Made by a program: the position numbers and the translations under genes
In this document: positions 1-38,019 of the stretch, in pieces
Layout: every line of letters begins with the position of its first letter
Numbering within the stretch: position 1 is the stretch's first letter
Notes under the pieces: model-generated
The model's input: the letters and a program-made list of their open reading frames with translations, nothing else
Database searches by the model: none
Told to the model about the DNA's origin: nothing
Origin: Clostridia bacterium
GTDB lineage: Bacteria > Bacillota > Clostridia > Oscillospirales > CAG-272
Length of the DNA stretch: 38,019 bases
Reading direction: 5' to 3'
Assembly (NCBI GenBank): GCA_017503285.1
Contig: JAFVTH010000030.1
Location: 1 to 38,019 of the forward strand

Positions 1-2590
1 CGCTTGCTTGTGCGCTCTTTGCTGCTGCAACAAGACCGTACTTAATGCCTGTAAAGTATTTTCCATACTCGTCAAGCAGCTCTCTGTCTACTGCAACGCC
101 CTGGAGCATTGAGTTAGGACCATATGCAAAGCCTCTGTCAACAAAGAGTGGTGCAAGGGTTTCAATTACTGTTTCGACACCACATTCTCTGCCGCATGGG
201 CAAGCAACCTTTAGGTATGAAAGGAATGCCTCGCCTGCGTTGCCGTCCTTGTCAAGCCATACAAGTGTGATATTATCGTTTTCCTTGTGAATACCTGCAT
301 AATAAACGTCGCAATTATTTACATTGTTAACAATTGCGCCACTTGCGTAGGTAGCATCAAGGCTTGAGTATTCTGCAACTGAGCCATCATCAATTTTGCC
401 TTGAATAAATGCATTTCCACTTGTGCACATTGCAACAAGGTCATCTGCATCACCACCACAGAAATAAATGGTAGCCGTGTTAGGTACATGGTCCTTGGCA
501 ACAAAGCTTCCTTCAATTGTTGTAACAGAGGAAGGAATGTATAGCTTTTCAAGTCCATACCATCTGAAAATGTTACCTGTAATTTTTGTTACACCCTCTG
601 GAATTCTAACCTCTTTGAGTGCCATGCATTGGTAAAGCATGCCAACCGGGAAAACCGCCTCGTCGTTAATGTTCATTACAGCATACTCAAGGTTATGAAT
701 AACCTCAAGGCTTCCGCTGAACTTGAATACTGAGTCGCTTGTGATTTCTACACCCTTTGGAAGGTAAATTTCTGTGATAAAATTCATGCTTGAGAACGCA
801 TCGCCTGTAATTTTCTCAAGGTTAGAGGTTTCTCTGATAACGATAGATCTTATGCCGGAGTTGGCAAACGCTCTGCCTGCCAAGGTTTTTACGCTATCAG
901 GAAGAATAATTTCATTAATAAGGCATTGCTTACCGTCTGCTCCATTACCGCAGCTCCAGAAGCACTGAGAAGGAATAGCGGTTATACCCTCTGAAAGAAC
1001 AACCGTGGTAAGTTCGCTGCATCCCATAAATGCGGATGAACCAAGTGCGCCGCTATAACCCTCTTGGAAAATAACGGACGTTAAGGACTTTGCATTTGCA
1101 AACGCCTCGTTACCCACGCTGGTACAGCTTGCAGGAATATAAGCGTATAAAATGCCGCTCTTTGAGTATGCGCTGCTGCCGATGCTCGTTACGTTGCTTG
1201 GAACAATAAGGTTAGAAGCAGGAACGCTGTTAAACGCGGAGTTTCCGATGCTGGTTATTGCAGCCTCGTTTGCAAAGGTAATGCTTGTAAGCGCGGTGCA
1301 GCCTTGGAAAGTGCTTTCGCCAACGCTTTTAATGTTACCCTGTACTTCAACGCTTTTAAGACCGGTGCAGCCAAAGAATGCTCTATTACCGATTGACGTC
1401 ACGCTTGAAGGAATTACGATGGAAGTAAGAGCTGTACATCCCTCGAATGCGTTAGCGCCAACGGTCGTTGTGCCGGCAGGAATTGTAAAGGTTGTTACGT
1501 TAGGACAGGAGAATAACCAGCTGTCAATAGAACCGGCAAACGCCGAGTTTTCCTCAAAGGTGAGGCTCGTCAAACTTTTACACTGTGAAACAATGCCTTT
1601 TCCGATAGTTTCTACGCTTGCAGGAATAACAAGCTCTGTTATAGCTGTGGCGCTAAAGGCACTGTATGCAATTTCCTTAAGTGAGTCCGGAAGCTCAATT
1701 GCTGTAAGACCTGTTGTCTGGAAGCATCTGTGTCCGATCTTTTTAAGCTGGCTGCTCGGTGCAAAATTAATAGTAGTAAAGGTTGTTACACCCTCAACCA
1801 TTTGTATGCCAAGCTCTGTACAAGCTGCCGGAATATTAAGGGAAACAAGCTTTGTTCCCATAAATGCACAGGAGCCAATGGTGGTTATTGTATCAGGCAA
1901 GGTAATGCTGGTAATGCCGGTGTCTTGGAACATACCGCCGCCAATTACAGACAAGCTGTTACCGAGGTCAATGGTTTCAAGAGCGGTACAGCCGTAAAAC
2001 AAGGATGAGCCCAAAGTGGGATTGCCCTCAAACTTTATGGATTTAAGGCTTAGACAGTTCTTGAACGAGTTATTGTTGATTTTTGTAAAGCTTGCAGGAA
2101 TAACTATTTCCTCAATTCCCGAGCCCTCAAATGCACTGTCGCCTGTGTTGGTAGCATAGCCAAAATCTACAGTTTTAAGTGCTGTCCAATTTTTGAACAT
2201 ATACTGTGGCACTCCGGATACTGTATCATTGCCGGCAGGCATCTTTACCTTAACACACTTTAAAAAGGGTGTTGAGGAAGCGTTCATTCTTGTAACGCGC
2301 TCATGATTTGCGCCGTAAGCCTTTGCGGCTGACATGTCAAGCTCTACAATAGCCTGCTTGTTAACCTCTTTTGTAAAATCAATGTCGGAATAAATCGGAT
2401 TGTTAAGGTCAATCTTTGGGTTGTATTGGTTCTCCGCGTTAACCGTATAAACCGTTGTGTATTCCGAGGAGCCTTCAAGCATAACCTTAAATTCGATGTA
2501 TCTCGAAGGTGTTTCTGCGCTGATTACTACTGCAAACACGGTTGCAAGCACCATAATCATCGCAAGTAAGATTAGAATCTTCTTTTTCAT
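1..2590 (-). CDS. BspA-like leucine-rich-repeat surface protein, C-terminus beyond window
   Basis: An open frame of about 863 codons runs from ATG 2590 to the window edge with no stop, so the C-terminus is missing. The start has a good ribosome site (GGAAAGGAG). Residues 1-25 form a signal peptide (MKKK followed by a hydrophobic core, ending VVISA). After about 100 residues come more than 20 tandem repeats of roughly 23 residues of the type IGxxAFxGCxxLTSIxIPxSVT, which is the LRR_5/BspA pattern. Repeats weaken after about residue 690, where a non-repeat region with CPCGREC (two close cysteine pairs) begins. Such proteins are exported and usually act in adhesion or host contact; the ligand here is unknown. 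Plus-strand frames inside the region are shadows of the repeats. The family call is firm, the role is inferred. Confidence 0.93.
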   Translation of the reverse strand, partial: MKKKILILLAMIMVLATVFAVVISAETPSRYIEFKVMLEGSSEYTTVYTVNAENQYNPKIDLNNPIYSDIDFTKEVNKQAIVELDMSAAKAYGANHERVTRMNASSTPFLKCVKVKMPAGNDTVSGVPQYMFKNWTALKTVDFGYATNTGDSAFEGSGIEEIVIPASFTKINNNSFKNCLSLKSIKFEGNPTLGSSLFYGCTALETIDLGNSLSVIGGGMFQDTGITSITLPDTITTIGSCAFMGTKLVSLNIPAACTELGIQMVEGVTTFTTINFAPSSQLKKIGHRCFQTTGLTAIELPDSLKEIAYSAFSATAITELVIPASVETIGKGIVSQCKSLTSLTFEENSAFAGSIDSWLFSCPNVTTFTIPAGTTTVGANAFEGCTALTSIVIPSSVTSIGNRAFFGCTGLKSVEVQGNIKSVGESTFQGCTALTSITFANEAAITSIGNSAFNSVPASNLIVPSNVTSIGSSAYSKSGILYAYIPASCTSVGNEAFANAKSLTSVIFQEGYSGALGSSAFMGCSELTTVVLSEGITAIPSQCFWSCGNGADGKQCLINEIILPDSVKTLAGRAFANSGIRSIVIRETSNLEKITGDAFSSMNFITEIYLPKGVEITSDSVFKFSGSLEVIHNLEYAVMNINDEAVFPVGMLYQCMALKEVRIPEGVTKITGNIFRWYGLEKLYIPSSVTTIEGSFVAKDHVPNTATIYFCGGDADDLVAMCTSGNAFIQGKIDDGSVAEYSSLDATYASGAIVNNVNNCDVYYAGIHKENDNITLVWLDKDGNAGEAFLSYLKVACPCGRECGVETVIETLAPLFVDRGFAYGPNSMLQGVAVDRELLDEYGKYFTGIKYGLVAAAKSAQAS

Positions 2591-2610
2591 TCTCTTCTCC
2601 TTTCCTAATT

Positions 2611-2790
2611 TTAACCTTGTGGGAATAGCAGATCAAATATGCTTGCATTTGAGGTGCCGATTTTAACATCTCTTTCTCCACTTGCATATTCAAAGGTGCC
2701 GTTTTTTGTGCTAATGTTGTTTTGAGAGAAGTCCATAATGTCTTCACTTGCTACTACTTCATTTGTGTAGCTTGGCTTTGCGTATTTCAT
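2611..2790 (-). CDS. 59-residue peptide upstream of the LRR gene
   Basis: Small frame starting MKYAKPSYTNEVVASEDIM and ending IFDLLFPQG. The chosen ATG has a ribosome site (AGGAGAG, 8 nt upstream); an in-frame ATG 33 nt earlier has none. It has no signal peptide, membrane segment or cysteines and is acidic in its first half. It ends 20 nt before the LRR gene start, so the two are probably cotranscribed. Short proteins that open with a KYxKPxY-like motif are seen beside surface-protein genes in Clostridia, but I know of no assigned function. It could be a regulatory or secreted peptide. Confidence 0.6.
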   Translation of the reverse strand: MKYAKPSYTNEVVASEDIMDFSQNNISTKNGTFEYASGERDVKIGTSNASIFDLLFPQG

Positions 2791-2830
2791 CAATTCATCT
2801 CTCCTTTTTGAATTATTTGACATTTATGTA

Positions 2831-2865
2831 TTAATATGATACAATATATATAAGTCAACTAACAA
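2831..2865 (-). promoter_or_regulatory. Candidate promoter for the peptide-LRR operon
   Basis: The 94-bp AT-rich gap between the divergent peptide and AraC genes holds minus-strand TTGACT, 16 nt, TATTAA (2858-2831). An overlapping alternative is TTGTTA, 18 nt, TATCAT (2865-2836). Either would start transcription 30-45 nt before the peptide gene. The match is moderate. Confidence 0.45.
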
Positions 2866-2917
2866 GTTATTATTTAACGTAATGTTAGCATTTTTTGACG
2901 CAAGAGAGGTTTGATAA

Positions 2918-3787
2918 ATGAAAAGCACATGGCTATATTTAACCGACATTTCTATAAAATCTCCCGACGAAAGCCGTCTTTACGGCAGCAGAGAGTCCGA
3001 TGCGTTGCCCCTTGTGGTAAACTGCGCCGGCAGAATTATCTCCCCTAAAAAACAAACTAACAACGTGCCAAACGGCAGACTTGACTACTATTTGCTATAC
3101 GTTATAGCAGGCAAAATAGAGATTTTTACTGAAAATGAGCTTATAATCGTGGGTGCAAACAGCCTTGTGGTCTTTCCGCCAAAAAAGGGGTACTCCCATA
3201 CACTCATTGTGGACGAGGAGCCTGTAAACTACCTTTGGGTTCACTTTACAGGAAGTGCCACGGAAAATTCCCTTTCGGAATGCGGAATTAAGCTCTTCCC
3301 GGAGATAAACCAAACCAGCACAATGAATAGCATTTCTTCACGCTTTCAAAAGCTTTTTGAAGGCTTTGCAAGGAAGGACCGCTTCCGCGATTTGGACCTT
3401 TGCGCCCTTCTTTACCGTCTGCTCATTGAGGTGGGCAGAGCCATAGAAAACAAATCCACAGACAAAATCAGTCTTTCAAAATCTATACGCTACATAAACG
3501 AATTTTATAACACACAAATCAAAATTTCTCAGCTTGCAAAAATCGAAAACGTTTGTATGACCACATACAATTTGCATTTCAAAAAACAGCTTGGCGTTAC
3601 CCCAACGCAGTATATCACAAAGCTACGTATTGACTCCGCCGTGGAGCTTTTGGAGTCCAGCGACCACACCGTGCAGGAAATTAGCGAGCTTTGTGGCTTT
3701 GTCGATGCAAACTTCTTTACCCGCACCTTCAAAAAAGTCAAGGGCGTGTCCCCAACAGCCTACCGAAAAGCCTATCACAAGCCATAA
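2918..3787 (+). CDS. AraC-family transcriptional regulator
   Basis: 289 residues, the usual length for the family. Residues 1-160 form a cupin-like sensor domain (YYLLYVIAGKIEIF, then NSLVVFPPKKGYSH). Residues ~185-285 carry the two AraC helix-turn-helix motifs, with the family signature in the second (ISELCGFVDANFFTRTFKKV followed by GVSPTAYR). ATG 2918 is preceded by GAGAGG at 8 nt. The gene diverges from the peptide-LRR pair across 94 bp, so that operon is its most obvious target; this is inference. The sensor domain suggests control by a small molecule, often a sugar. Downstream lie REP palindromes, then a plus-strand terminator only at 4415-4445 beyond the transposase gene. Confidence 0.93.
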   Translation: MKSTWLYLTDISIKSPDESRLYGSRESDALPLVVNCAGRIISPKKQTNNVPNGRLDYYLLYVIAGKIEIFTENELIIVGANSLVVFPPKKGYSHTLIVDEEPVNYLWVHFTGSATENSLSECGIKLFPEINQTSTMNSISSRFQKLFEGFARKDRFRDLDLCALLYRLLIEVGRAIENKSTDKISLSKSIRYINEFYNTQIKISQLAKIENVCMTTYNLHFKKQLGVTPTQYITKLRIDSAVELLESSDHTVQEISELCGFVDANFFTRTFKKVKGVSPTAYRKAYHKP

Positions 3788-3830
3788 ATAATCGACACAG
3801 GTAGGCACTTTTTCCGAAAACAGCAAAGCC

Positions 3831-3906
3831 GTAGGGGCGGATTCCATATCCGACCGCATTACCATTATATTTACAAAATTGTAGGGGCGGATTCCACATC
3901 CGCCCC
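3831..3906 (+). repeat. Pair of REP-like palindromes beside the RAYT gene
   Basis: Two direct copies of GTAGGGGCGGATTCC followed by the palindromic partner ATATCCG or ACATCCGCCCC lie at 3831-3853 and 3881-3906, 50 bp apart. Each can fold as a GGCGGAT/ATCCGCC hairpin; the first copy has a decayed right arm (CCGACC). Both are 3' of the transposase gene. Two more copies lie inside that gene. The arrangement matches REP sequences mobilised by RAYT transposases. Confidence 0.8.
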
Positions 3907-3911
3907 TTCGT

Positions 3912-4400
3912 TTATTCAACAAACAATTCATCCTTTTCCCACGAAAGTGGGTTTTCGCAAATGTATTTGTATATTTTTTCGTAATCATTTCTGTCACGTA
4001 TAATATGGTCGTGAAAGGAGCGTTGCCAAATTTGCTTTTCAAACATCTCTAAATTTCCCCTTTTTACCTCTTTTGCGTATTCCACGGTTGAATACCGTTT
4101 GAATTCCTGCACGATTCGACTTATCGTAGGGGCGAATTCCATATTCGCCCGTGATATCGTTATGATCGCGTGAAAATGGTTTGGCATAACGACAAATACA
4201 GGACACTCTACCCCGTCATACTTGCCGATTATTTCGAGAAACGTTTGTTTAATTATTCGGGCGGATATGGAATCCGCCCCTACGGGACCAAACAGATTTT
4301 TTCTGTCCTTTGTACAAATTGTTATAAAATACGCTCCGTTTGAGCTATAATCAAATCCCGACAATCGAGGATTTTTTCTTTTTGGCAATTTATCTTCCAT
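3912..4400 (-). CDS. REP-associated tyrosine transposase (RAYT, Y1/IS200-like)
   Basis: 162 residues from ATG 4400; an upstream TTG frame extension has no ribosome site and was not used. The N-terminus has the family pattern RLSGFDYSSNGAYFITICTK. The HUH nuclease motif is seen as MPNHFHAIITI, and the C-terminal part (IWQRSFHDHIIRDRNDYEKI) holds the conserved Tyr region and the IxENP ending (ICENPLSW). Y1 transposases cut and join single-stranded DNA hairpins. Two segments, VGADSISARI near residue 50 and RANMEFAPTISR near residue 92, are exact in-frame translations of the REP palindrome. The frame is intact, so the enzyme may be active. It lies alone, with no tnpB. Confidence 0.9.
   Translation of the reverse strand: MEDKLPKRKNPRLSGFDYSSNGAYFITICTKDRKNLFGPVGADSISARIIKQTFLEIIGKYDGVECPVFVVMPNHFHAIITISRANMEFAPTISRIVQEFKRYSTVEYAKEVKRGNLEMFEKQIWQRSFHDHIIRDRNDYEKIYKYICENPLSWEKDELFVE
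4126..4151 (+). repeat. REP palindrome inside the RAYT coding sequence (copy 3)
   Basis: Same orientation as the copies at 3831 and 3881 but with GGCGAAT/ATTCGCC in place of GGCGGAT/ATCCGCC. Both arms changed together (G-C to A-T), so hairpin pairing is kept. It lies just after the codons for the HUH motif and encodes RANMEFAPTI. Confidence 0.8.
4259..4283 (-). repeat. REP palindrome inside the RAYT coding sequence (copy 4)
   Basis: Inverted relative to the other three copies: plus strand GGGCGGATATGGAATCCGCC followed by CCTAC. It encodes PVGADSISAR in the transposase, at a position that is a variable loop in the family. Confidence 0.8.
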
Positions 4401-4414
4401 AATAGTACCTATGC

Positions 4415-4445
4415 AAATCGGCAAGGAAGCCCTTGCCGATTTTTA
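4415..4445 (+). terminator. Rho-independent terminator, plus strand
   Basis: Perfect 12-bp stem AAATCGGCAAGG / CCTTGCCGATTT with an AAGC loop and a T-rich tail. Only the plus strand has the T tract. The nearest plus-strand gene upstream is the AraC regulator, which ends 628 bp earlier. Confidence 0.7.
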
Positions 4446-4469
4446 TTTATTTATAATGTTTGCACGGTC

Positions 4470-4886
4470 ACAACCGAGGAACAACAACGAAATTCGCCGT
4501 TTACCACTTATCGAGCCGCGAGATGAACAAGAAACAAGAAAGACAAGGCGCAACGACACCTACAGATGACGACGTACTTGGCGTACGTCGAATTTGTAGG
4601 TTAGGAAGCAACGCAGTATTTCGCCGTTTATTGCGTTATCGAGCCGCGAGATGAACAAGAAGCAAGAAAGACAAGGCGCACCGTAAGCGGTGGGGCGCAG
4701 GCATACCTACGTATGTCAAGGTCCACCGTGCGGAGCAACACAGTATTTCGATGCTTATCACTTATCGAGCTACAAGATGACCTAGAACCAAGAATTTCTA
4801 GGCGTACCGGAAACACCGGGCGCAGGTGTACTTGCGTACATCAAGGTCGGCGTTGAGGAACAACAACGAAATTCGTAGGTTATCGG
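4470..4886. repeat. Tandem array of ~127-bp structured repeats (about 3.3 units)
   Basis: Unit starts (TTATCGAGC) lie at 4508, 4636 and 4762, spaced 128 and 126 bp. Each unit opens with a conserved half (GATGAACAAGAARCAAGAAAG, then ACAAGGCG), continues into a variable stem-loop region, and closes with AGCAACRCAGTATTTCG or a related GAACAACAACGAAATTCG. A partial unit precedes 4508, and its end (GAGGAACAACAACGAAATTCG with one base trimmed) recurs at the end of unit 3. The inner hairpins at 4571-4589, 4700-4717 and 4825-4842 differ in sequence but stay paired. No gene is seen here; a short plus-strand frame across unit 1 has no coding character. The infB stop codon lies right at the array edge. 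Confidence 0.8.
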
Positions 4887-7592
4887 TTATCTTGCTACTT
4901 CTACCATTTGGTATGCCTCTAAGATATCCCCTTCCTTAATGTCGTTGAACTTATCAAGTCCTACGCCACATTCGTAGCCGGCATTAACCTCTTTCGCGTC
5001 GTCCTTGAAGCGCTTGAGGGAGGAAATTTTGTCTTCTGCTATAACTACGCCGTCTCTGATAATTCTGATTTGAGATTGACGGGTGATTTTACCGTCTTGA
5101 ACGTAGCTACCTGCAATTGTACCAACGCTTGGCACTCTGATGGTTTGTCTAACCTCTGCGTGTCCGTCGATAACCTCTTTATAGGTTGGCGCAAGCATAC
5201 CCTTCATGGCTGCCTCAACCTCTTCTATAATTTCATAAATGATTCTGTGGGTTCTGATGTCAACATTCTGTCTTTCCGCAGAGTCAATAGCGCTCTTGTC
5301 CGGACGAACGTTAAAGCCCACGATAATAGCATTTGATGCAGCAGCAAGCATAACATCGCTTTCTGTAATACCACCAACTGCTGTGTGAATAACATTAACC
5401 TTAACCTCCGTGTTGGAGAGCTTAACAAGAGATGCCTTAACTGCCTCGGCAGAGCCGCCAACGTCAGCCTTAACGATAATGTTAATCTCCTTAGCACCGT
5501 CGCTGATTTGCGCAAAGAGGTCATCAAGGTTAACCTTTGCGTTAGCCTTAAACAGCTCCTCCTTAGCCTTAGCCTTTCTCTGCTCGGCAAGCTCTCTTGC
5601 CATCTTTTCGTCCTTAACGGCATTGAACTCGTCGCCTGCCTGTGGCACCTCGCTAAGACCTGTAATTTCAACAGGAACAGATGGTCCTGCCTGCTTTTGC
5701 ATCTTGCCGTTGTGGTCGGTCATTGCTCTTACGTGACCAACCGCAGTACCGGCAATAACAACATCGCCGGACTTTAGTGTACCGTTTTGAACAAGAATTG
5801 TTGCAACAGGGCCTCTACCCTTATCAAGCTTAGCCTCGATAACAATACCCTTTGCAAGTCTGTTTGGATTTGCCTTAAGCTCCTTAACCTCGGCAACCAA
5901 AAGCACGCTTTCAAGCAGGTCGTCAATACCCATCTTTGTGTGTGCGGAAACAGGAATACACATAACGTCTCCGCCCCATTCCTCCGGAACAAGGTCGTAC
6001 TTTGTAAGCTCCTGTCTTATGTTGTCCGGATTAGCGGTTGGCTTATCCATTTTATTGATTGCAACGATAATATCAACGCCGGCAGCCTTTGCGTGGTTGA
6101 TTGCCTCAACTGTCTGTGGCATAATACCGTCGTCAGCGGCAACAACGATAATTGCAATATCTGTTGCCATAGCACCGCGCAAACGCATAGCTGTAAATGC
6201 CTCGTGGCCCGGGGTATCAAGGAAGGTAATATCCTTGCCGTTAATATTTACTCTATAAGCACCGATGTGCTGTGTAATACCACCTGCCTCGCCTGTGGTA
6301 ACGTTTGAGTGTCTGATTGCGTCAAGAAGTGATGTTTTACCGTGGTCAACGTGACCCATAACGCAAACAACAGGGGCTCTTTCAACAAGGCTTTCCGGTG
6401 CGTCAACCTCATCCTCGAAGAGCTTTTCCTCAATGGTAACAACTATTTCCTTGGATACCTTTGCACCAAGCTCGTCACCGATAAGGTAAGCTGTGTCATA
6501 GTCAATAACCTGGTTTACAGACGCCATAACGCCCATAAGCATAAGCCTTTTGATAACCTCGCCGGCTGCAACCTTAAGCCTTGTTGCAAGCTCGCCAACG
6601 GTAATCTCATCGGGAACGGTAATGGAAAGCTGAGTGTTCTTTGCCTTTTCAAACGCCTCGCGCTTCATCTTCTCCATTGCCTGGCGCTCCTTCTCCTTCT
6701 TGGAGCCGAAGCTGTCCTTATTGTTCTGCTTCTTAAGCTTTTGCTTTGTGGAGCCGTAGTTCTCGTGTCCGCCTGCGATATCGTCAAACTTCTCGTCGTA
6801 TTTGGAAAGGTCAACGTTTGAGGTTCTTGTGTCAACAACTCTTGTTTGACCTGTCTTTGTCTTAATTTCAATTACATTGCTTTCGGGCTTTTTCTGCTTA
6901 GGTGTAACGTTGTAGCGTCTTTCTCCACCCTCGCCGTCCTTATCAAAGCCGCCAAATTGACCCTTTTGTCCCTGTGGCTTGCCCTGATAGCCGTTATTTT
7001 TACCCTGGTAGCCGCCGGCGCTCTGCTGATAGCCGCCCTGCTGGTATCCACCCTGTGGTCTTTGTCCCTGTGGCTTCTGACCCTGGGGCTTTTGACCCTG
7101 CGGTCTTTGACCCTCGGGCTTATATTCCTGCTTTGGTGCAGGCTTAAATTCCTTTGTCGGAGCCGGCTTTGCTTCAACCTTAACCTCAGCCTTTGGCTCT
7201 GCCTTTGGTTCTTCCTTCTTAGGCTCCGGCTTTACCTCTACCTTTGGTTCAACCTTTGGCTCGACCTTAACCTCAGCCTTTGGCTCTTCCTTCTTAGGCT
7301 CAGCCTTGGTTTCAACCTTTGGTTCGACCTTTGGTTCTGCCTTTGGTTCAGCCTTTGGTTCTGCCTTTGGTTCTGCCTTTTTCTTTTCTCCAATGGTTAC
7401 CTTGCCGTCAAAGTAATCATCAATACCAAAGAAAAGATGCTCCTTTGTATATCTGTCAAGGAAAAATGCAATTTCGCCGTCCTCAATGTTACCGCCGGAT
7501 TGCTTTTGTCCAAGCTCATATTTCTCGATAAGCTCAAGTGTTTCCTTTATATCAAGACCTAAGTCCTTTGCAAAATCCTTAATTCGTGCCAT
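4887..7592 (-). CDS. infB: Translation initiation factor IF-2
   Basis: 901 residues from ATG 7592 (GAGG at 8 nt; a TTG two codons upstream was rejected). IF-2 is the GTPase that places initiator tRNA on the 30S subunit. Residues 1-55 are the IF2 N-terminal helix domain ([20 protein letters not shown]). A disordered stretch follows: K/E/P/A repeats ([14 protein letters not shown] type), then a Q/G/P/Y-rich part ([20 protein letters not shown]). A second IF2_N copy lies near residue 320. The GTPase domain starts near residue 400: G1 GHVDHGKT (413-420), G2 GGITQHIG, G3 DTPGHEA, G4 NKMD, G5 SAHTKMG. Domains II, III and the fMet-tRNA-binding C-domain follow to the end. Last gene of the nusA operon; no rbfA or truB follows, and no terminator is evident. 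Confidence 0.98.
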
Positions 7593-7614
7593 ACGCAATA
7601 CCTCGCTTCTTTAC

Positions 7615-7926
7615 TTATTTAGTAAGTATAAGGGTTTTTAGCTTGCTTGAAAAGCTTTCGTTAGTTACACCAACCACACAAACAGTACCACTCTTGCCAA
7701 TGGCTTGACCAATTTCATCAGAATTTAGCTGTGCCCTTAGCACCTCAACACCGTAAAAGCTACACTTATCAAGTATCTTCTTTTCCGTGTTTTGAGATGA
7801 GTTTTCTGCATAGATAACCAGCTTAATTTTTTTGCTTGGGAGTTTCTTTGTCACCAAGTCAGTGCCGATTATTAGCTCCCCTGCCCTACGGCAAAGGCCC
7901 ATCATTGATAAAACCTTACTCTTCAA
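7615..7926 (-). CDS. ylxQ: L7Ae/YlxQ-family RNA-binding protein
   Basis: About 103 residues, matching the usual ~100. The body follows the L7Ae pattern: MMGLCRRAGELIIGTDLV, then a VIYAEN segment and NTEKKILDKC, ending GVTNESFSSKLKTL. These proteins bind kink-turn RNA. The start is not certain: TTG 7926 has GGAGA at 9 nt; TTG 7935 is too close to that site; ATG 7905 would remove the first residues of the fold. All candidates overlap or abut the end of rnpM (stop at 7916), fitting translational coupling in the nusA operon. The gene order rnpM-ylxQ-infB supports the name. Confidence 0.9.
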   Translation of the reverse strand: MKSKVLSMMGLCRRAGELIIGTDLVTKKLPSKKIKLVIYAENSSQNTEKKILDKCSFYGVEVLRAQLNSDEIGQAIGKSGTVCVVGVTNESFSSKLKTLILTK

Positions 7927-8197
7927 CCTTTTCAATCTCCTGTAAAAGCTGTGTCAAAGCTTCCTCCGGTATTTCTACCTCAAGGCTACTTGTTATCCTC
8001 TTTGATTTGATTGCCTTCTTAAGACATTCCTTGCATTTGCAAATATATGCGCCTCTGCCGTTTGCCTTTCCAAGTAAATCAATTATAACCTGATTTTCAG
8101 GTGTCCTAACCACACGCACAAGCTCCTTCTTCGGAAAGGACTGCATACAGCCAAGACATTTTCTCAAGGGAATTTTCTTAACCTTTTTATTTTCCAT
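7916..8197 (-). CDS. rnpM: RNase P modulator RnpM (YlxR, DUF448)
   Basis: 93 residues, typical for the family. The signature is complete: IPLRKCLGCMQSFPKKELVR near the N-terminus, IDLLGKANGRGAYIC in the middle, then CKECLKKAIKSKRI. The cysteine pairs C14/C17 and C53-C58 are kept. YlxR binds the RNase P RNA and modulates the enzyme in Gram-positive bacteria. ATG 8197 is preceded by AAGGGGGT. It sits between nusA (25 nt upstream) and ylxQ (overlapping) in the standard order. Confidence 0.95.
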   Translation of the reverse strand: MENKKVKKIPLRKCLGCMQSFPKKELVRVVRTPENQVIIDLLGKANGRGAYICKCKECLKKAIKSKRITSSLEVEIPEEALTQLLQEIEKVEE

Positions 8198-8222
8198 AAA
8201 GCTACCCCCTTATCGCGGTAAA

Positions 8223-9287
8223 TTACTCGCTCTTTATATCAATCTTACAGCCTGTAAGTCTTGCAGCAAGACGAGCATTTTGTCCCATCTTACCAATAGC
8301 AAGTGAAAGCTGGTCCGGAGCAACGATAGCTCTTGCCTGTCTTTCGCCAACCAGCTCAACACTCTTTACAGTAGCCGGGGAAAGTGCGCTCTTTACGTAT
8401 TCGCAAAGGTCGTCGCTATAAGGAACAACATCTATCTTTTCGCCATTTAGCTCATTTACAACTGCGTTAATTCTTGCGCCTCTTGCACCGATGCAAGCGC
8501 CAACTGCATCAACCTCCGGGTCTCTTGACTCAACAGAAATCTTAGTTCTGGAGCCTGCCTCACGAGAGATGGAACGGATTGTTACAGAGCCCTCTGAAAG
8601 CTCCGGAACCTCTGCCTCAAAAAGTCTTTTTACAAGTGTTGGATGTACTCTTGTCAAGGATACAAGCGGACCCTTATCTCCTGAGCTTACCTGTGTTGCA
8701 AAAACCTTAATTCTGTCGCCAACAGAAAGCACCTCGCCGGGAATCTGCTCGTTCTTTGGAAGAACTGCATTTGAAATGCCTGTGTCAACAACAACTATAC
8801 CGGTTGAATCCTCAACCTTGGAAACGATACAGGAGAGCATCTCGCCCTTCTTGTCCTCGTACTCTCTTACCTGATAATTTCTTTCAGCCTCACGTATGCC
8901 TTGGATAATTACCTGCTTTGCGCTCTGTGCGCTAAGACGTCTGAACTCCTTTGTCTGAAGCTCATACTCATAATCGCTACCGATAGAACGACGGCGGGAG
9001 CGAACCTTGTGCTTAACACCCTCTGCCTTCTTCTGTGCCTCAAGAGCCTCTATTTGCTCCTTTGTAATTTCTGTTGCCGGGTCCTCAACCTCTGCAACAA
9101 TCTTGTACTTACGATAAACCTTCATATCGTACTTTTCAGGGTTGATAACAACTGTAATGCTTGTTGTACCAAGCTCCCTTCTGCAGGCAGTTGCAATAGC
9201 AGCCTCTACCTTTTCGATCATGTAGGCCTTTGGAATGTGGCGCTCTCTTTCAAGAACGTCAAGTGCTTCAAAAAACTCCTTGTTCAT
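8223..9287 (-). CDS. nusA: Transcription termination/antitermination factor NusA
   Basis: 354 residues, the Firmicute length (no C-terminal acidic repeats). Domains: RNA-polymerase-binding N-domain 1-145, S1 domain ~148-213, KH1 with GACIGARGARI at 263-273, and KH2 with LAIGKMGQNARLAARLTG at 329-346. NusA binds RNA polymerase and nascent RNA and controls pausing, termination and antitermination. The N-domain has an extra basic stretch (~78-108, with KVRSRRRS) between the usual strands. Start ATG 9287 has AAGGAG at 7 nt. It lies 16 nt after rimP and 25 nt before rnpM, so one transcript is expected. Confidence 0.97.
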   Translation of the reverse strand: MNKEFFEALDVLERERHIPKAYMIEKVEAAIATACRRELGTTSITVVINPEKYDMKVYRKYKIVAEVEDPATEITKEQIEALEAQKKAEGVKHKVRSRRRSIGSDYEYELQTKEFRRLSAQSAKQVIIQGIREAERNYQVREYEDKKGEMLSCIVSKVEDSTGIVVVDTGISNAVLPKNEQIPGEVLSVGDRIKVFATQVSSGDKGPLVSLTRVHPTLVKRLFEAEVPELSEGSVTIRSISREAGSRTKISVESRDPEVDAVGACIGARGARINAVVNELNGEKIDVVPYSDDLCEYVKSALSPATVKSVELVGERQARAIVAPDQLSLAIGKMGQNARLAARLTGCKIDIKSE

Positions 9288-9303
9288 TTTATATCTCCTT
9301 TAA

Positions 9304-9768
9304 TTAAAATTCAAAATATTTATTCATCTTTGCGATGTTTTTTCTTGGAATTTCAAAATCCCCATCGTCGCCAACCAGAACGATTTTCTCCGTGTCGTAG
9401 GAGCTTAGCTGACCTACAACGGTTTTACAGCCCTCAATGGCTGCATAAAGGCTAATGGAAACAACCTGCCCAACCGCCCAGCTAAGGTGGCTGTCTGTTC
9501 TTATAACCCTCTCAACGCCGGGAGAGGAAACCTCTAGATGATAATTTCCCTCAATAGGGTCATTTTCATCAAGCACCGGGTCGATTGCCCTTGACATTTT
9601 CTCGCAATCATCAAGTGTAATACCCTCTTCATTGTCAATGGTAATTCTGAGATACCACTCTGTGCCCTCTTTTACATACTCAAGGTCCCAAAGCGTATAG
9701 CCCAGCTCCTCTGCAACCCTGCACGCAAGTGGGGTAACAAGAGAAACAACATTCTTTGTAGACTTCAT
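9304..9768 (-). CDS. rimP: Ribosome maturation factor RimP
   Basis: 154 residues from ATG 9768 (AAGGAG at 5 nt); the in-frame TTG 15 nt upstream lies on the ribosome site itself. The N-domain shows LGYTLWDLEYVKEGTEWYLR and ITIDNEEGITLDDCEKMSR; the conserved LEVSSPGVER motif follows near residue 85. The C-terminal Sm-like domain ends in IPRKNIAKMNKYFEF. RimP assists 30S assembly. First gene of the nusA operon, with a promoter at 10151-10179 and a long leader. Confidence 0.96.
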   Translation of the reverse strand: MKSTKNVVSLVTPLACRVAEELGYTLWDLEYVKEGTEWYLRITIDNEEGITLDDCEKMSRAIDPVLDENDPIEGNYHLEVSSPGVERVIRTDSHLSWAVGQVVSISLYAAIEGCKTVVGQLSSYDTEKIVLVGDDGDFEIPRKNIAKMNKYFEF

Positions 9769-10144
9769 TTTTGCTCCTTTCAAATTGTTGTTGATTTTTA
9801 TTTGCGTTAATCACTGCTTTGCTCACAAACGCGCCGTCAGCCTTTTCTCGCTCCTTTGCTCACGGGATGAGCGACTGTCTCGGGAGCCATCGGGTCGCCT
9901 GTGAAGGCTTGAGGGCGTTTTCGTCGCCGTACTGGGTACGGCAGAGGACGTCCTCGTGCCTAAAAGGAGCATTAATGGAGAATTTTCCTTAGAAAATTGT
10001 CTTCCTTAGCCCTTTTAGCAGTTGTCGACCAACGTTGCCCTTGTTATTTGCCTTGCTCCTTTGTTCACAGGATGAGACGACTGACTCCCCTCACAACAAA
10101 GCGAGAGTGAACGCCAGGTCCACTCTCGCTTCAATTATGAAACT
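9769..10144 (-). promoter_or_regulatory. ~375-nt leader of the rimP-nusA-infB transcript, with repeats and hairpins
   Basis: Non-coding between the promoter at 10151-10179 and rimP. Near its 5' end is a perfect 10-bp hairpin AGCGAGAGTG / CACTCTCGCT (plus coordinates 10100-10131). Two ~30-bp direct repeats (minus strand CTCATCCYGTGARCAAAGGAGC) lie at 10054-10083 and 9849-9877, with a third partial copy at 9812-9830. A GCCGTAC-GTACGGC hairpin (9926-9942) and a GAGGACGTCCTC palindrome (9944-9955) lie between them. No T-box sequence (TGGNACCGCG) or other riboswitch consensus known to me is visible, and no stem with a U-tract that would make an attenuator. Confidence 0.6.
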
Positions 10145-10150
10145 ACCAGC

Positions 10151-10179
10151 ATTATAACACGCATTTTTCAAAATTGCAA
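10151..10179 (-). promoter_or_regulatory. Sigma-A promoter of the nusA operon
   Basis: On the minus strand: TTGCAA, 17 nt, TATAAT. A perfect -10 at ideal spacing; transcription should start near 10144. Confidence 0.85.
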
Positions 10180-10209
10180 GTCTTTTATATAAGTTTTTTA
10201 TTTTTTATG

Positions 10210-10238
10210 TTTACAAAGAGGTCTTTTTATGCTAAAAT
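10210..10238 (+). promoter_or_regulatory. Sigma-A promoter of the CPBP-cysS operon
   Basis: TTTACA, 17 nt, TAAAAT, starting transcription near 10245 and about 25 nt before the CPBP gene. It diverges from the nusA-operon promoter with 30 bp between the two -35 boxes. Confidence 0.8.
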
Positions 10239-10269
10239 AGTCTAAAATAACAGGTGGGAGGGCTAATAT

Positions 10270-11100
10270 ATGCAGAAAAAATCCGGCTTTTTGCCCATTC
10301 TCATCTCAATACTTAAGGCACTTGGCTACTTTGCCATTTGGTATTTTATTTCCTTTGGGGTCAGCTTTCTTTTGCAGGTTATCCTAAGAGGAGTTTACAG
10401 CTCCGATGGGCTTGATACCTTTGTTTATAGGATAAATTCCCTTAGCTACGGCATTACACTTGTTTCTAACCTTGTGGTGGTATTTATCTTTGCTATTTAT
10501 TATCGCCTGCGTGGCACAGGGCTTTTTTCACAATCTTCTCTTGTAAAATCAAAGCCTGCTGTGCTGACAAGCGCTATAACCCTTGGGGCTTCTTGCTTTT
10601 TTGCGGTAAACTACATTATTTCCTCACTCTCCCTGCTTCTTCCTAAGGCTTGGACAGATATGCTGTCCTCCCCACCTATGGGAGCTTTTGAGGAAAATCA
10701 AATTGTTGCCTTTTTGTCAGTTTGCTTAGTTGCCCCTATTTGCGAGGAATTGGTTTTCCGCGGTCTTATTGCAAAGACCCTTAGCACCACAGTACCAAGC
10801 TGGCTTGCCATAGGTGTCAGCTCCCTTGCCTTTGGCATTGTGCATTACAGCTCCGGCCCTATTGCCATTGTGTACGCAACCTCAATGGGTATTTTGTTCG
10901 GCTGGCTGTTTTTCAGAGCAAAATCCTTAGTGCCCTGTGTGCTTGCACACGCACTGTTTAACGCTGCTTCCTTCCTTGCTGACAGGATTAGCCCAAGCAT
11001 TTTTATGATAGTAACCTATGTATCCTTCATAGTTATCTTTATATCAATTTTTAACATTATCAAAGCTACAAAAGAGGACAAAACAGATGAAGATTTATAA
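10270..11100 (+). CDS. CPBP-family intramembrane metalloprotease
   Basis: 276 residues with about eight membrane segments. The three Abi/CPBP motifs are intact: EELVFR at 159-164, FGIVH at 188-192 and HALFN at 227-231, which provide the catalytic Glu and His residues inside the membrane. Related enzymes cut prenylated or membrane peptides; some give bacteriocin immunity. The substrate here is unknown. ATG 10270 follows GGGAGG at 8 nt. Its last 14 nt overlap cysS, so the two are translated together; the functional link is unclear. Confidence 0.92.
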   Translation: MQKKSGFLPILISILKALGYFAIWYFISFGVSFLLQVILRGVYSSDGLDTFVYRINSLSYGITLVSNLVVVFIFAIYYRLRGTGLFSQSSLVKSKPAVLTSAITLGASCFFAVNYIISSLSLLLPKAWTDMLSSPPMGAFEENQIVAFLSVCLVAPICEELVFRGLIAKTLSTTVPSWLAIGVSSLAFGIVHYSSGPIAIVYATSMGILFGWLFFRAKSLVPCVLAHALFNAASFLADRISPSIFMIVTYVSFIVIFISIFNIIKATKEDKTDEDL

Positions 11101-12526
11101 CACTCTTACAAAAAAGGTTGATGAATTTGTGCCTAACGAGGCAGGCAAGGTAAAAATGTATACCTGCGGCCCTACGGTTTATCACTTTGCCCATATCGGC
11201 AACCTACGCACCTACATTATGGAGGACGTGCTTGAAAGGTTCCTCCGCTTTGTCGGCTACGATGTTACCAGAGTTATGAACATAACTGACGTGGGTCATC
11301 TCTCCAGCGACGGCGACACAGGCGAGGACAAGATGCTTAAGGGCGCCAAGCGTGAAAAGAAAACCGTTTTGGAAATTGCCGAGTTTTATAAAAATGCATT
11401 CTTTGAGGATTGCAAAAAGCTAAATATTAAATACCCGGATATTGTAGAGCCTGCAACCAACTGCATTGACAGCTTTATCGAAATGGTACAGGGCCTTCTT
11501 GACAAGGGCTATGCCTATGTGGCTGGCGGAAATGTTTACTTTGACACCTCTAAGGTGGAAAACTACAATGTTCTTACAGGTCATCAAAGCGAGGAGCTTA
11601 TGGTTGGCGTGCGTGAGGACGTTTCCGAGGACCTTTCCAAGAAAAACAAAAGCGACTTTGTTTTGTGGTTTACAAAATCCAAGTTTGACGACCAGGAGCT
11701 AAAGTGGAACAGCCCTTGGGGTCTTGGCTACCCCGGCTGGCACATTGAATGCTCTGCTATCTCTATGAAGCACCTTGGCAAAAAGCTTGATATCCACTGT
11801 GGCGGTGTTGACAACATTTTCCCACACCATACAAACGAAATTGCTCAAAGCGAGGCTTACACAGGGGAAAAATGGTGCAACTACTGGTTCCACGTTCATC
11901 ACCTAAACGACGAAACAGGTAAAATGAGCAAGTCCAAGGGGGACTTCCTTACCGTTTCACTTATAGAAAGCAAGGGCTACGACCCTCTTGCATATAGATT
12001 CTTCTGCCTACAATCCCATTACAGAAAGCCGCTTGTGTTCTCTTACCCTGCTCTTGACCAGGCGCAGGCAGGCTACAATAAGCTAATCAGAAGAATCAGC
12101 GCGCTTAAAAAATCTGACACCTATGATAAGGGCTTTGTTGACTCAATCAAGGCTAAGTTTATTGAGGTTGTTGGCTCTGACCTTAACACAGCGCTTGGCA
12201 TTACAACAATTTACGATATCCTAAAGGCGCAGACAGAAGATATGTCCAAGCTAAAGGCAATTGAAGAAATCGACAAGGTTTTGTGTGTTGGTCTTATTGA
12301 CAGGGCTGAAAAGCTAAAGGCACAAAAGCCTGCCGAGGCTGCTGCAAGCGCGCCAAGCCTTGACCCTGAGCTAAAGGCTAAGGTTGAGGACCTTATTGCA
12401 AAAAGAGCCGAGGCAAAGAAAAATAAGGACTTTAGCTTGGCTGACCAAATCCGTGGGGAGCTGCTTGATATGGGCATTGTAATTAAGGACACCCGCGAGG
12501 GCACAATTTATACCCTTGCAGAGTAA
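11087..12526 (+). CDS. cysS: Cysteinyl-tRNA synthetase
   Basis: 479 residues, a normal length. Class I synthetase motifs are complete: zinc/active-site cysteine C27 in YTCGPTVYHFAHIGN (HIGH-type motif HIGN), GYPGWHIECSAIS with the second zinc cysteine, the HHTNEIAQSEA zinc His region, and KMSKS near residue 280. The C-terminal helical anticodon-binding domain ends in RGELLDMGIVIKDTREGT. The enzyme charges tRNA-Cys. ATG 11087 has GAGG at 9 nt inside the upstream CPBP gene. A terminator follows at 12557. Confidence 0.98.
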   Translation: MKIYNTLTKKVDEFVPNEAGKVKMYTCGPTVYHFAHIGNLRTYIMEDVLERFLRFVGYDVTRVMNITDVGHLSSDGDTGEDKMLKGAKREKKTVLEIAEFYKNAFFEDCKKLNIKYPDIVEPATNCIDSFIEMVQGLLDKGYAYVAGGNVYFDTSKVENYNVLTGHQSEELMVGVREDVSEDLSKKNKSDFVLWFTKSKFDDQELKWNSPWGLGYPGWHIECSAISMKHLGKKLDIHCGGVDNIFPHHTNEIAQSEAYTGEKWCNYWFHVHHLNDETGKMSKSKGDFLTVSLIESKGYDPLAYRFFCLQSHYRKPLVFSYPALDQAQAGYNKLIRRISALKKSDTYDKGFVDSIKAKFIEVVGSDLNTALGITTIYDILKAQTEDMSKLKAIEEIDKVLCVGLIDRAEKLKAQKPAEAAASAPSLDPELKAKVEDLIAKRAEAKKNKDFSLADQIRGELLDMGIVIKDTREGTIYTLAE

Positions 12527-12556
12527 AAAACAGACACTCCCCTAAGCAAAAATAAC

Positions 12557-12587
12557 AAAAACCGCAGTTTTCAAAAGCTGCGGTTTT
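12557..12587 (+). terminator. Terminator after cysS
   Basis: Ten-bp stem AAAACCGCAG / CTGCGGTTTT with a 10-nt loop; the stem itself supplies the T tract. It lies 31 nt after the cysS stop. Confidence 0.75.
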
Positions 12588-12590
12588 AGC

Positions 12591-12657
12591 AACAAAGGAC
12601 TTAAGCCGGGCTGTTATAGAGCGATAAATCGCCACACCCTTGACCGACCTTTGTGTT
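12591..12657 (+). ncRNA. Candidate structured RNA upstream of the DUF6472 gene
   Basis: A 67-nt stretch between the cysS terminator and the DUF6472 start folds on paper into a closed shape. Outer stem ACAAAGG (12592-12598) pairs with CCTTTGT (12648-12654); inside, GCGAT-AA-ATCGC (12621-12632) forms a hairpin, and GGG/CCC can extend it. The intervening GCCGGGC and CCCTTGACCGA segments could pair further. I do not recognise a named RNA family. It could be a leader element of the DUF6472-dusB transcript or a small RNA. Confidence 0.4.
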
Positions 12658-12679
12658 AAAAATTTTCAAGGAGATTCAT

Positions 12680-12856
12680 ATGGCATCAAACTGCGAAAGC
12701 TGCGAATATTACGACTACGACGAGGACTATGGCGAGTACCTTTGTAAAATGAGCATGGATGAGGACGAGTATTTGCGCCTTATTACAGGCAACAACAAAG
12801 ATTGCCCCTACTACAAATACTACGACGAGTATAAGTCGGTGCAAAAGCAAAACTAA
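12680..12856 (+). CDS. DUF6472 family small Cys-rich protein
   Basis: 58 residues: MASNCESCEYYDYDEDYGEY, then a cysteine followed by MSMDEDE, ending with DCPYYKYYDEY. ATG 12680 has AAGGAG at 6 nt; an ATG nine codons earlier has no ribosome site. Four cysteines arranged CxxC...C...C suggest a metal site. The protein is very acidic and tyrosine-rich. It matches the DUF6472 pattern found in Clostridia, whose function is unknown. It lies 22 nt before dusB and is probably cotranscribed with it. Confidence 0.82.
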   Translation: MASNCESCEYYDYDEDYGEYLCKMSMDEDEYLRLITGNNKDCPYYKYYDEYKSVQKQN

Positions 12857-12878
12857 CCCACTTAAGAAGGAGCAAGAA

Positions 12879-13874
12879 ATGGACTTTACAAACAAAATAA
12901 TCTTAGCTCCTATGGCTGGGGTTACAGATTACGCCTTTAGGCGTGTGTGCAGATGGCTGGGCGCTGACCTTACCGTCAGCGAAATGATAAGCGCCAAGGC
13001 AATGCACTACGGCGACAAAAAAACCGCCACCCTTATTTACACGAAGGATGACGACGCGCCCTACGGCATTCAAATCTTCGGACACGAGCCGGAGATTATG
13101 GCAGATGCCGCATATCTTCTCTCCCGTGGGCTTTACAACCCGGAAGGCAAGGAAACAAGGGACGGAATTTTAACGCCTCTTCCCTCTTATATTGATATAA
13201 ATATGGGCTGTCCTGTAAGAAAAATCGTTTCCTCGGGGGACGGCAGTGCCCTTATGCAAAGCCCACAGCTTTGTGAAAAAATTATTACTGCCTGTGTTAA
13301 AAAAAGCGCCTTGCCGGTTACTGTAAAAATCCGCGCAGGCTGGGACAAGGAAAATATAAGCTGCGTTGAAATTGCAAAAATCGCCGAGGCAAGTGGTGCT
13401 TCTGCTATTGCAATCCACGGCCGCACAAGGGAGCAAATGTATGAGCCAAGGGCAGACTGGTCCTACATAGAAGCAGTAAAAAAAGCTGTTTCAATTCCAG
13501 TTATCGGCAACGGAGATATTTTTTCCGCCAAGGATGCCATAGATATGATGGACAAAACAGGTGCTGATAGCGTTATGATAGGCAGGGGCGCACTTGGAAA
13601 CCCCTATATTTTCAAGGAAATTAAGTGCCTTTTAGAGAAAAAAACATACACTCCCCCCACTATTTCCCAAAAATTGCAGCTTGCCATGGAGCAGGTTTGG
13701 ACAATGGTGGAGGAAAAGGGCGAAAGGGTTGGCGTTGCCGAGGCGCGCAAGCACCTTTCCTGGTACCTAAAGGGCGAGCGCGACAGTGCATCCACCCGCG
13801 ACCGCATCAATCGCTGTATGACCCTCGACGAGCTTTCCTTTACCCTTCATTCGTACTTACAAAATCTAAAATAA
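12879..13874 (+). CDS. dusB: tRNA-dihydrouridine synthase, DusB type
   Basis: 331 residues from ATG 12879 (AAGGAG at 6 nt); the open frame extends 40 codons upstream but has no start signal there and overlaps DUF6472. FMN TIM-barrel motifs: IILAPMAGVTDYAFRR, DINMGCPVRKIVSSGDGSAL with the catalytic Cys, VKIRAGWD, IHGRTREQMY, VIGNGDIF, and MIGRGALGNPYIF. Dus enzymes reduce uridine to dihydrouridine in tRNA D-loops. The C-terminal helical tRNA-binding part ends near KHLSWYLKGE. Followed at once by a terminator. Confidence 0.93.
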   Translation: MDFTNKIILAPMAGVTDYAFRRVCRWLGADLTVSEMISAKAMHYGDKKTATLIYTKDDDAPYGIQIFGHEPEIMADAAYLLSRGLYNPEGKETRDGILTPLPSYIDINMGCPVRKIVSSGDGSALMQSPQLCEKIITACVKKSALPVTVKIRAGWDKENISCVEIAKIAEASGASAIAIHGRTREQMYEPRADWSYIEAVKKAVSIPVIGNGDIFSAKDAIDMMDKTGADSVMIGRGALGNPYIFKEIKCLLEKKTYTPPTISQKLQLAMEQVWTMVEEKGERVGVAEARKHLSWYLKGERDSASTRDRINRCMTLDELSFTLHSYLQNLK

Positions 13875-13876
13875 AC

Positions 13877-13910
13877 AAAAGCCAACAGATTTTACTCTGT
13901 TGGCTTTTTG
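13877..13910. terminator. Bidirectional terminator between dusB and the giant surface gene
   Basis: AAAAGCCAACAGA / TCTGTTGGCTTTTT stem-loop with T tracts on both strands. The two genes converge here (stops at 13874 and 13919). Confidence 0.9.
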
Positions 13911-13918
13911 TTTTAGTG

Positions 13919-16900
13919 TTATCTCATGCCCTCAATAAGCGTAAAGATGTCGTCAACCGTTAAGTATCCTTTGCCTAAGAGAATCTTAAAGTATTGACCG
14001 TTAAGTGCAATGAACTCCTCGTATGAAACATAGTCCTTCCACTCCTCGTAGGTGAAAAGTCCATATTTTTCAATGTCGGCATCCATCTTTTCCTTATCGT
14101 ACATAAAGTCCTCGCCAAACTCGAAATAGGTTAGGAAGTTTGGTAGGTCCTCTGCTGTAAGAGTCATAAAGCCCTCAACAATTACATTATCGTTGCAAGC
14201 AGACCTTAGCGAGTAGCAGGATGAGTACTCGTATTTCATCTCTGCCGAGATAAGAACAGCATTTTCAAAGGTGCCACCTTCCCCAAGGCAAGCAAAGCTG
14301 TGTCCTAAGAAATCCTTGTAGTTGTTTGAATCAATATAAACAAACTTGTTCAAGGTGATATCAAAGAATCCGTGCTCCTCAACAACCTTAACCGTGTTGC
14401 CGTTTGAGAAGCCAAGGGTAATAACATTGTACCACGCCTCGCCATGGTTCCAGAATAGGGAGATTGGCATAGGCTCAAGCCTTCCTGTAATAGCATTCCA
14501 TGTAAAAACAAGGTCGCCCTGCTTCAAGGAATCAAGCCTTGCATAGCTACCGTCAGCCAAAGCCACCATGGTATCCCCTGTAAAGCAACCATTTGTGGAC
14601 CAGTCGAACTCTATATATGTGCTCTGCTCGGAATTTTTGTCAATTACCGTAAATCTAACCCTTCCGTTCTTTGCGTCTTCATTCTTTTTAACCGTAAAGA
14701 TGCTGTTAGAGGTGTCATAGCTTGCGCTCGCTCCAGAACCAAAAATTTGACGATCGTACGTGTAATTGCCCGATCCGCCGGTAATGTAAATATATTTAGA
14801 TTCCGTGGTTCCAATGTCCTTAAGGTCGTCGTTGTTGAAATTTTGGATGTCCAAGGATAGAGGCTCGTACCACTTGCTTGTAAAGAACGCTGTAAGGTTT
14901 TCAGCACCGTACTCAACGTGTGTTTGTAGCTTTTCCTCAAACATTGTACCATTTAAGTGCCAACCGTTGAATACATAGCCGTTTGCGCTGTTTCCTGTGT
15001 CTTTTGCAGTTGCCTCAAGATATGTTGTTATTTCATATTTTGAGTCTTTGCCCTCAATCGAGCCGGCATTTACAGGCTGTAGACCTCCACCACAATAGTT
15101 TCCAACCTTAATGGTAAGAGCTCCTACGCCGGGCTCCATAGCATCAGAGCCAAGCTTAATTGCGCCAAAGCCTCTAATAGCAGAATATCCACTTGGTGCT
15201 TGAACCAAGCATTCTCCTATACAATCAAGAGTTAGATTGATTGTCATAGATATGCTTGCTTGACAAATTGCACCCTTTATCTTGAAGCTCTTTAGCTCCA
15301 GCTTAACGGGCTGATTGTTTTTGCTAGAGTACAAATTAAAGGTTACATTGTCATAGGTATATGCTTCATTACCAACAATATAAATCTCTGTGGCATCTTC
15401 TATCAAAATATTCTTTCCGTTATTTGCCTTGCCGTCCGGGTCATCGCTCCAGTCAATTATTACATACTTGTTGATAATCTTTTCCGGTGTGTTTGTGTAG
15501 TCGTAAACTGCACTCAAATCCCATTTTGCGTACAAGGTTACATCCTGTGGATTTGCCTTAAGCACCTCTCTGTCAAACGGCTGAGCAAATTCCTCGTCCA
15601 TATACCAGCCAACAAACCTGTGGTATCTATAGTATTCCTTGTATACAGGCTCTGGCAAGGATATAGTATCTATGGTGTCAAGACGATAAGAGCCGAAGTA
15701 AACCGGTAAAAGGGCGCTCTCTGCCTCTTTGCTAATTTTGCCCTCTGTGCCCGTTGTTTGCTCGTCCAAAACCACGCCACCGTTTAGAGTGTATGTGATT
15801 TTGTAGGACTTCATATCCCAAACAGCCTTAAGCGTAATTATAGAGCCCTGCTTTGCCTTTGGTATGTAGCCGATAGATGTACCCACGCTTATCTGATCGC
15901 AGAAGGCGTTGTCAACATAAACGTCCCAACCGCTTAGGCTCCTGCCCTCGCTGGTTATGGTAACGCGTGAAAGGTCGTATGCGTTTTCAACGCTACAATC
16001 AGCAATATAAGGCTCATTGTCATCGTTTTCGCTACTACCACCAATTATGCCGGTACCACCATTAAAGTCTACCATTAAATCATATACAACAGGTGTATGC
16101 TTAGCATAAACCATATAGTAGCCGTTTACTGGCTCAAATCTAAGAATGTCCTCATTAGACTTAATCTCGGTAACCATTGAAAAGCCCTTGTCGCCGTACC
16201 AGCTTACCTGCTTTTCATAGCCGTTAATCACCATTTCCGGGAAGATGATTGTAGGCTCATCTGCCCAAACTGCAGTAAGTGTAACCTCACCATAGTTTTT
16301 ATTCTTCATATCACCTATCGCCTGCGCAATAGTCATATATCGAACACCGTTACTGCCTTGCCAATAAAGTAGCTTATATTTAAGGACATCAATCACGTCA
16401 GCCTTTCCCGGCTTATCGGAAATAAAGGCTACATTATATTCCTTCTTGTACTCGTTTTCGTCAATAACAATACTGCTATTTCCCGGATAGTACATATCCT
16501 CAATTTTGCCGTCGGTTGAGCCGTTGCCGTCAATCTTAACAGCATTAAGCTCCCATTGTGCGTAAAGCACTTGCTTTTTCTGGTTAGGGTTGTATCTTAC
16601 CGCATCCTCTAATGCTACCCTATTACCACCGGAAATCCTGTCAAACCAGCCAAGGAACTTGTAGCCTGTTCGGTTAAGCTCCACAAGGCCCGCCTCGCCA
16701 TAGGTGCTATTCTCCTCATAAATTGAAACCTTTATGTCGTTTAGGTCGTAGCCAAGTCCGTTGGTATTAAGCACAACCTCAAAATCCTGGGTCATTAGAT
16801 TTGTGCCATAGCCACCAACTATGTACTCAAGAAGAGCAACTATGTCATCAGGGGTAATTGCCTTGTCAAGATTTAGGTCTGCTTCCTTGGTATCAAGAGG

Positions 16901-19900
16901 ATATTCGCTTGAGTTTACATAGAACTTAGCAAGCAAAACCGCGTCCATAAGGTCAACAATGCCATCATCGTTAACGTCGCCGGGTAGGTCCTCTACCACC
17001 TTAATATAGCCGTCACGTGTAATCACGTTAATTCTCTTGCCGTTGGAAAATCCTCCCTCGATTTGAACGCCATCCTTAGATGCGCCCATATCGCTATAAA
17101 CAACGGATATTTTGTACTCATCGCCAAGCTTTGCTGCCTCTGTTACCTTAAAGGTAAGCTTTAGGATGTTGCCATCTCCCTCTACAAGGGCACTGTTTGC
17201 AAGCAGGAAGTTATAGCCGTAGTCAACTGCACCGCTTTCAGAAACCATGCTACCCTTAAATAGGTCGCCGTTTTGTGGTTTGCCAACAAGCTCTAGTCCG
17301 TCAGAATATCTTATGCCAAAGTTAACTGCCTTAACTCCCGGGTTGTTGATAAGCTGAACATAAACCACAACCAGGTCGCCACCGTTTAATACATAGCCGT
17401 TGCTAACCACAACGGTTGGTAGCTCCCTTTCCTTGTCTGTTATTTCGTTTTCGTCAACTACCTCTTTTGCAAATACGCTTCCGTCCTTTTTACAAACACA
17501 GGTGTAGGTATAAACGATATACCAGGACTGACTGCCGTCCTCGTTTGTAACAAGTCTTGTTTCCTCGCTAACGGAATAATGGTGATATTCACCGTGATTT
17601 CCATTTACGCAAATGTGAGTATTTTCGTCGTAATAAATGTAGTTGTGTGTTTGCTTAGGAATAAGAACGCCCTCAGCCATTACCTCTTTGCAAACAGCAC
17701 AGTTAACCCTGCCAACAACGCTGTCGCTTGTGCAGGATGGCTTTTCTACACTATCGTAGTCAGGAGTATGCTCAAGCTTTCTTAGATAGAATAGCTTAAC
17801 ATCTCCACATTCCTTACATTCGTAATAGTTGTAGCCAACCTCCGAGCAGGATGAAGGCTTTGATAGCTCAGGAATGTGCTCATATCCACTTTGCTCATCA
17901 ATAAAGTTGCTTCCGTGTCCGCATACCAAATAAACATCAAAGATGACAGTAACGCCTGCATAGGTTATTGTAGCCTTTTGCTTACCATAGCCTGAGTTGC
18001 CACCCTCTACTATAAATTCAGTACCAATTAGATCCTCTTTTACAGTTACATAAATAGGAGCGCCAACAGCATAGTTGTATTTTAGCACAAGTCCAGCTGC
18101 GCTAAACTCTCCAGATTTATAGAAATCCTTAAGGTTTTCAACCTCTATGCCGGTGCGTACATTTGCACCTACGGTCATTGTAACCTTTTTTGATGCGTAG
18201 ATTGTTTTTCCGTCCATATCGATAGCTATCAAAAAGGTTACATCACGCATTACGGACTCATGCTCTTTATTCATAGTATCAAAGCCGTAAACGCTAACTA
18301 TCTCGTACTCTCTTTCAACGCCACCAACATAAGCCTTAAGGCTTTCGGTTCTCAAGGTGTTTATTTCTGCAACAACACACTTGTCCCCAGATGTTAGCCT
18401 CATGCTTGAAATTCCCTTTTCGACAACTCCCACGCTTGCATATTCAAGCTTGCCACCAGGCAATCTCTTGTATTCAAATTCGTGTGATATTTCTCCGTGT
18501 ATCAGCCTTCCGTTGCCATCGTCAGATAGCAAAAGCTTGTAGCCCAGCGCATCGCACACGTAGGTTTTTGTTGTAACGTCAAGAGCTGTTTCCGTCTTTG
18601 TAAGAACAAAGTATTCTGTCAAGCTCTCGCCTGCCAAATAATTACCCTCGTAAGCCTTTTCGTTTGACTCTCCAAACTGTAAGGTTATATCGTAATCATA
18701 CCTTGTGCTATTTATAACTGCCTCAACATCCTCGGTTGCCTTTATGCGTTCTATATCATCCTCTGTACAGGTAGGACAAAATTCATCATCATCCTCAACT
18801 CGATTATGATGTTTTGGTATGAGATTGCTTTCGATGTGCGCATTGCTATAGAAAATTACCGCCCTTGCATCAATATTTATTACATAGTCGATTTTTGTTG
18901 TCTTACCAAAAGCTCCTCCGGCAAGAGCAGTTACAAATGGAGCAGTTTTAGAGTTAGAATCGCTTATGGACTCCGCTCTGTTTAGAATCTTTGTGCTTTC
19001 CTTTGTTATGGTGTAGCCAACAGCATGTTGGTTAATACCACAAATACCACCTGCGTAAGAAGCAAGCTTGTTTTTTGCCACAGGGTTTCCTGCAAAGTCG
19101 TGCTTTATGTATGCCTCAACAGCAACATTCTCCACAACACAGCAAGCAATTGTATTTGAGTTAGAGCCTGCAATACCACCTGTGTAAGCAAATATGTTTC
19201 TGTCAAGCACATTATTGTTAAGCTCAAGACTAACGCCATAATTAGGAATAAACTCACTCTTTGTATATTTCATCAAATCGGGATATTCAAAGAAATTCCA
19301 TAAAATGCCGTCATACAAGTCTATCTTACCACTCGCCAAGGCGCTTTCAACAAATCTTCTCTCTTCATCAGAAAGATCTTTATGTATAAGCTCACGATAG
19401 TTTGCAATTTCGCGTACCCAGATTTCTCCAGAGCCATCACTGTTTATATGGCAGAATCTGATTTTTCCTTTATTCTCGCCTGCAACTGTTCCTGCATAGA
19501 TAGATGTGGTTCCATCGGCTGCGTTTTGAAGGTTTGCCCAAGCCTTAACATTGTATAGGGTCAGGTCAGAGACCTCTCCACTTTCGCCAATGATGCCGAA
19601 AAGTCCGAGATGTGTGCCGTAGTCATCGCCCTTTATTTCAAGGTTGCTTATTGTATAGCCGTTGCCGTTTAGTGAGCCGGTAAATTCATCATAGACAACA
19701 GTGCCTACGCTATTTTCTCTCTCGCCAAATGGCTCAATTCTCATTCCTTCGAAATCAATGTTGTCAATCAAGCAGTAATGCTCGTCTAATCCCTTTCCGA
19801 TAGAAAGGAATTGCTCCGCTGTTGCGATTAGATATGGGTCATCGGCAGTACCACTACCACCTTGGAATTTTCCGCTTGTACCAACAGTAAATTCCATATT

Positions 19901-21565
19901 GCTTACAGGCACACCCTTGTAGCAAAGCTGTGCTACGATAGTCTCTGTGTTTGCGTCTGCAACAAATATACCATCAATTGTTACAGGAACGTTTACGTAG
20001 TATGTGAAGTCTTCTGACTCCATGCCAATAGACTCATAAATACTCTTTGGAATTTGATTGAGATAAACAATCTGGTTTGGTGCTATATTTCCAAAGGTCT
20101 GTTCGTCATTATTAGCTACTTCGTATATTCTGCCGTCGCTTGACTCAAGTATGTAGGAGTTGCTTATATCTAAAATGTAAGCAATATCCTTAGCAAGCTG
20201 AAGCTGGATTTCGCCTTCACGCAAAACGCCTTGGTCATATATACTGTCAAGATCCACCGTTCCTTCAATCTGCGTTCTTGTTACCATTGCGCCTGTGCTT
20301 TGGTCATATACATAATATTCGGTTTCATTCAAGAGCATATATGAATATTGATAAAGGTTGCACGCTGCAACAATCTCGCTTGACATACGCTCTGTTTCGT
20401 AAAGATCGTATGCAAATAGCAGTGCCATATGCTCAGGGGTGGAGCCGTTTTTCTCGGTTATTTCAGGATACGCCTTAAGAACATCGTAATAGTATTGAAC
20501 TATTGATTTTCCCACCTCAGAGCCGATTATATAGTCGTAATATTCGTCCCTGTCGTTCATTATAGAGGTGTAAAGCCTATCATAGTAGCCCTTTACAACA
20601 TCATCAGATGCTCCGCTGATTATTGCCTGCTTAAGTAGTGAATAGTAAGCAGTTGTTCCCTTGCTGTTTCCTGTTGTTGCGCCGTAAAAATAGTTTCTGT
20701 ATTGATTATAGCTAAAGTTGCCCTCTCCGCTAAGCAAAAAGGTTTGAACATAAGCCCTTGCCTCAGCGTTTTCAATAGCAATAGGTATTTCCTCTAAAAT
20801 CCTATTTGTTGACTCGTTAATTTGATTAGACAAGTCATTGATTTGCTCCTCAACGCCGGAAATTTGATTTTTAATGTCGTCAAGCTGTTGATTGAGCCTG
20901 TCCTCCATCTGTGCCATTTCCGAGGTTGGTGCCTTGCCACCAACACAAAGCTCAACAAGAAGGCCTATTGCGTTTATGCCTGCCGAAATAAGCGCGCCGT
21001 ATGGTCCAAAGCAAGCCGCAACGCTACTTGCCAAAGAAATCACGTTTTTAAAGATGTCCATGCTTTTTCCATCAGCTTCGTTTTTGCATGCCGCAAGCAA
21101 GCTTGGTAAACCTTTAATAAGCGCATCAGCTGCCTTGGCGCTTCTTTCTAATGCTTTATTATCCTTCTTTTTTGCCTCTTCCTTTTTGTTGGCTTCTCCC
21201 TCTCCTCCAGGGGCTTCCTCTTTCTCGTTTTCTTCCTCTTTTTTGTTTTCTTCCTCTGTTTCAGCCTGTTCCTTCTTTAGCTGCTCTATCTCGCGCTCTA
21301 ATATTTCTGCCTCCTGCTTTAGAGCGTTTATCTTAGATAGGCTTTCGTTATATCTGCCCTCAAGATCTAAATATCCAAGGCGCAAGCTCAAGCCATCCAT
21401 ATCTAACTGTTCCATGGGAGATCTTTCATAAATACCAAACATATTTTGATATTTATCGTTTGCTTTTGTTTCCGGCTCTTGAGCAACTGCCACAGTGGAA
21501 AATGCCACTGGTAGAAGCATTACTAAAGCAAGAATAACAACAACTATTCTAGTTATTATCTTCAT
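13919..21565 (-). CDS. Giant secreted multidomain protein: GLUG, cohesin, dockerin, InlB repeats and C-terminal Hint domain
   Basis: 2548 residues; ATG 21565 has GGGAGGAG. Signal peptide 1-~29 (core VVVILALVMLLPVAFSTVAV). Coiled coil ~65-125 rich in E/K; hydrophobic region ~168-200; second coiled coil ~205-260 with repeated QINDLSNQIN-like heptads. GLUG-type segment ~569-690 (GTADDPYLIATAEQF). Cysteine-pair region ~1215-1340 (YECKECG, NCAVCKE). Cohesin-like domain ~1385-1520 (ending in a DGYIKVV strand). Dockerin ~1527-1590 with two Ca-binding repeats (GDVNDDGIVDLMD and ADLNLDKAITPDD). InlB/Listeria-Bacteroides repeats ~1595-2013 (FLGWFD, FVGWYMDEEF). Beta-rich region ~2020-2325. Hint domain ~2327-2465 starting CFTGDTMVALADGS, with VVEEHGFF as the block-B His region. 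Tail ~2466-2548. Starts 15 nt after the lipoprotein gene, so the two form an operon. Substrate and processing are unknown. Confidence 0.88.
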   Translation of the reverse strand: MKIITRIVVVILALVMLLPVAFSTVAVAQEPETKANDKYQNMFGIYERSPMEQLDMDGLSLRLGYLDLEGRYNESLSKINALKQEAEILEREIEQLKKEQAETEEENKKEEENEKEEAPGGEGEANKKEEAKKKDNKALERSAKAADALIKGLPSLLAACKNEADGKSMDIFKNVISLASSVAACFGPYGALISAGINAIGLLVELCVGGKAPTSEMAQMEDRLNQQLDDIKNQISGVEEQINDLSNQINESTNRILEEIPIAIENAEARAYVQTFLLSGEGNFSYNQYRNYFYGATTGNSKGTTAYYSLLKQAIISGASDDVVKGYYDRLYTSIMNDRDEYYDYIIGSEVGKSIVQYYYDVLKAYPEITEKNGSTPEHMALLFAYDLYETERMSSEIVAACNLYQYSYMLLNETEYYVYDQSTGAMVTRTQIEGTVDLDSIYDQGVLREGEIQLQLAKDIAYILDISNSYILESSDGRIYEVANNDEQTFGNIAPNQIVYLNQIPKSIYESIGMESEDFTYYVNVPVTIDGIFVADANTETIVAQLCYKGVPVSNMEFTVGTSGKFQGGSGTADDPYLIATAEQFLSIGKGLDEHYCLIDNIDFEGMRIEPFGERENSVGTVVYDEFTGSLNGNGYTISNLEIKGDDYGTHLGLFGIIGESGEVSDLTLYNVKAWANLQNAADGTTSIYAGTVAGENKGKIRFCHINSDGSGEIWVREIANYRELIHKDLSDEERRFVESALASGKIDLYDGILWNFFEYPDLMKYTKSEFIPNYGVSLELNNNVLDRNIFAYTGGIAGSNSNTIACCVVENVAVEAYIKHDFAGNPVAKNKLASYAGGICGINQHAVGYTITKESTKILNRAESISDSNSKTAPFVTALAGGAFGKTTKIDYVINIDARAVIFYSNAHIESNLIPKHHNRVEDDDEFCPTCTEDDIERIKATEDVEAVINSTRYDYDITLQFGESNEKAYEGNYLAGESLTEYFVLTKTETALDVTTKTYVCDALGYKLLLSDDGNGRLIHGEISHEFEYKRLPGGKLEYASVGVVEKGISSMRLTSGDKCVVAEINTLRTESLKAYVGGVEREYEIVSVYGFDTMNKEHESVMRDVTFLIAIDMDGKTIYASKKVTMTVGANVRTGIEVENLKDFYKSGEFSAAGLVLKYNYAVGAPIYVTVKEDLIGTEFIVEGGNSGYGKQKATITYAGVTVIFDVYLVCGHGSNFIDEQSGYEHIPELSKPSSCSEVGYNYYECKECGDVKLFYLRKLEHTPDYDSVEKPSCTSDSVVGRVNCAVCKEVMAEGVLIPKQTHNYIYYDENTHICVNGNHGEYHHYSVSEETRLVTNEDGSQSWYIVYTYTCVCKKDGSVFAKEVVDENEITDKERELPTVVVSNGYVLNGGDLVVVYVQLINNPGVKAVNFGIRYSDGLELVGKPQNGDLFKGSMVSESGAVDYGYNFLLANSALVEGDGNILKLTFKVTEAAKLGDEYKISVVYSDMGASKDGVQIEGGFSNGKRINVITRDGYIKVVEDLPGDVNDDGIVDLMDAVLLAKFYVNSSEYPLDTKEADLNLDKAITPDDIVALLEYIVGGYGTNLMTQDFEVVLNTNGLGYDLNDIKVSIYEENSTYGEAGLVELNRTGYKFLGWFDRISGGNRVALEDAVRYNPNQKKQVLYAQWELNAVKIDGNGSTDGKIEDMYYPGNSSIVIDENEYKKEYNVAFISDKPGKADVIDVLKYKLLYWQGSNGVRYMTIAQAIGDMKNKNYGEVTLTAVWADEPTIIFPEMVINGYEKQVSWYGDKGFSMVTEIKSNEDILRFEPVNGYYMVYAKHTPVVYDLMVDFNGGTGIIGGSSENDDNEPYIADCSVENAYDLSRVTITSEGRSLSGWDVYVDNAFCDQISVGTSIGYIPKAKQGSIITLKAVWDMKSYKITYTLNGGVVLDEQTTGTEGKISKEAESALLPVYFGSYRLDTIDTISLPEPVYKEYYRYHRFVGWYMDEEFAQPFDREVLKANPQDVTLYAKWDLSAVYDYTNTPEKIINKYVIIDWSDDPDGKANNGKNILIEDATEIYIVGNEAYTYDNVTFNLYSSKNNQPVKLELKSFKIKGAICQASISMTINLTLDCIGECLVQAPSGYSAIRGFGAIKLGSDAMEPGVGALTIKVGNYCGGGLQPVNAGSIEGKDSKYEITTYLEATAKDTGNSANGYVFNGWHLNGTMFEEKLQTHVEYGAENLTAFFTSKWYEPLSLDIQNFNNDDLKDIGTTESKYIYITGGSGNYTYDRQIFGSGASASYDTSNSIFTVKKNEDAKNGRVRFTVIDKNSEQSTYIEFDWSTNGCFTGDTMVALADGSYARLDSLKQGDLVFTWNAITGRLEPMPISLFWNHGEAWYNVITLGFSNGNTVKVVEEHGFFDITLNKFVYIDSNNYKDFLGHSFACLGEGGTFENAVLISAEMKYEYSSCYSLRSACNDNVIVEGFMTLTAEDLPNFLTYFEFGEDFMYDKEKMDADIEKYGLFTYEEWKDYVSYEEFIALNGQYFKILLGKGYLTVDDIFTLIEGMR

Positions 21566-21580
21566 TCTCTTCTCCTCCCG

Positions 21581-24500
21581 TTAACGATATACGACCACAG
21601 GGGTTACCTTTTGCAGAGTAACATTTCCATGCTCGTCTGTAACACTTATGATTGCATTACTGCTCTCAACAATAAAGGATTCTGCTCCCACGCCTGTTCC
21701 GTCTGTTGAGAATTCAAAGGTGAGCACCCTTGAGCACCAGTTATATTGCTTTCCGTTGGCATCTGACCAAGCAAAGGTAAAGGTGCTTTCGTTGTTGTTT
21801 ATTACGTACTGGTTGTTATTATTTCCGTTGCTGTCAGCAACCCAGAATGGGCTTGCAGAGTTAAACACAACGGAGTCTATGGATATTTTACCTACTCTTG
21901 TTTCGTAGCTTATTGTTAGCTCTATTGCGTTCATGCTTGTTTCTGCATAATTATAGATGTAAAGATTTGCTGACTTGTTATTTGCCTTGTCAAATTCAAC
22001 CACAATTGCAGGTCCTTCAAAAACAGAATCATAAACCGCATGAACAACTGTGTCCTCTGTTATCCTGTTAAATCTTTCCTGCCAGCCTGTAAATCCATAA
22101 ACCTCCAGTGCGTTTCCGTTTTCAGATGCAAACACCTCCGGTCTTTCAGGGGCTATGGCAGAAAATCCGTGTGATACAGTCTGCTCTGCTTCCTTGGTTA
22201 TTGCCGTAAAGCAGATTGGACATGCAAAATCTACAAGCTCTGCCCTTTGATGGTATTTTTTACATACGCTACAATAGTAACGAACAAGAGGAGTGCCGTC
22301 TGGCAATACAAATTGAACCTTATAGGTATTAATTTTGTAAATTGCCTTAACTACCGTATCCTCTGCTATGCTTGATGTGTCCTTGTCCCATTTCTCAAAG
22401 GTAAAGCCCTCAAGCTGTGGTGCGCTTGGTGGTGTTGCGCCTGCGCCAAGGTCCACCATCTCTTCCTTAAGAAGTGCGCCGTCTGCGCCATAGAAGCTAA
22501 CCTTGTATTGCTTTACATATTCAGCGCTTACCTCAATATCGCTTACAACGTCGGTAAAGGTTGTGTTCCAGCCCACAAATCTGTAGCCTGCTCTTTCAGG
22601 CGCTTGTGGTGCTGTTGCGCTTCCGTTATAGTCAACCAGCGCTATTTCTATAATAGAACCATTATAGTCAAGGAATGTAACCTCGAAGCATTGAACGTAT
22701 GTAGCCTTAACGGTTATGTTATCTGTTACGTTGTCAAACGCAGTATCCCAGCCGATAAACCTAAAGCCGTTTCTTTCCGGGTCGCCCGGCTTTTCTGCGC
22801 CTTGACCATATTCAACCTCCACGGAGCTTAGCTCTGTGCCGTCATAGTCGCAGAATACAACCTTGTATAGGCGTGCTGTCGTTGTATACCTTGCGTATGC
22901 AACAGAGTCCTCGGTAACGCTATCAAAAATAGCCTCTGTGTTACCGCCATTTTCACTTACCCATTTTTCAGAGGTAAAGGTGCTTTCGTTTGTTGATTCC
23001 TTAGTTGGCAAGGAGTTTGGATAGGTTGCGCCCTCTCCATGAGCCACAACCACTCTACCAAGCTCAGTTACACCATCATCATCGTAGAATATAACTGTAT
23101 GCTTGTTTGCCATATTTGTAAACTGTGCAAGGTATGTTATATCGCCATCTACACTTGATATAACAGGGCTCCAGCCGCTAAAGGTGTAAACGTTTTCGTT
23201 ATCAGCCTCCTTGGTTGGGGTTTTGCCATTATATATAGGTGTTACGCCATAGCGTACATTTTCGTCAATTTCCAAAATGTCATCGCCATTTTTCCAGATT
23301 ACCTTATAGGAATTAATTGTTCTTGTAAAGGAAGCGTAAATAACCGTGTCGTGGTCTACCGTGCTCTTGTGGCTCCAGCCGGCAAAGTCGTAGGTATACT
23401 GTGGGGTTGACTCGTTAGCTGTGGCTACAACCTCTTGACCGTTTACCATTATTTTTGCGCCGTCGCTTGTAATTTCAGCGCCGTATGGAATGTTATCAAG
23501 CACAGACTCTGTAACTGTACCATAATCTATATTGCTTGAAACCACATAAACCGTTACAAGCCTTACAAAGGACTTAAAGGATGCATAGGCAGAAATTTCT
23601 CCCTCCACAAACTTAAGGCTCTGTGTCAAATCCTCGCCGTCCCGGCTTACCCATTTTTCAAAAAGGTAGGTGTGACCGGCTGTTGCGTTTTTGATAGGCG
23701 TTGGCTTGGAATACTTAGCCTCACTACCATAATCAACGGTTATCTTGTCTAATATTGTATTTCCGTCCTCTGAATAGAAGGTAACATTATAGGACCTTAG
23801 TGTTTCCTCAAACTGCGCCTCATAGGTTATGGATTCCTTAACCATATCAACCTCAGGGCTCCAGCCGCTAAAGGTATATGTATACTGGGCTGTTGCTTCC
23901 TTAGCCGGTGTTTCTCCGTCATAGGTTGGGGTTGAGCCATAAAGCATATTTTCGTCAGTTTCCAAAACAGTGTCCCCGTTTTTCCAAACAATCGTAAACT
24001 TATTTGGTGCTGTTGTAAACTGCGCCTCATAGGTAACGTTGCCTGTTACCTCACTAACAACAGGGCTCCAGCCGGTAAAGATGTAAATATATTGCACATC
24101 TGATGGTCTTTCCGGCATTTTGCCGTCGTAGGTTGGCATAGTGCCGTATTCAACGCCCTTGTCCACCTCTAGAACCTCATCGCCGTTTTTCCAAGTAACA
24201 GTGTACTTGTTTACAACGGGAGCAAACATAGCGGTGTAGGTTGTGTCCTCTGTTGCCGGTGCAATATCCGGTGTCCAGCCAGCAAAAATATAGGAATACT
24301 GCTTATCGGGTAGCTTTACAGGTGTATCCCCGTCATAAACAGGGGTTGTACCCTCCTCAAAGGAGTCCACCTTTATTACAGTATCACCATTTTTCCAGGT
24401 TATGTTATACCAAGGGGTAGGTCTTACATAGGTAACAGCGTTACTCCAATCGCTGTTTGAATAACCAATCAGGTCGCCAATTGCCCTTATCTTAAAGGTT

Positions 24501-24757
24501 TGACCGTCCTCAAGCTTACGACTGGTCAAGGAGTTTTCAACATAGTAAAGGTTTCCGTCAAGGCTGATTTCGAACCTATCGGCAAAAATCTCCTCCTTCC
24601 AATACGCAGTATCTCCGTAAAGCCTTACCGTTGGAGTTGGTAGCTTTTTTAGATTTCTTGGTGTTGACTCTCCATCATCACAGCCTGCAAGCACAAAAAT
24701 GCTACACAAAATAAGTAAAATCGCTATGCAGATCGTTAAAAAGTGAGATTTTTTCAT
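21581..24757 (-). CDS. Surface lipoprotein with eleven InlB-like repeats and a cohesin-like C-terminal domain
   Basis: 1058 residues from ATG 24757 (AGGAGGAG at 4 nt); the frame stays open 35 codons upstream, through the leader. Lipoprotein signal: KKSHF, hydrophobic core, lipobox VLAGC. Eleven repeats of ~60-80 residues follow, of the type YxVTWKNGDxVLExD...YTFSGWSP...YEAQF, known as InlB B-repeats or Listeria-Bacteroides repeats. Repeat 11 is interrupted by a CSVC...CPIC insertion. The last ~140 residues (from PAIVVEFDKANNKSANLYI) are a beta-sandwich-like domain that resembles a cohesin; this is a weaker call. The lipid anchor would hold it on the membrane outer face, with the repeats as a stalk. 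Promoter at 24962-24990, with a terminator-like hairpin in the leader. Confidence 0.88.
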   Translation of the reverse strand: MKKSHFLTICIAILLILCSIFVLAGCDDGESTPRNLKKLPTPTVRLYGDTAYWKEEIFADRFEISLDGNLYYVENSLTSRKLEDGQTFKIRAIGDLIGYSNSDWSNAVTYVRPTPWYNITWKNGDTVIKVDSFEEGTTPVYDGDTPVKLPDKQYSYIFAGWTPDIAPATEDTTYTAMFAPVVNKYTVTWKNGDEVLEVDKGVEYGTMPTYDGKMPERPSDVQYIYIFTGWSPVVSEVTGNVTYEAQFTTAPNKFTIVWKNGDTVLETDENMLYGSTPTYDGETPAKEATAQYTYTFSGWSPEVDMVKESITYEAQFEETLRSYNVTFYSEDGNTILDKITVDYGSEAKYSKPTPIKNATAGHTYLFEKWVSRDGEDLTQSLKFVEGEISAYASFKSFVRLVTVYVVSSNIDYGTVTESVLDNIPYGAEITSDGAKIMVNGQEVVATANESTPQYTYDFAGWSHKSTVDHDTVIYASFTRTINSYKVIWKNGDDILEIDENVRYGVTPIYNGKTPTKEADNENVYTFSGWSPVISSVDGDITYLAQFTNMANKHTVIFYDDDGVTELGRVVVAHGEGATYPNSLPTKESTNESTFTSEKWVSENGGNTEAIFDSVTEDSVAYARYTTTARLYKVVFCDYDGTELSSVEVEYGQGAEKPGDPERNGFRFIGWDTAFDNVTDNITVKATYVQCFEVTFLDYNGSIIEIALVDYNGSATAPQAPERAGYRFVGWNTTFTDVVSDIEVSAEYVKQYKVSFYGADGALLKEEMVDLGAGATPPSAPQLEGFTFEKWDKDTSSIAEDTVVKAIYKINTYKVQFVLPDGTPLVRYYCSVCKKYHQRAELVDFACPICFTAITKEAEQTVSHGFSAIAPERPEVFASENGNALEVYGFTGWQERFNRITEDTVVHAVYDSVFEGPAIVVEFDKANNKSANLYIYNYAETSMNAIELTISYETRVGKISIDSVVFNSASPFWVADSNGNNNNQYVINNNESTFTFAWSDANGKQYNWCSRVLTFEFSTDGTGVGAESFIVESSNAIISVTDEHGNVTLQKVTPVVVYR

Positions 24758-24786
24758 AACTCTCCTCCTATTTTCCCTGTGAAAAC

Positions 24787-24811
24787 AAAAAAGCGCTGCC
24801 GAAGCAACGCC
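24787..24811 (-). terminator. Terminator-like hairpin in the leader of the lipoprotein operon
   Basis: On the minus strand: GCGTTGC, TTCG tetraloop, GCAGCGC (one G-U pair), then six T. It lies between the operon promoter and the ribosome site, 30 nt before the start codon. It would cut the transcript at ~165 nt unless transcription reads through. Confidence 0.7.
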
Positions 24812-24961
24812 AAAACAAGCTCCGAAAGTCATAACTCGCCTTATTTGGCATAATGCAAGCATAAGCTTTCTTTGCTTAAATCCCCAATATTACACGCAAA
24901 AACCTATATAATCCTACAAAAGCCATTCTATTTTACACAAGGTAATTTGTCTACTGCTTTT

Positions 24962-24990
24962 ATTATAATATATATCTGTCCTTCATTCAA
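24962..24990 (-). promoter_or_regulatory. Sigma-A promoter of the surface operon
   Basis: Minus strand TTGAAT, 17 nt, TATAAT. Transcription would start near 24955, giving a leader of ~200 nt. The 64 bp between this promoter and the mscL terminator hold nothing I can name. Confidence 0.8.
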
Positions 24991-25054
24991 GTGTTTTTGT
25001 ATTTTAATACAAAAAAATGTTATATTTATTCAAAATTTGTAAGATTTCGGGAAC

Positions 25055-25081
25055 AAAAAAGCGACCAAATGGTCGCTTTTT
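25055..25081 (-). terminator. Terminator after mscL
   Basis: Stem GCGACC/GGTCGC extended by A/T pairs, ATTT loop, followed by T6 on the minus strand, right after the mscL stop. Confidence 0.85.
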
Positions 25082-25082
25082 G

Positions 25083-25727
25083 TTATTTTGCTTGAAGTGT
25101 AACAAGGATTTGCTTGAGAAGGTCCTCTGTTGTTGGGTTCTCAGCTCTTTCCTTTGCGGCAGCTTCCTCTGCTTCCCTTGCAGCCTCTGCTTCAGCAGCG
25201 GCAGCCTCGTCAGCCTTTCTTTGACGGTAAGCCTTAACAGCCTCCTTGTCAGAAAGCTTAATGCCAAGGGACTTAAGCTCCTTCTTCTCTTCCTTTGTAA
25301 GCTTTGCGTCCTTAAGACCGGCTTGAATCTTTTCGTTGTTTTCCTGAATTGAGTTGATAATCTTAACAATTGAGAAAAGAACAAGTGCGATGAGAAGGAA
25401 ATTAATGATTGCGTTGATGAATGCGCCCCAGTCTATGTAGAATGAGTTTGCAAGGTCGATAAGCGGCTCGCCAGTGATAGCGTCCTTAATAACCTCGCCT
25501 GCCTCGTTCTTCTGATAAGCAGGATCGCCAAGGAATGTGTAAATGTTGCTAAGGCTATCCTTACCGAGGATGAGCGCAAGCAAGTAGTTGATAATAGGCT
25601 TTAGGATATTGTTGGAAAGAGCGTTTACAATTGCTGTAAATGCACCGCCGACGATAACACCGACAGCCATATCAAGAACGTTTCCACGAGTTATAAATTT
25701 CTTAAACTCTTCAAAAAACTTCTTCAT
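25083..25727 (-). CDS. mscL: Large-conductance mechanosensitive channel
   Basis: 214 residues from ATG 25727 (AAGGAG at 7 nt). The N-terminal helix and TM1 have the family signature FKKFITRGNVLDMAVGVIVG, then GAFTAIVNAL. TM2 is INAIINFLLIALVLFSIVKI near residues 110-130. MscL opens under membrane tension to release solutes during osmotic downshock. It is longer than the usual ~130-150 residues: the periplasm-side loop is extended, and the cytoplasmic tail (~135-214) is a long charged Ala/Glu-rich helix (ADEAAAAEAEAAREAEEAAA). It ends with LLKQILVTLQAK, like the canonical bundle. It is monocistronic. Confidence 0.96.
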   Translation of the reverse strand: MKKFFEEFKKFITRGNVLDMAVGVIVGGAFTAIVNALSNNILKPIINYLLALILGKDSLSNIYTFLGDPAYQKNEAGEVIKDAITGEPLIDLANSFYIDWGAFINAIINFLLIALVLFSIVKIINSIQENNEKIQAGLKDAKLTKEEKKELKSLGIKLSDKEAVKAYRQRKADEAAAAEAEAAREAEEAAAKERAENPTTEDLLKQILVTLQAK

Positions 25728-25757
25728 GGTTTTTCTCCTTTTTATATTTGTAATTGA

Positions 25758-25787
25758 ATTATAGCACACATATTTTTATATTGTCAA
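25758..25787 (-). promoter_or_regulatory. Sigma-A promoter of mscL
   Basis: Minus strand TTGACA, 18 nt, TATAAT; both boxes perfect. The start point lies ~24 nt before the mscL start codon. Confidence 0.88.
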
Positions 25788-25811
25788 TATAAAAGTCGAA
25801 TTTTGCCCCAC

Positions 25812-25840
25812 TTGAAATTTTGCCCTTTTAGTGATATGAT
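25812..25840 (+). promoter_or_regulatory. Promoter of the WYL regulator pair
   Basis: TTGAAA, 17 nt, TATGAT, about 30 nt before the first WYL gene; it diverges from the mscL promoter. Confidence 0.65.
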
Positions 25841-25870
25841 AAATGTATAATGAAGAAGGGAGGGTGCGCC

Positions 25871-27145
25871 ATGGCTTACAGCGAGCTTATTAAGAACTTT
25901 GAAAAAATCCGTGACTATATGCGTGAGTTCTATGTTTACGGCTTTAAGAACAGGTCCGAGTTTACAAAGAAAAGCCCCCGTGCATATGACGATGTGCGCC
26001 GCAGGGTTGACAGCTACCTTGGGGACTATATGAGCTTTAGCCGTACCGTTGACGGAAAAAGCGTGTTCCTCTCCATTGACACAAGGGATATACAGAAAAA
26101 TCCGCTTTACAACGCCCTTAAGGCAAAAAGCTTTACCGATATGGATATTACCCTTCACTTTATTGTTTTTGATATCCTAAATTCAAGCGATATTTGCCTT
26201 ACCCAAAACCAGCTTATTGAAAAAATAATTGACGACTATCTTTCGGAATTTGAAAGCCACACGCTTTTTGATGAATCCACCCTTAGAAAAAAGCTAAGGG
26301 AGTATGAGGCACAGGGGCTTATCGTCAGCCAAAAGAGGGGAAAGGCCCTTTACTATAAGCGCCCGGACCCTGTTTTTCTCCCTCCGCTAAGAGAGCCTCT
26401 TGCGTTTTTCTCAGAAACACTTTCCTGTGGGGCTTTAGGCTCGTTTATTTTGGAAAAATCAGACACTCCCCCGCACATCTTCAGCTTCAAGCACCATTAC
26501 ATAACAAGAGCGCTGGACTCCGATATTTTGCTTTCTGCCCTTTTGGCAATAAACGAAAGGCAGGAGATTTTGGTACAAACCTGCTCCAAAAAGAAAGCAG
26601 AGCCAACAAGCCTTTGGGTTGTGCCGCTTTATGTTTTCCAGGGCACGCAAAACGGTAGGTCCTACCTTATGGCGTATGACCTTAACAACAAAAAGATTGT
26701 ACCGTTAAGAATAGATTATATACTAAAAATCACCCCTGTGGGAAAATGTCTTGACTTTGATTTATACAGGCAAGAATTTAACTCCATGCGCCCATATATG
26801 TGGGGCGTTACCACCAAGAGGGACAAGACCTCAACGGAATATGTTGAGTTTGTTGTCCAGATAGACAAGGGCGAGGACTTTATATATAGTCGCCTTATGC
26901 GTGAAAAGCGCTGTGGCACAGTTGAGATTTTAGACGACAGCCACATAAAATTCTCCGCCCACCTTTACGACAGCTGGGAGATTGTCCCTTGGATACGCAC
27001 ATTTATCCACAGAATTACCGAAATCCACTTTGAAAACAAGCATGTTGAGCGCCAATTTTACGAGGACCTTAAGGCTATGCAAAGGCTTTACTCGGAAAGC
27101 TCCTCTGCCCTTTTGGGAGAAAGCGAGGGCTGTGATGATTTTTAA
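25871..27145 (+). CDS. WYL-domain transcriptional regulator (first of pair)
   Basis: 424 residues from ATG 25871; GGGAGG at 7 nt overlaps an earlier ATG at 25850, which is therefore not used. The N-terminal ~190 residues contain winged-helix-like segments (EFTKKSPRAYDDVRRRVDSY; ESTLRKKLREYEAQGLIVSQ). The middle ~215-310 matches the WYL fold: VVPLYVFQ, RSYLMAYDLNNKKIVPLRID, where the WYL triad reads SYL. The C-terminal part is a WCX-like extension (FVVQIDKGEDFIYSRLMRE). WYL proteins sense ligands, often nucleotides or nucleic acids, and regulate DNA-damage or defence genes. It overlaps the next WYL gene by 11 nt. Confidence 0.85.
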   Translation: MAYSELIKNFEKIRDYMREFYVYGFKNRSEFTKKSPRAYDDVRRRVDSYLGDYMSFSRTVDGKSVFLSIDTRDIQKNPLYNALKAKSFTDMDITLHFIVFDILNSSDICLTQNQLIEKIIDDYLSEFESHTLFDESTLRKKLREYEAQGLIVSQKRGKALYYKRPDPVFLPPLREPLAFFSETLSCGALGSFILEKSDTPPHIFSFKHHYITRALDSDILLSALLAINERQEILVQTCSKKKAEPTSLWVVPLYVFQGTQNGRSYLMAYDLNNKKIVPLRIDYILKITPVGKCLDFDLYRQEFNSMRPYMWGVTTKRDKTSTEYVEFVVQIDKGEDFIYSRLMREKRCGTVEILDDSHIKFSAHLYDSWEIVPWIRTFIHRITEIHFENKHVERQFYEDLKAMQRLYSESSSALLGESEGCDDF

Positions 27146-28046
27146 CGAAATCTACGGCGCATACTATAACGCCGTTTGTGAAATAATCAAGGAAAGCCTT
27201 AAAAAGCCTCTTTCCACCCAAGATTTGCGCAGGCTTGTGGAAAAGCACGCCTTTAAGGAAAGTGCCCCCTTGCTGATTCCTCAAATAAAAAACGAGGAAT
27301 GGAAGCTTATAAAAAAAGACGGCACAACTCCCCTTAAAAATCCGCCTACCCTGCCACTTACCACCTTGCAAAAAAGGTGGCTGAGGTCCGTTATGCTTGA
27401 CCCAAGAATTAAGCTGTTTATCGACACTCCCGAGGAGATTTTGCCAGAGGTAGAGCCGCTTTTTATGCCCGAGGACATTGTTCTTTATGACAAATACGAA
27501 AACGGAGATAATTTTACAAGCAAGGACTATATAAACAATTTCCGAGCCATATTAAATGCCATTTTAGAGAAAAAATGCCTCATTATTAATATGACAAAGA
27601 AAAACGGATGCTTTTCTAAGGTTCTTGTGCGCCCAATCAGGCTTGAATTTTCCGAAAAGGACGATAAATTCCGTCTTATTGCAGAGGGCTGCTCCTTTGC
27701 AAGGACTATTAATCTGTCCTCGGTTATTTCCTGTGAGGCAACGGATAAGACCGTTAAAAGACAAAGTCCAAAAAAAGAGACCGAAAGCCTTGTTTTACAG
27801 GTAAAGGACCAGCGCAACGCCCTTGAAAGGGTTATGCTCCACCTTGCCCACTTTAAGAAAACCGCAACCCTTGACGAGGGGGACACCTACCAGGTAACTA
27901 TCGAATATTCAAAGGCAGACGAGGCAGAGCTGCTAATACGCATCCTCTCCTTTGGCCACCTTGTTAGGGTCGTTTCCCCAAGCTCCTTCGCCCTTCTTAT
28001 AAAGGAAAGGATCGACAAGCAAATCAGTCTGCTTAATCTAAACTAA
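27135..28046 (+). CDS. WYL-domain transcriptional regulator (second of pair)
   Basis: 303 residues from ATG 27135, overlapping the first WYL gene by 11 nt; GAGG lies 6 nt upstream. The frame is open further upstream, but that part shadows the first gene. The N-terminal ~100 residues contain a helix-rich region (STQDLRRLVEKHAF, TTLQKRWLRSVMLDPRI). Residues ~140-215 fit a WYL-like fold (CLIINMTKKNG, VRPIRLEFSEKDDKFRLIAE). A WCX-like C-terminus follows (TYQVTIEYSKADEAELLIRI). Tight coupling suggests the two proteins form a heteromer, as PafB and PafC do. No target gene adjoins; a terminator follows directly. Confidence 0.8.
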   Translation: MIFNEIYGAYYNAVCEIIKESLKKPLSTQDLRRLVEKHAFKESAPLLIPQIKNEEWKLIKKDGTTPLKNPPTLPLTTLQKRWLRSVMLDPRIKLFIDTPEEILPEVEPLFMPEDIVLYDKYENGDNFTSKDYINNFRAILNAILEKKCLIINMTKKNGCFSKVLVRPIRLEFSEKDDKFRLIAEGCSFARTINLSSVISCEATDKTVKRQSPKKETESLVLQVKDQRNALERVMLHLAHFKKTATLDEGDTYQVTIEYSKADEAELLIRILSFGHLVRVVSPSSFALLIKERIDKQISLLNLN

Positions 28047-28072
28047 AAAGCCACCAAAAAGGGTGGTTTTTT
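28045..28072 (+). terminator. Terminator after the WYL pair
   Basis: AAAAAGCCACC / GGTGGTTTTTT stem-loop that begins at the stop codon. Confidence 0.88.
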
Positions 28073-28093
28073 ATCTGTCGCAGAAAATTTTCC

Positions 28094-28121
28094 TTTCAAA
28101 GTAGAGCTTTTGTGATACAAT
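28094..28121 (+). promoter_or_regulatory. Candidate promoter of the rtcB-like gene
   Basis: TTTCAA, 16 nt, TACAAT, ~50 nt before the start codon. The -35 box is weak. Confidence 0.5.
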
Positions 28122-28172
28122 AAGAGTGTAGGTACAAAATACCGTTGAATTATCCTAAAGGAGGAAAAAATT

Positions 28173-29282
28173 ATGATAGAAATAAGAGGAAAAGAAAACT
28201 ACGCGGTTTGCTATACCGATTTTGTTGATAGCGGTGCACAGGGTCTTATCACTCGTCTTTGCAACGACCCCGCTTACAGCGACTGTAAAATAAGAATAAT
28301 GCCTGACGTACACTCTGGTGTGGGTGCTTGTGTGGGCACAACCATGACCATCGGTCAGCGCGTTTCCCCATCTATGGTGGGTGTTGATATCGGCTGCGGT
28401 ATGGAAACCTTGCACCTTGGCAAGTGTGACATTGACCTAGAGGCTGTGAACAAGGCAATTATAAAGTATGTGCCGCACGGCAGGGGCGCACACAAGGAAA
28501 TGCACCCATATAACGAAAAAATCGACCTGACTAAGCTTTACTGCTTTGACAAGATTGACCATCTAAAGGCGCAGCTTACCCTTGGTTCGCTGGGTGGGGG
28601 TAACCACTTTATCGAGATTGACGTTGACGACGACAGCGAAAAGTATTTGGTTGTCCACTCCGGCAGCCGTAACCTTGGCAGAGACGTTGCCGAATACTAC
28701 AAGAATCTCGCCTTTGAGACAATGAAGCACTCCAAGGATGTTGACACCCCTGTTGATAAGGCTCTTGCTTACTTAGAGGGCGAAAACCTAAGAATGTACC
28801 TACACGATATGAAAATCGTTCAAGAGTTTGCCGTTCTCAACCGTAAGGCAATAATTGAAACCATTGTAAGAAAAGCGTCCTTGCCTACTATGGAGTCCTT
28901 TTCCACAATACACAACTACATAGACACCGACACTATGATTTTAAGAAAGGGCGCAGTATCTGCACAAAAGGGTCAAATGCTCCTAATCCCGCTTAATATG
29001 AGAGACGGTAGCCTTATTTGTATAGGCAAGGGTAACCAGGACTGGAACTGCTCTGCTCCTCACGGCGCAGGTAGAATCCTCAGCCGTACCTCAGCAAAGG
29101 AGCAGCTTTCCCTAGACCAGTATAAGAAGGAAATGGCAGGTATATTTACCACCTGCGTAAGCGAATTTACCCTTGACGAGTCCCCAATGGCGTATAAGCC
29201 AATGGAAGCAATCCTTGAGCATATTTCCCCAACCGTTGACGTGGTTAAGAGAATAAAGCCGATTTTCAACTTCAAGGCATAG
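28173..29282 (+). CDS. rtcB: RtcB-family RNA ligase
   Basis: 369 residues; ATG 28173 with AAGGAGG. RtcB joins 2',3'-cyclic phosphate and 5'-OH RNA ends using GTP and Mn. Metal and catalytic residues are all visible: H47 in MPDVHSGVG, C75 in VGVDIGCGM, H145 in GGGNHFIE, H162 in VHSGSRNLG, H247 in HNYID, and the guanylylation-site H297 in APHGAGRILSR. It is shorter than the ~400-480 residues of E. coli or archaeal RtcB, mainly through smaller loops. No prfH, archease or rtcA lies nearby, and it is monocistronic between two terminators. Probably RNA repair after cleavage damage. Confidence 0.93.
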   Translation: MIEIRGKENYAVCYTDFVDSGAQGLITRLCNDPAYSDCKIRIMPDVHSGVGACVGTTMTIGQRVSPSMVGVDIGCGMETLHLGKCDIDLEAVNKAIIKYVPHGRGAHKEMHPYNEKIDLTKLYCFDKIDHLKAQLTLGSLGGGNHFIEIDVDDDSEKYLVVHSGSRNLGRDVAEYYKNLAFETMKHSKDVDTPVDKALAYLEGENLRMYLHDMKIVQEFAVLNRKAIIETIVRKASLPTMESFSTIHNYIDTDTMILRKGAVSAQKGQMLLIPLNMRDGSLICIGKGNQDWNCSAPHGAGRILSRTSAKEQLSLDQYKKEMAGIFTTCVSEFTLDESPMAYKPMEAILEHISPTVDVVKRIKPIFNFKA

Positions 29283-29283
29283 C

Positions 29284-29312
29284 AAAACGCCCCCTTTTCA
29301 GGGGCGTTTCAC
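29284..29312 (+). terminator. Terminator after rtcB
   Basis: AAACGCCCC / GGGGCGTTT with a 7-nt loop, then a TTTTT tract a few bases later. Confidence 0.8.
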
Positions 29313-29409
29313 TTTTTGCGCATTACAACCACCCCCTTTGACACAAATGCGTTTTACAACTGTACATAAGCGCATTTTTAATTATTGCTTGTAAAAAGGA
29401 GTCCCCCTT

Positions 29410-29523
29410 AGCCTCCCTTGTGAAAGGGAGGGTGGACCACGATAGTGGTGGAGGGATTGCTTGTTCTTTCATAAACAATCCCTCAGTCAGCGTTGCTGAC
29501 AGCTCCCTTTCACAAGGGAGCCT
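29410..29523. repeat. 114-bp MITE-like nested inverted repeat
   Basis: Outer arms CTCCCTTGTGAAAGGGAG (29413-29430) and CTCCCTTTCACAAGGGAG (29503-29520) are exact reverse complements. Each is itself a near-palindrome. Inner arms GAGGGATTG (29451) and CAATCCCTC (29476) also pair, and side hairpins CCAC-GATA-GTGG and GTCAGC-GTT-GCTGAC complete a cruciform. No coding content. This resembles a widespread short repeat of Clostridia genomes. The rest of the 336-bp gap holds only the two flanking terminators. Confidence 0.8.
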
Positions 29524-29588
29524 TTAACTCGGGTGCTTTTTGCGCAATTTTTCTTTTTCATCACTACCCATCTTGCGTGCAATAAACA

Positions 29589-29618
29589 AAAAAAGAGCGA
29601 CACGTGTCGCTCTTTTTT
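29589..29618 (-). terminator. Terminator after the aldo/keto reductase operon
   Basis: Perfect palindrome AAAAAAGAGCGACAC / GTGTCGCTCTTTTTT that abuts the reductase stop codon. Confidence 0.85.
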
Positions 29619-30743
29619 CTATTTTCTTCTTTCGACAAAGTCCTTAAATATCTCCGGGATTTTAATATTCTGCGGACAAACGCTCATACAAGCGCCACAG
29701 GCAATACAGGCTGACGGGTGCTGTGTCTTATCCATAGACCCAAGCCTCATTGACACTACAAAGCCACCACCGGAAAAAACCTGCTCATTATACAGAGATA
29801 TCAAAAGCGGTATATCAAGCCCCTCTGGGCAGTACTCCGTACAGTAGCGACAGGCTGTGCATTGAACGCTCATTGTCATTTCATATCCAAGGGACAAAAG
29901 TGCGTCCATTTCCGCCTTGTCAAGTGGAGCTTTTTTGCTAAAGGTGCTTATATTTTCCTTTACCTGCTCCATATCGGACATACCGAAAAGGGTAACTAAA
30001 ACACCATCTACGCTTTGGACAAATCTAAATGCCATTTCAACAGGGCTTGCCCCCGGTCTTATTTGGTTTATTTTTCCCTGCTCTCCCTCGCTCAGCTTGG
30101 CAAGCCTACCACCGCGAATAGGCTCCATAACCCAAATCGGAATATTTCTCTCGTTGAGATACTCAACCTTAGCCCTTGCATTTTGAAAATCGTAGTCAAG
30201 GTAGTTTAGCTGTATCTGGCAAAACTCCATATGCTCTTTGTACTTATCCATAAAGCGCTTGAAGTTGTTAAAATCTGCGTGGGTGGAAAAGCCAAGGTGC
30301 TTTATTTTGCCCTGCCTTTTCATTTCAAGAAGATACTCAACGGTTTGGTACTGTGGGTCAAGATAGTATTCAATATTTGCCTCGCAAACGTTATGTACAA
30401 GGTAAAAATCAAAGTAGTCAACCTGACATTTTTCAAGCTGTCTTTGAAAAATCTCTCTTACCTTGCCCATATTATTTACATCATAGCCGGGGAATTTTGT
30501 GGCAAGATAGTATTTTTCCCTTGGAAAGCGGGAAAGGACCTTGCCCATTACTATTTCGGACTGTCCCATATGATAGCCCCAAGCCGTGTCAAAGTAATTT
30601 ACGCCATTATTTATGGCATATTCCACCATTTCATAGACACGTCCCTCGTCTATTTTAGAGTTATCCCCATCAATAGTCGGTAAGCGCATTGTGCCAAAGC
30701 CAAGGGTGGAAATTCTTAATTCCTTAAAATTTTTATAAATCAT
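29619..30743 (-). CDS. Aldo/keto reductase with C-terminal ferredoxin-type domain
   Basis: 374 residues. The N-terminal ~285 residues are an AKR TIM barrel with the catalytic tetrad D52, Y57 (FDTAWGYHMGQSE), K83 (LATKFPG) and H117 (YFDFYLVHN). The C-terminal part has two 4Fe-4S motifs: CTACRYCTEYCP near 295 and CIACGACMSVCP near 345. This fused architecture is common in strict anaerobes; the electron donor may be ferredoxin rather than only NAD(P)H. The substrate is unknown. It starts 3 nt after the preceding stop with only a weak ribosome site, so translational coupling is likely. Last gene of a four-gene operon. Confidence 0.93.
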   Translation of the reverse strand: MIYKNFKELRISTLGFGTMRLPTIDGDNSKIDEGRVYEMVEYAINNGVNYFDTAWGYHMGQSEIVMGKVLSRFPREKYYLATKFPGYDVNNMGKVREIFQRQLEKCQVDYFDFYLVHNVCEANIEYYLDPQYQTVEYLLEMKRQGKIKHLGFSTHADFNNFKRFMDKYKEHMEFCQIQLNYLDYDFQNARAKVEYLNERNIPIWVMEPIRGGRLAKLSEGEQGKINQIRPGASPVEMAFRFVQSVDGVLVTLFGMSDMEQVKENISTFSKKAPLDKAEMDALLSLGYEMTMSVQCTACRYCTEYCPEGLDIPLLISLYNEQVFSGGGFVVSMRLGSMDKTQHPSACIACGACMSVCPQNIKIPEIFKDFVERRK

Positions 30744-30746
30744 AGC

Positions 30747-31172
30747 TTAGTCCAGTAAATACCTTTTGGTAATTTTTCCTTCCTTATTTATGCCGTACTC
30801 CTTGTTTTCGGGGTCGATTTCAAACACAAGCTCATCTCGCCTGTCAAAGAAATAAGGGTTTATGTCTGTTGTTTCCTTAGGAAACACAACTCTCTTTAAT
30901 GCTTTTGGCGTTTTTATCCTTACAAAATCAAGCTCATACCTTTCGGGTATATAATCCATTCCCTGCGCAGGGTGGTGCCAGTCGTGCCAGCGCTCCTCTG
31001 CCTCCTTATGCTCCTCGCGATATCCAAAATGAGTTATGATAGTGCCCTCATATGTGCCGGGGATGTATAAAGTCTCTTCCCCCTCTTCAAGGACAACGTC
31101 CCTTATGCAAAGATACCTTTTTTCCTCTCCCACAGCGCCCTTTCTTACAACGCCAATATCAAATCGCGCCAT
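30747..31172 (-). CDS. Hypothetical 141-residue cytoplasmic protein
   Basis: Not recognised. ATG 31172 with AAGGAG at 7 nt, lying inside the end of the upstream membrane-protein gene (14-nt overlap). No signal peptide or membrane segment. The composition is charged, with many aromatic residues (EERWHDWHHPAQGMDYIPER), and the body looks beta-rich (ETLYIPGTYEGTIITHFGYR; RRDELVFEIDPENKEYGINK). The His/Trp cluster near residue 65 could bind metal. Its position between the membrane protein and the reductase suggests a shared role. Confidence 0.75.
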   Translation of the reverse strand: MARFDIGVVRKGAVGEEKRYLCIRDVVLEEGEETLYIPGTYEGTIITHFGYREEHKEAEERWHDWHHPAQGMDYIPERYELDFVRIKTPKALKRVVFPKETTDINPYFFDRRDELVFEIDPENKEYGINKEGKITKRYLLD

Positions 31173-32094
31173 TTTTTCTCTCCTTAATAAGGTTAATAAG
31201 TCTAAGCACCATTACAGCCGTGCCTGTTACAATTGTAGCTATAACCACAAGCACCTCAACCGGGAAGGACACGGAAAAGGTTATAATAAGGAAAACCTTT
31301 CCTATATGTACCATAAAGTCCGGGGTTAATAGCTCAAAGGCAAGAAGAAGGGCAAGAAAAATTACGTTTATAGACACTCCCCCTGCCAAAATGCCAATTT
31401 TACCACCCCTTGAGGCTGCAAGCCCCTCAGGCTTTAAGGTGACTATAATTAGGTTTAGAATAGGCAAAAGACCTATAAAAATCATAATGTAAATAAACCT
31501 TGGGTCATATAGTGCGTTTTCAATAGCAGTAAAGCCCATCAGCCCATCGCCCACAAAGGCAAGGGCAAAAATTGTTAGCGGCAAAAGGGCAAGAAATTTC
31601 CCCTTTGTTATTTCAACTGTGCTACAAAGGTTTATTTTCTCGTGGATTTTGCCAACCCTTCCCTCCGGCTTTAAGGTGGCTATAAGTCCAAGGGCAACAA
31701 GCGCAAGAACCACCACATTTATTAAAATACCGTCAATCGGAAAGCCTACCGTTGGCATTGATGAGTATACACCAAGGTTAAGGTTGCTTATATAAATATC
31801 TATGCTGACAAATGTGCCCATAAGACTAAGAATTGAAAGCGTGCCGAAAACAGAGATCATACCAAGCCTTGTGCCCCTTTTAATTCTTGCAATATAAGTA
31901 TCATAGAAGAAGGCAAGAACCATACAAGGGATTAAAAGATAGGTAAACACCATAGGTGCCATAAGCAACGGATATCCAAAGCTGTTTGCCACAAAGCCGG
32001 AAAGCATTTTGTAAAAGGAAAACATGCTAAGGCAGGACACAAAAAACGCAAGAATTGTGCCTATATTTATAAAGAGCTTTAATTTCTTACTCAT
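31159..32094 (-). CDS. Polytopic membrane protein of unknown function
   Basis: 311 residues with about eight or nine hydrophobic segments and a basic C-terminus (LINLIKERKNGAI). Two internal KPEG motifs (LKPEGRVGK near 142, LKPEGLAAS near 223) after related helices suggest an internal duplication. No transporter motif recognised. ATG 32094 overlaps the end of the phosphoesterase gene by 8 nt, and the gene overlaps the next by 14 nt, so it is a firm operon member. Could be a transporter or a lipid-modifying protein. Confidence 0.8.
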   Translation of the reverse strand: MSKKLKLFINIGTILAFFVSCLSMFSFYKMLSGFVANSFGYPLLMAPMVFTYLLIPCMVLAFFYDTYIARIKRGTRLGMISVFGTLSILSLMGTFVSIDIYISNLNLGVYSSMPTVGFPIDGILINVVVLALVALGLIATLKPEGRVGKIHEKINLCSTVEITKGKFLALLPLTIFALAFVGDGLMGFTAIENALYDPRFIYIMIFIGLLPILNLIIVTLKPEGLAASRGGKIGILAGGVSINVIFLALLLAFELLTPDFMVHIGKVFLIITFSVSFPVEVLVVIATIVTGTAVMVLRLINLIKERKNGAI

Positions 32095-33208
32095 ATTTTT
32101 CTGCCCCCGTTCTTACATTTTCAAAGCAGTCATTTATGTTTTCTATGGTAACAAATTCCTTTGGGGTTAGGTCCTTAAGGGTCACTGTCTTATAGCCAAG
32201 CATATCCTTGTCGTGATATACCTGGTCTGTCGACTTTACACCATAGGAGAAAATTGCCATATTCTCAAAAGCCTCGCCCTTGTTATAAATAATGTCGCAG
32301 CTGTTTACATGGTCGTGGCCAACAAAGTAGGAAACGATATTTGCCTCACGCAGAGCCTTGAAGGAGCCGTTGTTTTCGTAAGGGTCGCTGACAGGCTCTC
32401 TTAGCTCGCCCTGCCCTATCTTACTTGGGTCGGTGGCAAGGATATACTGCTCCTCTGCCTCCCCAAACTCCTCAAAGGGGATATGGAAAAACATCATACC
32501 CACATAGTCCTTATCAGCCGTTGCCTGGTCATAAATTTTCTTTGCGTGCAAAAGCTGCTCGGTATGTATAGTGTCATAGCCGTACTTTATGCCTGTGTAG
32601 TGATAGGTGTTTGAGTCAATTATATGTATTCTGTACTTAACATCTACTGTATCTCTGTCCTTGGTTCTGTCGTCAACTAGGTCAATATAGTAGTTGGTCA
32701 GTCCGAAAAGGTTGTCGTCCTCGTAGTCAACAAAGGCAGCAAACTTGCCCTCTTCCTTTTCCTTGCCGTCCTCTGCCACATAGGATTTTATAGTGTTGTT
32801 AAGGTAATACCTTGGGTAGTCCCCTTGGTTGTCGTGGTTGCCATAGGTAACGGCAAATTTTGTCAGTCTGCCATTTTCGTCAGCCTCGGTAAGACGCTTG
32901 CAAAGAGAGTTTAGCAGCCCAAAAAGCTCATTTGCAATAGCCTTGTTGCCGTACATTAGGTTGTCGCCGGTTAGAATAATCAAGTCGGGGTCTGCCTCAA
33001 TAACAGATTTTTCCACAACACTCATTTGCGACCTTAGGTCACTTTCAATGCCAAAGTGCAAATCTGCAATTTGCATTATCTTAAACCCCTCATAGTATTC
33101 CATTGTGGTTCGATAGTCCAAAACGTCGTATTCCCTTGTCCCCGCCCCGCAGGAAGCCAAGGCGCAAAGCGCCAAGGTAACACACAGCACTAAAATCACT
33201 TTTTTCAA
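32087..33208 (-). CDS. Calcineurin-like metallophosphoesterase lipoprotein
   Basis: 373 residues from TTG 33208, chosen because GGGGGG lies 6 nt upstream. The alternative ATG 33241 would lie at or before the predicted transcription start (~33238). Lipoprotein signal KKVILVLCVTLALCALASC. Metallophosphoesterase motifs in order: DLHFG, GDNLM, GNHDN, FFHIPFEE, GHDHVNSCD. These coordinate two metals for phosphoester hydrolysis. The lipid anchor places it outside the membrane, so the substrate is extracellular or envelope-linked. First gene of the operon ending with the aldo/keto reductase. Confidence 0.9.
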   Translation of the reverse strand: MKKVILVLCVTLALCALASCGAGTREYDVLDYRTTMEYYEGFKIMQIADLHFGIESDLRSQMSVVEKSVIEADPDLIILTGDNLMYGNKAIANELFGLLNSLCKRLTEADENGRLTKFAVTYGNHDNQGDYPRYYLNNTIKSYVAEDGKEKEEGKFAAFVDYEDDNLFGLTNYYIDLVDDRTKDRDTVDVKYRIHIIDSNTYHYTGIKYGYDTIHTEQLLHAKKIYDQATADKDYVGMMFFHIPFEEFGEAEEQYILATDPSKIGQGELREPVSDPYENNGSFKALREANIVSYFVGHDHVNSCDIIYNKGEAFENMAIFSYGVKSTDQVYHDKDMLGYKTVTLKDLTPKEFVTIENINDCFENVRTGAEKYE

Positions 33209-33244
33209 AATAAACCCCCCTATAGTTGAAAACAAATACATCTT

Positions 33245-33273
33245 ATTCTATCATATTTCGACAAAATTATCAA
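33245..33273 (-). promoter_or_regulatory. Promoter of the phosphoesterase operon
   Basis: Minus strand TTGATA, 17 nt, TAGAAT; predicted start near 33238, 30 nt before the TTG codon. Confidence 0.75.
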
Positions 33274-33291
33274 CTACTCTTGCCCACATTC

Positions 33292-33321
33292 AAAAAAGGA
33301 TGGCGCTTGCCATCCTTTTTT
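33292..33321 (-). terminator. Terminator after the second lipoprotein operon
   Basis: AAAAAAGGATGGC, GCTT loop (AAGC on the minus strand), GCCATCCTTTTTT; it abuts the stop codon of the SHOCT gene. Confidence 0.88.
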
Positions 33322-33485
33322 TATAAATCTTCTCTGTCGCCAAGACCCATTTTTTCCTTCATACAGGTGTAGCTTTTTTCGTATTGAGCCTTTGTAATTG
33401 CGCCGGTTTTCAAAAATGTATCAAGCAGCTTTTTCTGGTCAAGAAATAGCTTTATCTTCTTTTGCTCAGGTGTTTGCTCTTCCAT
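33321..33485 (-). CDS. SHOCT-domain-like small protein
   Basis: 54 residues: an acidic N-terminus, then LFLDQKKLLDTFLKTGAITK and AQYEKSYTCMKEKMG, which fits the SHOCT pattern (L..L...GxIT...Y/F). SHOCT segments are short oligomerisation or targeting motifs. ATG 33485 follows GAGGG at 5 nt, one base after the upstream gene's stop. The open frame extends further upstream but only shadows the neighbour. Function unknown. Confidence 0.7.
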   Translation of the reverse strand: MEEQTPEQKKIKLFLDQKKLLDTFLKTGAITKAQYEKSYTCMKEKMGLGDREDL

Positions 33486-33486
33486 T

Positions 33487-33990
33487 TTATCCCTCTTTTT
33501 TGACAAGTGTATATTCCCAGCTACGCTCCTTTGAGGAGCTTGAGCCGTAAAAGCTATACTCTGACTCGTTCTTGCCGACAATAGTGCCATCGGCTTGCAA
33601 AATGCAATACCACCAATCGTCGTAGTTAGAAAATCCGTTTCCACCCCAGCGCCTTGCCTTTATTACCACTCCGGCAAATTGACCGTTCAGCACTAAAATA
33701 TCTCCCTGCGCCTCGTCTGTGGAATAGCAGCTAGAGGACAGACTTACAATATTTTCAAGCTCAAAGCTCTTGTAATCATGGCTTACCGATGGGTAGTCGT
33801 CATCATCGTATTCTATTTCATAGCGCTCGTACACAGAAAGGGTGTATTCTGCCATCTGCTTTTTTATTTGCTCTGTGGTTTTTTCGTCCAGCCTTCCATA
33901 GGTAAGCTTGTATGGACCGATTTTTGTTCCTCTGTCAGGCTCCTTCTTCTCGTCAACCTCTACAAGAAACCTTGCATATGTTTTTTCCAT
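33487..33990 (-). CDS. Hypothetical 167-residue protein
   Basis: Not recognised. ATG 33990 with AGGAG at 6 nt. No signal peptide. The body alternates charged helices (LDEKTTEQIKKQMAEYTLSV) with beta-rich parts (GDILVLNGQFAGVVIKARRW) and a WWYCILQADGTIVG segment. It lies 9 nt after the lipoprotein gene and 1 nt before the SHOCT gene, so all three form one operon. Confidence 0.72.
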   Translation of the reverse strand: MEKTYARFLVEVDEKKEPDRGTKIGPYKLTYGRLDEKTTEQIKKQMAEYTLSVYERYEIEYDDDDYPSVSHDYKSFELENIVSLSSSCYSTDEAQGDILVLNGQFAGVVIKARRWGGNGFSNYDDWWYCILQADGTIVGKNESEYSFYGSSSSKERSWEYTLVKKEG

Positions 33991-33999
33991 CTTATTCTC

Positions 34000-35091
34000 C
34001 TATTCCGGTAGCTTTTCTACTGTAATTTCAAAATCCCTTAGGTTGATAATTATATCGTATGTGCCTGCCTTCTTAAAGTAGTAGCTTTTGCCTGTTTTTG
34101 AAAGATGCTCGCTTTCTACATCCAGCTTATATTCCCTATAGCTTAAGGAATAGAAGTTAGGCAGGCTGTCAATAGCATCAACGGTGAGCCTCTTAACAAA
34201 AATGTAAGGCTCTGTCTGCCTTGGCTCAAGCTCAATAAAGTCCGTGCCGTCATAATAAATACAGCCGTAGTCCGCCGTGTCCGGGTTAACCAGCTCAAGG
34301 CGAGCCTCGTAGGTTTTGGAGTTTACAAAGATATTGTAAGTGCCACCCACCTTCATTGTTATGGCGGTTTTTCTTGCGTCGGCATATTTTCCGTCTGTGC
34401 TACTATCAAGCGTTACCTTATAGTTGCTCGTATGTATGTTACTGAAAAAGCTTATCTGCTTGCCGTTTTCAACAGTAAAGTTGTTTATATAAAACTCATC
34501 CGGGTTTTCGGTGCTTTTTTCCATTTCAATCCAGTCGGTTGCCAAGCTGAAAATACTACAGGTTTTCATAGTGTAGTAAACAGGTGTTTCTATCTCACTC
34601 TTAAACTGAAGGTCAAACTCCAAGGTCTCGCAATCGAAAATCAGCCTATAAATGCCTGTCTTTATTATGTTTACCTGCACATCCTCGCCGTCCTGTCTTT
34701 CCACCTGGGCATATTCGGTGTCAGCCCCACCCTTTAGGGCTGCATAAAGGTAGCGGGCGTCATCTGTTACCATATAAAAGTAGTCGTCTGCGTAAAAATA
34801 CAGATTGTCGTACACTCTTTTTTTGCCCTCAAGGGAGAAATAATCCATTTTCAGAAATTCCCCATTAACGCTCATCCACAAGGAAAGCCCCTCGGACTTG
34901 TAGTAGGTTTTGTCCTCTTCCTTAACAAAATGCTCCGTTTCTATATTATCCGGGGTAACTGCTTCTATATCCTGATTGTAGTCAGGAATTACAGGGTCAA
35001 GTGGGTCCCCACCCCCAAGCAAATCATCACAGCCAAAAAGACACAGCGCACACAGCGCCAGGGTCACAAAAGCAAAAGCAAATTTTTTCAT
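34000..35091 (-). CDS. Surface lipoprotein with three related beta-strand repeats
   Basis: 363 residues from ATG 35091 (AGGGGGG at 7 nt); an upstream in-frame ATG lies near the predicted promoter and was rejected. Lipoprotein signal KKFAFAFVTLALCALCLFGC, followed by an acidic Gly/Asp linker. Three imperfect units each end in a similar strand pair: GIYRLIFDCETLEFDLQ, GTYNIFVNSKTYEARLE and GTYDIIINLRDFEITVE. The pattern recalls SusE/SusF-like beta domains, but no family is assigned. Promoter at 35126. The signal resembles that of the nearby phosphoesterase lipoprotein. Confidence 0.82.
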   Translation of the reverse strand: MKKFAFAFVTLALCALCLFGCDDLLGGGDPLDPVIPDYNQDIEAVTPDNIETEHFVKEEDKTYYKSEGLSLWMSVNGEFLKMDYFSLEGKKRVYDNLYFYADDYFYMVTDDARYLYAALKGGADTEYAQVERQDGEDVQVNIIKTGIYRLIFDCETLEFDLQFKSEIETPVYYTMKTCSIFSLATDWIEMEKSTENPDEFYINNFTVENGKQISFFSNIHTSNYKVTLDSSTDGKYADARKTAITMKVGGTYNIFVNSKTYEARLELVNPDTADYGCIYYDGTDFIELEPRQTEPYIFVKRLTVDAIDSLPNFYSLSYREYKLDVESEHLSKTGKSYYFKKAGTYDIIINLRDFEITVEKLPE

Positions 35092-35125
35092 AGTCAAGCC
35101 CCCCCTAAATCTGTTTTTCATATTC

Positions 35126-35154
35126 ATTATACCACTAACGTTTTTTAGTTGCAA
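35126..35154 (-). promoter_or_regulatory. Sigma-A promoter of the second lipoprotein operon
   Basis: Minus strand TTGCAA, 17 nt, TATAAT, giving a leader of about 28 nt. Confidence 0.85.
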
Positions 35155-35183
35155 GATTTTAGCACACATTAGAGCAAAATTAA

Positions 35184-35213
35184 AAAAGCCGGCCTGTCAA
35201 GAAGCCGGCTTTT
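35184..35213 (-). terminator. Terminator after the HTH-ATPase gene
   Basis: AAAAGCCGGC / GCCGGCTTTT with a 10-nt loop, 20 nt after the stop at 35234. Usable on both strands. Confidence 0.82.
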
Positions 35214-35233
35214 CTTATTTATAATTTGATATG

Positions 35234-36274
35234 CTATTGTGAAAGGGCTGAGGTGTTAACCACTCGTTTTATCATATCTTCAACTGCTTTGCAGGCGTTG
35301 ATGGTTCTCAAATTAATGTGTGGGTGCTTTTGCTTTCCAAGAACAAAAAGCTCATGGGCAAAGCCTTGACCTATTTCCTCTACTCCTGCAAAATCCAAAG
35401 TAATATCAGTAAAGGCAGATATGCTTCCAAGAAGTCTTCTCGCTTCCGAGCGTGATACAGGGTTTCCCCCGGAAAACATATGGGCAATAGGTATAGATGT
35501 CTTTATAAAGCCCTCATCAACCGGTGCAAAGGTATTAAAAACCTCAGATAATACCTTTTTAGTATTATTGCCTAAGGTCATTCTTACCGCAGTTCCCTTG
35601 TCCATGTTCATAAGGTTGTGCAAGCCCTCATCTTCCATTTGCAAGGATGCAAAATTGTTTCTTGTGAAAAAATTATCATCTGAATAAATAATAAACTCAT
35701 CCATTACGTGCGATGTAAAAAAGATACCCTCACCTGTGTGATATTGCTTAGCGGTGGTAAACTTACCCGCAAACAATAGTGATACGCATTCCCCAAGTGA
35801 AATACTTTCGTTTTTGCTCTCTCTCATAAACCTTTGGATGTTTTTGAAAATTCCTATGCCATCATCTCTTATCAGAATTTGAGTTTCAAGAAAATTTTGG
35901 AAAATACCAACATAAATATTTTCTGCTTCTGAATGCTCAATTGCATTGTTCATCATTTCAGTAAATGCATAATTCCATATGGAATTTACATTTTTTTTGA
36001 ACTGTATGTGTTGGGATATAAATTGACTGTAAATACGATCCTCGCCAAGCGTTCCATCATTTTTAAAGGCATAGTGATAAAAGCTTGTTCGGAGAATATA
36101 CCCACCATTCTTTTTCTCTATTAACCCGTCATTTTCCATTTGATTTACATAATTATATACGCTGGATTTGCTAATATTAAAGGCTTCAACCGTTGCTTTC
36201 ACATAGTCTTTTCTTCCGCCCTTTATAAGCCTCAAGATGTAATTTTTTACCTTTTCTTGGTTCACAACCTTCAT
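35234..36274 (-). CDS. Regulator with HTH, GHKL ATPase and STAS-like (DUF4325) domains
   Basis: 346 residues; ATG 36274 with AGGAGG at 7 nt. Residues 1-62 form a winged helix (VEAFNISKSSVYNYVNQMEN, DGLIEKKNGGYIL). Residues ~95-235 are a histidine-kinase-like ATPase: N box EMMNNAIEH at 106-114, G1 DDGIGIF at 137-143, G2 GEGIFF at 181-186. No phosphoacceptor His domain is seen. Residues ~260-345 match the STAS-like DUF4325 fold (DITLDFAGVEEIGQGFAHEL). The order resembles an SpoIIAB/SpoIIAA partner switch fused to a DNA-binding domain. It probably regulates transcription, including its own through the repeats at 36340-36390. It lies 151 bp after the nuclease-like gene on the same strand. Confidence 0.85.
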   Translation of the reverse strand: MKVVNQEKVKNYILRLIKGGRKDYVKATVEAFNISKSSVYNYVNQMENDGLIEKKNGGYILRTSFYHYAFKNDGTLGEDRIYSQFISQHIQFKKNVNSIWNYAFTEMMNNAIEHSEAENIYVGIFQNFLETQILIRDDGIGIFKNIQRFMRESKNESISLGECVSLLFAGKFTTAKQYHTGEGIFFTSHVMDEFIIYSDDNFFTRNNFASLQMEDEGLHNLMNMDKGTAVRMTLGNNTKKVLSEVFNTFAPVDEGFIKTSIPIAHMFSGGNPVSRSEARRLLGSISAFTDITLDFAGVEEIGQGFAHELFVLGKQKHPHINLRTINACKAVEDMIKRVVNTSALSQ

Positions 36275-36306
36275 AGCTCTTCCTCCTCAAATATGATTAT
36301 ATAAGT

Positions 36307-36335
36307 ATACTATCATGATTTTTTTAATAAGTCAA
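36307..36335 (-). promoter_or_regulatory. Promoter of the HTH-ATPase gene
   Basis: Minus strand TTGACT, 17 nt, TAGTAT, ~35 nt before the start codon and just downstream of the TATTTGGAAAA sites. Confidence 0.72.
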
Positions 36336-36339
36336 TATA

Positions 36340-36390
36340 TTTTCCAAATAAATCTTTAATTTTTCCAAATAGATTTTTTTATTTGGAAAA
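36340..36390. promoter_or_regulatory. Operator-like array: three copies of TATTTGGAAAA
   Basis: Minus-strand copies at 36340-36350 and 36361-36371 are direct repeats 21 bp apart. A third, inverted copy at 36380-36390 lies ~19 bp further on and forms a palindrome with the second. The spacing is about two helical turns, as for a dimeric regulator bound on one DNA face. They lie immediately upstream of the -35 box. Confidence 0.65.
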
Positions 36391-36425
36391 ATATCAAATG
36401 TACGACAATGTTGTAGGGGAATATA

Positions 36426-37718
36426 CTATAGCTTGATTGCGATGTTATGTGAAAATCTTTTTTCGGATAGTTTTTTCTTTTTGTCGTGCTCACAAAGAGT
36501 GGAATGGTCATCAATAAAATCTATAAGATCTATATAATACCTTGCGTATGAAAGATTTGTGTGTTTTAGGCAATTGCTTTTTAATTCGCTATACGTTTTT
36601 ATTATATAACTATCCAAAGCAATGCTTGACAACGGATTATTAGACTTTATAGTTGTAATTTGATTTTCAATTTGCCTCTTTTTATAATCTGGGCAGAGGA
36701 CGATATACTTTTTTGCTTTAGTAAAATTCGATTCAATATAATTGTAATACTTTTCTAATTGACAAGAGAACCCGGAACTGTTTTCAACTATACTCGATTT
36801 AATTTTGTTTTCTACAACAACTATAATGTTTTCAAATTCAACTAAGATATCAATGTTTTCTTTTTCTCTCTTCACCGATACTAAGCGCCCGGGATTGCTT
36901 AATCCAAAAAAATCAATGAAATTTTCGGGGGACATGTTGATGTAATGTGCCAACCAATTCGAAGAAAGCAATTCAACATGAGAACCTTCCATGATGTGAT
37001 TTATTCCTAAATAGTCTACATTTCGGATTTTATCTAACATGGAAATATCCATGTTATATTTTGAATTTCCCGTGATCCATATATCATCGTTTACAATACC
37101 TTCAAGAATATCGTATGTATTATATGAGTCCGTGCAGTGGGTAGAATTTTTATAGCATCCCTTGTTATCCTTGGAAAAAACTCTGTAGTTTTTACTCCCC
37201 CATTTAGCCAATGAATATTCTTTTAATTCATATATATCGGTATTATCATTTGAAAAATCTCGCATCGCCGATTCATACGAGCCAGCTAATATTATTCTTT
37301 TTTGCGGTGGTAAAAAATATACAGTTCCACCACGATAGGATATAAGAGAAAAATTCTTTGCTACAGAGGTATTGGTAGCATAGATATCGTTTAATGGTAT
37401 GCCACCATAGGTTATATGATTTTGACTTATGAAATCATTACTTATTTGAATGTCATGTTTTATGCTATGTGCAACGTACGAACCGTTAGCTCCGGGCACA
37501 TATTTTCCAATGATTTCAAATGTATATCCGTCGATTTTTGAAATCATTAAGATGGCTACCATATTATCTGAAATCACCGAATCTGGGAGATAACCATATT
37601 CAGGAATAAAATAATTCTGAATTCCGTTGTCGTCTAAATAGAAATTTATTATTTCTCCGTCAATGTTTTTCTCTCCAAAAGTTCCTGCAAACATCGCATT
37701 CAACAATATTGTCTTCAT
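36426..37718 (-). CDS. PD-(D/E)XK nuclease-like protein (PDDEXK_4 type), AT-rich
   Basis: 430 residues from ATG 37718 (GAGAGG at 6 nt); the open frame runs upstream through the tRNA fragment, which is not coding. Residues 1-~235 are not recognised (KTILLNAMFAGTFGEKNIDG; RGGTVYFLPPQKRIILAGSY). The C-terminal ~250-400 shows a PD-(D/E)XK core: D290 in NIDILVEF, E303-N-K305 in IVVVENKIKS, and Q320 in CQLEKYYNYI, a pattern seen in restriction-like nucleases. It is visibly richer in A/T than its neighbours, which suggests transfer. It begins 20 nt after a tRNA-type terminator with no room for its own promoter. Function could be DNA cleavage in defence; unproven. Confidence 0.78.
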   Translation of the reverse strand: MKTILLNAMFAGTFGEKNIDGEIINFYLDDNGIQNYFIPEYGYLPDSVISDNMVAILMISKIDGYTFEIIGKYVPGANGSYVAHSIKHDIQISNDFISQNHITYGGIPLNDIYATNTSVAKNFSLISYRGGTVYFLPPQKRIILAGSYESAMRDFSNDNTDIYELKEYSLAKWGSKNYRVFSKDNKGCYKNSTHCTDSYNTYDILEGIVNDDIWITGNSKYNMDISMLDKIRNVDYLGINHIMEGSHVELLSSNWLAHYINMSPENFIDFFGLSNPGRLVSVKREKENIDILVEFENIIVVVENKIKSSIVENSSGFSCQLEKYYNYIESNFTKAKKYIVLCPDYKKRQIENQITTIKSNNPLSSIALDSYIIKTYSELKSNCLKHTNLSYARYYIDLIDFIDDHSTLCEHDKKKKLSEKRFSHNIAIKL

Positions 37719-37737
37719 TACACACCTCTCAAAGTAT

Positions 37738-37766
37738 AAAAAGCCGCAAGGAAAAACCTTGCGGCT
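37738..37766 (-). terminator. Terminator downstream of the tRNA-Ser fragment
   Basis: Minus strand AGCCGCAAGG, TTTTT loop, CCTTGCGGCT, then T-rich. It lies 24 nt after the tRNA CCA end, as expected for the original tRNA transcription unit. Confidence 0.8.
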
Positions 37767-37789
37767 ACTGCGGTTTTTAGCCGCAATTT

Positions 37790-37846
37790 TGGCGCAGGGG
37801 GTGGGATTCGAACCCACGTGGCTTTTGGCCAAACGGTTTTCAAGAC
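37790..37846 (-). other. 3' fragment of tRNA-Ser(UGA), probable attachment site
   Basis: Read on the minus strand: anticodon loop CTTGAAA (anticodon TGA), 3' anticodon stem ACCGT, a long variable arm GGC-CAAAA-GCC, T arm GTGGG-TTCGAAT-CCCAC, acceptor 3' strand CCCCTGC, discriminator G, CCA. The 5' half is absent: no GCAGGGG acceptor strand or D arm precedes it, and the base before the loop stem already mismatches. A fragment that begins at the anticodon loop is the classic product of integrase recombination into a tRNA gene. Not a functional tRNA. Confidence 0.82.
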
Positions 37847-37916
37847 TTTTGAACAACTTCCCAAATCGTCCCGAATAATCCCTAAACCTCCCCAATTTTC
37901 AGCCAAGTTTAGCCTT

Positions 37917-37970
37917 TTCCTCGCACCTTCCCGGAAATTTGCGAGAAAATTGCGAGAAAGATGCGAGAAA
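37917..37970 (+). repeat. 11-bp-phased TGCGAGAAA repeats next to the tRNA fragment
   Basis: Three exact TGCGAGAAA copies start at 37940, 37951 and 37962 (11-bp period), and an inverted near-copy TTCCTCGCA lies at 37917-37925. They sit on the 5' side of the tRNA fragment. This arrangement resembles arm-type binding sites of tyrosine integrases. Nothing else is recognised up to the window edge. Confidence 0.6.
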
Positions 37971-38019
37971 CCGCTGAAAACCACATAGCTTCAAGTGCAA
38001 GCACAGTATAACATAGAAA

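What the first reader, a model, noticed from the sequence alone, without database searches (positions are those of the whole stretch)
13919..24757. Two-gene surface operon combining a lipid anchor, cohesin, dockerin and Hint modules
A lipoprotein with an InlB-repeat stalk and a cohesin-like tip is followed, 15 nt later, by a 2548-residue secreted protein that carries both a cohesin-like and a canonical dockerin domain. One chain with both halves of the pair could polymerise or dock to the anchored partner. No glycoside hydrolase is present, so this is not an ordinary cellulosome. Inference: a surface assembly built by cohesin-dockerin contacts.
Basis: partly seen in the sequence, partly recalled or inferred. 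Interest (0 to 1): 0.75.

Follow-up and report, generated by a model that had tools for sequence, protein, structure and literature searches.

The report
Lipid-anchored cohesin with co-transcribed dockerin giant
Two neighbouring genes look like a lipid-anchored docking post and a giant secreted protein carrying the matching plug; similar gene pairs recur in related bacteria with adhesin-like or pore-former-like cargo instead of cellulases, but no binding has been tested.

Summary
Two genes on the minus strand, 15 nt apart, encode an InlB-repeat lipoprotein and a 2548-residue secreted protein with cohesin and dockerin domains over Pfam's cut-offs; the Hint match is below its cut-off. The lipoprotein tip alone is unrecognisable, but the tips of three orthologous lipoproteins are cohesins, and the four-tip profile matches cohesins at 98%, E 1e-13.

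The pair is a recurring design. In fetched loci of relatives, a cohesin-only protein with a C-terminal cohesin is followed by a dockerin gene in 12 of 19 evaluable cases, against 24 of 740 control neighbour slots. Of 39 proteins with an N-terminal cohesin, 15 show the mirror order. The giant's helical head recurs in four other dockerin giants behind cohesin-tipped genes, and once with a membrane anchor instead. MACPF heads show the same alternatives.

Best reading: the anchored cohesin captures the dockerin and displays the giant on the cell surface. Polymerisation is possible but unproven, and this pair's two cohesins are not alike. The cargo's function is unknown. A new, non-enzymatic variant of anchoring and adaptor scaffoldins.

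The parts
24962..24990 (-). sigma-70-like promoter site (TTGAAT-17-TATAAT) upstream of the lipoprotein gene
   Evidence: consensus match 10 of 12; the region has 31 such matches against 24.9 +/- 5.1 in shuffles, so weak
24792..24811 (-). terminator-like hairpin plus U-run in the leader, between the promoter-like site and the ribosome-binding site; possible attenuator
   Evidence: leader 24745-24950 folds at z -3.05; no Rfam family in the window at gathering scores
21581..24757 (-). cohesin-tipped lipoprotein gene (1058 aa from the likely start; the ORF listing starts it at 24862)
   Evidence: orthologues in G593 and G694 are 49% and 47% identical over alignments of 1076 and 1091 positions
24680..24757 (-). 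lipoprotein signal peptide with lipobox LAGC, lipidated Cys codon at 24680-24682
   Evidence: sequence; rule-based detection
22028..24415 (-). InlB / Listeria-Bacteroides repeat stalk (approximate bounds)
   Evidence: PF09479, 67 bits, 4 stretches
21584..22018 (-). C-terminal tip: diverged cohesin (residues 949-1093 of P0002)
   Evidence: alone not significant; orthologous tips E 1e-9 to 1e-11 with a cohesin model that excludes them; four-tip profile hhalign 98.1%, E 1.2e-13, 200 decoys at most 9.8%
13919..21565 (-). giant secreted protein gene, 2548 aa, starts 15 nt after the lipoprotein stop
19871..21478 (-). N-terminal helical head (giant residues 30-565) with a hydrophobic hairpin at about residues 175-210
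   Evidence: shared with L064 and L104 and with G593, G694, G239; hydropathy; helical in a low-confidence model of residues 128-432 (pLDDT 53.6); no convincing Pfam or PDB family
19466..19861 (-). GLUG-like beta-repeat region (about residues 569-700)
   Evidence: aligned to L082, L097, L099, L104; PF07581 hit in L104, none in the window protein
16991..17413 (-). cohesin of the giant (about residues 1385-1525)
   Evidence: PF00963 24.7 bits, cut-off 24.1; six-frame E 1.3e-7; family profile A1, which contains it, matches solved cohesins at 9.7e-13
16808..16987 (-). type I dockerin of the giant (residues 1527-1586), about 3 residues after the cohesin's last strand by eye; second Ca loop degenerate
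   Evidence: PF00404 26.9 bits; PDB dockerins E 8.5e-6; alignment
15476..16768 (-). InlB repeats of the giant (approximate bounds)
   Evidence: PF09479 49.3 bits, 2 stretches
13922..14587 (-). C-terminal Hint-like module plus conserved tail; not present in the G001 orthologue
   Evidence: PF01079 24.9 bits, under its cut-off; 9 relatives aligned; G001 giant ends otherwise
13877..13908 (.). bidirectional terminator-like hairpin closing the operon and the convergent dus gene
   Evidence: 13 pairs, found on either strand

Best explanation
The first gene makes a membrane-lipid-anchored protein whose repeat stalk carries a cohesin at its outer end. The second, very probably co-transcribed gene makes a giant secreted protein with no recognised anchor of its own. 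Its dockerin plugs into the anchored cohesin in a Ca-dependent way, so the giant, with its helical head, beta-repeat region and InlB repeats, is displayed on the cell. It is a one-post, one-cargo docking system. Shown by sequence: the domains, the conserved operon, the gene order and the substitution of docking by direct anchoring. Inferred: the binding itself, surface location and the role of the cargo, for which a membrane-acting or adhesive surface effector is my guess.
For: Domains. The tip is a cohesin by orthology. The orthologous operon, a cohesin-tipped lipoprotein followed by a helical-head giant with a dockerin, is present in G001, G593 and G694, and a looser relative in G116. C-terminal-cohesin genes have a dockerin gene next downstream in 12 of 19 evaluable cases, the window included (8 of 15 in loci fetched after the cohesin search), against 24 of 740 control slots; Fisher p 7e-13 and 2e-8. 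Order: 12 downstream and 0 upstream for C-terminal cohesins; for N-terminal ones 15 of 39 have a dockerin gene upstream, one of which also has one downstream (p 4e-7 for the difference in order). Where an anchor can be recognised (lipobox, C-terminal transmembrane helix, SLH) the cohesin is at the other end of the protein. Anchor swap: the helical head in G239 has no COH/DOC but a C-terminal transmembrane helix. Of 12 MACPF proteins, 5 lie in COH/DOC anchor operons, 4 have a lipobox of their own by eye and 3 have neither. Anchor-cohesin and partner-dockerin similarities correlate (Mantel r 0.65, p 2e-4, 20 pairs; species relatedness not removed).
Against: No binding data and no complex model. 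The window's tip has lost the NNPG motif and is not detectable alone. Its similarity to its own partner's cohesin ranks 20th of 20. The giant's second Ca loop is degenerate. 7 of 19 C-terminal-cohesin proteins and 24 of 39 N-terminal ones have no dockerin gene in the expected place. Of the 12 C-terminal positives 5 have a signal peptide but no recognised lipobox and 2 are truncated; of the 15 N-terminal positives 7 (L095, L096, L100, L101, L106, L143, L150) have no anchor that I recognised.
Confidence: 0.65

Rival explanations
1. Chain growth: the anchored cohesin takes the dockerin of the first giant, whose own cohesin takes the dockerin of the next, giving a surface fibre.
For: The cohesin-dockerin tandem recurs (54 rows in the fetched loci, one of them a duplicate). 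In 10 of 20 pairs the anchor's cohesin is most like its own partner's cohesin, and the excess identity is highest in the stretch that ends at the conserved Trp (17 pairs), near the dockerin-binding face (recalled). Precedent: R. bromii Amy4 carries both modules and is drawn as able to self-aggregate (PMC5814915, passages).
Against: In the window pair and G001 the two cohesins are unlike (ranks 20 and 15 of 20). A linker of about 3 residues may block access. Nothing was measured.
Confidence: 0.25
2. The giant's cohesin is not a receptor but a rigid companion of the dockerin, like the X module of X-dockerin pairs (recalled); only the anchor's cohesin binds dockerins.
For: Linker of 2-5 residues in 46 of 54 tandem rows by model bounds; the window's is 17 by model bounds but looks like 3 residues by eye.
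Against: The cohesin sub-type of the tandem tracks the anchor's cohesin in half of the pairs, which suggests that it keeps a dockerin-binding surface.
Confidence: 0.25
3. The cohesin-like and dockerin domains are relics used as plain structural modules in an adhesin; the two proteins do not bind.
For: Diverged tip, degenerate second Ca loop; the head is unknown.
Against: Conserved adjacency and order across genera; dockerin Asp/Gly columns of the Ca loops are among the most conserved of the tandem alignment; docking and direct anchoring substitute for each other.
Confidence: 0.15
4. A remnant or part of a carbohydrate-degrading cellulosome.
For: The same bacterial family includes genomes with at least 31 dockerin matches (the number scored was capped) and a seven-cohesin protein with a dockerin (L107).
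Against: One dockerin and one detectable cohesin in this genome, no glycoside hydrolase domain in the window ORFs scanned. The genome is only 74.7% complete.
Confidence: 0.05

Closest known systems
Paenibacillus guangzhouensis monovalent adaptors with SLH-anchored cohesins (PMC11557425, section 15 read)
   Same: Single dockerin-cohesin pairs on many proteins, with anchored cohesins onto which they could dock; described there as distinct from conventional cellulosomes
   Different: There the cargo is in many instances a glycoside hydrolase and the anchor SLH; here no enzyme domain was found in the cargo and the anchor is a lipoprotein encoded next to it
Ruminococcus bromii amylosome: Amy4 with Sca2/Sca5 (PMC5814915, passages)
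   Same: One chain with cohesin and dockerin, surface cohesin receptors, Ca-dependent binding of the Amy4 dockerin to cells shown, self-aggregation proposed
   Different: Starch enzymes as cargo, sortase-type anchors
Mucinolysome of Limousia, cSca5 (PMC12997984, passages)
   Same: N-terminal cohesin on a wall-anchored protein, predicted to take up dockerins, in gut bacteria
   Different: LPxTG anchor; CAZyme and peptidase cargo
Group 4 and unknown-domain dockerin proteins of R. flavefaciens FD-1 (PMC2930009, passages)
   Same: Non-carbohydrate cargo such as LRR; the authors suggest roles in structuring the cell surface
   Different: Part of a large cellulosome; no dedicated anchor gene beside each cargo gene is mentioned in the passages that I saw

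Membership tests
Cohesin (PF00963), giant | curated Pfam score | tested here: met
   24.7 against 24.1 bits, just over
Cohesin (PF00963), lipoprotein tip | curated Pfam score | tested here: not met
   no match at E <= 1; relation shown only through orthologues
Cohesin, both domains | nine-strand jelly-roll fold (recalled) | tested here: inconclusive
   tip model pLDDT 35; the giant's cohesin was not modelled
Cohesin, both domains | binds a dockerin | not testable with these tools
   needs a binding assay
Dockerin type I (PF00404) | curated Pfam score and duplicated Ca-binding repeat | tested here: met
   26.9 against 22.9 bits; both repeats present, but Gly at loop position 6 of the second is replaced by Lys
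Cellulosome | multi-cohesin scaffoldin plus dockerin-bearing glycoside hydrolases | tested here: not met
   one dockerin and one model-detectable cohesin, both in the giant, in the 74.7%-complete genome
Anchoring scaffoldin | cohesin plus a cell-surface anchor | tested here: inconclusive
   lipobox met; cohesin met only through orthologues; a lipid anchor is not among the SLH and non-SLH examples listed in the passages of PMC11557425 that I saw
Monovalent adaptor scaffoldin | one dockerin and one cohesin in one chain | tested here: met
   giant
Hint / Hedgehog-type autoprocessing | curated Pfam score | tested here: not met
   24.9 against 29.7 bits; first Cys and one His invariant in 10 of 10 aligned members
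Pore-forming protein (MACPF or alpha-helical) | MACPF domain, or a solved pore-former related to the head | tested here: not met
   no MACPF in the own genome at E <= 0.001; the head has only coiled-coil-like matches in PDB and Pfam

The most novel reading that the evidence does not exclude
Cohesin-dockerin docking has been taken over to hold membrane-acting heads (MACPF in some relatives, a helical domain with a hydrophobic hairpin here) on the outside of these bacteria: a tethered, perhaps contact-dependent, weapon or host-surface effector whose cargo gene sits beside its own dedicated docking post.
Probability: 0.2. Interest if true: 0.85.

Novelty: new variant of a known kind. Interest (0 to 1): 0.6.

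Why it matters
Cohesin-dockerin pairs are known mostly from sugar-degrading complexes (recalled, and the papers listed). A recurring one-post, one-cargo operon with non-enzymatic heads would show the interaction used as a general surface-display mechanism, and it gives some two dozen natural anchor-cargo pairs (12 and 15) on which dockerin specificity and self-assembly can be tested. The literature library holds no paper with both 'dockerin' and 'MACPF'.

Tried and rejected
Fold of the tip: a single-sequence AlphaFold2 model failed (pLDDT 35). I did not use alignment A4 (tip with the giant's cohesin), because its pairing differs from that of the family alignment. The long-helix, hydrophobic-hairpin, long-helix order is suggestive of alpha-pore-formers only by recall.

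Relatives for a structure alignment: viral contigs gave none for either protein. The genome-contig scan gave one locus, which matches only the InlB repeats.

A role of the Hint module in docking was rejected: it is absent in the G001 orthologue and present in 9 other proteins with no cohesin or dockerin found in their fetched loci, filters off. HMMER's composition-bias filter hid three cohesins in G593 and G694 (both lipoprotein tips and the G593 giant); re-checked with filters off, no further ones were hidden in the original set, the MACPF loci or the G239 locus.

Rows dropped or set aside. One search listed 23 C-terminal-cohesin ORFs: the duplicate L077 anchor was dropped; L082 and L094 (downstream gene cut by the contig end) and L122 (edge) were not counted. 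The L081 upstream neighbour was called 'edge' by the script and counted as dockerin; only pairs with a cohesin-only anchor next to a COH-DOC tandem were used (20); pairs whose partner has a dockerin alone were left out. WIN, L100 and L150 were left out as too diverged (17 pairs).

Full report
WHAT IS THERE. Two minus-strand genes: a lipoprotein gene (21581-24757 from its likely start) and, 15 nt later, a 2548-codon gene (13919-21565). A promoter-like site lies before the first, a Shine-Dalgarno-like GGAGGAG lies in the gap, and a bidirectional hairpin closes the operon. The lipoprotein has a lipobox, InlB repeats and a 145-residue tip. The giant has a signal peptide, a helical head, a GLUG-like region, a cohesin, a dockerin, InlB repeats and a C-terminal Hint-like module. 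Cohesin and dockerin pass Pfam's cut-offs, the cohesin barely; the Hint does not.

IS THE TIP A COHESIN? Alone, no tool sees it: hhalign 1.2%, E 0.042; HMM E 2.4. It was not found by the family model in the own genome. The orthologous lipoproteins settle its descent. G593 and G694 carry lipoproteins 49% and 47% identical over alignments of 1076 and 1091 positions, and G001 a shorter one. The three tips (G593, G694, G001) hit a cohesin model from which all of them are excluded at E 5.6e-10, 1.1e-11 and 1.2e-9, and the first 12-sequence model A1 at 4.2e-4, 7.8e-7 and 9.2e-10. The four-tip profile matches 145 cohesins at 98.1%, E 1.2e-13, with 200 column-shuffled decoys reaching at most 9.8% and E 0.0033. 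The window's tip is thus a diverged cohesin by descent. Whether it still folds and binds as one is not known.

OWN GENOME. One dockerin (E <= 0.01) and one cohesin (E <= 1), both in the giant. The assembly is 74.7% complete.

RELATIVES. In 196 genomes of the family, 121 have a dockerin and 85 an A1-type cohesin at E <= 0.001 (the match lists were cut). I fetched loci around relatives of the giant and around the better cohesin hits, and annotated 101 loci and the window with iterated cohesin and dockerin models. Among cohesin-only ORFs, 23 have the cohesin at the very C-terminus. After removing one duplicate, two with the downstream gene cut off and one at an edge, 19 remain: 12 have a dockerin gene next downstream (WIN, L064, L074, L078, L085, L086, L087, L088, L091, L093, L097, L104), 7 do not (L109, L136, L137, L141, L152, L164 twice). 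Restricted to the loci it is 8 of 15 (one, L085, adjoins a locus already fetched for the giant). Control: 24 of 740 same-strand neighbour slots (gap up to 250 nt) of other genes in the same loci. Fisher p 7e-13 and 2e-8. These loci were chosen for cohesins or for the giant, so the numbers describe association, not genome-wide frequency.

GEOMETRY. When the cohesin is C-terminal the dockerin gene is downstream in all 12 positives. When it is N-terminal (39 ORFs) the dockerin gene is upstream in 15, one of which also has one downstream; 24 have none upstream. Anchors: of the 12 C-terminal positives, 5 have a lipobox by my rule, 5 only a signal peptide, 2 are truncated. Of the 15 N-terminal positives, 7 have a C-terminal transmembrane helix (6 by rule, L123 by eye), 1 has SLH domains (L105), 7 have no anchor that I recognised. 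Where an anchor is seen, the cohesin is at the other end, as a receptor should be.

CARGO. Pfam on 14 partner-type proteins finds MACPF in 3 (L082, L097, L106), BspA-type LRR in 2 (L078, L123), InlB repeats, Big_3, GLUG, BACON and C-type lectin in others, and no glycoside hydrolase domain at E <= 0.01; one CBM30 match lies just over its cut-off (L101). Three of three MACPF proteins in the 196-genome sample lie in cohesin-dockerin anchor operons (in L099 the MACPF ORF and the COH-DOC ORF are separate and overlapping). Adding the genus (29 genomes) and order (394 genomes) samples, which overlap, 12 distinct MACPF proteins were seen: 5 in such operons (G102, G140, G176, G013, G278; G013 is seen only as a cohesin lipoprotein beside a MACPF gene cut by the contig end), 4 with a lipobox of their own by eye (G001, G315, G470, G439), 3 with neither (G450, G379, G058). 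The window's helical head was found in 5 of 385 family genomes including its own, plus G001. In the window, G001, G116, G593 and G694 it comes with a dockerin and an upstream cohesin-tipped gene; in G239 it has neither, but a C-terminal transmembrane helix. Direct anchoring and docking therefore look interchangeable, which is the best evidence that docking serves surface display.

CHAIN OR COMPANION? The tandem's linker is 2-5 residues in 46 of 54 rows by model bounds (one row a duplicate). In 10 of 20 pairs the anchor's cohesin is closest to its own partner's (mean rank 4.65; none of 20000 permutations as low), and own-pair identity is 38% against 27% for crossed pairs over 17 pairs, the excess being highest in the stretch that ends at the conserved Trp. 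This fits a dockerin that can use either cohesin, hence chains. But the window pair ranks 20 of 20, as does L100, and G001 15 of 20, so for this operon the data do not favour chains. Relatedness of species was not removed from these tests.

LITERATURE. Anchoring scaffoldins, monovalent adaptors and chains with both modules are known (PMC11557425 passages and section 15; PMC5814915 passages; PMC12997984 passages). 'Dockerin' with 'MACPF' returned 0 papers. 'Anchoring scaffoldin' with 'lipoprotein' returned 6, seen as a listing, of which one was read in passages, which describe SLH anchoring (PMC5817068). 'Scaffoldin' with 'lipobox' returned 23, ten listed, several of them for 'scaffolding'. I saw no description of a lipid-anchored cohesin paired with its cargo gene, within these searches only.

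VERDICT. The pair belongs to a recurring one-post, one-cargo variant of cohesin-dockerin display that I did not find described. Binding, polymerisation and cargo function remain to be tested.

Noticed in passing
13922-14587 (-) and L065-L073: A C-terminal Hint-like module with a conserved tail ends ten aligned proteins, one of them elsewhere in the own genome (G000:C7). The first Cys and a downstream His are invariant, and the weak PDB matches of the profile include Hedgehog autoprocessing domains (E 8e-4). It might attach or release the protein's C-terminus.
   Followed up: partly
24757-24950 (-): The leader of the operon folds better than shuffles (z -3.05) and holds a terminator-like hairpin before the ribosome-binding site; no Rfam match. 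Possible attenuator.
   Followed up: partly
L107 7573-10599 (-): A relative encodes a protein with seven cohesins and a dockerin near a further dockerin protein, so scaffoldin-like proteins also occur in this bacterial family.
   Followed up: no
L357 5979-9332 (-): G001 has a MACPF lipoprotein whose N-terminal anchor region resembles that of the window's lipoprotein (34%, E 9e-10), on a contig other than its docking operon.
   Followed up: partly
29619-37895 (-): A run of minus-strand genes with an aldo/keto reductase-ferredoxin, a metallophosphatase, a HATPase-DUF4325 protein and a PD-(D/E)XK nuclease, and several ORFs without Pfam match.
   Followed up: no
G102, G140, G176, G013, G278 (L097, L106, L099, L082, L361): MACPF proteins are rare in these bacteria (3 of 196 family genomes), yet sit in cohesin-dockerin operons in 5 of the 12 cases seen.
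   Followed up: yes
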